Made by a program: the position numbers and the translations under genes. A stretch of 41,151 nucleotides of DNA from NCBI GenBank assembly GCA_009778675.1, contig WRFU01000004.1, forward strand, positions 1-41,151. Reading direction: 5' to 3'. This DNA comes from Candidatus Saccharimonadota bacterium. Its GTDB lineage: Bacteria > Patescibacteriota > Saccharimonadia > Saccharimonadales > Saccharimonadaceae. The notes below the pieces were generated by a model, which saw nothing but the letters and a program-made list of their open reading frames with translations, had not been told where the DNA came from and ran no database searches. Below are positions 1-41,151 of this stretch, in pieces (within the stretch, counting starts at the first letter, position 1; the number at the start of each line of letters is the position of its first letter).

Positions 1-1235
1 CAGTAAAGTGTTTGGATGACTTGTGGTTAGCGGTGAAATGCCAATCGAACTCGGAGATAGCTGGTTCTCCTCGAAATAGCTTTAGGGCTAGCGTTATGTA
101 GTAGCCTATGGGGGTAGAGCTCTGTAAAGGACTGGGGCGAGCAATCGTACCCACCCTTAACAAACTACGAATACCATAGGTGTAATCATGGCAGTCAGAA
201 CGGCGGAGCTAAGTTCGTCGCTCAAAAGGGAAACAGCCCAGACCATCGTCTAAGGTCCCTAATTAACACTAAGTGGGAAACAAGGTGAGATTTCTTAAAC
301 AGCTAGGATGTTGGCTTAGAAGCAGCCATTCATTTAAAGAGTGCGTAACAGCTCACTAGTCAAGAGGTCTTGCGTGGAAAATGTAACGGGGCTAAGTGTT
401 ATACCGAAGACATGGATATGTGTCGCCTTACGGGGTGGCATGTGTGGTAGAGGAGCGTTCCTATTGCGGTGAAGTCAGATCGGAAGGTCTGGTGGAGCGG
501 TAGGAAGTGAGAATGCTGGAATGAGTAACCATAAGACAGGTGAGAATCCTGTCGGCCGTAAGAGCAAGGTTTCCTGAGCTATGGTAATCATCTCAGGGTT
601 AGTCGGGCCTAAGCCGAGGCGTTATAGCGTAGGCGATGGACATCAGGTTAATATTCCTGAACTGACTACAATTTGTTAACTGTTCACGGTGAGATATTCG
701 GAGCGGATTCATGGTATGTATCCGTCTAACCTAGTGGGAACACGAAGGGAATGAAAGTGATTCTTTTAGAGTCGCGATTCTGGAAAAGGCGCTGGCTAGA
801 AAAGCAGATTAACGCGTGGTTGTAGCCAACCGTACCGCAAACCAACACAGGTGCTCGAGTCGAGTAGACTAAGGCCTACGAGAGAACCTTCGCTAAGGAA
901 CTCGGCAAAAAAGCGACCGTAACTTCGGGATAAGGTCTGCCTCCATCGCTTTTGATGGGAGCCGTGTTTGTCTTGGTGACAAGTGGTTAATATGTAGTAT
1001 CTTTTACAACATTTAGAATTTCATCGAGACAGCGCGACCACCTCGCACCAAGTGCGATGGAGGCTGCAACAAAAGAGCTCACGGAACTGTTTATCAAAAA
1101 CACAGGTCTCTGCTAACACGAAAGTGGATGTATAGGGGCTGACTCCTGCCCGGTGCCGGAAGGTTAAGGGGACTGCTTCACGGTGGAAACTGAAGCCCCG
1201 GTGAACGGCGGCGATAACTATGATCGTCCTAAGGT

Positions 1236-2015
1236 TTTGCGCATCACTTAGGTGGTACGTAAATACTAGGACGGTCGTGACTTGTTAAACAAGTAAGGAA
1301 AAAGTTGCCTAGCATACCGTAATGGTATGTTTGAATCTGGCTATTTGCTTGAAAACCCGAGGATATTTTTGGTACTTATGTGTTATATTCACCCATAAGT
1401 GATATAATTATAATATATGAGTAACAATCCAAAAATTGCGGATAACGAGCAGGAAAGACTAGATGCTAAATGGCTAGTTGGTTTTACAGATGGTGAGGGG
1501 ACGTTTTCTATAAGTTTTGTCAAAAATAGAACAATGCGATTCGGTTATCAGATTTTTACCGAATTTGTCATTACCCAAGGTGCTAAAAGCCTAAATGTGT
1601 TAGAAAAAATCGAAAAATATTTCGGTTGCGGGCACATTTACGTTAATAAGCGTTATGACAATCACAAAGAAGACATTTACCGTTATTGTGTTAGGGATCG
1701 CAACGATTTATCAAGCATAATTATCCCCTTTTTCAATAAATATCAGCTATTCACTGCTAAGAAAAATGATTTTGAGATTTTTTCGAAGGTAGTAGCAATG
1801 GTAGAAAAAAGAGAACACCTAAGCGAACAAGGTTTTGAAAGAATTAAGAACCTAGCATCGCAAACTAACAGGCAAAAAAAGCGTTTAGAATCCTCAACGA
1901 CTGATACGCCAGAATTTCGCACCAGTTTGGTACGGGATAAGACACAGTCTGATCTCTGCGGCGACGTAGAGGTGATCGAGATCATAAGAACTGCGATCAC
2001 GTTAAAAACGCATTG
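1236..2015 (+). other. Group I-type intron in 23S rRNA at the L1931 site, with internal endonuclease gene
   Basis: The conserved exon sequence CCTAAGGT|AGCGAAATTCC is split after the T at 1235 and resumes with the A at 2016, corresponding to insertion after E. coli U1931. The 5' exon ends in U and the intron ends in G, as expected for group I introns. CTTAGG at 1247-1252 can pair with exon CCTAAG at 1228-1233 to form a P1-like helix. The last ~100 nt, including 1941-1955, look like the ribozyme 3' core; I did not fold the full structure. L1931 is a known insertion site in Thermotoga, Simkania and organelles. The intron is 780 nt. Confidence 0.88.
1400..1408 (+). promoter_or_regulatory. Extended -10 promoter for the intron endonuclease
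   Basis: TGATATAAT is a perfect extended -10 box. It ends 8 bp before the ATG at 1417, so transcription should start at or next to the start codon. This would give the endonuclease a leaderless mRNA separate from the pre-rRNA. No good -35 box is visible. Confidence 0.55.
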
Positions 2016-2016
2016 A
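1417..2016 (+). CDS. LAGLIDADG homing endonuclease encoded in the 23S intron
   Basis: The 199-aa protein has one LAGLIDADG-type motif (LVGFTDGEG, about residues 20-28), so it probably acts as a homodimer that cuts intron-less 23S genes to spread the intron. The single motif and length fit LAGLIDADG_1 enzymes of rRNA introns. The gene has no ribosome binding site but has a perfect extended -10 just upstream. Its last ~45 codons are read from sequence that should form the ribozyme 3' core, and that C-terminus (rich in T, D, R) looks less protein-like. The stop codon TGA at 2014-2016 is completed by the first base of the downstream exon, so the reading frame ends exactly at the splice site. Relatives at L1931 include I-TnaI-like enzymes; target specificity is inferred from the insertion site. 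Confidence 0.88.
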   Translation: MSNNPKIADNEQERLDAKWLVGFTDGEGTFSISFVKNRTMRFGYQIFTEFVITQGAKSLNVLEKIEKYFGCGHIYVNKRYDNHKEDIYRYCVRDRNDLSSIIIPFFNKYQLFTAKKNDFEIFSKVVAMVEKREHLSEQGFERIKNLASQTNRQKKRLESSTTDTPEFRTSLVRDKTQSDLCGDVEVIEIIRTAITLKTH

Positions 2017-2665
2017 GCGAAATTCCTTGTCTGGTAAGTTCAGACCCGCACGAATGGAGTAATCATGTGAGCACTGTCTCGGCGAAGGCCTCGGTGAAAG
2101 TGCATTGGCGGTAAAGATGCCGTCTATCCATACCAGGACGAGAAGACCCCATGGAGCTTTACTACAGCTTTACATTGATTTGAGTTATATGATGTGTAGC
2201 ATAGGTCGGAGACTTTGAAGCAGATACGCTAGTATTTGTGGAGTCGCAATGTGAAATACGACCCTTTGTGTTATTTAAATCTTACTCTTGCCGTTATCCG
2301 GTAAGAGGACCGTGTATGGTGGGTAGTTTAACTGGGGCGGTTGCCTCCTAAAGAGTAGCGGAGGCGTTCAAAGGTTGGCTAACTTCGGATGGAAATCGAA
2401 GTGGTAGTGTATGCGCAAAAGCCAGCTTGACTGTGAGGACTACAATCCAATCAGAGACGAAAGTCGGAGCAAATGACCCGCTGTAAGTACATTTGTACAA
2501 TTTATGTGGGAAAGACAGCGCACACGGATAAAAGTTACCCTGGGGATAACAGGCTTATAGCGCCCAATAGTTCACATAGACGGCGCTGTTTGGCACCTCG
2601 ATGTCGGCTCATCATATCCTGGAGGGGGAGCACCTTCCAAGGGTCCGGCTGTTCGCCGGTTAAAA

Positions 2666-2707
<42 letters not shown>

Positions 2708-2743
2708 TTATATCCGGTATGGACGTTAGGAAATTTGAGGAGA

Positions 2744-2776
<33 letters not shown>

Positions 2777-3179
2777 AACCGCTGGTGTATCGGTTGTGGC
2801 CACCTGCTGCATTGCCGAGTAGCTATGTTCGGAATGGATAAGCGCTGAAAGCATATTAAGCGCGAAGCCAACTTCAAGATAAGATTTCCCTATGAACTCC
2901 CAGAAAGAATATCTGGTTGATAGGTGCAAGGTAGAAGCGTGGTAACACGTGCAGCTGAAGCATACTAATAGAGTCATTGCCTTTTTATGTCCTTGTCACT
3001 GAGGTTAACTTGTTTAACCGATGGTGATAAGGTAGACTTGATCAGTAATTGGTAATTAAATTGCCAAAGTCAATCTTAAAAATTTATTCGGTGATTGACA
3101 TCGAACTGGGGCTTTTGCGGGTAGTGTGGCTTTCGGGTGACATTACAATCAGTTAAATCTGAGCACGTAAAAGTTCCTG

Positions 3180-3287
3180 TTCGGTGTCCATGGCACTGGG
3201 GAAACACCTGTTCTCATCCCGAACACAGAAGTTAAGCCCAGTAGCGGCGATTATACTGCGTAAGCGGGAAACTAGCACGATGCCGAA
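3180..3287 (+). rRNA. rrf: 5S ribosomal RNA
   Basis: The conserved loop region (CCCGAACACAGAAGTTAAGCCC near 3217-3238) is clear. The terminal helix pairs TTCGGTGTC at 3180-3188 with GATGCCGAA at 3279-3287 through Watson-Crick and G-U pairs. Length is about 108 nt. It follows 23S by about 195 bp, with no tRNA recognised between them, and is followed directly by a terminator. Ends may be off by one or two bases. Confidence 0.92.
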
Positions 3288-3294
3288 TTATGTG

Positions 3295-3320
3295 AAAAAG
3301 GTCCTTTTAGGACCTTTTTT
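3295..3320 (+). terminator. rRNA operon terminator
   Basis: GGTCC at 3300-3304 pairs with GGACC at 3310-3314, extended by an A-run on the 5' side and a T-run on the 3' side. It lies 7 nt after 5S rRNA and ends the rRNA operon. Confidence 0.85.
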
Positions 3321-3394
3321 GCGATTTGGCATAATGTATATGTTCCCTTGTATCCATACGGCACAAAGCCGTAGTACCTTAAGGGGGTAGTGTC

Positions 3395-3772
3395 ATGTCG
3401 TCTACTATGTCTGATGTCCGTAAATTGCTTGAAGCTCCTGCCGCATTATGCCTTATCAATGTAAAGGGTGAAAGTAAGCTAATTGCTTTGAGAACCCATT
3501 GGGGCGAAGAACCAGGCTATGCCAATTTCGTCATTTTTGATGAAAAAGGTAATTCGGTTGATAATCTTCAAGGTGAATCACTCGAGACTAATACAATCCA
3601 GCTGCTTATCAATAGGCTTCAGCCAATGTTGGATGGCAAAGAATTCTCTTGCTCTGTACCCTCTATCACGGATATAGCAGCCAACAAAGCTTTTCAGACA
3701 TTCTTCGAACGGAGGCAAAGCTGGGAAGAAAAAGACGCTTGCTTAAGGCTGTATTACTGGCCTCGGTTTTAA
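3395..3772 (+). CDS. Hypothetical protein, 125 aa
   Basis: I do not recognise this protein. It is 125 aa, has no signal peptide or membrane segment, and reads like a soluble cytoplasmic protein. An ATG at 3395 follows a purine-rich AAGGGGG at 3381-3387. A small hairpin (TACGGC at 3357-3362 with GCCGTA at 3368-3373) lies in the leader just before the ribosome binding site. The C-terminal part is rich in aromatic and charged residues (ends in YYWPRF). It is the first of three small unrecognised genes between the rRNA operon and the HD gene, and it appears to have its own terminator. No function can be assigned. Confidence 0.7.
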   Translation: MSSTMSDVRKLLEAPAALCLINVKGESKLIALRTHWGEEPGYANFVIFDEKGNSVDNLQGESLETNTIQLLINRLQPMLDGKEFSCSVPSITDIAANKAFQTFFERRQSWEEKDACLRLYYWPRF

Positions 3773-3810
3773 AAGATAGGCAAGAGCGCTTAGCATTTAC
3801 AAGGGTACAC

Positions 3811-3845
3811 AAGGGCTGATCGTAATGACCAGCCCCTTTGCTTTT
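3811..3845 (+). terminator. Probable terminator after the 125-aa gene
   Basis: AAGGGCTG at 3811-3818 pairs with CAGCCCCTT at 3830-3838 with one bulged base, followed by TTGCTTTT. It separates the 125-aa gene from the next transcription unit. Confidence 0.6.
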
Positions 3846-3860
3846 GTACGCCCTATTTTG

Positions 3861-3869
3861 TGCTATACT
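3861..3869 (+). promoter_or_regulatory. Extended -10 promoter for the two genes at 3937-4717
   Basis: TGCTATACT is an extended -10 box about 68 bp upstream of the next start codon. A possible TTGTAC at 3844-3849 is too close (14 bp) to be an optimal -35, so the TG extension probably carries recognition. Confidence 0.5.
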
Positions 3870-3936
3870 AACAGCAGATTCTTATTGGGTGGGCTAACGG
3901 ATAGCTCTTTTATTTTTGTGAAAGGAAGTGAGCCAG

Positions 3937-4263
3937 ATGGCGGGTCGCGTGGTTTACGAGGACGATGTACAGGCGATTGTCAAGCAAACTGGCGGGTGTG
4001 TGCTATGTCATCCATACATGGACACCACAGCTGCCATACTACATGTTAAAGGTGAACGGAAGGCCTTTGTGGTAGTTAGTGAAGACGGTACAGAGATATG
4101 GAGTACTAATACTGTCGCCTTTGCGTGCTTGTACTTAAAAAATCACGGCTGGGTAGATGTCTTAATGGGATGGTTTAAAGCCATACATGACGAAACTCCA
4201 CTACGCCAGTATGTGGACAGGTTCTTGGCAAAGAACCCTCAGTATGCTTTTTTGGGCAAATAA
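3937..4263 (+). CDS. Hypothetical protein, 108 aa
   Basis: I do not recognise this protein. The reading frame also has a GTG at 3928, but AAAGGAAG at 3920-3927 sits at the proper distance from the ATG at 3937, so that start is chosen. The product is a soluble protein with a CxxC-like pair near the N-terminus (CVLCHP), a Trp-containing centre and no membrane segment. It is separated by 13 bp from the next gene, whose Shine-Dalgarno begins at its stop codon, so the two are probably co-transcribed. A metal-binding role for the Cys pair is only a guess. Confidence 0.65.
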   Translation: MAGRVVYEDDVQAIVKQTGGCVLCHPYMDTTAAILHVKGERKAFVVVSEDGTEIWSTNTVAFACLYLKNHGWVDVLMGWFKAIHDETPLRQYVDRFLAKNPQYAFLGK

Positions 4264-4276
4264 GGAGGTGATTGTT

Positions 4277-4717
4277 ATGTTGTTTGTAACGGTAGTCTCA
4301 ACATGGAAAGGTCCGATGAAATTTAAGTGTAAGGTGCACCACGCAGAAACTCCAACTGACTTGAAGCTTCCAGATGAGTTTTATACTGAAAATGGTTATC
4401 CAGTCCCAGAGTCAAACTACGAGATGGAAATCTTAGTGATGCCGTCGACAGATGATCCAGAGCTAAAGCCGTGCCTCCATACCCATCTATCTAAGGATGG
4501 CAAAGATTTTGTGTGCTATCCTTCAAAGTTAAACTCTGAAAAAGAGGCGCATCACTTCTTTGAGATTTGGTGTTTAGGCGTAGCGTGCGCCTTAGCTTTT
4601 GGGCTAGAAGGTGATTTAGACCGGCTTAAAAAGAAAGCTGGAAGCCTAGATAAAATCCAAGGGTATGTGAATCAGTGCTATTCGGTTATCATTCAGACTT
4701 CGGAGATAATCGAATAA
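4277..4717 (+). CDS. Hypothetical protein, 146 aa
   Basis: I do not recognise this protein. The start at 4277 is set by a near-perfect Shine-Dalgarno AAGGAGGTGA at 4262-4271; the frame is open further upstream, but that part overlaps the preceding gene. The product is soluble and acidic, with several His and Cys residues (KVHHAE, PCLHTH) and a helix-like C-terminal half. The near-perfect ribosome binding site contrasts with the leaderless genes around it. It forms a two-gene unit with the 108-aa protein. Confidence 0.7.
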   Translation: MLFVTVVSTWKGPMKFKCKVHHAETPTDLKLPDEFYTENGYPVPESNYEMEILVMPSTDDPELKPCLHTHLSKDGKDFVCYPSKLNSEKEAHHFFEIWCLGVACALAFGLEGDLDRLKKKAGSLDKIQGYVNQCYSVIIQTSEIIE

Positions 4718-4728
4718 TAAACCATCTC

Positions 4729-4790
4729 AAGCCGCCAAAGAAAAGTTGCTGATTTTGCATAAATCACGCGCTCAAGTATCGGCGGCTTTT
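4729..4790 (+). terminator. Possible terminator with long loop
   Basis: AAGCCGCC at 4729-4736 is complementary to GGCGGCTT at 4781-4788, which is followed by TTCTTT. The 44-nt loop is long for an intrinsic terminator. It lies between the 146-aa gene and the HD gene promoter. Confidence 0.45.
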
Positions 4791-4795
4791 CTTTG

Positions 4796-4804
4796 TGCTA
4801 TAAT
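4796..4804 (+). promoter_or_regulatory. Extended -10 promoter of the HD-domain gene (leaderless)
   Basis: TGCTATAAT is a consensus extended -10 box. Only 7 bp (4805-4811) separate it from the ATG at 4812, so the transcript should begin at the start codon. No Shine-Dalgarno is present. Confidence 0.7.
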
Positions 4805-4811
4805 TACCCCC

Positions 4812-5363
4812 ATGATACCAACGTTAAAACAAGCGCAAACACTATTAGAAAAATACAACAAGCAGCCGTTTCATCTTAAACATGCTCATACGGTTAGTGG
4901 TGTAATGCGCTATTTTGCCAAAGAATATGATCCTAAAAAGGAAGATTTCTGGGCGGTGGTTGGGCTGTTACACGATATCGATTTTGAACAGTTCCCAGAT
5001 GAGCATTGTGTAAAAGGCGAAGAAATCTTGCGCGAAAACAACATTAGCGAAGATATTATCCACGCCACTATGTCGCACGGTTACGGCTTAACCGGCATTA
5101 AGCACAAACCAGAGCAATTTATGGAAAAAATTCTGTTTGCAACAGATGAATTAACAGGGCTGATCGGTGCTGTAGCCCTAATGCGCCCCAGCAAAAGTGT
5201 ACAAGACCTAGAGCTAAAAAGTGTTAAAAAGAAATTTAAAGATAAAAAGTTTGCCGCTGGTTGTTCGCGTGATGTTATAGAAAAAGGCGCAGATATGCTA
5301 GGTTGGAGTCTGGACGAGCTAATAGAAAAAACTATTCGAGCAATGCGTACAGTGACAGACTGA
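4812..5363 (+). CDS. HD-domain phosphohydrolase
   Basis: The 183-aa protein has the HD-superfamily metal site: an N-terminal His (KHAHT, about residue 23), the HD pair in LLHDID (about residue 57), a downstream His (SHGYG) and a late Asp (ATDELTG). Such proteins are metal-dependent phosphohydrolases acting on nucleotides or related phosphoesters; the substrate here is unknown. The frame is open upstream to 4746, but the extended -10 at 4796-4804 would leave that part untranscribed, so the ATG at 4812 is chosen. It is monocistronic, followed by a hairpin and a strong terminator. Confidence 0.85.
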   Translation: MIPTLKQAQTLLEKYNKQPFHLKHAHTVSGVMRYFAKEYDPKKEDFWAVVGLLHDIDFEQFPDEHCVKGEEILRENNISEDIIHATMSHGYGLTGIKHKPEQFMEKILFATDELTGLIGAVALMRPSKSVQDLELKSVKKKFKDKKFAAGCSRDVIEKGADMLGWSLDELIEKTIRAMRTVTD

Positions 5364-5365
5364 AA

Positions 5366-5395
5366 CAAGCAAAGATCTTGCAAGACCTTTGCTTG
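5366..5395 (+). other. Inverted repeat after the HD gene
   Basis: CAAGCAAAG at 5366-5374 is perfectly complementary to CTTTGCTTG at 5387-5395. There is no T-run, so it may stabilise the mRNA end rather than terminate; the terminator follows 16 bp later. Confidence 0.6.
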
Positions 5396-5410
5396 GAGTG
5401 GTAAGTTAGT

Positions 5411-5440
5411 AAAAAAGAACCCTTGCAGGGGCTCTTTTTA
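5411..5440 (+). terminator. Terminator of the HD gene
   Basis: AAAAAAGAACCC pairs with GGGGCTCTTTTT with a minor mismatch, flanked by A- and T-runs. The ~100 bp after it (5441-5540) hold nothing I can recognise. Confidence 0.8.
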
Positions 5441-5540
5441 AAGCTTAAGCTGTCTCGCATGTAGCTCAATTACCTCTAGTGTATACCACCACGCGCATAA
5501 TGTAAATGCTATTAAATAATAAATAATATGTTAATGTATA

Positions 5541-5569
5541 TTGACAAAACGTAAGCGCTGTGCTACAAT
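5541..5569 (+). promoter_or_regulatory. Consensus sigma70-type promoter for the KGG protein
   Basis: TTGACA at 5541-5546 and TACAAT at 5564-5569 (with TGC before it) are separated by exactly 17 bp. It is one of the strongest promoters in the window. Confidence 0.88.
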
Positions 5570-5615
5570 GCTTGTAAGTGGTGGGAAATAGTAATTAAAG
5601 AAGGGAATTACAGAT

Positions 5616-5813
5616 ATGGCAGGTACTAAAGCTGGCGGTTTAAAAGCTGCTGCTACTAACAAGGCCAAATACGGCACAGCATTTTATGCCAAGATTGGTC
5701 AAAAAGGTGGTCGTTTAGGCCACACTGGTGGTTTTGCTGCTAACCCCGAACTAGCTCGTATAGCTGGTGCAAGGGGTGGTAGAATTTCACGCCGTAGCAA
5801 AAAAGTTGCCTAA
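5616..5813 (+). CDS. KGG-repeat stress protein (YciG-like)
   Basis: The 65-aa basic, glycine-rich protein carries repeated KGG-type motifs (GTKAGG near the start, IGQKGG in the middle, AGARGG near the end), as in the KGG stress-induced family. These small proteins are linked to general stress or stationary phase, but their biochemistry is unresolved. AGAAGGGA lies about 8 nt before the ATG. It is monocistronic, between a consensus promoter and a perfect terminator, so it is probably abundant. Confidence 0.85.
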   Translation: MAGTKAGGLKAAATNKAKYGTAFYAKIGQKGGRLGHTGGFAANPELARIAGARGGRISRRSKKVA

Positions 5814-5828
5814 ATAATAGGTGATCGC

Positions 5829-5860
5829 AGAAATAACCCCTAACTTTAGGGGTTATTTCT
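5829..5860. terminator. Bidirectional terminator
   Basis: A nearly perfect hairpin (AGAAATAACCCCTAA with TTAGGGGTTATTTCT, loop of 2-3 nt) lies between two convergent genes. The A/T-rich arms work on both strands. The stop codon of the minus-strand metallopeptidase lies inside the stem. Confidence 0.88.
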
Positions 5861-6311
5861 TGTCTAAAACTCGTTTTATACGTTTGTGTTTGGCTGGGTT
5901 TACTCGCCAAGTAGCTAGGCAGTTAGGGCATCTGTATCTGTTATTATCAATCTGCCAGCCGGTAGAATCACATTTAGGGCATAAACTGCGGGTATGTAGC
6001 CAATTGCGGTAGGTGTCCATATGGATGCGGACAAAATCTTCATTAAATTTAACCCCATATTTGGGTGCTAGGCGCATTTTGACCCTAGCCCAGGCCTCTG
6101 CCTCAAGCTTAAGTAGCTCAACGTCACTGGCAGCCCTTATATGGCCTAGGGTGGCATGTGCGAGTTCGTGTAGCAGTAGTAAATCTGCCCCAGCCGCTTC
6201 GGGGTTATAACTAACAGTGCGTTCTTTGGGTTGCCACGAAAAATCGTCTGCTTTGGTAAACGTAAACTTTGGGAAATCAGCCATAACGTGCCTTAGTACA
6301 CTGTTAGTCAT
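5853..6311 (-). CDS. ImmA/IrrE-like zinc metallopeptidase with C-terminal zinc ribbon
   Basis: The 152-aa protein contains HELAHATLGH (residues 48-57), an HExxH zinc-protease site, followed by an EAEAW segment (about residues 70-75) that could provide the third ligand. The C-terminus has two Cys pairs (CPKC near 112, CPNC near 128) forming a zinc ribbon. ImmA/IrrE proteins often cleave repressors in stress or mobile-element control; SprT-like proteases are the main alternative and also have zinc ribbons. No paired XRE regulator is adjacent. The start follows an extended -10 box by 6 bp, so the mRNA is probably leaderless. It is convergent with the KGG gene. Confidence 0.8.
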   Translation of the reverse strand: MTNSVLRHVMADFPKFTFTKADDFSWQPKERTVSYNPEAAGADLLLLHELAHATLGHIRAASDVELLKLEAEAWARVKMRLAPKYGVKFNEDFVRIHMDTYRNWLHTRSLCPKCDSTGWQIDNNRYRCPNCLATWRVNPAKHKRIKRVLDKK

Positions 6312-6317
6312 GGTATT

Positions 6318-6326
6318 AGTCTAGCA
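6318..6326 (-). promoter_or_regulatory. Extended -10 promoter of the metallopeptidase (leaderless)
   Basis: On the minus strand the sequence reads TGCTAGACT, then 6 bp, then the ATG. The spacing predicts an mRNA starting at the start codon. It is divergent from the promoter at 6331-6339. Confidence 0.6.
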
Positions 6327-6330
6327 TATC

Positions 6331-6339
6331 TGGTACAAT
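6331..6339 (+). promoter_or_regulatory. Extended -10 promoter for the LSTTG protein
   Basis: TGGTACAAT is an extended -10 box, followed by a short leader with AAGGAG at 6351-6356 and the ATG at 6363. Confidence 0.6.
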
Positions 6340-6362
6340 GGTGGTATTAAAAGGAGCGTGTG

Positions 6363-6692
6363 ATGTTTAAGAGCAAAAGAATGCGTAGCTTTCTAGGGGT
6401 GGTCGTAGTTTTAATGGTTGGTGTGACGGTGTGGTTAACGGTAGCTAAACCAGCTGTAGTTTCTAACCAGGGTGATACCAATGTTAGTAAAACTGGCGCT
6501 ACCGATACTAAGAAGACCCCAGTTAAAAGTAGCGATAAACCAGCCGAAAAACAAACTCAAGCCGAAAGTTTAGATATGCCGAGTGAATTATCTACTACTG
6601 GTGGCATAAATATAGTCACCCCTATAGCTTTTGCAGGCGTTGCTTTTTCTACAACGGGTTATATTCGTTCCAAACGGTTAGCCCGAAAATAG
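6363..6692 (+). CDS. Small surface protein with LSTTG sorting-like C-terminus
   Basis: The 109-aa protein has a basic N-terminus and hydrophobic segment (residues ~9-29) acting as signal or anchor. A Thr/Lys/Ser-rich linker of about 45 residues follows. The C-terminus has the layout of a sortase signal: LSTTGG, a hydrophobic stretch, then the basic tail RSKRLARK. The second position is Ser instead of the usual Pro of LPxTG, so recognition by sortase is uncertain; it could simply be anchored by two membrane segments. AAGGAG is 6 nt from ATG 6363, which is preferred over GTG 6360. It lies upstream of the rpsA promoter and appears monocistronic. Confidence 0.65.
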   Translation: MFKSKRMRSFLGVVVVLMVGVTVWLTVAKPAVVSNQGDTNVSKTGATDTKKTPVKSSDKPAEKQTQAESLDMPSELSTTGGINIVTPIAFAGVAFSTTGYIRSKRLARK

Positions 6693-6703
6693 GTGCAGTA
6701 AGG

Positions 6704-6732
6704 TTGCACCAGTAGCCCAGATAAGCTACAAT
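6704..6732 (+). promoter_or_regulatory. Promoter of rpsA-infB
   Basis: TTGCAC at 6704-6709 and TACAAT at 6727-6732 are separated by 17 bp. Transcription would start near 6740, giving a leader of almost 90 nt before rpsA. Confidence 0.75.
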
Positions 6733-6780
6733 AGACTTAATCTGTGTGGGGCGTTTTAACGTACTCATAGAAAATATATT

Positions 6781-6823
6781 AAGGAAGGAGTTTGGGGTTG
6801 CTCTAAAAGACCCCAGAATGTAA
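6781..6823 (+). promoter_or_regulatory. rpsA leader: distant Shine-Dalgarno, hairpin and AUG-UAA
   Basis: AAGGAAGGAG at 6781-6790 is the only strong Shine-Dalgarno but lies 36 nt before the rpsA ATG. Between them TGGGGT at 6793-6798 pairs with ACCCCA at 6810-6815. A minimal ATG-TAA occurs at 6818-6823, three bases before the real start. The hairpin may bring the Shine-Dalgarno near the start or be a target for S1 autoregulation. Confidence 0.5.
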
Positions 6824-6826
6824 CAG

Positions 6827-7897
6827 ATGGCAAAAGCCAATTTAACAATGGATGAATTACTAGCAGGGGCTAGTAGTGAGTCACAACAACTAGTACAGGG
6901 TGAAACCGTAGAGGGTAAAATCTTGTCAGTTAAAAAACATGAAATACTAGTCGATTTAGGGGCTAGGGGTATAGGCCTAGTACCAAGACGTGAGGTCAGT
7001 TTTAGCAAAAGTGTAAACGAGGGCGACGATGTAACTGCCAGCGTAATAGACACCGAAATGGACAACGGCTACGCACTACTGAGCCTACGCAAGGCCGTAA
7101 AAGACCGCGGCTGGGATGAAATTACCGATGCACTAGAAGAAGGCCGTACTATCGAAGTCGTACCATTCGACGCTAACAGAGGTGGGCTATTAGCCGAATA
7201 CGAAGATATTCGGGGCTTTTTGCCAGTTAGCCAACTAAGTGCCGAACACTACCCACGGGTAGGCAGTGCCGACAAAACCGAGATTTTACAGCGGCTAAAC
7301 GTGCTGGTTGGCAAACCAATCCAGGTACGTATACTAGATGCCGATAAAAAGAACAGTAAGCTGATATTTAGCGAAAAAGAAGCCATCCGTGATGGTCTAG
7401 CCCAACGGTTCGAAAAACTAAAGATTGGCGACACTATAGAAGGTGTTGTAACAGGGGTGGTAGATTTTGGCGTGTTTGTGAATGTTGATGGTATCGAAGG
7501 CTTGGTACATATTAGCGAAATTAGCTGGGAACGTGTAAATAACCCTAGTGACTATGTAAAAGTAGGTGACACTATAAAGGCCAAGATCATTGCAATAGAC
7601 AAAGAACGCCTAAGTCTGAGCATGAAACAACTGGTTGAAGATCCATGGTTAAGCGAAATTGAACAATTTAAGGTTGGTGATAAGGTTGAAGGCACGGTAA
7701 CGCGCATTACACCGTTTGGGGCGTTTGTACAGATTAGCCCGGCGGTAGAAGCACTGGTGCATGTTAGTGAACTAGGTGAAGGTGAAGATAACAACCCAGA
7801 AAAGATCTTTACCCTAAACGAACGTAAAGATTTTAAGATTCTAGATATCGATAAAGAAAACCGTAAGATATCACTTGGGTTCTGCAACAAAAAATAA
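6827..7897 (+). CDS. rpsA: 30S ribosomal protein S1, four S1 domains
   Basis: The 356-aa protein is built of four S1 RNA-binding domains at about residues 24-90, 105-185, 195-265 and 282-353. The third has the classical GVVDFGVFVNVDGIEGLVHI-type core, the fourth ITPFGAFVQI. It tethers mRNA to the 30S subunit. E. coli S1 has six domains; four is usual for compact or Gram-positive-like forms. An in-frame TAA at 6821 directly before the start fixes the ATG at 6827 as the earliest possible. It is followed after 30 bp by infB, likely in one transcript. See the leader entry for its odd translation signals. Confidence 0.93.
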   Translation: MAKANLTMDELLAGASSESQQLVQGETVEGKILSVKKHEILVDLGARGIGLVPRREVSFSKSVNEGDDVTASVIDTEMDNGYALLSLRKAVKDRGWDEITDALEEGRTIEVVPFDANRGGLLAEYEDIRGFLPVSQLSAEHYPRVGSADKTEILQRLNVLVGKPIQVRILDADKKNSKLIFSEKEAIRDGLAQRFEKLKIGDTIEGVVTGVVDFGVFVNVDGIEGLVHISEISWERVNNPSDYVKVGDTIKAKIIAIDKERLSLSMKQLVEDPWLSEIEQFKVGDKVEGTVTRITPFGAFVQISPAVEALVHVSELGEGEDNNPEKIFTLNERKDFKILDIDKENRKISLGFCNKK

Positions 7898-7927
7898 CCG
7901 CCAACACGATGGTAGAAAGGAGATATT

Positions 7928-9700
7928 ATGGAACAAGAAAAAGTCATAAGTATCTTTGGGTCTATCACGGTGGACGAATTAGCTACACTACTTGATATAC
8001 CAGTGACTAAACTAATTGGCGAATTGTTTAAAAATGGCGTAGTAGCTACTATTAATCAACGAATTGACTTCGAAACAGCCACGATAATTGTTGAAGAGTT
8101 AGGTTTACCAGTAAAACTAGAAAAAAAAGATGCTGCTAAAGATGTGGTGCACCACAAACATATACCGTCGGCTAACGCTATAACGCGGCCGCCAATTGTG
8201 GCGGTGATGGGGCATGTTGACCACGGCAAAACTACTCTGCTGGACACTTTATTGGACAAAAAAACAGCCCTTAGTGAAGCTGGTGGCATAACGCAGCATA
8301 TTAGCGCTTACCAGGTAAGACATAACGACCGTTTGATTACTTTTTTGGATACCCCTGGGCATGAAGCTTTCGCGGCCATTCGCCAACACGGGGCACAATT
8401 AACAGATATTGTGGTAATAGTTGTAGCTGCCGATGATGGCGTTAAACCACAAACTGTAGAAGCCATAAACTTTGCACGCGACGCTAACGCCAAGATTATC
8501 GTGGCTATCAACAAGATTGATAAAGAAGCGGCTGATGTAAATCGAGTAATGGCGCAACTAGCTACTGATTATGGGTTAAACCCCGAAGAATGGGGTGGTG
8601 ATACTATTATGGTACCAATTAGCGCTAAAGCTAACCAAAATCTAGATAAACTACTAGATATGATTTTGCTAGTAGCGGATATAGAAGAACTAAAGGCCGA
8701 TGTAAAAATTCCGGCCGAAGGTTTAGTGATTGAATCACACCTAGAGACTGGTAAAGGGGCAGTAGCTAATTTGCTGGTAGAGCAGGGTTTGTTAGAGGTA
8801 GGTGACTTTGTGGTAGTTGGTACAGTTTATGGCAAAATCCGTACTTTAGCTGATGATCGTGGTAAACCCATACGTCAAGCTGGTCCATCTGCCCCAGTGG
8901 CAGCGACCGGTTTTAAAGATGTACCACAATTTGGTGATAAGTTTACAGTAGTAAAGAACGAAAAAGTTGCCAAAAAATTAGCCGGTAAAACTGCGGTAGA
9001 CTTAGTAAAAAGTGCGGCCATGACCAATATCACTAGTAGTGATATGTTGCGTATGATTAGCCACAAACACGATATGAAAGATTTTAGAGTGGTAGTAAAA
9101 GCTGATGTTCTAGGTTCGTTGACTTCTGTAATCGACAACTTAAAACTAATTGACACTAAAGATGAAATTAGCGTATCTGTCATTGGCTCGGGGGTAGGTA
9201 ATGTGAACGAAAATGATGTGTATTTAAGTGATGAAGGGACTATTATTTACGGTTTTAACGTTGAAGTTGCGACGACTATTAAGCGACTGGCGGCTCAGCG
9301 TAAAGTGCAAATTAAGATTTTTAAGGTAATTTACGAACTACTAGATGACGCTAAAACCGAAATGTCAAAATTGCTTGACCCAGAAATAATCGAAACAGAG
9401 GTAGGCACGTTAAAAGTTAAAGGGGTGTTTAAAGTTACCAAAGAGTTACTAATCGCCGGTGGTGAAATTACCAAGGGTAAAATCACCGCAAGCTCACTAT
9501 GTCGCGCCGTTCACAACAAAGCAGATTTAGCCAAAGATTTAGAGGTGATCGGGCTACAAAAAGAAAAGCAAGATGTAAAAGAGCTGATAGAAGGTGAAAT
9601 GGGTGGTGTTAGCCTGAAAACTAGCAAAAAAGTACCGCTAGAAATTGACGATCGTTTGGTTTTTTACACCCGCGAAGTTAAACAGCGTAGCCTTCAATAA
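7928..9700 (+). CDS. infB: Translation initiation factor IF-2
   Basis: The 590-aa protein starts with one short IF2_N-type helical domain (residues ~5-58). The GTPase domain has G1 GHVDHGKTT (about residue 95), G3 DTPGHEAF, G4 NKID and G5 SAK, followed by the beta-barrel and C-terminal fMet-tRNA-binding domains. IF-2 places formyl-Met-tRNA on the 30S subunit and promotes subunit joining. E. coli IF-2 is 890 aa; the long N-terminal extension is missing, consistent with a reduced genome. GAAAGGAGA precedes the ATG by about 5 nt. It is probably co-transcribed with rpsA. Confidence 0.97.
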
Positions 9701-9740
9701 TCCCACTTAATAGTGTAAAATGTAGGCATAAGGAGAATAT

Positions 9741-10154
9741 ATGTATCAACTAGATGATAGCTTTTTAGAATCAGTTGGGTTAGCTGATATGCCCACACAG
9801 CGTAAAGAAGCATTTTTAGGGCATGTGCGGGAAGAACTTGAAGTACGTGTTGGTGCTAAAATGTCAGATGGTCTCAGCCCAGATCAGATTGAAGAGTTCG
9901 AAAAGATTATCGATGGTGACAACGCTACTATAGATAAAACACTACTAGCGGCTGGTGATTATCAAAACGACGAAATTTACACAGCCTTAATAGAAAAAGC
10001 CGGTTTTAAGGCCGATAGCCAAGAACTCAAAAATGAATATGCGTCAATTGTATGGCTCACTAAAAATCGTCCAGATTACAGACAAATAGTAGCCGACACA
10101 ATGGAAGAACTCAAAAAAGAAATTAGTGCCAATAAAGACCAGATCCTATCTTAA
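9741..10154 (+). CDS. DUF5663-like small protein
   Basis: The 137-aa protein is acidic and helical, with no membrane segment. Its N-terminal half (short helix, then LSPDQIEEFEKIID-type segment) resembles DUF5663-type proteins often found in CPR genomes; this family name is from memory and uncertain. AAGGAG lies 7 nt before the ATG, and a weak -10 (TAAAAT, 9716-9721) lies just upstream. Its 3' end overlaps the 3' end of fmt on the other strand by 9 bp, with no terminator between them. Function unknown. Confidence 0.7.
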   Translation: MYQLDDSFLESVGLADMPTQRKEAFLGHVREELEVRVGAKMSDGLSPDQIEEFEKIIDGDNATIDKTLLAAGDYQNDEIYTALIEKAGFKADSQELKNEYASIVWLTKNRPDYRQIVADTMEELKKEISANKDQILS

Positions 10155-11018
10155 ATAGCCATTTATAAAATCTAATGCCGTCATTTCTTTACCGTTTGGC
10201 GGTATTAGTTTTTCTATAACCAGATATTTGCCATCTTGGCATTGTTGATCAAGCGTTGTGGTTTTTACATCGTCTACTGAGGCAGCCGTTATGGTACAAT
10301 CGCGGTCAGCAATGACTAGCTTTGATTTTGGAAAGCTAATAAACGCTCGAACTTGTCGTTCGCATTCTGCAGCCGTCATAGTTCTAGGGTCTAACCGCTG
10401 ATCGGTTTTAAGCAATTTGCGTGAATAAGTGGTTTTTTGGGGGTGTGGCTGGTTTATTGGTTTAACCTTACCGTCGATGTAAAGTGGTAAATATTTAAGT
10501 AGCATTTGATTGCTAAGATTAATTAATTTATCAGTTAACATAGGCGTGGTATCGGTAGCGGCGATAGCTAATTCTTTTTGGGCGATTAATTTGCCAGTAT
10601 CTAACGCTGGTTCTACTATCATCAGGCTAACGCCAGTTACTCTTTGGCCACTTAAAATAGCAAAAGTAATTGGATCGGCACCCCGCCACTGTGGTAACAG
10701 GCTAAAGTGGCTATTTACAATGCCAAGTTTAAAAGCATTAAGTACGTCTTGTGGTATTATCACCCCGTAATCAACTATCACTCCAACTATACTTTTGGGC
10801 TGCTTGCTACTAATAATTTGGCTAACCTCCGCACCCGTGTTAGCGAATGATAATGGTAAATTGTACTGTTCGGCTAGTTCTTCAACTGGTTTGTCGCCCT
10901 TAAAATGTGCTGGTGCAGCCTTGGTGATAACCAGTTCTATATCAAAGGAGTTAATCAGTGCTAACAGCGAGCCGGCTGCCACGGGTCCAGTACCAAAAAA
11001 AACAATTTTACTCTTCAT
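10146..11018 (-). CDS. fmt: Methionyl-tRNA formyltransferase
   Basis: The 290-aa enzyme transfers a formyl group from 10-formyl-THF to Met-tRNA for initiation. The N-terminal Rossmann segment begins KIVFFGTGPVAAG. The catalytic region contains N-S-H-FSLLP-WRGADP, keeping the Asn and His of the family, with the later Asp in ALDTGKL. A C-terminal OB-like domain follows. The start at 11018 (overlap ATGAAGAGTAA with the end of def) is preferred over the longer frame from 11057, since translational coupling with def is obvious and the protein then begins at the conserved core. def-fmt pairing is a common arrangement. Confidence 0.93.
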   Translation of the reverse strand: MKSKIVFFGTGPVAAGSLLALINSFDIELVITKAAPAHFKGDKPVEELAEQYNLPLSFANTGAEVSQIISSKQPKSIVGVIVDYGVIIPQDVLNAFKLGIVNSHFSLLPQWRGADPITFAILSGQRVTGVSLMIVEPALDTGKLIAQKELAIAATDTTPMLTDKLINLSNQMLLKYLPLYIDGKVKPINQPHPQKTTYSRKLLKTDQRLDPRTMTAAECERQVRAFISFPKSKLVIADRDCTITAASVDDVKTTTLDQQCQDGKYLVIEKLIPPNGKEMTALDFINGYLR

Positions 11019-11589
11019 CTGGCCACAAATCTTTGTTATATTTGATATCTTGCGCATAATCTAGCGGTTGTAAATCACCATTTTTGTCTAATTCAAAAAA
11101 AGCGTCTTCGTTGCCCTTTATATGGTCGATAAACAAAATGCCATGAATATGATCTATTTCGTGTTGCAACGTTCGCGCTAAAGAATCGGCTACTTTAAGC
11201 CTAATTTCTTGGCCGTTTTCTAGCTGAGCTTTAAGGCGTACTTTGCTATTACGGGGTACCATACCATAAATACGTGGTACACTTAAACAGCCTTCGTAAT
11301 CTTTAACTATCTGGCCTTCTTTTTTAACAATTTCGGGGTTAATCAGGGCGGTAAAACCCTGGTTATTTTTATCTTCTAGATCATCACGAATTATCACGAT
11401 TTTATACGGTTCACCAATTTGGGGGGCGGCCATAGCAGCACTGACTTCGTGTGGGTGTGATTTTTCCCAATCTAGTGAGGCAGCCACCATTTTTTGAATG
11501 ACTCGCCGTACGCTATCATCAATAATATGCACCTTTTGTGTTTTTTGGCGCAGTTTAGGATTAGGGACAGTTAAGATATCTTTCTTCAT
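11008..11589 (-). CDS. def: Peptide deformylase
   Basis: The 193-aa metalloenzyme removes the N-formyl group from new proteins. Motif 2 EGCLS supplies the metal Cys and motif 3 HEIDH the two His and catalytic Glu. Motif 1 reads SAAMAAPQ instead of the usual GxGLAAPQ: both glycines are replaced while the AAPQ part is kept. The -10 box TACAAT ends 8 bp before the ATG, so the mRNA is probably leaderless. It overlaps fmt by 11 bp and lies 29 bp downstream of priA. Confidence 0.95.
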   Translation of the reverse strand: MKKDILTVPNPKLRQKTQKVHIIDDSVRRVIQKMVAASLDWEKSHPHEVSAAMAAPQIGEPYKIVIIRDDLEDKNNQGFTALINPEIVKKEGQIVKDYEGCLSVPRIYGMVPRNSKVRLKAQLENGQEIRLKVADSLARTLQHEIDHIHGILFIDHIKGNEDAFFELDKNGDLQPLDYAQDIKYNKDLWPDEE

Positions 11590-11597
11590 TACAGATA

Positions 11598-11603
11598 ATT
11601 GTA
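11598..11603 (-). promoter_or_regulatory. -10 box of def-fmt (near-leaderless)
   Basis: On the minus strand TACAAT is followed by 8 bp and the def ATG. No Shine-Dalgarno is present in those 8 bp. The -35 region falls in the end of priA and is weak. Confidence 0.5.
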
Positions 11604-11618
11604 TCTTAAAACAACAGA

Positions 11619-13541
11619 TTAGAGAAGAGTTCCAGGGTCTAGATCTTTTTGCCAGCGTGGTGAAGTTAGATTTTGTGCGACGTTAAGCAGTTTACGCCTT
11701 GATGCGCTTTTTACAACAATCTGCCAGCGATAATTACCGCCTAGGCGTTCGTGAAAAGCTGGCGTAACGCCTAAAACTTCTACGCCGTCTACCTTTCGTA
11801 ATTCTTGTACTAGTGCCTGGGCGCTAGTAATCGCGGCTTTTTCGGTTTTATAGCTAATCACCAATTTTAGTAAGTAACAAAATGGCGGAAAATTACCTAA
11901 TTTACGTTTGTTAATGGTGTAATTATAAAAACTAGCATAATCTTGGGCTTGACCACTGACAATAATAGGATTTTCTGGTTGGTAGGTTTGAATTATTACT
12001 TCGGATTTATTACTACTCCGGCCGGCGCGGCCGATTACCTGGTAAAGTAGCTGAAAAGCTCGTTCTTCGCTACTAAAATCTGGTAAAGCTAAGCCTTGAT
12101 CGGCCTGTACAACACCGACAGTACCCAAATTTGGCAAATCAAAACCCTTAGCGACGGTTTGAGTGCCAATAATAATTGAAATTTTGCCACTTTTTACATC
12201 GTTATATAGGTGTTGCATTGATTGCTGCGATGGAGTGTCACTATCGAATCTAGCAATAGTGTTTTTTGGGAAAAGTTTACGTAATTCGGCTTCGATGAGT
12301 TTTGTGCCTACACCCCTGTGAACGATGTGGGAATTACCACATTCAGGGCAAGAAGTTAGCATGTTGTATTTTTTGCCACAGGTATGACAAATTAATTTAT
12401 ATTCATCAGAGTGAAGGGTAAGCGGCAACAAACACTTAGGGCACAGAGCCTGCCAGCCGCATTTATCGCAGATGGTAAGTGGCGCACTGCCGCGACGGTT
12501 ATGAAAAATCAAACACTGCCTACCAGCCCGTAAGCTAGCTTCGATAGATTGTAACAACTGATTGCTAAAGAACCTATGTTGACGCAAATTATCATGATTC
12601 TTTAGATCTACTACTGTTATTTTGGGCGGTTTAAAAGTACTGACAGCTTGTGTTGCGATTTCTACAACAGCTGAGTTATGCTGTGCTAAATAATAATCTA
12701 CTACTGGTGGCGTTGCAGTTCCTACAACACTTTTAATATTTAGTTGCTTGGCAATGAATGATGCTACGTGCAAAGCATTGTACTTGGGTGACTGTTCTTG
12801 TTTGTAACTGGGCTCATGCGCTTCATCGACTACAATTAGCCCTAAATTATTAACTGGTGCAAAAAGTGCTGAACGGGGGCCAATTACTACTGTAGCTTCA
12901 GTTGATTGTAATATTTTCTGCCACTGTAAGTGACGCTCGGCCTCAGTTTGGCCAGAATGTAACACAAATACATTCGGAAAGTACCCAGCTAGATTATGTG
13001 TTAACTGCGACAATAGGGCTATTTCGGGCACTAAAATGATAGCTGATTTACCTGCAGCTAAGGTGTCCAAAGCTAGACGTATGTAAATGTTGGTTTTGCC
13101 CGAACCAGTGATGCCGTGTAGTAACACGGTGTTAGATTGTTGTTTTTGGATTTTATTTAGTGCGGTTTGCTGGTGCTGATTAAGCGGTGGCAGACCAGGT
13201 AATTGAACGGCCTCGTACACTTCTTTAGGTAATCGACGGTTTTTATTAGTACCCCTTGGCAAGATAGTCTGTACTACCTGTGGCAAGGGTGTGACATAAT
13301 ATTCACTTAACCACTTAGCGGTGGCCACTAAGTGTTTTGGTAAAGGTTCTTGATAGATCTGTTTGGTGATTGGTTTAGTGGTAAAACTGGGCTTTTGTAC
13401 CAACCTAAAAACTACACCAACTACCATTTTTTTACTAATTGGTATTTCGACAATTGCACCAATTGGTAGTTTAGCGCTAGAATGATAAGTCAAAAAACTG
13501 GAGCCTATTTTAGTAGATGGCACAACCTCATAGTAATACAT
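11619..13541 (-). CDS. priA: Primosomal protein N' (replication restart helicase)
   Basis: The 640-aa superfamily 2 helicase restarts stalled replication forks. It has an N-terminal DNA-binding domain, Walker A GITGSGKT, a DEAH box (VVDEAHEPS), eight Cys in the zinc-binding insertion (CDKCGWQALCPKC, then CHTCGKK and CPECG), and C-terminal helicase motifs including GRAGR. The frame extends upstream to 13589, but a TATAAT box ending 6 bp before the ATG at 13541 makes that start the likely one and the mRNA leaderless. It shares its -10 region with the divergent phosphoribosyltransferase gene. def follows after 29 bp. Confidence 0.95.
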   Translation of the reverse strand: MYYYEVVPSTKIGSSFLTYHSSAKLPIGAIVEIPISKKMVVGVVFRLVQKPSFTTKPITKQIYQEPLPKHLVATAKWLSEYYVTPLPQVVQTILPRGTNKNRRLPKEVYEAVQLPGLPPLNQHQQTALNKIQKQQSNTVLLHGITGSGKTNIYIRLALDTLAAGKSAIILVPEIALLSQLTHNLAGYFPNVFVLHSGQTEAERHLQWQKILQSTEATVVIGPRSALFAPVNNLGLIVVDEAHEPSYKQEQSPKYNALHVASFIAKQLNIKSVVGTATPPVVDYYLAQHNSAVVEIATQAVSTFKPPKITVVDLKNHDNLRQHRFFSNQLLQSIEASLRAGRQCLIFHNRRGSAPLTICDKCGWQALCPKCLLPLTLHSDEYKLICHTCGKKYNMLTSCPECGNSHIVHRGVGTKLIEAELRKLFPKNTIARFDSDTPSQQSMQHLYNDVKSGKISIIIGTQTVAKGFDLPNLGTVGVVQADQGLALPDFSSEERAFQLLYQVIGRAGRSSNKSEVIIQTYQPENPIIVSGQAQDYASFYNYTINKRKLGNFPPFCYLLKLVISYKTEKAAITSAQALVQELRKVDGVEVLGVTPAFHERLGGNYRWQIVVKSASRRKLLNVAQNLTSPRWQKDLDPGTLL

Positions 13542-13543
13542 GC

Positions 13544-13553
13544 TATTATTATA
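13544..13553. promoter_or_regulatory. Symmetric bidirectional -10 box between priA and the PRTase gene
   Basis: TATTATA at 13547-13553 reads TATAATA on the other strand. The minus-strand TATAAT is 6 bp from the priA ATG. The plus-strand TATTAT (13547-13552) is 7 bp from the ATG at 13560. A second TATTAT with TGC before it (13541-13549) could also serve the plus strand. The whole intergenic region is 18 bp. Confidence 0.6.
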
Positions 13554-13559
13554 CCTAGT

Positions 13560-14225
13560 ATGGTAACTGGTTACTACAATAACAGGCATGAAGCAGGCGA
13601 ACTGCTAGCTAATGAACTATTTGATAAGTATCGTTATGAAGATATGGCTGTAGTCGCGCTAAACGATGGCGGTGTAGAAGTGGGTGAAGCAATTTCTAAC
13701 CGATTACATGCCATTTTAACTATGGTGGTAGCCGAGACTATCACTTTACCGGGTGATCCATTAGAAATCGGCTCGGTCGCTCAGGGTGGTAACTTTGTTT
13801 ACAATAACCAGTTAGCACAGGTAGAAATAGATGAATATGAGGGGGAGTTCCACAATTACCTAGAAGATGAAAAACGCAATGCCAATGCCAAAATTAACCG
13901 ATTAATGGGTGATGGCGGTGCTTTTGACCGTGATCTGTTAATTGACCGTGCCATAATTTTGGTGGCCGATGGTTTAGAGAACGGTTCACTGATAGGTGCA
14001 GCGATGGATTACCTAAAACCGGTGCGCACCAAAAGAATCATTGTGGCACTGCCAATTGCCACCGTTCCAGTAGTAGACTTTGTACACTTAAAAGCTGACG
14101 AGGTGCATATTTTAGATGTGAAGGCTGATTATATGGGTACAGATCATTATTATGAAGATAATAATATGCCGTCGCATGAAGAAATTATTAACAAACTTAA
14201 TCAAAACATATTAAATTGGCGCTAA
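13560..14225 (+). CDS. Phosphoribosyltransferase-fold protein with degenerate PRPP motif
   Basis: The 221-aa protein has the fold pattern of type I phosphoribosyltransferases. ALNDGGVEVGEAI near residue 33 corresponds to the first loop, and a beta-strand plus loop VADGLENGSL near residue 145 takes the place of the PRPP-binding VDDGxATGxT. There the key T-G-x-T residues are changed (N-G-S-L), so catalysis on PRPP is doubtful. Alternatives are a regulatory or nucleotide-sensing protein. The start at 13560 is chosen because of the -10 box just upstream; the longer frame would run into priA on the other strand. No ribosome binding site is seen, so the mRNA is probably leaderless. Confidence 0.7.
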   Translation: MVTGYYNNRHEAGELLANELFDKYRYEDMAVVALNDGGVEVGEAISNRLHAILTMVVAETITLPGDPLEIGSVAQGGNFVYNNQLAQVEIDEYEGEFHNYLEDEKRNANAKINRLMGDGGAFDRDLLIDRAIILVADGLENGSLIGAAMDYLKPVRTKRIIVALPIATVPVVDFVHLKADEVHILDVKADYMGTDHYYEDNNMPSHEEIINKLNQNILNWR

Positions 14226-14240
14226 ATCCGTAGAATGTTG

Positions 14241-14269
14241 TTGAAAAAAAACATCGTGGCGTGTAAAAT
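14241..14269 (+). promoter_or_regulatory. Promoter of the winged-helix gene and recJ
   Basis: TTGAAA at 14241-14246 and TAAAAT at 14264-14269 are separated by 17 bp. The leader contains AAGGGAAGG before the ATG at 14303. Confidence 0.75.
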
Positions 14270-14302
14270 GAGATTAAACAAGCTTATTTAAAGGGAAGGT
14301 TT

Positions 14303-14599
14303 ATGCTGGATGTCTTTATAACATCAAGGGTGAGGCGCAAGATAGTTGTTGTGTATGCAAAATACCCAGATTTCAAGACTCATGTGCGTGGTTTAGCGAA
14401 GTTAATCAAAGAAGATCCTGGTAATATCCAGCGCGAATTACGCCGTCTAGAAAAGTCCGGTTTTTTGATTAGCAGTAAACATGGCAATGCTAAAGTTTAT
14501 GCCACCAATAAACAGTTCCCAATTTTCAAAGAGTTACAGAGTATCGTTATAAAATCGCAGCAGCAATCACAAAATCGACCACGACCAAATAGCGTATGA
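14303..14599 (+). CDS. Winged-helix (ArsR-like) transcriptional regulator
   Basis: The 98-aa protein is a small winged helix-turn-helix: a first helix (VRRKIVVVYAKYP), a helix pair with GLAKLIKEDPGNIQRELRRLEKSGFL as the recognition helix, and a wing with SSKHGNAKVYATN. It has no effector domain and no metal-binding Cys set. It probably binds DNA as a dimer; targets are unknown, but autoregulation with recJ is possible. AAGGGAAGG lies 4-5 nt before the ATG. Its stop overlaps the recJ start (ATGA), so the two genes are translationally coupled. Confidence 0.8.
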   Translation: MLDVFITSRVRRKIVVVYAKYPDFKTHVRGLAKLIKEDPGNIQRELRRLEKSGFLISSKHGNAKVYATNKQFPIFKELQSIVIKSQQQSQNRPRPNSV

Positions 14600-16227
14600 G
14601 TAATCTGTTTGAGCAACTGCTCACTAGTAGAGGCCTTGAGGGTGAAAAGCTAAAGGCCTTTTTGAATTTAGATTATAACGCTAGTTATGATCCGTTTTTG
14701 CTAACAGATATGTCAAAGGCCGTAGAACACTTAGTGGCAGCACACAGCAACCAACAACAGATTTTAATTTATGGTGACTACGATGTCGATGGTATAACTA
14801 GTACAGCCCTACTATATGACGCTTTACACCAGTTTGGATTCCAGCACGTTAACTATTTATTGCCGCATCGGATTAAGGACGGCTATGGTATATCTAACGG
14901 AGCAATCGCTAAGATTAAAAAGCTCAAACCCGATTTATTAGTTACCGTCGACTGCGGTAGTGCCGATAGCACCCAGATAAAAAGTCTAATTACAGCTGGT
15001 ATTGATGTAATTGTTACTGACCACCACCAAATGAAGGCTGTAACCCCGCCGGCTACGGCGGTAATTAACCCGCATCGTCCAAACGATAAGTATCCGTTTA
15101 AGGGGCTTGCAGGTGTAGGGGTGGCCTTTAAATTAGTCCAAGCGCTGCAAACTAAGTTGGACGGCTTGCTACCAGGGCAAGAAAAGTGGCTATTGGATTT
15201 AGTCGCCATTGGTACGGTTTGTGACGGTATGGAACTTGTGGACGAAAATCGTCTGAACACATTTTTTGGCCTAAAAGTGCTGAATAAAACTCGTCGACCA
15301 GGGCTAAAGGCGCTAGTTGATGTATCGGGCAATAGCCAACAACTAACTTCGACAGATTTGGGCTTTCGGCTGGGACCCAGGTTAAATGCAGCCGGACGCT
15401 TAGCTAAAGCAGACCAAGCGCTAGAACTACTAATTGAAGATGACTTTCAAAAAGCCACCGAATTAGCTATTGATTTAAACCAGCTAAACGAACAACGCAA
15501 AAGCGTACAAAATGAGATTTTCAAAGATATCGTAGCGCAAAAGCCAGATTTAAGTGTACCAGTACTTGTGGTGGTAGGTGATAATTGGCATGAAGGTATC
15601 ATTGGTATTTTGGCTAGTAAACTAATGGAAAAGTATCAAAAACCAACCTTTGTGTTTACTAATGTTGGTGATGGCTTGCTGAAAGGTTCAGCCCGTAGTT
15701 TTGGTGATTTTTCGTTAGCAGAAGCCATAAAACAGCTGCAGCAGTTGGTAATAAAAGGCGGTGGTCATAACGAGGCTGCCGGTTTAACATTGCAAAGTGA
15801 TAAATTAGATGAATTCCGCCACAATATTGATGATTATTACGATTCGCTTAAGCTCAAGGATCAAACTAAGTTTTTGCAGGGTATTGAAGACCTAGAGGTG
15901 CAAGATTACAGCTTACTCGATTATGAGCTATTTCAAGACATATCTCGCCTGGAGCCATTTGGCAACGGTAACCCCGAACCGATCTTTAAATTACCAAACG
16001 CCAAGGTTCTAGAGGAAACATGGTTAGGCACAGATGCTAACCATTTGCGCTTAACTGTGGCCGATAAATATGGTAACGCCATAAAATTGATGTCATTCTA
16101 TGCATCTGATAAGCACAAAAATCAACTAGTAGATAAAAACGTGGATATCTGGGTGACACTCAGCCTAAACGAATGGAATGGCCAACAAACTATTGAGGGT
16201 CGTATTGATAAACTATTCGTTAGCTGA
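14596..16227 (+). CDS. recJ: Single-strand DNA exonuclease RecJ
   Basis: The 543-aa enzyme degrades ssDNA 5' to 3' in recombination and mismatch repair. The DHH domain has GDYDVDGITS (about residue 59), TVDCGS and TDHH motifs with Asp/His metal ligands. The DHHA1 domain has GGGHNEAAG, and a C-terminal OB domain follows. Length is near the usual 550-580 aa. The start overlaps the upstream regulator gene by 4 bp. RecJ supports the idea that this reduced genome keeps basic recombination, with priA nearby on the other strand. Confidence 0.96.
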   Translation: MSNLFEQLLTSRGLEGEKLKAFLNLDYNASYDPFLLTDMSKAVEHLVAAHSNQQQILIYGDYDVDGITSTALLYDALHQFGFQHVNYLLPHRIKDGYGISNGAIAKIKKLKPDLLVTVDCGSADSTQIKSLITAGIDVIVTDHHQMKAVTPPATAVINPHRPNDKYPFKGLAGVGVAFKLVQALQTKLDGLLPGQEKWLLDLVAIGTVCDGMELVDENRLNTFFGLKVLNKTRRPGLKALVDVSGNSQQLTSTDLGFRLGPRLNAAGRLAKADQALELLIEDDFQKATELAIDLNQLNEQRKSVQNEIFKDIVAQKPDLSVPVLVVVGDNWHEGIIGILASKLMEKYQKPTFVFTNVGDGLLKGSARSFGDFSLAEAIKQLQQLVIKGGGHNEAAGLTLQSDKLDEFRHNIDDYYDSLKLKDQTKFLQGIEDLEVQDYSLLDYELFQDISRLEPFGNGNPEPIFKLPNAKVLEETWLGTDANHLRLTVADKYGNAIKLMSFYASDKHKNQLVDKNVDIWVTLSLNEWNGQQTIEGRIDKLFVS

Positions 16228-16255
16228 GACGAACCTGAGTTGCATAACGAAATAT

Positions 16256-16285
16256 TTGACATCTTTGTTTATGGTTTGCTAAAAT
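16256..16285 (+). promoter_or_regulatory. Promoter of the TasA-like gene
   Basis: TTGACA at 16256-16261 and TAAAAT at 16280-16285, preceded by TGC, are separated by 18 bp. The leader is about 85 nt and ends with AAAAGGAG before the ATG. Confidence 0.8.
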
Positions 16286-16375
16286 ACTTATGATTAACTT
16301 GCAACTACTTGGGCAAAGCAACGGTAGCTAGTAGTCAAAATAGAAAATTAACAAGTAAAACGAAAAGGAGTAAGA

Positions 16376-17146
16376 ATGGCAAAAGTTCATTCTGAAAAGA
16401 AAGAACGCAAAAATCGTAAAATGATTTTTGGGTTCGTTGCACTGTTCGCAGCAATCGCAGTCATAGTTGGCGTTGGTTATGCGTATTTCAGCGATATCTT
16501 GACCGGTACTGGTCAAGCCACAGCTGGTACGTTGGACATCAGCGGTACGCCTAGCATAAAACAAAATGGTACGGCAGTAGCTGGTGGCACAATTTCCAAC
16601 CTAAACCCAGGCGATGTTATCTCTGTTGATACAGGCACAATCACCAATAATGGTAGCAAATCGGCGTGGATACGCAGTGTACTAGAGTTCACTGCACTAA
16701 GTAGCACACCAAATGATGCCAGTGGTGTAGGGGCTAGTACCAAAGTCGGTGATTTGTCGCAATATATCTGGGTTTGCACTGGCGGTGAAAGCCAAACAAC
16801 CCTAATTGCAGCTTCTACAGCTGGTACATTAGGTGCCGGCACGACTGCGAGTTGTACACAAGTTACCAGCGCAGACGTTACCAATTCAACACCATTTGGT
16901 GCAAAAGCAACTTATACAGCACCTGATGATGTAATCAGTGGCTCTGCGGAAGCTGATGGTGCGAGCACAACCTGGACACCAACAGCGCCAGTTGTTATTT
17001 ACTTCGATGCTGCGGCTCCAAATGCCGCGCAAAACGGTAATATGGCGTTCAATATCCTAGTTCAGGCGTTACAGTATAAAAACAACACGACTTCTCCAAC
17101 AGAAGCCCAATGGGATACAGTAACCTCAACATCATTCGCGCTTTAA
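16376..17146 (+). CDS. SipW-type exported protein, TasA/CalY-like
   Basis: The 256-aa protein has a Lys-rich N-terminus, a hydrophobic segment (about 17-35) and AYFSD at residues 36-40, the mark of SipW-dependent signal peptides in TasA/CalY-type matrix and fibre proteins. The mature part is rich in Thr, Ser, Ala and Gly, with a beta-sandwich-like pattern (GTLDISGTPS, NLNPGDVISVDTGTITNNGS). Two Cys could form a disulfide. It probably is a secreted fibre or matrix subunit. A SipW-like peptidase is encoded 0.8 kb downstream. A strong promoter, a good ribosome binding site and a terminator suggest high expression. Confidence 0.8.
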   Translation: MAKVHSEKKERKNRKMIFGFVALFAAIAVIVGVGYAYFSDILTGTGQATAGTLDISGTPSIKQNGTAVAGGTISNLNPGDVISVDTGTITNNGSKSAWIRSVLEFTALSSTPNDASGVGASTKVGDLSQYIWVCTGGESQTTLIAASTAGTLGAGTTASCTQVTSADVTNSTPFGAKATYTAPDDVISGSAEADGASTTWTPTAPVVIYFDAAAPNAAQNGNMAFNILVQALQYKNNTTSPTEAQWDTVTSTSFAL

Positions 17147-17161
17147 TCCTTTGATGGACCT

Positions 17162-17194
17162 AAAAACACTAGTCTTTGCCGCTAGTGTTTTTTC
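17162..17194 (+). terminator. Terminator after the TasA-like gene
   Basis: AAAAACACTAG at 17162-17172 pairs perfectly with CTAGTGTTTTT at 17182-17192, followed by more T. It isolates the TasA-like gene from the genes downstream. Confidence 0.88.
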
Positions 17195-17272
17195 GTGTTA
17201 AAATTAAAATGGTATCTGGGCTAGTTTTAGCTATACTACAGATGCTAAGTAGCTTGATAGTGGATGATGTTT

Positions 17273-17965
17273 ATGAAATTATTTTTTAAAACTAGCCTAG
17301 TCGTCGTTGCGCTGGCAGTCGCAACTGTAATTGGCAGCAAAATGGTCTATGCTGCAGATTACACTATTACGATTAGTGACGATGTTGCCGATGTTAAGAA
17401 TCAAGATATAATTTTCCAGTATTCCAATATCGGGCCAGGGTTTAAGGCTGATGCACTAATCCACATTATTAACCAATCTACCCAACCAGCTATAGTTGAA
17501 CTAGTGGATATAAAACCTGTTGATAGTCCTGTAGCCCCAGTCTCAACCAGAGCCAACAATCTGTTACCATTAGTCAATTTATCGTTACTACGCGATGGAG
17601 TTGTAATCGCGCAAGGTGAAAATGGTGCATATACTAAACTAATTGGTTCTAGGGTATGTATACCTGCGCAACAGAGTGTGGATTTAACAGCGCGTTTTGA
17701 ACTGCCAGCTGGCGTGGGGAATGAAGCACAAAACACATCACTATGGGCACAGTATTATTTTAGCCACAGCACCGGTGATTGCCAGATAGCAGCTCCGCTA
17801 GCTGGGCAAAGCGTGCCCAATGTGCCAAATACTGGCGAAACAATGCTACCGTTTATAGCTTTAGGTGGTGCATCCGCTGTAAGTTTGGTGTCTGTAATAC
17901 TGCTTAGCATGACTTTCCTTTTTCCATTGTTGTTCAAAAGGCGTAAGTCTGATAAAAGGGCATAG
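17273..17965 (+). CDS. Cell-wall protein with VPNTG sorting signal
   Basis: The 230-aa protein has a signal peptide (MKLFFK, hydrophobic core, cleavage near VYA-ADY), a beta-rich extracellular domain with two Cys, and a classical sortase signal near the C-terminus: VPNTGE, a hydrophobic span and the tail KRRKSDKRA. In-frame ATGs also occur at 17264 and 17267; 17273 gives the most typical signal peptide, but no clear Shine-Dalgarno decides. A -10 box TATACT lies at 17232-17237. The gene encoding a SipW-type peptidase fused to a sortase-like domain follows after 18 bp, so this is a natural substrate candidate for the system. Confidence 0.8.
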   Translation: MKLFFKTSLVVVALAVATVIGSKMVYAADYTITISDDVADVKNQDIIFQYSNIGPGFKADALIHIINQSTQPAIVELVDIKPVDSPVAPVSTRANNLLPLVNLSLLRDGVVIAQGENGAYTKLIGSRVCIPAQQSVDLTARFELPAGVGNEAQNTSLWAQYYFSHSTGDCQIAAPLAGQSVPNVPNTGETMLPFIALGGASAVSLVSVILLSMTFLFPLLFKRRKSDKRA

Positions 17966-17983
17966 TTGTAGGCAGCAATTTAC

Positions 17984-19201
17984 ATGAAGAACCCCACAGA
18001 CCTACCAAAAAAGTCACCCACTGTTGAACCTTTGACTATTAAACAGCCTGGTACTAAAAGTAAAAATCACCGCGCAGTAAAGATTATCGCTAACGTGTTC
18101 TTTGGGCTATGTTTGCTGATTTTAATATTCGCGATAGTGGTTTCATACCAAGCTAAAAAATCTAATAAAGCGGTAGAAATTATGGGGTGGCGACCGTATT
18201 TGATTGCCACCGGGTCTATGGAACCAACTTTTGCCATTAATGGGCTAGTTTTAACACATCAAGATACCTTTTCTAGCGCAAAAATTGGTGATGTAGTCTC
18301 ATTTTCGGCAGCAGGGCTGAATGGTCAAGCAGCATTGCACCGGGTAGTGGCCATCACTTGCACAGATAAAACCGAAACTGCCGATGATTGTTCTACAAAA
18401 GATCGACAACTTTGGGTCAAGGGTGACAACAATCCACACCCCGATGGCGCACCGGTAACGAGCAAAAATTACCTGGGGCGGGCACATTTTAACACCAATA
18501 TGACAGCCTGGTGGATAGGCGAAATACAGCGGCCAAATGGTTGGCTACGGGCGATATTGTTACCGATGATTCTGCTGATCTTGATTTACGTTAGTGCGCG
18601 TTGGTTAATAGCTGCTCCAATTACTTGGCGTGGTAAATTAATAGCCCTAAGTTTGGTGATATTTTTAGTTAGCGCCTCAATCTTGGCTTCTTACACCTTG
18701 TATACGGTCAAACAAATCAAACAAACTAATGCTGATTTGGCTAAAATTTCAACTGAATTTGCTAATTCTGATGCCACAAAAACTTGGAAAGTTATGGGGC
18801 ATCAGGTAATTGGGCGCGTTGAAATCCCGTCATTAAAGTTAGATTATCCAATAGTAGAATATGATGATTCTGCCACCACTTTAAATTTAGCAATTGCCCA
18901 GTTTACCGGTGCGCCGCTTAATTCAACCGGTAATGCTGTATTAATTGGACATCGGGCGTTTGGCGATTCATCACAATTTAATCTATTTTTCGCACATTTA
19001 AGTGCATTAAAGCAACACGATAAAATTTTTGTTACTAATGCTAGCCGAGTGCGTGTACAATATGCAGTACAGAAGTTTGGCGAAGTGTCAACCAATGATG
19101 ATTCTATCTTAAAACAACCTGACAATAAATGCGAAATTACCCTAATCGCGGTCAGTTATACCCTAGGTAATCGCTATATGGTGCAAGCATTAGCAAAATA
19201 G
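17984..19201 (+). CDS. Fusion of SipW-type signal peptidase I and sortase-like domain lacking the catalytic Cys
   Basis: The 405-aa membrane protein has an N-terminal TM segment (about 33-54), then a SipW/ER-type signal peptidase with catalytic Ser78 (GSMEPT), His119 (LHRVV) in place of Lys, and GDNN-D near 148-154. Two more TM segments lie near 188-208 and 216-238. The C-terminal part (265-405) is sortase-like: IPSLKLDYPIVE, IGHR with His323, and Arg397. The TLxTC motif reads TLIAV at 386-390, so Val stands where the nucleophilic Cys should be; the nearest Cys (383) is misplaced. The peptidase half should be active on the AYFSD/AFFSD proteins on either side. The sortase half is probably inactive, a binding module, or non-canonical. 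Confidence 0.85.
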   Translation: MKNPTDLPKKSPTVEPLTIKQPGTKSKNHRAVKIIANVFFGLCLLILIFAIVVSYQAKKSNKAVEIMGWRPYLIATGSMEPTFAINGLVLTHQDTFSSAKIGDVVSFSAAGLNGQAALHRVVAITCTDKTETADDCSTKDRQLWVKGDNNPHPDGAPVTSKNYLGRAHFNTNMTAWWIGEIQRPNGWLRAILLPMILLILIYVSARWLIAAPITWRGKLIALSLVIFLVSASILASYTLYTVKQIKQTNADLAKISTEFANSDATKTWKVMGHQVIGRVEIPSLKLDYPIVEYDDSATTLNLAIAQFTGAPLNSTGNAVLIGHRAFGDSSQFNLFFAHLSALKQHDKIFVTNASRVRVQYAVQKFGEVSTNDDSILKQPDNKCEITLIAVSYTLGNRYMVQALAK

Positions 19202-19223
19202 TGCAAAAAACGTCAAAAAACGC

Positions 19224-19252
19224 TTGCATTTTTACCTTAATTTTGCTATATT
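19224..19252 (+). promoter_or_regulatory. Promoter of the LamG/RCC1 protein gene
   Basis: TTGCAT at 19224-19229 and TATATT at 19247-19252, preceded by TGC, are separated by 17 bp. Transcription would start near 19259, giving a ~28-nt A-rich leader. Its AGGAG lies at the very 5' end, 24 nt from the ATG, too far for a normal Shine-Dalgarno. Confidence 0.75.
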
Positions 19253-19287
19253 AGCACTAGGAGCTATTCAAAAAAACAAACACAAAA

Positions 19288-22200
19288 ATGTTTAAAAAAA
19301 TCTTTGCCAAAAAAGGCAAATATAACGTTTTAATGATTATCGGTACGATAGTAATTTTTGCTGGCCTTATTTCGGTCGGTTTTGCGTTTTTTTCAGATAC
19401 GGCGCATCAATCTAACAAAGCCACTAGCGGCTGTTTACAGGTCACACCAACACTTAAAATTGACGGACAAATCGGTGATCGTATTCAATCGCCAGGCTGG
19501 CAAAGTAGCGCAACTTGTGTTCCGGCGCGATATACGCAGGTAGAATATGTGCAATTTAGCGGTAATGATGGCACCGATAATGGTCCATATATCGACACTG
19601 GTATAACCCCGGTCGGTAATATTACAGCGAGCATTGATTTTATGGTTAATAACGCTGATGATTATCAGATACCATTTGGTACTGATGCGCCTGATTTTTA
19701 TTTGGGCGTAGAAGGTGAGAATAATAGTATCTTGTATTTGAACCGGAGTGCAAGCGACCCAATTCATGTTTCAAGTGGCCAACGATACAAGCTTAGTTTT
19801 AACAGCACCGGTGCAGTTTACTTAAATGGTTCGCTTGTAGATAATATGCAGAGCTCAACGCCCATAACTTCAAGCGAGGCATCAATTTTATTAGGAGCTT
19901 TGAATAATGCTGGGACTAATCCGTCTAATTTAATGGCTGGCAAGGTTTACGGGTTTTCGATCAGTAAAGATGGCGTGACTGAACTTAATTACATACCGGT
20001 GTTTGATAACCAAACTGGTGAATATGGTATGTATGATACGGTTAGTGGTCAGTTTGTGGGTAATAGCAGTAGTAGTGGCACTATAACTGGCCCGGCTGTG
20101 TCGTCAACTGATGCCTGCAGTGAACCAACCGGAGGCCTGTATGCCAAGGTCGATTATTTGCAATTTAGTGGCAATATTTTTGATACCAGCGAGACTGGGA
20201 CATATATTGATACTGGTGTAGAGGGGGCAGGTAATCTTGCGGTAAGCCTTGATTATGAGTCTGACGATCAAAGTAACGCTCCGATGGTGTTTGGCGCTAG
20301 CAGTAGTGGATATTTTATGTCTGATATCGAAGGTGCGGCGCGGATCTATTGGATGGGGGATGATTACAACAGCAATGAGCCAGAATGTATTGGGGGTGCG
20401 GATTGTATGACGATGCAAGATGGTGAAAGGCATCAGCTTAGCTTTGATAGCAAGGATGTTTATTGGGATGGTGAGTTAGTTGCTCATTTTACTAATAATA
20501 TAGTGCTCTTGACTAATAACGTTACGATTTACTTAGGTGCGTTAAACAATAGTGGAGGCCCGACTAACATGTTTAAAGGTAAAGTATATTCTTTTAGGGT
20601 AAGTAAAGACGGTGTTGCTAAGCTTAATTACACACCAGTCGTCAATACCGAAACTGGCGAATGTGGTATGTGGGATAGTGTAACTAATCAGTTCTTTGGT
20701 AATGATGGCGATGGCACTATTACCTGCCCGTCACCAGCACCTGATGCGCCGCATTTTGGCTCAACAACTACTGGTGGAGATAATAAAATGCCTTGTAACG
20801 GCCAATATCAAGGTGATGCTGGTGTAGCGGTACAACCCAACACTATCCATAATTTTTCTTATACCCTAACCAACACCGGTACGGTAAATTACCAAAATTA
20901 TACTGGTGATACAATTTCAGCCTGGCTGGATGGTCCATACGTGCCAGTCGATCATCTAACATTCGACGGCAAGGAATATATTGATTCTGGTGTTACCCAA
21001 ACAACCCCTAATCTAGATATCCTAACAAAATACCAATTTACTAATAACCCCGCGCAAAGCTACTCAATGCTATTTGGCGCACGTAACGGTGGCAACGTTA
21101 GCCAGGCTTTGCTGGTGGTTAACAATTATTCCCAAAACATGGCAGTGATGCAGTTTGGTAATTTAAACCCACAGATTGGCACATCGGTAGCTAACCTAAA
21201 CTTAAACACAATGCATTTTGTGACTAACGCCACTAGCGCAACGGCCACGCAGACTAATGTTTCGACTGGTGCTACGCAAACCCGTAATGCTGCACCGACT
21301 ACTGCTAATCTGCCAAATATGCCGATTAGTATATTTATTGGGGCGGACAATCAAGGTAATAACACACCAACGTCTGGTCAGCAATTTGTGGGCGATATGT
21401 ATTCATTCCAAATTAGTTCAAATGGCAAACCGTTGCGCGATATGGTGCCGGTTTACGATTCCCAAAGCGGCCAGTGCGGGCTACTTGATAAAGTTTCAGG
21501 GCAGTTCTTTGGTAACCTTGGTACGGGCACGATAAAGTGTAATTATGGTGCGTCGGCTCAAAGCCCAATGAAGATTTTATTGTACCCAGCTAGCACTAGT
21601 AGTTCGGTGATTAATTCTGATATTGCAGCCATGGACGGCGGTGCAACAACAGCGCCAAACGCTATTGCGACTATCAACGGTTCAACCTGTTCAAGTGTGT
21701 TTATGGGTATCGATGCTGGCATTACACCAGTATGTCAAACAGGTGTGCTACCCAATACGCAGGGGGCGCAAACGAATGTTGGCAGTTCGCAAACTTATAA
21801 TTATAAGTTTGTCGTTTACTTAGCACCAAGTTTTGCAACCAGTGTATTTAGTAATACAAAAGTTTATTTTGGCGTTAGTAGTGCTGCGCAAGGTATTGAG
21901 GCCACTAACTGGAAACAACAGATCCACCCATATATGAATGCTAAAACACCAAAAGGTAACTCACCCATAATTACTATAGCTGGTAATACTCAACCATTTG
22001 TAGGCCAAATTATACCAGATAATGCGACTGTTAACCCGGCAAAGTCCCAGGCAAATTTGACGAATTATTTGCAGGGTCTAGTTAAAGCCACTGATACCGA
22101 AGATGGAGCTTGTAGTTTTACCAGCACTAGTGGTTGTACTATCACTCTGGTGAGTGATGGTGGTTTTGATCCTAATAAAGTCGGCAAATACGAGTTATCA

Positions 22201-23415
22201 TACCAGGCCATCGATCAAGATGGTAATCTGGTCGACACCAATGTCACGGTACGGGTTTGGAACTTTACAAAGATTTCTGGTCGCGATAATACCGCCCTGG
22301 CGCTTGGTAGCAATGGTTCGGTCTGGGCTTGGGGTGCTAACCTGAATGGACAGCTAGGCAACGGCAACACTACTAGCAATTCAACACCAACACAAGTTTC
22401 GGGGCTATCTAATATTGTTGATATTGCCAGCAACGGTGGTATTGGCACTGATGGCGCGTCGTATGCTGTAGCAGCCAACGGTACGGTTTACAGTTGGGGG
22501 GCAGCGACTTACGGACAGCTAGGCAATGGGACTACGAGCGGCAATGTACTTACCCCGACAGCGATTAACATTACTGGGCTGGCCACTGGTGAAAAACCAG
22601 TTGCAGTGGTGGCACAGAATTACAGCGTTGGCATTGTCACAAACCTTGGTAATGTCTGGACTTGGGGCTATAACGTTAACGGTAAATTAGGTGGCGCTGC
22701 AGCGACCAACCAAACTACGCCGATGAAAGTTACACAACTAACTAATATCAAACAGATTGGTCTGGGCTGGTTTAGCGGCATTGCATTGGATAACAACGGC
22801 CAAGCTTGGACTTGGGGCAGCAATGCTAATGGACGACTGGGTATAGGTAACGCTGCCGCAGTAGTGGGTTGTCGCGGTGGTACAGCGTCAGCTTCTGACC
22901 AGTGTATCCCAAATACCTGGAGCAACCAAAGCGGCATTTCATCAGTGGCGGTTGGCTATTGGCCAACTGGTGTGATCAAAAATGATAATTCGCTGTGGGT
23001 CTGGGGCGGCGAAGATTCAGCCGAGCTAGGTAATGGCGGTACGGCAACTGATGGCTCGTTAACACCGGTCAAAATTTTAGACAATGTTCGCCAAGCTGAT
23101 TTCTTCTATGATCAATCAGTGGCCTGTACGCTTGATGGTAAAGTTTACGGTTGGGGTCATGCTTACGAAGCGCCAAGCTTAGGCAATATTGGCTACAATG
23201 TTGATATCGTTTCACCACAATGGATTTCTATCGTGCCAAATTGCCAACAAGTCGTCAATATGTTCCGCGCCGTGCTAGTGTTATCCACAGACGGCACCAC
23301 GGTTTACGGCATGGGGCGCAACACTACTTATGGCGTACTGGGTAATGGCACTTTAGTCAATTCTACAACCACAGCGCCAACCACTTGGGCTTTCAAACCA
23401 GCCGCAGCACTATAA
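19288..23415 (+). CDS. Large surface protein: three LamG-like domains and a seven-repeat RCC1 propeller
   Basis: The 1375-aa protein starts with a basic/hydrophobic export segment and AFFSD at residues 33-37, a SipW-type signal. Three related jelly-roll (LamG/concanavalin-like) domains follow at about 79-268, 285-480 and 550-751, each ending in a similar Q-x-G-E/Q-C/Y-G...FFGN...GTI signature. An Ig-like domain lies at about 891-990. The C-terminal 380 residues hold seven RCC1 repeats (W-x-W-G-x-N-x-x-G-x-L-G type), enough for a complete propeller. There is no sorting signal or C-terminal TM, so it is secreted or held by the N-terminus or by other proteins. The likely role is binding to glycans or proteins on another cell; this is inference. 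Confidence 0.85.
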   Translation: MFKKIFAKKGKYNVLMIIGTIVIFAGLISVGFAFFSDTAHQSNKATSGCLQVTPTLKIDGQIGDRIQSPGWQSSATCVPARYTQVEYVQFSGNDGTDNGPYIDTGITPVGNITASIDFMVNNADDYQIPFGTDAPDFYLGVEGENNSILYLNRSASDPIHVSSGQRYKLSFNSTGAVYLNGSLVDNMQSSTPITSSEASILLGALNNAGTNPSNLMAGKVYGFSISKDGVTELNYIPVFDNQTGEYGMYDTVSGQFVGNSSSSGTITGPAVSSTDACSEPTGGLYAKVDYLQFSGNIFDTSETGTYIDTGVEGAGNLAVSLDYESDDQSNAPMVFGASSSGYFMSDIEGAARIYWMGDDYNSNEPECIGGADCMTMQDGERHQLSFDSKDVYWDGELVAHFTNNIVLLTNNVTIYLGALNNSGGPTNMFKGKVYSFRVSKDGVAKLNYTPVVNTETGECGMWDSVTNQFFGNDGDGTITCPSPAPDAPHFGSTTTGGDNKMPCNGQYQGDAGVAVQPNTIHNFSYTLTNTGTVNYQNYTGDTISAWLDGPYVPVDHLTFDGKEYIDSGVTQTTPNLDILTKYQFTNNPAQSYSMLFGARNGGNVSQALLVVNNYSQNMAVMQFGNLNPQIGTSVANLNLNTMHFVTNATSATATQTNVSTGATQTRNAAPTTANLPNMPISIFIGADNQGNNTPTSGQQFVGDMYSFQISSNGKPLRDMVPVYDSQSGQCGLLDKVSGQFFGNLGTGTIKCNYGASAQSPMKILLYPASTSSSVINSDIAAMDGGATTAPNAIATINGSTCSSVFMGIDAGITPVCQTGVLPNTQGAQTNVGSSQTYNYKFVVYLAPSFATSVFSNTKVYFGVSSAAQGIEATNWKQQIHPYMNAKTPKGNSPIITIAGNTQPFVGQIIPDNATVNPAKSQANLTNYLQGLVKATDTEDGACSFTSTSGCTITLVSDGGFDPNKVGKYELSYQAIDQDGNLVDTNVTVRVWNFTKISGRDNTALALGSNGSVWAWGANLNGQLGNGNTTSNSTPTQVSGLSNIVDIASNGGIGTDGASYAVAANGTVYSWGAATYGQLGNGTTSGNVLTPTAINITGLATGEKPVAVVAQNYSVGIVTNLGNVWTWGYNVNGKLGGAAATNQTTPMKVTQLTNIKQIGLGWFSGIALDNNGQAWTWGSNANGRLGIGNAAAVVGCRGGTASASDQCIPNTWSNQSGISSVAVGYWPTGVIKNDNSLWVWGGEDSAELGNGGTATDGSLTPVKILDNVRQADFFYDQSVACTLDGKVYGWGHAYEAPSLGNIGYNVDIVSPQWISIVPNCQQVVNMFRAVLVLSTDGTTVYGMGRNTTYGVLGNGTLVNSTTTAPTTWAFKPAAAL

Positions 23416-23440
23416 AAGATTTGTATTTTCTAGGGCTACC

Positions 23441-23449
23441 TGTTACAAT
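23441..23449 (+). promoter_or_regulatory. Extended -10 promoter of rpsU (near-leaderless)
   Basis: TGTTACAAT is an extended -10 box. Nine bp separate it from the rpsU ATG at 23459, leaving at most a 2-3 nt leader and no Shine-Dalgarno. Confidence 0.6.
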
Positions 23450-23458
23450 GACACAGAT

Positions 23459-23677
23459 ATGGCAATACAAGTTACAAGAAAAGATAGCAACGAAGCGAAC
23501 GAAAACATCATTCGCCGCTTTAATCGCAAAGTTCTACAGAGTGGTGTGTTAAGTGAAGCTAAAACTTCGCTGCGTTTCCAAAAACCAATTAGCAAAATTG
23601 AACGGCGTAAAAAAGCGATTGTTCGCGATCAGCGTAAAGAGGAAAAAGCTAATAAAGCTCGACTAGGACTTCGGTAA
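23459..23677 (+). CDS. rpsU: 30S ribosomal protein bS21
   Basis: The 72-aa highly basic protein matches bS21 (VTRKDSNEANENIIRRFNRKV, then a Lys/Arg-rich helix). bS21 sits near the anti-Shine-Dalgarno on the 30S platform and helps start-site pairing. Its own mRNA seems to lack a Shine-Dalgarno: the -10 box is 9 bp from the ATG. The stop codon overlaps the start of yqeY by one base (TAATG). It begins a tight run rpsU-yqeY-adk-map, of which rpsU-yqeY is a widely conserved pair. Confidence 0.93.
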   Translation: MAIQVTRKDSNEANENIIRRFNRKVLQSGVLSEAKTSLRFQKPISKIERRKKAIVRDQRKEEKANKARLGLR

Positions 23678-24129
23678 TGGGTCTTAAACAGCAAATTGAA
23701 AGCGACTTAAAAACTGCTCTTTTGGGCAATGATAAGCCAACTGTTACAACTCTACGTGGTTTAAAAGCCGCTATTTTAGACGTTGAAGTTTCAACTGGCA
23801 TGCGCAGTGCTGGCTTAAACGATAGTGAAATCGGAAAGATCGTGCTAAAAGAAATTAAAAAACGTCAAGAAAGCTTAGACTTATATCAGCAAAATAACCG
23901 CCCTGAATTAGCCGAAAATGAACAGGCCGAAATAGATGTGCTACAAAATTATGCACCCAAACAACTTAGCGAATCAGAACTTAATAGTGTAATAGATACA
24001 GTTTTTGAATCTTTTCCGAATGCAACCATGCAAGATATGGGCAAGGTTATTAGTGAAGTCAAAAACCAGGTTGGTAGTAGTGCCGATGGTGCTTTAATCG
24101 CAAAATTAGTAAAGGCCAAATTACAATGA
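23677..24129 (+). CDS. yqeY: GatB/YqeY domain protein
   Basis: The 150-aa helical protein matches the YqeY family, related to the tRNA-binding tail of GatB. Recognisable segments are KTALLGNDKPTVTTLRGLKAAI near the start, KRQES-LYQQNNRPELAENEQAEI in the middle and QDMGKVI at the end. The precise role is unknown; a tRNA-linked function is suggested by homology to GatB. It overlaps rpsU by one base and the kinase gene by four. Confidence 0.92.
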   Translation: MGLKQQIESDLKTALLGNDKPTVTTLRGLKAAILDVEVSTGMRSAGLNDSEIGKIVLKEIKKRQESLDLYQQNNRPELAENEQAEIDVLQNYAPKQLSESELNSVIDTVFESFPNATMQDMGKVISEVKNQVGSSADGALIAKLVKAKLQ

Positions 24130-24662
24130 TTTTAATTTTCGGCCCAGCTGGCAGTGGCAAAAGTTTGCAGGGTCAAATATTGGCCGCACGGTTTAATTGG
24201 GCGTGGCTTAGTATGGGGCAGTTGTTGCGTGAAGAAAACGATCCAAAACTAACCAAAATTATGGATGCCGGCGATTTAGTCCCAGCCGAAGTTACCAATC
24301 AAATTGCCGATAAAGCCGCCAAAAAAGCTGCCAAAACTCACCCCCAGGTTATTATGGATGGCTACCCGAGGTCAGAAGATCAAGCTATAGCCATGCTAAC
24401 TAATAATTGGCCGCTAAATGTTGCGATTTCATTAGAAGTTCCGTACCGCGAGTTATTAAAACGTATGTTGCTTCGTGCCAGGCCAGACGACACTAAAGAT
24501 GCCATAAAAGAACGTCTAGCTATCTATCATCGTAACAACACTAAATTAATGGCAATACTATCTAAAAATGGCGTCAAAGTAGTAAAAGTAAACGGCGTCG
24601 GCACAGTTGGGCAAGTCCACGATCGTATCATGAAGGTACTTGTAAAATGCAAACTGGTGTAA
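24126..24662 (+). CDS. Adenylate kinase-like nucleoside monophosphate kinase
   Basis: The 178-aa protein has the P-loop GPAGSGKS at residues 6-13, an NMP-binding region (SMGQLLREE), DGYPRSEDQA in place of the usual DGFPR, and RARPDDTKDAIKERL. The LID insertion of long adenylate kinases is absent, so it is the short form. The substrate could be AMP or another NMP (UMP/CMP); adenylate kinase is favoured by its position before map, as in many bacteria. ATGA overlap with yqeY and 16-bp overlap with map indicate one operon. Confidence 0.82.
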   Translation: MILIFGPAGSGKSLQGQILAARFNWAWLSMGQLLREENDPKLTKIMDAGDLVPAEVTNQIADKAAKKAAKTHPQVIMDGYPRSEDQAIAMLTNNWPLNVAISLEVPYRELLKRMLLRARPDDTKDAIKERLAIYHRNNTKLMAILSKNGVKVVKVNGVGTVGQVHDRIMKVLVKCKLV

Positions 24663-25402
24663 AAACCCCCGAACAATTACAGGCTATGCGCCAGGGTGGT
24701 AAAATCATGGCGCAGATATATAAAGAGCTGCGTGCCTACGTTAAACCTGGCCTTAACGAATTAGATATTAATGCTTGGGTAGATCGCAAAATCCGTGAAT
24801 ATGGCGCTACACCCACCTACAAAGAACCAGATGTTGACTTTCCGGGTGTAATTTGTATCTGCGTTAACGACGAGCTGGTACATAGTCCACCCACGGATTA
24901 CGATTTAGAAACTGGCGATATAGTTAGTTTTGATTTAACAATCACCTACAAAGGTATGAAAACCGACAGCGCTTTTACTATGATGGTGGGCGAAAAGCCA
25001 AAAGGTGCGGCTAAACATTTATTAGACGTAACCGAAAAAAGTTTATACGCAGGTATTAGTGTGGTAAAAGACGGCGTAACGACGGGCGATATCGGTGCGG
25101 CAGTCGAAAAGGTACTAAAAGCTGGCAAATTAGGTATAATTCGCAATTATTGTGGTCATGGTATCGGTAAAAAAATGCATATGCCACCAAATATCACAAA
25201 TTACGGCACGCCCGGCCGCGGCGAAATATTAAAGTCTGGCGACACTATCTGCATAGAGCCAATGGCTAGTTTAGGCAAAGAAGCTAATTATATAACAGAT
25301 GATGGTTGGACTGTAGCTATGAAAGATGGCAGCTTGTGTGCTCATTGTGAACATACCGTGTTAGTCACCAATAATGGCTATGAAATTTTAACCCAACTAT
25401 AA
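24647..25402 (+). CDS. map: Methionine aminopeptidase, type I
   Basis: The 251-aa enzyme removes the initiator Met from new proteins. All five metal ligands are visible in order: Asp in VSFDLT, Asp in KTDSAF, His in CGHGIG, Glu in CIEPMA and Glu in HCEHTV. A further His in VNDELVHSP matches the substrate-site His. Together with def and fmt elsewhere in the window it completes N-terminal methionine processing. It overlaps the kinase gene by 16 bp and is followed after 13 bp by the VanY-like gene. Confidence 0.96.
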   Translation: MQTGVKTPEQLQAMRQGGKIMAQIYKELRAYVKPGLNELDINAWVDRKIREYGATPTYKEPDVDFPGVICICVNDELVHSPPTDYDLETGDIVSFDLTITYKGMKTDSAFTMMVGEKPKGAAKHLLDVTEKSLYAGISVVKDGVTTGDIGAAVEKVLKAGKLGIIRNYCGHGIGKKMHMPPNITNYGTPGRGEILKSGDTICIEPMASLGKEANYITDDGWTVAMKDGSLCAHCEHTVLVTNNGYEILTQL

Positions 25403-25415
25403 ATTAAATGTCTTC

Positions 25416-25988
25416 ATGAAAAATAAAATTCAGAAATTAATTATGCAGCAACGTGATTTTTTTATCATTGGCGTTGCATTGATGTTAATGTTGGCCATTG
25501 GTAGCGGGGTGGCTTATTTTAGTGGCCAATATAGCCAGCTAGGCCAAGTGCAAACTTCTGTGTTGCCAGTTACACAATACGTAAATTGCTTTATTGATTG
25601 GTCAAAAGCCTACGGCAACAATCCGAGTAATATCAATCCAGACCTTAGGGCAGCATTATGCCGGTTAGGCCAACAAACTGGCACGCAGATAATACCAAAC
25701 GCTGGGTATCGTACCGCTGCAGAACAACAGGCTTTGGGTGATGAATTAATAGCAGCAAACCCGGGTTATTATCGCAATAGTGATGGTACGGTGCGCAACG
25801 CGCAAGGCCAACTAGTCGCCGAAACACCCCAAAATTCGTGGCACGTGACTGGTAATGCCGTCGATATTAATCGCAATGGTGTAGCTGGCGAATTTTATAC
25901 AGAAGAAGAACTAGAACGGGCTGGTCTAACTGGCAGTGGCTTTGAAACAAAAGTCCGTAACGAACCATGGCACGTAGTGCTAAAATAA
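25416..25988 (+). CDS. M15 family D-Ala-D-Ala carboxypeptidase (VanY-like)
   Basis: The 190-aa protein has an N-terminal TM anchor (about 13-36) and an extracytoplasmic M15 zinc peptidase domain. Zinc-site motifs are S-W-H-V-T-G-N-A-V-D (SxHxxGxAxD) and EPWHV at the C-terminus, with GYRT-EQ upstream. It would trim the terminal D-Ala of peptidoglycan stem peptides, at its own or possibly a host cell wall; the target is inference. It lies 13 bp after map and probably belongs to the same transcript. No Shine-Dalgarno is evident. Confidence 0.88.
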   Translation: MKNKIQKLIMQQRDFFIIGVALMLMLAIGSGVAYFSGQYSQLGQVQTSVLPVTQYVNCFIDWSKAYGNNPSNINPDLRAALCRLGQQTGTQIIPNAGYRTAAEQQALGDELIAANPGYYRNSDGTVRNAQGQLVAETPQNSWHVTGNAVDINRNGVAGEFYTEEELERAGLTGSGFETKVRNEPWHVVLK

Positions 25989-25990
25989 AT

Positions 25991-26015
25991 GTTTCCAAGG
26001 TCCGACCTTGGAAAC
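25991..26015. other. Perfect inverted repeat after the VanY-like gene
   Basis: GTTTCCAAGG at 25991-26000 and CCTTGGAAAC at 26006-26015 form a 10-bp stem with a 5-nt loop. No T-run follows on either strand, so factor-independent termination is weak; it may protect the 3' end of the mRNA. Confidence 0.65.
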
Positions 26016-26047
26016 AAGCACTATATGGTATAACATACCACTTAAGC

Positions 26048-26076
26048 TTGACTTTTTAATAATAGTGTGCTACACT
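26048..26076 (+). promoter_or_regulatory. Promoter of the coiled-coil protein gene
   Basis: TTGACT at 26048-26053 and TACACT at 26071-26076, preceded by TGC, are separated by 17 bp. The start near 26083 gives a ~145-nt leader that contains the tandem palindromic repeat. Confidence 0.8.
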
Positions 26077-26110
26077 GTAACTATAGACATGTAAACATAC
26101 CCATTACAGT

Positions 26111-26190
26111 ATGCGTACATGTACGCATTTTTTGCTTTTACTAACAAAAAATGCGTACATGTACGCATTTTTTGCTTTTACTAACAAAAA
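26111..26190 (+). repeat. Exact 40-bp tandem duplication carrying a long palindrome
   Basis: Positions 26111-26150 and 26151-26190 are identical. Each unit begins with an 18-bp perfect palindrome (ATGCGTACATGTACGCAT) followed by six T, i.e. the form of an intrinsic terminator with 7-bp stem and CATG loop. Around the second copy, symmetry extends to 30 bp (26145-26174). Both copies are in the leader of the 312-aa gene. Confidence 0.92.
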
Positions 26191-26228
26191 ATGCCAGTAA
26201 AAATAAAAGTAAACAAAGGAAAATAAAA

Positions 26229-27167
26229 ATGTCCGAAAAACCAAAAAACCATGGTGAACATACACCTGATGAAGAATTCACTTTATCTACGCAGTTGCCA
26301 GAGTTAACACCAGAACAGCAACGTATTATGGCTGGTATTCCAGAAGCCCAAGCTGGTACTAATCCCGAAGGCGGTGTCAATGTTGGCGAAGTAAGTGAAA
26401 CAAGTGAGGCGGAGTCGACTATAGAGAAGAAATTAGGTTATGGCAGTAGTATGCAGGAAGTTTGGGATGCGGTTAATAGCTTCTATGATATTGAATACCA
26501 CGTTGACTCCAATGATGAAAAAGTACCAATGCCAAATACTCAAGATTGGAATAAACTACATCCCCGGAAAGTAAATGTAAGTATAAAAACCGGTGATGAT
26601 GACCATCGTGGTGAACTACGTAAATTACTAAACGATGGGTTAGCTCAAGAGCAAGAGGATCGTGAACGAGGTGCTGATTTTAGCTCTAACTTTACAAGTA
26701 AAATGGACACGATTGAAAGTTTTAAAGAAAGATTACTTTTTACTAAATACTCACCCAACGCCTTTAGAAGCGAAGAAGATCGTCAAAAAAGCATTGAATA
26801 TTGTAGACGAGATTTTGATAGAATTACTGAAAAAGTTGAAAAACTCGAGCAAACAATGAGTGATTATGACCAATTAGATGCAGTTCAAGCAAGAATAGAG
26901 AAGAACATACATGAACTTAACGATATGAGTAGGCTAGAACAAATTAAAGAAAGCCCAGCTATTAGAGGATTGCTTAGAAAAGTCGGTTTATTGTCTGAAC
27001 AAAGTACAACAGAAAAGCAGTCGGCGGATCGCAATGCAAAGATCGACCTTCAAGATAAACTTGGTGACACTCAACAATCGCACAGGGCTTACTTAAAAGG
27101 TGAGCTAGATGCTTATAAATTTATATTGAGCTTAGGTGATTTTGACACAATATATAGTTCACTTTAG
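26229..27167 (+). CDS. Hypothetical coiled-coil protein, 312 aa
   Basis: I do not recognise this protein. It is hydrophilic and acidic, with no signal peptide or membrane segment. The first ~75 residues are low-complexity (Glu, Pro, Gly, Thr), and the middle and C-terminal parts are helical with likely coiled coils (about 200-255 and 275-300). AAAGGA lies about 8 nt before the ATG. Synthesis is probably controlled by the duplicated palindromic leader. A near-perfect terminator follows. Its codon use is more A-rich than its neighbours, possibly recent acquisition; a cytoplasmic scaffold or regulatory role would be a guess. Confidence 0.75.
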   Translation: MSEKPKNHGEHTPDEEFTLSTQLPELTPEQQRIMAGIPEAQAGTNPEGGVNVGEVSETSEAESTIEKKLGYGSSMQEVWDAVNSFYDIEYHVDSNDEKVPMPNTQDWNKLHPRKVNVSIKTGDDDHRGELRKLLNDGLAQEQEDRERGADFSSNFTSKMDTIESFKERLLFTKYSPNAFRSEEDRQKSIEYCRRDFDRITEKVEKLEQTMSDYDQLDAVQARIEKNIHELNDMSRLEQIKESPAIRGLLRKVGLLSEQSTTEKQSADRNAKIDLQDKLGDTQQSHRAYLKGELDAYKFILSLGDFDTIYSSL

Positions 27168-27185
27168 AATATAAGAATTCCAACC

Positions 27186-27217
27186 AAAATAGGTAGGCAC
27201 TCAAGCCTACCTATTTT
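27186..27217 (+). terminator. Terminator of the coiled-coil gene
   Basis: AAAATAGGTAGGC pairs perfectly with GCCTACCTATTTT across a 6-nt loop: a 13-bp stem ending in T. It ends 13 bp before the ftsA -10 box. Confidence 0.9.
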
Positions 27218-27230
27218 CACCTAAACGCGT

Positions 27231-27236
27231 TATACT
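27231..27236 (+). promoter_or_regulatory. -10 box of ftsA (leaderless)
   Basis: TATACT is followed by exactly 6 bp and the ftsA ATG at 27243. There is no Shine-Dalgarno; transcription should start at the ATG. Confidence 0.6.
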
Positions 27237-27242
27237 TATGGT

Positions 27243-28466
27243 ATGCAAGACGTTACAAAATACGCCGTAGGTTTAGATGTTGGCACCGATACTGTTAAGG
27301 CGGTAGTGGGGCAAATTGATGAAAATACTCTGCAGCCGACTATTTTGGGTGTTAGTACGCAAAAAAATAGCGGTATGCGTAAGGGTGTGGTAGTTAATCT
27401 TTCTGGCCCAGCTAAAGCCATAGACGAAACCCTGGGCGAAGTCGAACGTATGAGTGGCTACGAAGTTAACGAAGCCACACTTAGTATTAATGGTGCGCAT
27501 ATTTTAAGTACCAAAACCGATGGTATGATAGCCGTTGGCACGCCGGATCACGAAATTAACCCGGCTGATCTAGATCGTATCGACGACGTAGCAGCCACTG
27601 GTAAAATCCCAGCCAACCGCGAAATTCTAGAACTTATTCCATATAGTTATCGCCTGGATGGCCAAGAAAATATTAAAGACCCGCTGGGTATGGTGGGGGC
27701 GCGCTTAGAAATCCAAGCTAATGTAGTCTCGGCACTTAAACCACACTGTGTAAATGTCGAAAAAGCTGCCGATATGGCCAGTGTTAAAGCTAATAAATTA
27801 ATAGTTGCTGTTGTGGCAGCGGCTAGGGCAGTTTTAAACGAAAAACAACTCGAAAACGGCGTGTGTGTAATTGATATGGGCGCTGCTACTACTAGTCTAG
27901 CTGTGTTCGAAGAAGGCGATTTGCAATTTGCCAGCGTAATACCAATTGGCAGCAATAATATTACTAACGATTTAGCCATGGGGCTGAAAACTAACCCCGA
28001 AGTAGCCGAAGAAGTAAAAAAACATCACGTCAGCGCTATGGGTGGTGAAAAGAAAACCACCATAGAAGTTAAGCAGGGCAAAGAAGAATTCCGTTTTAAG
28101 CAAAGTGAAATAGACGAAATTGTTAGTGCACGCTTAGACGAAATATTTGATTACGTACAACATGATTTAAAAAAGTCTGGCTACGATGGCAAACTACCAG
28201 AAGGTATTGTACTAGTTGGTGGTGGTGCAAATTTGAAAGATATTGTAGATTACGTTAAAAATCATTTACAGGTTGCGGCCAAAATTGGTGATCCAGGGCA
28301 ATTTGTAAATGTTGCCGACGAAGTTAAAAAACCAGAATTTGCAGTAGCCGTAGGTTTAATGCTAAACGATATTGATTTTTCTGCTAAAACGCATCAATCT
28401 AGTAAAAAAAGTGTTCAGGTGGGTACGGGCTGGATCAAAAAATTATTCGGTAAGTTTAAAGTTTAG
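27243..28466 (+). CDS. ftsA: Cell division protein FtsA
   Basis: The 407-aa actin-family ATPase links FtsZ to the membrane. It starts with the phosphate-1 motif (GLDVGTDTVKAVVG), has a second phosphate motif VIDMGAATTS near residue 210, and VLVGGGANL near 325. The last residues GWIKKLFGKFKV form the amphipathic membrane-targeting helix of FtsA. ftsZ follows after 47 bp with its own promoter. The TATACT box 6 bp before the ATG predicts a leaderless mRNA, unusual for a division gene. Confidence 0.95.
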   Translation: MQDVTKYAVGLDVGTDTVKAVVGQIDENTLQPTILGVSTQKNSGMRKGVVVNLSGPAKAIDETLGEVERMSGYEVNEATLSINGAHILSTKTDGMIAVGTPDHEINPADLDRIDDVAATGKIPANREILELIPYSYRLDGQENIKDPLGMVGARLEIQANVVSALKPHCVNVEKAADMASVKANKLIVAVVAAARAVLNEKQLENGVCVIDMGAATTSLAVFEEGDLQFASVIPIGSNNITNDLAMGLKTNPEVAEEVKKHHVSAMGGEKKTTIEVKQGKEEFRFKQSEIDEIVSARLDEIFDYVQHDLKKSGYDGKLPEGIVLVGGGANLKDIVDYVKNHLQVAAKIGDPGQFVNVADEVKKPEFAVAVGLMLNDIDFSAKTHQSSKKSVQVGTGWIKKLFGKFKV

Positions 28467-28474
28467 TTTTTGTG

Positions 28475-28483
28475 TGGTAAAAT
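28475..28483 (+). promoter_or_regulatory. Extended -10 promoter of ftsZ
   Basis: TGGTAAAAT lies 30 bp before the ftsZ ATG, with a purine-rich ribosome binding site (GAGGGGGAG) in between. The -35 region (TTTAAA) is weak. Confidence 0.55.
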
Positions 28484-28513
28484 TAAGGTAGTTAACGAGG
28501 GGGAGCTATTATA

Positions 28514-29734
28514 ATGCCAGAAGTAAAACCGAAAGAAGTAGAATCATTCGCTAGTATAAAAGTTGTTGGCGTAGGTGGGGCAGGTGGTTCGGCTGTCAAA
28601 CGCATGAAAGAAGCCGGCCTAAAACACGTTCAATTTATTGCTATGAACACCGACGCTCAAGCTTTGCATCATTCTAATGCCGACCTTAAAGTTCCCCTAG
28701 GGCATAAAACAACCAATGGTTTAGGCGCAGGTGCCGACCCGACAGTTGGCGAACAAGCTGCCGAAGAATCACGTGACGATATCAAAAAAGCCCTAGAAGG
28801 TGCTGACATGGTATTTGTAACAATTGGTGCTGGTGGCGGCACTGGTTCGGGTGCTGGTTATGTCGTAGCCCAAATTGCCAAAGAGTTAGGTATTCTAGTG
28901 GTCGGCGTGGCTACTAGGCCATTTACATTCGAAGGCGAAACTAGGCGTAAAAATGCCGATTGGGCGATTGCAAAACTTGGCCAGCAGGTTGATACATTAA
29001 TTACTATCCCGAATGATCGCCTGTTACAAACAATCGATCGACGCACCCCACTACTTGAAACCTTCAAAATTGCCGACGATGTCTTGCGTCAAGGTGTGCA
29101 GGGTATTAGCGAACTTATTACCGAACACGGTCTAATTAACCTAGACTTTGCCGATATCCGAGCCATTATGAGCCACGCCGGCAGTGCCCTAATGGGTATT
29201 GGCCGTGCTAGTGGCGAAAATCGGGCTATCGCTGCCGCTCAACAGGCGATAGAATCACCGTTAATCGAAGTTTCTATTGATGGTGCTAAGGGTGTACTGT
29301 TTAGCGTTACTGGTGGTTACGATATGAGCATGAGCGAAATCCAAGAAGCCGCCGAAGTCATAACTGGTGCAGTAGCCCCCGATGCTAATATTATCTTTGG
29401 CGCAACCTTAAAACCAGAGCTCGAAGACGAAATAATTGTGACTGTGATTGCTACTGGTTTCGATGCTGCTTATTTAAAAGAGCCGAAAATTCCTGCCCTA
29501 CACGAAAAGTTAACCGAAGAACAAACAGTTGAACCTGTCACCGACGAAGCAGTCGAATCAGTCAATATGGATCTTACCGATGAAGCACCAATGGCGACTG
29601 GTTCTTTGACCGACGATGATGGTAAAAGTATGTGGGATGATATCCCTAGTGAAGACGACGAAAATGACGTACCAGCCTTCTTAAGGCGTCGCAAAAAGAA
29701 CAAAGACAAGAAAAAGGCCGAAAAAGAGGCTTAG
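28514..29734 (+). CDS. ftsZ: Cell division protein FtsZ
   Basis: The 406-aa tubulin homologue forms the Z-ring. It has the GTP-binding loop VGGAGGSAVKRM near the start, the tubulin signature GGGTGSGAG near residue 110, and the T7 loop in NLDFADIRAIM near 215. A variable acidic linker (about 325-390) leads to the C-terminal peptide DVPAFLRRRKK, which binds FtsA-type partners. GAGGGGGAG serves as ribosome binding site. The nrdR-like gene follows after 5 bp. Confidence 0.97.
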   Translation: MPEVKPKEVESFASIKVVGVGGAGGSAVKRMKEAGLKHVQFIAMNTDAQALHHSNADLKVPLGHKTTNGLGAGADPTVGEQAAEESRDDIKKALEGADMVFVTIGAGGGTGSGAGYVVAQIAKELGILVVGVATRPFTFEGETRRKNADWAIAKLGQQVDTLITIPNDRLLQTIDRRTPLLETFKIADDVLRQGVQGISELITEHGLINLDFADIRAIMSHAGSALMGIGRASGENRAIAAAQQAIESPLIEVSIDGAKGVLFSVTGGYDMSMSEIQEAAEVITGAVAPDANIIFGATLKPELEDEIIVTVIATGFDAAYLKEPKIPALHEKLTEEQTVEPVTDEAVESVNMDLTDEAPMATGSLTDDDGKSMWDDIPSEDDENDVPAFLRRRKKNKDKKKAEKEA

Positions 29735-29739
29735 ACGCG

Positions 29740-30195
29740 ATGGTCGATAAATATAAAATCGGCGATAGCAAAGTTCTAGAATCACGCGAATCTTCTGATG
29801 GTAAATTAATTCGTCGACGTCGCGAAACCCTAGATGGTAAATATCGTTTTACAACTTATGAAAAAATCGAACGCCCACCACTGGTAGTCGTTAAAAAAAA
29901 TGGTACTAAAGAATTATTCGATCGTGCCAAACTATCGCGATCTACCAAAAAATCGGTTGGCAAGTTTTTCGAATCTGAACTAGAAATCGAAGCTATTTTA
30001 GATAAAGTCGAAGAGTATTTATACGATCTTGGCGAACAAGAAGTTATGGCCAATATTATTGGCGAACAGGTTTTAAGCGAACTTTTAGAAGTCAACGAAG
30101 TAGCTTATGTGCGGTTTGCCAGCGTATTTAGAAAATTTAAAAGTTTAAAAGAATTCGAACAAATATTATCTGAACGTAAGAAAGGTAAACAATGA
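29740..30195 (+). CDS. NrdR-like ATP-cone regulator lacking the zinc ribbon cysteines
   Basis: The 151-aa protein aligns along its length with NrdR, the ATP/dATP-sensing repressor of ribonucleotide reductase genes: SRES-DGKLIRRRRE and RFTTYE, then an ATP-cone (VVKKNGTKELFDRAKL). The four zinc Cys are all replaced: the CPxC at positions 3 and 6 is Asp and Lys, and the second CxxC is Thr and Gly. DNA binding through a zinc ribbon is thus unlikely as usually described; the ATP-cone looks intact. No reductase gene is in the window. It lies 5 bp after ftsZ, suggesting a link of nucleotide state to division, and overlaps the next gene by 4 bp. Confidence 0.8.
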   Translation: MVDKYKIGDSKVLESRESSDGKLIRRRRETLDGKYRFTTYEKIERPPLVVVKKNGTKELFDRAKLSRSTKKSVGKFFESELEIEAILDKVEEYLYDLGEQEVMANIIGEQVLSELLEVNEVAYVRFASVFRKFKSLKEFEQILSERKKGKQ

Positions 30196-30458
30196 AAGTT
30201 GTATTAGTTTATAAAGATTTTACTGATTATGCACGCGACGTCGAAAATTATTTACGTGATTTTAAGATATTTACTGGTCGTGAGCTAGACACTCTAGACC
30301 CCGAGAGTACCGAAGGCGAAATATTTTGCCAAACGTATGATATTTTAGAGTATCCATCGATTGCCGCTATTAGTAACGACGGTCACCTGCAGCAATTGTG
30401 GCGCGGGATACCCCTGCCACAGATCAGCGAAGTTAGCTATTATCTGTCGCAAGAATAA
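30192..30458 (+). CDS. Thioredoxin-fold-like small protein without CxxC
   Basis: The 88-aa protein looks like a thioredoxin/glutaredoxin fold: first strand KVVLVYKDF, a helix, YDILEYPSIAAI with the cis-Pro position (YPS), then a strand and WRGIP-helix end. The redox CxxC is absent (one Cys only, in IFCQTY), so it is unlikely to be a normal oxidoreductase. It overlaps the NrdR-like gene by ATGA and is probably in the ftsZ transcript. Function unknown; the fold assignment is moderate. Confidence 0.6.
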   Translation: MKVVLVYKDFTDYARDVENYLRDFKIFTGRELDTLDPESTEGEIFCQTYDILEYPSIAAISNDGHLQQLWRGIPLPQISEVSYYLSQE

Positions 30459-30488
30459 ACATTACAGCGGCAGCACCCTGAGGCTTTT

Positions 30489-30544
30489 ACGTAATAATAT
30501 CATTGTATTAACGATATACTTTGATACAATATAATTATTAACGT
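30489..30544. promoter_or_regulatory. arcA promoter inside a long inverted repeat
   Basis: ACGTAATAAT-ATC-ATTGTAT (30489-30508) is mirrored by ATACAAT-ATA-ATTATT-A-ACGT (30524-30544). The arms contain a promoter: TTGTAT at 30503-30508 and TACAAT at 30525-30530, 16 bp apart, with TG before the -10. The symmetry suggests an operator for a dimeric regulator of the arc operon, or a promoter usable in both directions. Confidence 0.6.
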
Positions 30545-30562
30545 GAGCGTAATGGGGGGAAT

Positions 30563-31798
30563 ATGGATAGCCCACTGTATATAAAATCAGAAATAGGTAA
30601 ACTAAAAACTGTACTTTTGCACCGACCCGGTAAAGAAGTGGAGAATCTAACACCAGATTATTTAGCTGATCTGTTATTTGATGATATTCCGTACCTTGAA
30701 GTAGCCCAAAAAGAACACGATGCTTTTGCTAAGGTGCTAGAAGATAACGGCACAGAGGTACTTTATGTCGATAAACTAGCTGCCGAAGCTTTAAAAGATC
30801 CAGAAGTCCAGTCGAAGTTTATTTATGATATATTGCGTAATTCTAAACAGGGTGATCGCAACGTAACTAAAACTCTATATTCATATTTGCAATCCATGAA
30901 AACCATCGATATGGTGCACACTATCATGGCGGGGGTACGCAAAGACGAGCTTAATGTTGGTTATGATGGCGCGAAACGCCTGCACGAAATGCTAGGCGAC
31001 ACTTATCCATTTTACTTAGACCCAATGCCAAACCTATATTTTACCCGTGACCCCGCTGCGGTTATTGGTACTGGGTTATCTATAAATAAAATGCATTTCC
31101 CAGCCCGCCGTCGTGAGTCGCTATTTATTAAATATATTATTGAACATCATCCACGTTTTGCAGGTGTCAACGTACCGATTTGGTACTCGCGCGATAGCAA
31201 ATTTTCTATCGAAGGTGGTGACCAGCTAGTGCTAAGTAAAGACACGGTAGCGATTGGTATTTCACAGCGTACCAGCGCCGAAGCTATAGAAACGATTGCC
31301 GAAAAACTACTAACGGACGGTGGTTTTAGCCAGATTGTGGCTATCGAGATTCCAAAAAGCCGAGCTTTCATGCACCTAGATACAGTGTTCACAATGGTAG
31401 ATTACGATAAGTTTACAGTTCATCCAGCCATACAAGACAACAACGGTAAAATGAATATTTTTATCCTAACACGTAATTTTACAAGTGGCGGCCTACATAT
31501 TGCCCGCCGGTCTAATTTAACCGAAACATTATGCGAAGTATTGGGCAAAAATAAAATCACCCTAATACCATGCGGTGGTGGCGACCCAATTGCCAGTGCC
31601 CGCGAACAGTGGAATGATGGTAGCAACACGTTAGCAATTGCCCCAGGCGTAGTAGTAACATACGATCGCAACTATGTATCAAATGCTTTAATGCACAAGC
31701 ATGGGCTAGAAGTTATAGAGGTCACAGGTGCAGAACTGGTACGTGGTCGCGGTGGCCCAAGGTGTATGAGCATGCCAATGGTAAGAGAGGATATATAA
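30563..31798 (+). CDS. arcA: Arginine deiminase
   Basis: The 411-aa enzyme converts arginine to citrulline and ammonia. Guanidinium-site motifs are present: FTRDPAAV (about residue 160), the catalytic HLDTVF region (about 275), and the nucleophilic Cys near the C-terminus in [10 protein letters not shown]. Length matches the family (about 410 aa). TGGGGGGAAT precedes the ATG. It is the first gene of arcA-arcB-arcD-arcC; the whole pathway yields one ATP per arginine. Arc operons are known in host-associated Saccharibacteria. Confidence 0.97.
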
Positions 31799-32782
31799 AT
31801 GGACTTAAAAGGACGATCGCTGTTAAAATTACTTGATTACACCCCAGCAGAGATAGAATTTATACTGGCTAGCGCGGCTCAATATAAACAGCTCAAAAAA
31901 CATGGTACGCTGCACCGCGAACATGAAGGTAAATCAATCGCACTATTGTTCGAAAAGACTTCTACCCGCACTCGTTGTGCATTCGAAGTTGCTGCCGCAG
32001 ACCTAGGTATTGCACCAACTTTCTTGGGTAAAGATGACATCCAGCTGGGCAAAAAAGAATCACTAGAAGACACAGCCAAAGTTTTGGGTCGTATGTACGA
32101 TGGCATCGAATTTCGCGGTTTTAAACAGCAAGATGTTGAAGATTTAGCCAAATTTTCGCAAGTTCCAGTTTGGAATGGTCTAACCGACGAATTCCACCCA
32201 ACACAAGTTTTGGCAGATTTTCTAACTATTCAAGAACACGTGGGTAAGCTAAAAGGTACGAAACTGGTTTTTGTTGGTGATGGTACTGACAATGTCAGTA
32301 ATAGTCTAATGGTGGGTGCGGCCAAAATGGGCATGCACTATGTCATAGCAACACCTAATACACTACAACCGCCAGTCGATTTACTAGAAACAGCAACTCA
32401 AATGGCTACTGAAAATGGCGGATCGATTGAAGTTAGTGACGATTTAGCAACTGCAGTATCTGGCGCTGACGTAATTTATACTGATATTTGGGTATCGATG
32501 GGTCAAGAAGACCTAATTGCAGAGCGTATTTCACAGCTAAAACCGTATCAAGTGAACATGGATATGATCAAAGCCACCAACAATCCTGATGTGTTCTTTA
32601 TGCACTGCTTGCCAGCTTTTCATGATACAAATACTGATTTTGCCCAAATGGTACACGAAAAATACGGTCTAACTGAAATGGAAGTAACCGACGAAGTGTT
32701 CCGCAGCCAGCATAGTATTGTTTTCGATCAAGCCGAAAACCGTTTACACACGATAAAAGCAGTAATAGCGTTAACAATTTAG
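31799..32782 (+). CDS. arcB: Ornithine carbamoyltransferase (catabolic)
   Basis: The 327-aa enzyme splits citrulline with phosphate into ornithine and carbamoyl phosphate. The carbamoyl-phosphate site STRTRC is near residue 55, HPTQ near 136 and HCLPAFHD near 265. The start codon follows the arcA stop with no gap, so translation is coupled. The arc context makes the catabolic direction likely; there are no arginine biosynthesis genes nearby. Confidence 0.96.
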
Positions 32783-32801
32783 CCATAAAGGAGGTATTAA
32801 T

Positions 32802-34262
32802 ATGGCAGAACAACAAGTTAAGACCAGAAAGGAGGCGAAACTCGGTCTGCTGTCATTATCAGCACTGGTAATTGGTGGAATTATCGGTAGTGGTATCTTC
32901 AACTTAATGAAGGAAATGGCAATCGATTCCAGCCCAATGGCAGTTATTATCGCTTGGGTAGTTGCTGCAATAGGTATGGGAGCATTAGTTATCAGCTTCT
33001 ATAACCTAAACAAAAAGCGCCCAGAACTCGATGCGGGTGTTTATAGCTATGCCGAAAAAGGTTTCGGTAAATTTATGGGTTTCAACTCGGCTTGGAGCTA
33101 TTGGATCTCAGGTTGGATCGGCAATGTTGCCTATGCCACCATCACGTTCAGTGCTCTCGGTTATTTTTTCCATGTGTTTGGTGATGGTACCAACTGGGAA
33201 TCAGTAATAGGTGCTTCGATCGGATTATGGTTAGTGGCGGCGCTAGTTATTAGTGGCATTAAAAATGCTAGTTTTATGAATGTCATTGTAACGATTGCTA
33301 AGTTTATCCCATTAGTAATTTTTATGTTTGCGCTATTTGCAGCATTTAGATTACATCTCTTTAACGCTGACCTTTGGGGTGCAGCCATGAAAAATGGTTC
33401 ATTGCAATGGAGCGATTTATTGACGCAAGTTAAAGGTACAATGCTCGCAACCGTGTTTGTGTTTATTGGTATCGAAGGTGCAGTCGTATTTTCTGGTCGC
33501 GCTAAAGACAAAAAGAATGTCGGTAAAGCTACGGCAATCGGTTTTCTAACCGTTGTAGCTTTGTATATACTAATCACAGTACTATCGTTCGGCGTTATGA
33601 CTCAAGCCAAACTAGCTGGTCTAAATGAACCAGCTATGGCTCAAGTGCTTGAATCAATCGTTGGTAAATGGGGTGCAGTGTTAGTTAATATTGGCGTAGT
33701 TGTAAGCGTAGTAGGTGCCTGGTTAGCCTGGACATTATTTACGCTAGAATTACCATATCGTGCAGCGAAACAAGGAGTATTTCCAAAAGTATTCGCCAAA
33801 GAAACTAAAAAACACGTACCATGGGTATCGCTACTCATAACTACACTTGTCACACAAATCTTCGTTTTCTCATATCTGATCAGCGACCGGCCGTATAATT
33901 TAATGTTTAGTTTGTGCGCATCAATGATTTTGGTTCCGTATTTGTTCGTCGCATTGTTCCAGCTCAAAGAGTCATGGAAAGAAAAGCACAATAGCAAAGG
34001 CAGGACTTGGAATATGATCGTTGGTGCAGTAGCTACGATTTACGCTGTTTGGCTACTATATGCTGGTGGTGTTGAATATCTATTAACTATGGTTATTCTG
34101 TACGCTCTAGGTATTGGTGTTTACGTCTGGGCTCGAAAAGGCTTTGGCGAAAAACGAGTCTTTAAAACCTGGGAGGCTATTGTAGCGGTATTACTAATTA
34201 TCGTAGCAATCTATGGCGTCTATTGGATGGCAACTGGTGGCTACACACAATTAGTAGGGTGA
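32802..34262 (+). CDS. arcD: Arginine/ornithine antiporter
   Basis: The 486-aa integral membrane protein of the APC superfamily has about 12-13 TM segments. The first carries the substrate motif GGIIGSGIFN (residues ~21-30). It exchanges external arginine for internal ornithine. A strong AAAGGAGGT precedes the ATG at 32802 after a 19-bp gap from arcB. The stop overlaps the arcC start by one base. Placement in the arc operon fixes the substrate; by sequence alone other basic amino acid antiporters would be possible. Confidence 0.93.
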   Translation: MAEQQVKTRKEAKLGLLSLSALVIGGIIGSGIFNLMKEMAIDSSPMAVIIAWVVAAIGMGALVISFYNLNKKRPELDAGVYSYAEKGFGKFMGFNSAWSYWISGWIGNVAYATITFSALGYFFHVFGDGTNWESVIGASIGLWLVAALVISGIKNASFMNVIVTIAKFIPLVIFMFALFAAFRLHLFNADLWGAAMKNGSLQWSDLLTQVKGTMLATVFVFIGIEGAVVFSGRAKDKKNVGKATAIGFLTVVALYILITVLSFGVMTQAKLAGLNEPAMAQVLESIVGKWGAVLVNIGVVVSVVGAWLAWTLFTLELPYRAAKQGVFPKVFAKETKKHVPWVSLLITTLVTQIFVFSYLISDRPYNLMFSLCASMILVPYLFVALFQLKESWKEKHNSKGRTWNMIVGAVATIYAVWLLYAGGVEYLLTMVILYALGIGVYVWARKGFGEKRVFKTWEAIVAVLLIIVAIYGVYWMATGGYTQLVG

Positions 34263-35200
34263 TGGCTAAAATCGTAATAGCACTTGGTGGTAACGCGTTG
34301 CAAACAGGCAACGCGTTTACTGCTGATGATCAAAAAAAGGTGGCTAGACGTACAGCTAAACAAATTGTTGGATTAGTGTTATTAGGACACGAACTAGCTA
34401 TTACACATGGTAATGGTCCACAGGTTGGTGATATTATGCTAGGTGAAGAAGCCTCGGCTTCACCAACCAATGCTATCATGCCGTTAGAAACAAACGTTGC
34501 TATGAGCCAAGGACAAATTGGCTATTGGTTACAACAAGCCATAGACAACGAGCTTAGAGCGCAAGGCATTAAAAAGGATGTAGCAACAGTGGTTACGCAA
34601 GTAGTTGTACTCAAGAACGACCCGGCTTTTAAAAAGCCCAGCAAACCAGTCGGGGAATTCTATACCGAAGCTAAAGCCAAAAAACTGGCACAAACACGTG
34701 GCTGGACAGTGCAAGAAGATGCTGGTCGTGGCTGGCGTCGTGTAGTGCCATCACCACGGCCTGTTAAAATAGTAGAAGATAGTGTCCTAACGACATTAAT
34801 AACCCAAGGTATCATGCCGATTGCGGTTGGCGGTGGTGGTGTGCCAGTATTTGAAAAAGGGTCAGATTTAGTTGGTATCGATGCTGTGATTGACAAAGAT
34901 TTTGCAGCTACCAGATTAGCCGAGGCGGTTGGTGCTAGCATTTTAATGTTGCTCACCGATGTAGACCACGCTGTTATTAATTTCAAGAAAGCCGACGAAA
35001 CACCGATAACTAGGGCGACAATTGCCGAAATGGAAACTTACGTAGGTCAAAATCAATTTGCGCCAGGTAGTATGCTACCCAAGGTGCAGGCTGCGATTGA
35101 TTTTGTTAAAAATAACAAACAAAATCTAGCAATTATTACATCGTTAGACAAAGCCGTAGAATCTTTAAGCGGTAAAGTTGGCACGGTTATTACTGCTTAA
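34262..35200 (+). CDS. arcC: Carbamate kinase
   Basis: The 312-aa kinase transfers phosphate from carbamoyl phosphate to ADP, the ATP-yielding step. Motifs: ALGGNALQTG at the start, THGNGPQVG near residue 45, PIAVGGGGVP near 185 and DAVIDKDFAA near 210. Length is normal (~310 aa). The frame extends upstream into arcD, but the ATG at 34262, overlapping the arcD stop (TGATG), gives the conserved N-terminus. It ends the arc operon; no clear terminator follows before the T-box promoter. Confidence 0.96.
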   Translation: MAKIVIALGGNALQTGNAFTADDQKKVARRTAKQIVGLVLLGHELAITHGNGPQVGDIMLGEEASASPTNAIMPLETNVAMSQGQIGYWLQQAIDNELRAQGIKKDVATVVTQVVVLKNDPAFKKPSKPVGEFYTEAKAKKLAQTRGWTVQEDAGRGWRRVVPSPRPVKIVEDSVLTTLITQGIMPIAVGGGGVPVFEKGSDLVGIDAVIDKDFAATRLAEAVGASILMLLTDVDHAVINFKKADETPITRATIAEMETYVGQNQFAPGSMLPKVQAAIDFVKNNKQNLAIITSLDKAVESLSGKVGTVITA

Positions 35201-35202
35201 AG

Positions 35203-35232
35203 TTGGTGGTATAACCTGGCATATGTTAAACT
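35203..35232 (+). promoter_or_regulatory. Promoter of the T-box/ileS operon
   Basis: TTGGTG at 35203-35208 and TAAACT at 35227-35232, preceded by TGT, are separated by 18 bp. Transcription would start near 35239, just before the first T-box stem. Confidence 0.55.
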
Positions 35233-35238
35233 GTATTA

Positions 35239-35429
35239 AAGCGTTTGAGTGGCTATCAACCACAAGCCGCAGGAAGAAATCATTATAAAAGTAGAACCTG
35301 CCGTGAATCTGCGTTAAGGATTAATTAAGAGCTGTAGTTTTCTAGATCCTGAAACAAGTTCAGGATGACAAGAAAAACAGAAGTTGGATGGTAACGCCCG
35401 CCCGGGTTCCAACATAAGGGCGGGTTTTT
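35239..35429 (+). promoter_or_regulatory. T-box riboswitch (tRNA-Ile), transcription attenuation type
   Basis: The 3' domain is textbook. Antiterminator: TTGGA 35384-35388 pairs with TCCAA 35408-35412, bulge TGGTAAC 35389-35395 with TGGT to pair a tRNA ACCA end, and GCCC 35396-35399 pairs with GGGT 35404-35407. The competing terminator is CCCGCCC 35397-35403 with GGGCGGG 35418-35424 plus T5. Upstream, a short hairpin GTGG-CTATCAA-CCAC (35249-35263) holds an ATC Ile codon in its loop, like the ultra-short stem I of actinobacterial ileS T-boxes. GCAGG...CCTGC with AGTAGAA could be stem II with an S-turn. Uncharged tRNA-Ile should allow read-through into the ileS operon. Confidence 0.85.
35345..35370 (+). 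repeat. 26-bp palindromic element, copy 1 (in the T-box linker)
   Basis: The element starts GATCCTGAA, has loop ACAAG and continues TTCAGGATGACA; the arms ATCCTGAA/TTCAGGAT form an 8-bp hairpin. It lies between stem II and the antiterminator. Two more copies are in ileS (37668-37693 and 38376-38401). Confidence 0.9.
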
Positions 35430-35448
35430 GTGTTAAGAAAGGAATCAA

Positions 35449-35715
35449 ATGAGTGAGCAGCACAGCGAATTAGAGCAAACTCCAGAAGTGTACGAAACAG
35501 AGCCAACTTTTGATGAAATAGTTCGTGTTACTTTGGAATATAAAAATGATTATGGTATCCCGCAAGAAGAAATTGATGCCATCGTTGAAGGCTCAGACAC
35601 GATTGATGAGTTGTTGCAACAAATGATCCAACTATCGTTAGAATATGGCGAATTTTTCTTAGATTATCTGGAATCTAGGGGTATATTAAAGCAGATTGAA
35701 GGAGAACCAGAATGA
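35449..35715 (+). CDS. Hypothetical acidic protein, 88 aa
   Basis: I do not recognise this protein. It is very acidic and helical with no Cys and no membrane segment. AGAAAGGA lies 7 nt before the ATG. It is the first gene after the T-box terminator and overlaps the next gene by 4 bp (ATGA), so it is clearly part of the ileS operon. It may be a small regulatory or binding protein; no function can be given. Confidence 0.75.
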   Translation: MSEQHSELEQTPEVYETEPTFDEIVRVTLEYKNDYGIPQEEIDAIVEGSDTIDELLQQMIQLSLEYGEFFLDYLESRGILKQIEGEPE

Positions 35716-36272
35716 AAATTGTAATTTTTCACGGTACGGATGGATCGCCAGAAGGTAATTGGTTCCCATGGCTAAAAACTGAGCTAACAAAATTAGGCCA
35801 CGAAGTGTATGTGCCAAAACTACCAACACCCGAGAATCAATCGGTAAATTCGTGGTGCAAAGCCACTCAAGAGCAAGTTCCATTTATGTTTGGTAAAGAT
35901 ACTATTTTAGTTGGCCATTCACTTGGCGCTGTTTGGGTGTGCGAAGTTTTAAGTCATTCACGCCCTGAACCGGTCAAGGCATCGTTTTTTGTAAGCGGCG
36001 GGCTGGGCGACACTGGCAATGAGTTCTTTGATTCGCACAACCGTGAGTTTATGGATTATTCGTTTGACTGGCAAAACGTGCGTAAAACCGCTGGGCATAT
36101 TACGATGATACGTGGCGATGATGATCCGTACGTGTCAGCAATACAAGCCAAAGAATTAGCTAGCAAACTAGGCGTGAAACCGATCTTGGTGCAAGGAGGA
36201 GGCCACTTGAACGCAGAATTTGGCTACACAAAGTTTCCGTATTTGTTAGATTTAATCAAGAAGGAGTTATAA
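35712..36272 (+). CDS. RBBP9/YdeN-type serine alpha/beta hydrolase
   Basis: The 186-aa protein is a small single-domain alpha/beta hydrolase: first strand MKIVIFHGTDGSPEGNW, nucleophile elbow GHSLG (Ser about residue 75), acid in GDDDPYV (about 138) and catalytic His in GGGHLN (about 159). This matches the RBBP9/YdeN family of small serine hydrolases. The substrate is unknown. It overlaps both neighbours (4 bp upstream, 1 bp downstream). Confidence 0.88.
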   Translation: MKIVIFHGTDGSPEGNWFPWLKTELTKLGHEVYVPKLPTPENQSVNSWCKATQEQVPFMFGKDTILVGHSLGAVWVCEVLSHSRPEPVKASFFVSGGLGDTGNEFFDSHNREFMDYSFDWQNVRKTAGHITMIRGDDDPYVSAIQAKELASKLGVKPILVQGGGHLNAEFGYTKFPYLLDLIKKEL

Positions 36273-36721
36273 TGGAAATTGCTGTCGGCACAGTCATAAT
36301 TAAAGATGGCAAAATTTTAATGGTTCAGGAAGCCCAAAATAGTAAGCATGAACAATGTTATAAACAATGGTGTGTCCCAACTGGCCATTTAGAAAAAGGC
36401 GAACATATTCAGGCTGCGGCGATTCGTGAAGCCAAAGAAGAAACAGGCTATGATATTAAACTCAAGAATTTATTGGCGGTTTTTAGTGTAACTAATTATT
36501 GGCCATTGCTTATCTATTTCATTGGTGAAGTAATATCGGGTAAACCAAAATTTGATAAAAACGAAATATTAGATGTTAAATGGGTCTCGCTGGATGAATT
36601 AAATAATTATGATTTACGCTTACCGCTAAAAGTGATGAATGTACTACTCGACCGAGTAAAGAATAATGAACTGTACCCACTAGATGTAATAAAGGAATTG
36701 AAAGGTGACTGGTTAAAATGA
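36272..36721 (+). CDS. NUDIX hydrolase
   Basis: The 149-aa protein has a complete Nudix box: G-H-L-E-K-G-E at about residue 44, then REAKEETGY (GX5EX7REUXEEXGU). Such enzymes hydrolyse nucleoside diphosphates linked to another group, or oxidised nucleotides; the substrate cannot be read from sequence. It overlaps the hydrolase gene by one base and ileS by four (ATGA), so all four genes are co-transcribed under the T-box. Confidence 0.92.
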   Translation: MEIAVGTVIIKDGKILMVQEAQNSKHEQCYKQWCVPTGHLEKGEHIQAAAIREAKEETGYDIKLKNLLAVFSVTNYWPLLIYFIGEVISGKPKFDKNEILDVKWVSLDELNNYDLRLPLKVMNVLLDRVKNNELYPLDVIKELKGDWLK

Positions 36722-39700
36722 AATTTAAATATGGTACACGACGTAGAGCAATAGAATACGAAAAAGACATTGCTAATGCGTGGAAGAAAAACAAAACTTT
36801 TGAAAAATCAGTGCAACAGCGCTCAGCCGATAATTCTTTTGTATTTTACGATGGCCCACCATTTATAACGGGTGCACCACACCACGGCACATTATTGAGC
36901 AGTATTGTTAAAGACTGTGTGCCACGCTACCAAACCATGAAAGGCAAGCGGGTAGAACGCCGTTGGGGTTGGGATTGCCATGGCTTGCCAGCTGAAAACT
37001 TTGTCGAAAAACAGCTTAATATCGTGGATCGGCGCGATATTGGCACCAAAATTAGCCTGGAAGATTACATTACCAAGGCTCGCGAAAGCATGGTGGCTAA
37101 CAGCGAGCTATGGGAAAGTTATATAGATCGTATTGGTCGCTGGGTTGATTTTAAAGGCGCCTATAAAACCATGGACAAAGATTTTATGGAAAGCGTTTGG
37201 TGGGCTTTCAAAACTATGTACGACAAAGGGTTGATTTATGAAGGCGAACGGGTGTTGATGTACGATACTAAATTTGCTACCCCAGTTAGCAAAGCTGAAG
37301 TAACCATGGACAACGACGCTTACCAAACTGTCACCGACCCAAGCGTATACGTTAAGTTTAAACTAATCCCCGGCCAGAAATATCATAATGACGAGTGGGA
37401 AACGCACGAAAATACTTATTTGCTGGCCTGGACAACCACGCCATGGACTCTACCGGGCAATACAGCATTAGCCGTAAACTCTGATATGAGTTATTGGGAA
37501 GTAAAGCTGAATGATGAAATTCTCATTATTGCCAAAGATTTAATCGATAAGGTTTTAGTGGATGATAAGCACCAGCCGCTCGACTATGAAGTGGTTTTTG
37601 ATGATGTAAAGGGTAGCGATTTGGTCGGACTAGGATACGAACCATTAATGTTAGACCAAAAGGATTGGATCCTAAAACAAGTTCAGGATGACACGGCGCG
37701 GGCGAATGTGCATAAGGTTTGGCCGGCTGATTATGTTAGCGCCGAATCTGGCACTGGTATTGTGCACTTGGCGCCGATTTATGGTGAAGAAGATTTTGAA
37801 CTGGCTCAACAAAATAACATACCGCGGTTGCATATTTTAGATGACAACGGCTATTATTTTCCAGAGGTGGCAGAGCAGTTATATAAATTTATGCCGTGGC
37901 GCGACGCGAATGAACCGCTCGAAGTTTGGGATGCCAATAAAGATATTGCCAAAGGTCTAAACAAAGCTGGCATTGTGTGGAAAGTTGAATATATCCAACA
38001 TGAATATCCATTTAACCCTAGGAGTGGTCAACGCATTATGTACCGCGCTATCCCAAGCTGGTTTTTTGATATACAGGGGCAAAAGCCGCTATTATTAGAA
38101 CAAAACGAAAATATTTATTGGTTTCCAGAACATATTAAACATGGCCGGTTTGCCAAAAACGTGCAGCAAGCACCAGATTGGAATTTAAGCCGCGATCGTT
38201 TTTGGGCGACAGCTATGCCGGTGTGGAAGTCGGATAAAGGTACTATCAAAGTTGTCGGTAGCTACGCCGAACTGAAAGAACTTAGTGGTAAAGAGCTAGA
38301 GGATTATCACCGGCCGTGGGTGGATAGTGTTAAGTTCACACTTGCGGATAGTAAACCAACATGGAATGACTCTAAGATCCTGAAACAAGTTCAAGATGAC
38401 AAAATAGAGCATTTTAAGCGCATCGATAAAGTACTAGATTGTTGGTTCGAAAGTGGCAGTATGCCATTTGCGCAGCAGCACTATCCATTCGAAAACAAAG
38501 CTAAGTTCGAAGCTAACTACCCAGCCGATTTTATATCTGAATACACGCCGCAAGTGCGTGCTTGGTTCTACTACTTGCATGTCGTAAATACCGCGCTGTT
38601 CGGTAAAAACGCCTTTAAAAACTGCATCGTAACAGGCACTATTGCTGGTGAAGATGGCCGCAAAATGAGCAAATCGTTTGGTAATTACACCGATCCAAAC
38701 GAGTTAATGGACAAATTTAGTGCCGATTCGCTACGTTTTCTGTTGCTGTCTAGCCCGTTACTTTCTGGCGAAGATTTTGCGCTAAAAGATAAAGAAGTTG
38801 GCGACATAGCCCGCAAACTTGCCATGGTGTGGAATATGTATGATTTCTTTACCATGTACGCGCAGGTGGATGGCTGGGAATTTGACGATAAAAAATCATT
38901 TACGCTTAACCCAACCGATGTTCAATCGCCCCTAGATAAATGGATTATTTCCCGTGTTCACCAGCTAACAAAACACTTAACAAACTATATGGATGTTTAC
39001 AACATTCCAGATGCCATGAGCGCTATTGTGCCGCTTATCGATGACGCTAGTAATTGGTATGTCCGTCGTAGCCGCCGCCGTTTCTGGAAGAGCGAAGACG
39101 ATACCGATAAAGCGCAGGCCTACCGTACCCTACATTACGTACTGGTAAAACTGGCCGTGTTACTTGCACCGTTTACACCATTTTTGGCCGAAGAACTATA
39201 CCAACTTTTGACTGATGGGGAATCAGTTCATCTGCTCGATTGGCCAACTAACACTACTGTTGATCAGCCGGTGCTAGACAGTATGACTAGGGCGCGTGAA
39301 ATAATCGAAAAAGGCCTGGCACTTAGGATGGAACGCGAAGATAGTTTTGGTCAAATTAAAGTTCGCCAACCACTCAGCCAATTGATTTATGGTGGCGATA
39401 AACTAGATGATTTTTACGAACAGATTATTGCCGAAGAGGTGAATGTGAAAACTGTAAAGTTTAGCGCCAAATCGCCAGTTAGTGTCAATAAGACATTAAC
39501 TAAAGAATTACGCCAAGAGGGCTTCGTACGCGAACTAATCCGCTTTGTCCAAAATACCCGCAAAAACGCTGGCCTAAATGTTGATGATCGTATAAAACTC
39601 TCGTTAAGTGTAAAACTAAACCAAGAATGGCAGCAATTAGTAGCAGCCGAAACTTTAGCCACAGAAGTAGTAGCTGATGGTAACTTCGCCCATGACGAAA

Positions 39701-39750
39701 TAGCCCAGGTTGATGGCCAAAACATCACGATTTCTTTAGAAAAAGCTTAA
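36718..39750 (+). CDS. ileS: Isoleucyl-tRNA synthetase with HHGT active-site motif and two in-frame repeat insertions
   Basis: The 1010-aa class I synthetase charges tRNA-Ile. The N-terminal catalytic core has FYDGPPFITG, then the HIGH-equivalent at residues 55-58 reading HHGT, RRWGWDCHGLPAE, the CP1 editing domain, GWFESGSMPFA-type motif, KMSKS at 649-653, and the anticodon-binding domain. There is no C-terminal zinc finger, and the layout resembles the eukaryote-like IleRS2 type. The last His of HIGH is Thr here. Two copies of a 26-bp palindromic element are translated as ILKQVQDD at about 317-326 (editing domain) and 553-562. It overlaps the NUDIX gene by ATGA and is controlled by the T-box 1.3 kb upstream. 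Confidence 0.96.
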   Translation: MKFKYGTRRRAIEYEKDIANAWKKNKTFEKSVQQRSADNSFVFYDGPPFITGAPHHGTLLSSIVKDCVPRYQTMKGKRVERRWGWDCHGLPAENFVEKQLNIVDRRDIGTKISLEDYITKARESMVANSELWESYIDRIGRWVDFKGAYKTMDKDFMESVWWAFKTMYDKGLIYEGERVLMYDTKFATPVSKAEVTMDNDAYQTVTDPSVYVKFKLIPGQKYHNDEWETHENTYLLAWTTTPWTLPGNTALAVNSDMSYWEVKLNDEILIIAKDLIDKVLVDDKHQPLDYEVVFDDVKGSDLVGLGYEPLMLDQKDWILKQVQDDTARANVHKVWPADYVSAESGTGIVHLAPIYGEEDFELAQQNNIPRLHILDDNGYYFPEVAEQLYKFMPWRDANEPLEVWDANKDIAKGLNKAGIVWKVEYIQHEYPFNPRSGQRIMYRAIPSWFFDIQGQKPLLLEQNENIYWFPEHIKHGRFAKNVQQAPDWNLSRDRFWATAMPVWKSDKGTIKVVGSYAELKELSGKELEDYHRPWVDSVKFTLADSKPTWNDSKILKQVQDDKIEHFKRIDKVLDCWFESGSMPFAQQHYPFENKAKFEANYPADFISEYTPQVRAWFYYLHVVNTALFGKNAFKNCIVTGTIAGEDGRKMSKSFGNYTDPNELMDKFSADSLRFLLLSSPLLSGEDFALKDKEVGDIARKLAMVWNMYDFFTMYAQVDGWEFDDKKSFTLNPTDVQSPLDKWIISRVHQLTKHLTNYMDVYNIPDAMSAIVPLIDDASNWYVRRSRRRFWKSEDDTDKAQAYRTLHYVLVKLAVLLAPFTPFLAEELYQLLTDGESVHLLDWPTNTTVDQPVLDSMTRAREIIEKGLALRMEREDSFGQIKVRQPLSQLIYGGDKLDDFYEQIIAEEVNVKTVKFSAKSPVSVNKTLTKELRQEGFVRELIRFVQNTRKNAGLNVDDRIKLSLSVKLNQEWQQLVAAETLATEVVADGNFAHDEIAQVDGQNITISLEKA
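37668..37693 (+). repeat. 26-bp palindromic element, copy 2 (in frame in ileS)
   Basis: It differs from copy 1 by one base (TAAAAC for TGAAAC). It is read in frame as ILKQVQDD within the CP1 editing region of IleRS, between the strands before HKVWPADY. Confidence 0.9.
38376..38401 (+). repeat. 26-bp palindromic element, copy 3 (in frame in ileS)
   Basis: It differs from copy 1 by one base (TTCAAG for TTCAGG). It is read in the same frame as copy 2, giving ILKQVQDD again, just before the segment leading to DCWFESGSM. Confidence 0.9.
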
Positions 39751-39765
39751 AAACTTGCACGAAAC

Positions 39766-39797
39766 TTGCATTAGGGGGGGGGGTACTACTGTATAAT
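39766..39797 (+). promoter_or_regulatory. Probably phase-variable promoter with G10 tract in the spacer
   Basis: TTGCAT at 39766-39771 and TATAAT at 39792-39797 are 20 bp apart. Ten consecutive G (39774-39783) fill half of the spacer. Loss of two or three G would give the optimal 17-18 bp. AGGAG at 39805-39809 follows near the expected start of transcription. A second -35-like TTGCAC is at 39755-39760. Confidence 0.7.
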
Positions 39798-39847
39798 TAG
39801 TAACAGGAGTTAAAAATAAAACCTGCGAGAGAAAGTACCAGATACTC

Positions 39848-41151
39848 TTGCGTTTACCAAAAAAATTGCAGTTATTACAGATTAGTTTACCAGCTATTAT
39901 AGCTTTGGCAGTCTTTGCTGTAGTCCGCTTAGCTCCGCTAGCCCATGCAGCCCCTAGTGACTTCATTGATATCCCTAACACTCAGACTGGTACTATAACC
40001 ATTACACTAAACAATGGCAGTGATAATACCGGTGGTGATTGCTATTTTTTTGACATCTCTGGCCTAACTGGCACGGCCGCTTCTTATAACGGTGCTGGCT
40101 ATTGGTTAGGTGATGGTTACCCCGGCTGGGGCATTAATTTGCTGGCTGGTACTGGCAATTATAATATAGTGGTTGACGGAGCTGGCTGCACTTCATATTC
40201 AGATGGCGCGCTAAATATTTATATGCAGGGAGTCACGCTAACACAATTGGGCGCTTACTCTCCGTTACAATTACAAAATGGCGCTGGTGTTGATTTAACC
40301 GTTAATGGAGTCAACACGTTTAGTAGTAGTACATCGGCTGGCATTGGTGTCGACTCTGGTAACTCGATCATGATTACTAGTGGTAATGGTGGGGTACTCA
40401 ATGCTTCATCGGGTCGTGATTCTGGTATTGGTGGCAGTGGTGTTTCGCAGTTTGGCAATATTACGATTGGCGGTAATGTGCAAGTTAATGCCAGCGGTAT
40501 GTCTGGTGGTATTGGTGGTGGTGGCCAGGATAGTTATAATTTTGCAGGCACCATAACTATTACAGACAATGCACGAGTAAGTGCTATTGTTTTGCCTGGC
40601 AATCCTAGCGCTGGTTATAATAGTTTTGGCGCCGGTATCGGCACCGGTGAATGCGCATTTTGTGATTCAGCATACCCTGGGGCTGGCAACACTGGCAAGG
40701 TGGTTATTAGTGGTAATGCGTTTGTTTATGCTGATGGATCTAATTCTATCCAAGGTTATGATATTGGAGCTGGCTACGGTTTCACACTTAATGAGGTTGA
40801 TATCACTGGTGGCACAGTAATTGCCGATAGTATATCTGGTGGGTTAGTTAATATCTCTGGTGGTTTTGTCTATTCATCTAACATTTTAGCGACAAATTAT
40901 CAATCTGACGGTGCTAATGAAGGGCAAAATCCAATTTTGAATAAGGTCTCTATTACCAGTGGTTCCGTTTTTATACTCAATATGTCGAATGCGTCGGTGA
41001 TACCTAGCCCCACCGATGCCTCTGATAGCCTAGTTTACCCCCTCTACATCCCTACCACTCTAAGCCCCAATAATGCGAATACTGCCAACAGTAATGTAGA
41101 CTTTAGCACGGCCACACCAAGCGTACCGTACACTCTACACACTCTAACACC
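39848..41151 (+). CDS. Secreted beta-helix surface protein, TTG start, runs off the window
   Basis: An uninterrupted frame of 434 codons begins with TTG at 39848 and is still open at the window end. There is no ATG upstream in frame before the stop at 39794. From this TTG the product starts with a good signal peptide: a short RLPKK basic part, a hydrophobic core and AHA-AP cleavage near residue 35. The mature part has repeated Gly/Asn/Thr-rich strands (AGIGVDSG, SGIGGSG, GGIGGGG, GAGIGTGE), typical of right-handed beta-helix carbohydrate-binding surface proteins. The role in adhesion is inferred. AGGAG at 39805 is 38 nt from the TTG, so the start is uncertain by some codons. Expression is probably switched by the G10 promoter. 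Confidence 0.8.
   Translation, partial: MRLPKKLQLLQISLPAIIALAVFAVVRLAPLAHAAPSDFIDIPNTQTGTITITLNNGSDNTGGDCYFFDISGLTGTAASYNGAGYWLGDGYPGWGINLLAGTGNYNIVVDGAGCTSYSDGALNIYMQGVTLTQLGAYSPLQLQNGAGVDLTVNGVNTFSSSTSAGIGVDSGNSIMITSGNGGVLNASSGRDSGIGGSGVSQFGNITIGGNVQVNASGMSGGIGGGGQDSYNFAGTITITDNARVSAIVLPGNPSAGYNSFGAGIGTGECAFCDSAYPGAGNTGKVVISGNAFVYADGSNSIQGYDIGAGYGFTLNEVDITGGTVIADSISGGLVNISGGFVYSSNILATNYQSDGANEGQNPILNKVSITSGSVFILNMSNASVIPSPTDASDSLVYPLYIPTTLSPNNANTANSNVDFSTATPSVPYTLHTLT

What the first reader, a model, noticed from the sequence alone, without database searches (positions are those of the whole stretch)
17984..19201. SipW-type signal peptidase fused to a sortase domain that has lost its catalytic cysteine
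Seen: peptidase residues Ser78, His119 and Asp in GDNN-D are intact; the sortase half keeps His323 and Arg397, but TLxTC reads TLIAV, with Val390 at the Cys position. Signal peptidase and sortase act one after the other on exported wall proteins, so the fusion makes biological sense. A dead sortase could hold sorting signals for another enzyme or act as a chaperone or assembly factor.
Basis: partly seen in the sequence, partly recalled or inferred. Interest (0 to 1): 0.72.

Follow-up and report, generated by a model that had tools for sequence, protein, structure and literature searches.

The report
Signal peptidase fused to decayed sortase
A tiny, probably symbiotic bacterium carries one membrane protein that joins an intact signal-peptide cutter to a surface-anchoring enzyme whose catalytic residue is gone; in its relatives the cutter half is kept intact while the anchoring half has lost catalytic residues more than once.

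Summary
ORF 17984-19201 (+) joins a SipW/Sec11-type signal peptidase (Ser78, His119 intact) through two membrane helices to a sortase domain with His323 and Arg397 but Val390 where sortases have Cys. Sequencing error is very unlikely. Eight distinct fusions were found: peptidase residues intact in 8 of 8; sortase Cys missing in 3 of 8 (Val, Gly, Ala), His in 2 of 8, so 4 of 8 degraded, by at least two, probably three, separate events. All 26 stand-alone sortases examined in the same genomes keep Cys. Conserved setting: a camelysin/TasA-like protein, a membrane protein with predicted TasA-like fold and C-terminal sorting signal, then the fusion. Best reading: a one-protein processing station for a TasA-type surface system, whose sortase half once anchored the TasA-fold base. 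In the window's lineage that step is lost and was probably passed to one of three Cys-bearing sortases, since other proteins of this genome carry the same xPNTG signal. One relative fuses the base into the same chain. Whether the dead domain still binds substrate or merely decays is open.

The parts
16376..17146 (+). Camelysin/TasA-like secreted protein with a SipW-type signal segment; predicted substrate of the peptidase half
   Evidence: Peptidase_M73 camelysin 31.2 bits, cut-off 22.5; TasA and SipW-cognate models hit below cut-off; aligned copies beside the fusion in 8 of 8, 34-65% identical to the window (the L026 copy is cut at its start by the fetched end, the L053 copy has no Pfam hit at 0.001)
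17165..17193 (+). Hairpin with T-run after the camelysin gene, candidate terminator
   Evidence: seen by eye (8-bp stem, 9-base loop); not listed, whose loop limit is 8
17264..17965 (+). Membrane protein with predicted TasA-like fold and C-terminal sorting signal (the 'base')
   Evidence: AlphaFold2 model pLDDT 72.5; two best solved matches are TasA, Z 9.5 and 9.2, Foldseek E 2.6e-5; aligned copies in 8 of 8
17822..17839 (+). VPNTGE sorting motif of the base, followed by a hydrophobic helix and basic tail
17984..19201 (+). Signal peptidase-sortase fusion, 405 aa, three predicted membrane helices (34-52, 191-209, 219-237)
18173..18529 (+). SipW/Sec11-type peptidase domain, residues 64-182; Ser78, His119, Asp148, Asp154 intact
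   Evidence: TIGR02228 over cut-off; Sec11 chains hit by the fusion profile; residues the same in 8 of 8
18791..19198 (+). Sortase domain, residues 270-405, lacking the catalytic Cys
   Evidence: VIA-align Z 16.7 to 6ixz, 16.4 to 7s56; best profile hit 4d70, 5.6e-21
19151..19153 (+). Codon GTC, Val390, at the catalytic Cys position
18950..18952 (+). His323 codon, catalytic His kept
19172..19174 (+). Arg397 codon, catalytic Arg kept
19288..23415 (+). RCC1 beta-propeller surface protein whose N-terminus resembles SipW substrates (by eye); may belong to the system
   Evidence: WD40_RLD 1.9e-60; RCC1 proteins also beside the L051 and L053 fusions

Best explanation
The protein is a two-headed membrane enzyme of a TasA-type filament or surface system. 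Both heads probably face outward (inferred from three membrane helices). The peptidase head removes the signal segment of the camelysin/TasA-like subunit and perhaps of other SipW-type neighbours. The sortase head originally cut the xPxTG signal of the neighbouring TasA-fold base to anchor it, and with it the filament, to the cell wall. In the window's lineage the catalytic Cys is lost, so the sortase head cannot form the acyl-enzyme intermediate. The base keeps an xPNTG signal like that of other proteins of this genome, so it is most likely anchored in trans by one of three Cys-bearing sortases. The dead domain survives as a membrane-held remnant that may or may not still bind base or filament subunits. 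Shown: anatomy, residue losses, gene neighbourhood, motifs; predicted: folds. Inferred: substrate pairing, topology, trans anchoring, residual binding.
For: Eight fusions with the same three-gene set. Peptidase residues intact 8 of 8, sortase Cys 5 of 8, His 6 of 8. In the same eight genomes 26 of 26 examined stand-alone sortases keep Cys and 25 of 25 with that region covered keep His; Fisher p 0.009 for Cys (rows are related, so indicative only). L051 holds base, peptidase and sortase in one 651-aa frame, Cys kept. Base model: TasA is the best solved match. The base signal is xPxTGE in 4 of 4 fusions with intact sortase but altered at the aligned site in 3 of 4 degraded ones (LPPSGE, LPPTAE, LPPTKE). 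L052 and L055 carry an extra xPNTG just upstream, like 3 other sorting-signal proteins in each of their genomes (of 16 and 12 pattern matches). Own genome: 7 of 19 pattern matches are C-terminal xPNTG, hydrophobic stretch and basic tail, base included.
Against: No biochemistry. The motif-state association is 3 of 4 against 0 of 4, p 0.14, the window itself keeps an intact VPNTGE, and which motif is the homologous one in L052 and L055 rests on the alignment. The L051 genome showed no xPNTG sorting signal (0 of 11 pattern matches), so the genome-wide motif is not common to all. In C. perfringens a sortase gene beside sipW-bsaA is dispensable for BsaA polymers (PMC7395162, passages), and B. cereus TasA/CalY filaments form without sortase (PMC13082335, passages), so a sortase step is not obligatory for this kind of filament. 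Peptidase action on the neighbours is inferred from family and adjacency. The fusion model is middling (pLDDT 66.9), the TasA match of the base only modestly above unrelated folds (9.5 against 8.2). Only eight fusions were available.
Confidence: 0.55

Rival explanations
1. Pseudosortase adaptor (a reading of the dead domain inside the main model, so the odds are not exclusive of it): the domain is kept for binding. It holds the base's sorting signal or a filament subunit next to the peptidase and hands it to a stand-alone sortase, much as the dead signal peptidase SipA is proposed to serve pilus assembly in Streptococcus.
For: 23 of 136 sortase-domain positions are invariant in all eight, degraded ones included, against 16 of 119 in the peptidase domain. 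Window against L051/L052/L053 is still 44-46% identical in the sortase domain. His and Arg kept in the window. SipA precedent (PMC4049620, abstract and passages).
Against: Sortase-to-peptidase branch ratio is 1.34-3.77 in degraded lineages against 0.79-1.56 in intact ones, one-sided p 0.057; the base signal is altered in three degraded lineages.
Confidence: 0.27
2. Plain decay (the other reading of the dead domain): after the sortase step became dispensable or was taken over in trans, the domain drifts and stays only as the C-terminal tail of a needed peptidase.
For: Losses at different residues, somewhat faster sortase branches, altered partner signals.
Against: The frame is open and the domain full length in 8 of 8, and the fold is predicted to persist in the window.
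Confidence: 0.28
3. Sequencing or assembly error in the window's genome.
For: Five of eight fusions have Cys here.
Against: Two-base codon change plus a changed neighbour residue, open frame, and Gly and Ala at the same place in two independent assemblies.
Confidence: 0.02
4. The domain works with another nucleophile.
For: His and Arg kept.
Against: Val, Gly and Ala cannot act as nucleophiles; Cys383 lies before the strand that ends at 390 and is not conserved.
Confidence: 0.02

Closest known systems
Bacillus tapA-sipW-tasA and sipW-tasA/calY matrix loci
   Same: SipW-type peptidase next to TasA/camelysin proteins; subunits processed by SipW (PMC13082335, passages)
   Different: SipW not fused to a sortase (recalled); here the accessory TasA-fold protein carries a membrane helix and sorting signal
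Clostridium perfringens srtB beside sipW-bsaABCRSD
   Same: Sortase gene, sipW and TasA-like matrix protein side by side; sortase dispensable for the polymer (PMC7395162, abstract and passages)
   Different: Separate genes, no fusion
Streptococcus pyogenes SipA in pilus islands
   Same: A signal-peptidase/sortase partnership in which one partner is catalytically dead (PMC4049620, abstract and passages)
   Different: There the peptidase is dead and the sortase active; here the reverse, in one chain
Class D and class C sortases (4d70, 2kw8, 6ixz)
   Same: Fold and TLxTC strand region; closest by profile and by structure
   Different: Cys replaced; fused to a peptidase; far below every NCBIfam class cut-off that was hit

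Membership tests
Sortase (PF04203; TIGR01076) | Scores over the curated cut-offs and sortase fold | tested here: met
   58 against 26.6 bits; 41.4 against 39.35; Z up to 16.7
Catalytically competent sortase | Catalytic Cys at the end of TLxTC | tested here: not met
   Val390, codon GTC
Catalytically competent sortase | Catalytic His and Arg | tested here: met
   His323, Arg397
Named sortase class (NCBIfam B, C, D, E, F, GN) | Score over the class cut-off | tested here: not met
   C 46 against 160; D 30.5 against 165; SrtD 37.9 against 140; GN 26.6 against 158.25; E 26.3 against 160; F 20.7 against 166; B 11.3 against 153.75; class A gave no row
Signal peptidase I, TIGR02228 (SipW/archaeal/Sec11 type) | Score over cut-off and Ser-His pair | tested here: met
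   62.5 against 51.85; Ser78, His119 the same in 8 of 8
Bacillus SipW equivalog (NF046067) | Score over cut-off | tested here: not met
   48.7 against 190
TasA-type matrix system | SipW-type peptidase and camelysin/TasA-family protein encoded side by side | tested here: met
   Peptidase_M73 over cut-off in the window; aligned copies in 8 of 8 loci; TasA equivalog NF046066 itself not met, 23.3 against 450
TasA-type matrix system | Filaments formed by the subunit | not testable with these tools
   needs imaging or purified protein
SipA-like assembly factor | Dead domain required for surface assembly | not testable with these tools
   needs gene removal

The most novel reading that the evidence does not exclude
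A pseudosortase built into a signal peptidase: a dead sortase domain retained as a membrane-held docking module that receives a TasA-fold base as its signal segment is cut and passes it to stand-alone sortases. When the fused enzyme dies, the base's sorting signal is re-addressed from the fused to the trans enzymes.
Probability: 0.25. Interest if true: 0.75.

Novelty: new variant of a known kind. Interest (0 to 1): 0.6.

Why it matters
Phrase searches of the held open-access papers found no description of a signal peptidase-sortase fusion or of a naturally Cys-less sortase (no paper; one, unrelated by its passages: eight listings on Saccharibacteria and sortase, not opened). The search terms were narrow and other literature was not searched. 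The set gives a natural series from intact to dead sortase in one architecture with its likely substrate encoded next door, so 'what does a pseudosortase do' and 'are TasA-type filaments ever wall-anchored by sortase' become directly testable. It also bears on how ultra-small bacteria build their surface; a divergent copy of the gene set sits in an actinobacterial genome bin, and Actinobacteria are the usual hosts of Saccharibacteria (host fact recalled).

Tried and rejected
Sequencing error: rejected. Cys383 as replacement: judged very unlikely. Viral contigs: 29 pattern matches, none a relative. Camelysin and base profiles against solved sequences gave no convincing hit; only the fold comparison linked the base to TasA. 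Spread of full fusions: 6 of 394 genomes sampled from the family (E up to 1e-15; the other 35 matching genomes match the peptidase part only); 1 of 294 from the order and 1 of 379 from the phylum, each time the window's own (E up to 1e-30; samples overlap); 1 of 297 for relatives of the L053 genome, being that genome itself (E up to 1e-20); the genus sample held the own genome alone; 8 of 100 matched, 4 full length with the window, 4 peptidase only and dropped. Duplicates of one genome under two handles (L011/L052, L012/L055, L013/L059, L025/L054) were counted once. The stop that one search reports inside the L025 match lies at the border with the base gene upstream; the fusion frame itself is open. 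One sortase match under the Pfam cut-off in G584 was not examined. Arg was left out of the stand-alone comparison because four actinobacterial sortases lack it at the aligned place.

Full report
What is there. ORF 17984-19201 (+) gives 405 aa. Residues 64-182 are a signal peptidase of the SipW/archaeal/Sec11 type (TIGR02228 62.5 bits, cut-off 51.85; Ser78, His119). Residues 270-405 are a sortase domain (PF04203, 1e-15). Three hydrophobic helices (34-52, 191-209, 219-237) would place both domains on one side of the membrane; three such helices occur in 8 of 8 fusions, with a fourth after the sortase in L053. An AlphaFold2 model (pLDDT 66.9) aligns in its sortase half with solved sortases at Z up to 16.7 (6ixz; 7s56 at 16.4, tied). 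The profile of the fusions hits 4d70, a C. perfringens sortase D, best (5.6e-21). The general sortase model TIGR01076 is reached, no NCBIfam class cut-off is.

The Cys is really gone. TLIAV stands where solved relatives have TLITC. The codon is GTC, two changes from TGC, and residue 389 differs too. The only Cys in the half, Cys383, comes just before predicted strand 384-390 and is Lys or Arg in the other seven.

Relatives. Distinct full-length fusions: window, L051 (Th196P3bin94), L052 (UBA949), L053 (Lab288P1bin78), L054 (Roe453_bin68), L055 (Cf509_bin11), L059 (Pc512_bin123) and L026 (genome G135). UBA949 is titled Candidatus Saccharibacteria, so the window is very probably a Saccharibacterium, although other records of the set bear the titles 'Nomurabacteria' or 'Microgenomates'. 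Sample codes: Th196 is Termes hospes and Lab288 Labiotermes labralis (PMC7024585, passages); other bins of samples Pc512 and Roe453 are from Prorhinotermes canalifrons and Roisinitermes ebogoensis (PMC11707648, passages). So four of eight can be assigned to termite guts by sample code; Cf509 as another termite is recalled; the habitat of the window, UBA949 and G135 is unknown to me.

Catalytic residues at the His/Cys/Arg places: window H-V-R; L051 H-C-R; L052 R-G-R; L053 H-A-G; L054 H-C-R; L055 N-C-R; L059 H-C-R; L026 H-C-R. The peptidase Ser78, His119, Lys146-Gly-Asp148 and Asp154 are the same in 8 of 8. On the tree (one strongly supported branch splits window/L051/L052/L053 from the other four; other bootstrap values 76-94; L053 is a long branch) the Cys state needs two changes: two losses, or one loss and a regain in L051, which I think less likely. 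The L055 His loss lies in the other half of the tree, so the domain lost catalytic residues at least twice and probably three times. Control: PF04203 searches of the eight genomes gave 35 matches (4, 31): 8 fusions, 26 stand-alone examined, 1 below cut-off not examined. Of the 26, 26 have Cys, and 25 of 25 with the region covered have His (read by eye). Fisher p is 0.009 for Cys and 0.0015 for Cys or His, with the caution that the sequences are related.

Setting. In 8 of 8 loci the order is camelysin/TasA-like protein, base protein, fusion. The L026 camelysin is cut at its start by the fetched end, and the L053 copy has no Pfam hit at 0.001 and is assigned by alignment (43%). The base has an ectodomain of about 150 residues, an xPxTG-like motif, a membrane helix in 8 of 8 and an N-terminal hydrophobic segment over my threshold in 7 of 8, not in L054. 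Its model (pLDDT 72.5) has TasA as best match in both comparisons (Z 9.5 and 9.2, next 8.2; Foldseek E 2.6e-5). The margin over unrelated beta-sandwiches is modest, so the TasA-like fold is likely rather than proven. In L051 base, peptidase and sortase form one 651-aa frame. An RCC1 beta-propeller protein lies beside the window, L051 and L053 fusions; L052 has a protein with a similar N-terminal part, cut by the fetched end, in which Pfam found nothing. The other four loci were not scanned for RCC1.

Signals. Base motif at the aligned site: LPPTGE L051, VPNTGE L054, LPNTGE L059, LPKTGE L026 (sortase intact); VPNTGE window, LPPSGE L052, LPPTAE L053, LPPTKE L055 (sortase degraded). So 3 of 4 degraded and 0 of 4 intact have an altered motif (two-sided p 0.14). 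L052 and L055 have an extra TPNTGA or PPNTGG upstream. Proteins with C-terminal PNTG and a hydrophobic stretch, judged by eye and besides the base: 6 in the window's genome (of 19 pattern matches), 3 in UBA949 (of 16) and 3 in Cf509 (of 12), 2 clear ones in Pc512 (of 16) and none in Th196 (of 11). One of the three in UBA949 (L205) has hardly any basic tail. This fits re-addressing of the base from the fused sortase to trans sortases, but the numbers are small and other motif types were not searched.

Rates. On the fixed topology the sortase/peptidase end-branch ratio is 1.65 window, 1.34 L052, 1.77 L053, 3.77 L055, against 0.79 L051, 0.95 L054, 1.40 L059, 1.56 L026 (one-sided p 0.057). The domain tends to evolve faster where it is degraded, yet keeps an open frame and full length.

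Mechanism. Known for the kind: SipW cleaves TasA-type subunits, which polymerise without sortase (PMC13082335 and PMC7395162, passages). My reading adds a base subunit anchored by sortase, with both processing steps in one protein. In the window the anchoring head is dead and anchoring, if it still occurs, must be in trans. Whether the dead head still binds is undecided between an adaptor (compare SipA, PMC4049620, abstract and passages) and decay; the odds given for these two are readings inside the main model and do not add to it.

Lateral transfer. L053 lies in a bin titled Streptosporangiales; GC is 0.68-0.77 in 1-kb steps along the whole fetched stretch, and 1 of 297 related genomes searched has the fusion, its own. 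The set has probably moved between Saccharibacteria and this actinobacterium or a shared source; direction was not tested, and a binning error is not fully excluded, though the high GC speaks against a stray Saccharibacterial contig.

Noticed in passing
L213, L215, L217, L225, L229, L234, L235, L236 (genome G586); L175 (own genome C8); L196 (G585): Frames ending in [AV]PNTG plus two or three residues (often RR or RG) and a stop, without the usual hydrophobic tail in that frame: nine such ends among 16 pattern matches in Pc512, one each in the window's genome and Cf509. A tail-less sorting signal or another C-terminal tag?
   Followed up: partly
L053: A divergent copy (fusion 39% identical) of the camelysin-base-fusion-RCC1 set in a Streptosporangiales bin from a termite gut, with Cys to Ala and Arg to Gly in the sortase half and an extra C-terminal membrane helix.
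   Followed up: partly
L051:5137-7089: Base protein, signal peptidase and sortase in one 651-aa reading frame, catalytic residues intact.
   Followed up: yes
L007 (own genome C18) 1726-5869 (-) and 6728-8005 (+): A second SipW-type peptidase (389 aa) with several short exported-looking proteins, next to a stand-alone sortase with Cys.
   Followed up: no
window 19288-23415: 1375-aa RCC1 beta-propeller surface protein with repeated 'YIDTG' blocks in its N-terminal half and a SipW-type N-terminus (by eye).
   Followed up: no
window 25416-25988: VanY-type D-Ala-D-Ala carboxypeptidase (26.4 bits, cut-off 25) a few genes downstream.
   Followed up: no

Follow-up and report, generated by a model that had tools for sequence, protein, structure and literature searches.

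The window analysed here, a 41,151-nucleotide stretch of a Candidatus Saccharimonadota genome, contains a promoter in which a run of ten G residues lies between the -35 and -10 boxes. Very likely it switches transcription by slipped-strand phase variation, as the porA promoter of Neisseria does, and its own tract is predicted to slip. The initial annotation had read the G10 spacer in this way, and the reading is supported by tract-length variation in relatives, by an architecture that occurs far above chance, and by the lack of MutS in the order. The switch reading was retained, with the refinement that the genome carries many such switches rather than a single odd promoter.

The G10 promoter and its surface-protein gene

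Direct reading of the coordinates confirmed the arrangement of TTGCAT, a 20-bp spacer with G10, and TATAAT that had been described for this site. On the forward strand, the -35-like hexamer TTGCAT (39766-39771), which has two mismatches to the consensus, is followed by the spacer (39772-39791) and by a -10 box of consensus sequence, TATAAT (39792-39797). The G10 homopolymer, the putative slippage switch, occupies 39774-39783, 2 bp past the -35 and 8 bp short of the -10. When -35/-10 pairs were scored, TTGCAT was the top-scoring partner of the -10 box; an alternative -35, TTGCAC (39755-39760), was discarded, as it lies 31 bp away from the -10. At 20 bp, the spacer falls inside or near the range of about 16-20 bp in which one or two bases alter promoter strength. 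The upstream gene, encoding a class I tRNA synthetase (ileS-like; 36718-39750, forward strand), ends 23 nt 5' of the G tract.

The tract is the sole G/C run of at least 8 in the window, where the longest other runs are A 8, T 7, and C 5. Simulations with a first-order Markov model fitted to the window produced a G10 or C10 somewhere in 10 of 400 cases, which makes the run on its own just mildly unusual. The real signal is its placement within a promoter rather than the run itself.

The promoter arrangement lies 64 nt upstream of a secreted surface-protein gene (39848-41151, forward strand), which has a TTG start, an N-terminal hydrophobic segment, and a beta-rich sequence, and which is open at the contig end. 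The TTG start at 39848, the leader (TGCGAGAGAAAGT and near variants), and the hydrophobic segment are common to paralogues on contigs C15 and C1. Within the leader, sequence comparison revealed a ribosome-binding-like element, GAGAGAAAG (39827-39836, forward strand), that is kept in both paralogues. From the signal- or anchor-like N-terminal segment and the membership in a family sharing a C-terminal domain, we infer that the protein is located at the surface. It had no match in Pfam or NCBIfam. Its AlphaFold model was beta-rich but of low confidence (pLDDT 51), and Foldseek gave no significant match, the sub-threshold matches being mostly beta-helix or beta-solenoid proteins; the beta-helix fold named in the initial annotation is plausible. 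No relatives of the protein were found in the genome-contig search or, outside its own genome, in 60 relatives, and therefore promoters of other genes, not direct orthologues, were compared.

As contig C4, the window belongs to a genome (G000) of 825 kb in 39 contigs. Both C8 and C30 begin with the 66 bp that end the window (41086-41151). These two contigs share their first 123 bp (C8:1-123 and C30:1-123) and then diverge in the C-terminal half and in the genes that follow, so that a single branch upstream splits into two downstream. Extended through the overlap, the frame of the window gene reaches 804 aa or 798 aa (via C8 or C30). This fork may reflect strain variation, an unassembled second gene copy, or paralogue recombination, which look alike here, and it was hence given no evidential use.

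Poly-G promoters in the genome and in relatives

The whole genome contains 28 G8-G11 tracts, all of them 8-11 long, with 67 tract start positions observed against about 10 predicted from shuffles of the window. Using a simple score for a -35/-10 pair flanking the tract, we found that 12 of the 23 scorable G9+ tracts lie between -35-like and -10-like boxes, compared with 6.1% of random positions (binomial p ~2e-9). When six genomes were pooled and a stricter cut of at least 10.5 was applied, 33 of 104 tracts were promoter-like; read on the C strand, 2 of these 104 passed, as did 1.3% of random positions. The eight clearest G-tract promoters of the window genome have spacers of 16-20 bp. The arrangement recurs as TTGTAT-19-TATAAT of the C1 paralogue, in which G10 abuts the -10; TTGCGT-19-TATGAT and TTGATT-19-TATACT on C5; TTGCCT-18-TAAAAT on C10; TTGCTT-18-TATACT on C29; TTGACT-18-TTTAAT on C30; and TTGTAT-16-TATACT on C22. 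Other tracts are intragenic or have no recognisable promoter nearby. G8-G10 tracts within reading frames occur on C13, C23, and C18, at C5:21245 and C1:95024, and elsewhere (L050, L056, L053, L044, L042); those of L053, L056, and L042 seem to interrupt the frame and are possible translational switches.

These promoters serve surface genes. The C-terminal domain of the window protein, an unnamed domain of 150-180 aa, occurs at eight places in the genome, and among the seven such genes with a known 5' end, four (on C4, C1, C10, and C29) carry a G10 promoter (p ~1e-6 if the background is taken to be 12 in 900 genes); those on C15, C6, and C10:10184 have no G10 promoter. Targets in the same genome include beta-rich, IPT/TIG, and RCC1-repeat surface proteins. 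In relatives they include type IV prepilins, collagen-like proteins, and further membrane or secreted proteins, while a few targets in two genomes (G020 and G010) are without a clear signal.

Collagen-like proteins starting with M(T/P)RLP(T/H)PG(S/K)DxGQWGxILNDYL (e.g. 'MTRLPTPGSDxGQWGQILNDYL') number eight in G033 and two in G111 (L113, L117, L118, L124, L128, L114, and L129 in G033; L095 and L106 in G111), and every member found sits behind a promoter of the TTGAC-Gn-TATA type with G9-G12. Prepilin-like genes with the GFT(I/V)(I/V)E(L/V) motif directly follow G-run promoters in two relatives (L093, 7107-; L098, 3753-; L109, L112, L123, L125, L126). Type IV pilins may thus be phase-variable.

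Without mismatch repair, G runs of such length should slip often. Of 151 genomes of the order, 149 lacked MutS, and Saccharibacteria have been reported to lack both MutS and MutL (PMC8406219); frequent slippage of such runs is therefore expected in this order.

The same deficiency suggests a neutral origin of the G run, in which homopolymers grow wherever they are tolerated in the absence of mismatch repair and the promoter spacer is merely tolerant. The missing MutS throughout the order fits this explanation, as do the tracts inside genes or in intergenic DNA with no clear promoter. We nevertheless regard it as improbable. The lack of MutS is common to the order, yet G9 tracts are plentiful (dozens) in some genomes and absent from most. 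Moreover, the promoter-like tracts favour G on the nontemplate strand 33 to 2 and sit on surface genes, and A, T, and C runs in the window have stayed short.

We searched for the pattern TTGACNN{2,9}G9N{0,7}TANNNT and obtained 188 matches in 68 of 394 family genomes, whereas the reversed-pattern control gave 2 matches. A sample of 380 genomes from the whole phylum contained the same pattern in 8. In a scan of named genomes, a similar pattern also turned up in gut Clostridia, Streptobacillus, Helicobacter, and others; five of the records listed were labelled Saccharibacteria or Patescibacteria. The promoter type is thus not unique to Saccharibacteria. The assignment of the window to Saccharibacteria in the initial annotation has indirect support, as G111, a relative from the same GTDB family, is identical to record CALLZM010000002.1 ('uncultured Candidatus Saccharibacteria bacterium'). 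The loci recorded as L154-L232 show a similar G-run architecture in many gut Clostridia MAGs, in Candidatus Ancillula, in Streptobacillus notomytis, and in a Helicobacter species.

Among 136 listed promoters of the TTGAC-G9 type, the spacer averaged 17.8 bp and was most often 15-16 or 18-19 bp long. Spacers that vary from genome to genome mix ON and OFF states. Longer G runs tended to go with fewer fixed spacer bases (r = -0.34, a value as low being reached in 1 of 20,000 permutations), the pattern expected if total spacing is under selection.

The initial annotation had proposed counting the tract in related genomes, and its length proved not to be a uniform G10: the same flanks carry G9-G12 across species and G10/G11, G10/G14, and G16/G17 within genomes. 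Homologous secreted-protein promoters from five species of one related genus have G12 (G794), G9 (G739), G11 (G681), G11 (G784), and G10 plus G11 in two copies (G704), with the -35, the -10, and the leader kept; of the roughly 60 bases of leader, 44 to 59 agree. The closest pair shares 59 of 60 downstream bases and still differs as G12 versus G11. Within single genomes, pairs with the same boxes have G10 and G14 (G756) or G16 and G17 (G688), the two G688 copies lying at contig ends, where they might be one locus. These lengths come from assemblies, and short-read assembly lengths carry some error. The variation concerns the promoter class in relatives; the window locus is represented by one assembly and one allele.

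Such variation bears on whether the run could be a fixed structural element of constant length, giving an optimal spacer shape or a site for a regulator. Lengths do cluster at 9-10 (45 and 51 of the 136 sites), and some paralogous promoters have equal tract lengths. A constant element is hard to reconcile with identical flanks that carry G9-G12 between species and G10/G14 inside one genome, and the position of the tract also varies: in the window it is set 2 bp from the -35 and 8 bp from the -10, whereas in the C1 paralogue it touches the -10. We therefore consider a fixed element very unlikely. Least likely of all is a sequencing or assembly artefact with platform-inflated runs: 2 of the 28 tracts do lie within 50 bp of a contig end (expected 0.13, p 0.008), but the tracts have unique sequence on both sides, are specific to promoters and to one orientation, and are present too in few-contig relatives such as G010. 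Contig ends near tracts were given no weight as evidence, as they equally suggest length heterogeneity or assembler trouble.

Proposed switching and known systems

In the phase-variation reading, slipped-strand mispairing during replication, uncorrected in the absence of MutS, would gain or lose single Gs. Each slip would shift the -35/-10 spacing by one base and rotate the boxes relative to each other, so that RNA polymerase would initiate the surface-protein gene well at some tract lengths and poorly at others. The assembled G10 state, with a 20-bp spacer near the upper edge of the class, is probably weak, and about G8-G9 (18-19 bp) would be stronger. The idea of an ON state set by spacing, as put forward in the initial annotation, was kept; its assignment of ON to G7-G8 was refined, because G8-G9 is likelier given the mean of 17.8 bp and the modes of the 136 promoters. 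With the same architecture at about seven or more further promoters in the genome, and at many in the family, the mix of surface proteins in a population would shift. The benefit may lie in host range or in evading a host or phage.

The best-known parallel is porA of Neisseria meningitidis, whose promoter has a poly-G tract between -10 and -35 (van der Ende 1995, cited in PMC5084427). The two have in common a G homopolymer in the -35/-10 spacer, spacing set by tract length, and a surface-protein gene downstream. The present case differs in belonging to an unrelated phylum, in having about eight such promoters in a 0.83-Mb genome of an order without MutS, and in being known from sequence alone. 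Poly-G/C contingency loci of Campylobacter and Helicobacter offer a second comparison. C. jejuni NCTC11168 has 29 loci with seven or more G/C (PMC4965091), and the window genome similarly combines about 28 G tracts with a small genome, many of them tied to surface genes; here, however, many tracts occupy promoter spacers instead of being confined to reading frames. The Helicobacter pylori sabA promoter (PMC4081817) is alike in that the length of a homopolymer tunes how strongly an adhesin gene is transcribed, but its tract consists of T and was shown to be more than a mere spacer, making it a rheostat as opposed to a spacing switch. The nearest case found in the candidate phyla radiation is a hypervariable gene of Gracilibacteria (PMC6851277), in which repeat length varies and slipped-strand mispairing has been proposed; there it is a coding 9-mer repeat of one gene, in contrast to the promoter spacer here. 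Our search of open-licence papers turned up no description of phase-variable promoters in Saccharibacteria, in agreement with the initial annotation, which knew of none.

Reverse-transcriptase repeats and the host-binding surface

A separate observation concerns a reverse-transcriptase gene of the window genome. On contig C17 (1049-2100; L052, L282), a G9 coding tract breaks its frame just 5' of the motif GIPIGNLTSQ. Homologues in other genera (L283, L286, L288, L290, L291, L293, L294, L309) have G13, G13, G7, or the tetranucleotides GACA, AGCA, GCCA, or CAGT at the same site, and these repeats leave the gene in frame in some genomes (G096, G047) and out of frame in others. Repeat pairs of about 115 nt adjoin several of these genes and differ almost solely where one copy has A (all 16 differences in both G096 and G047), the signature of the template and variable repeats (TR/VR) of a diversity-generating retroelement (DGR). 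Such repeats were not seen in the window genome, where C17 stops about 1 kb past the gene. On this evidence, the DGR reverse transcriptase looks phase-variable in the order, which would make the hypermutation system switchable. A narrow literature search surfaced no earlier description of slippage-prone DGR reverse transcriptases, and this side finding may be more novel than the promoter finding.

The window promoter could be one switch of a genome-wide 'phasome' in episymbionts lacking mismatch repair, in which poly-G spacers shuffle surface proteins, prepilins, and fibres while reverse-transcriptase repeats toggle hypermutation; we give even chances to this scheme, in which the host-binding surface would be diversified stochastically at two tiers. 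Saccharibacteria spend their lives attached to other bacteria, and the cultivated TM7x binds its host partly by means of a type IV pilus (PMC12206443). Should G-run length switch surface proteins and prepilins at random, clonal populations would be mixtures of binding types. Such mixtures could explain host shifts and escape with no new mutations elsewhere, and tract length in ordinary reads would provide a simple readout of surface state for uncultured bacteria.
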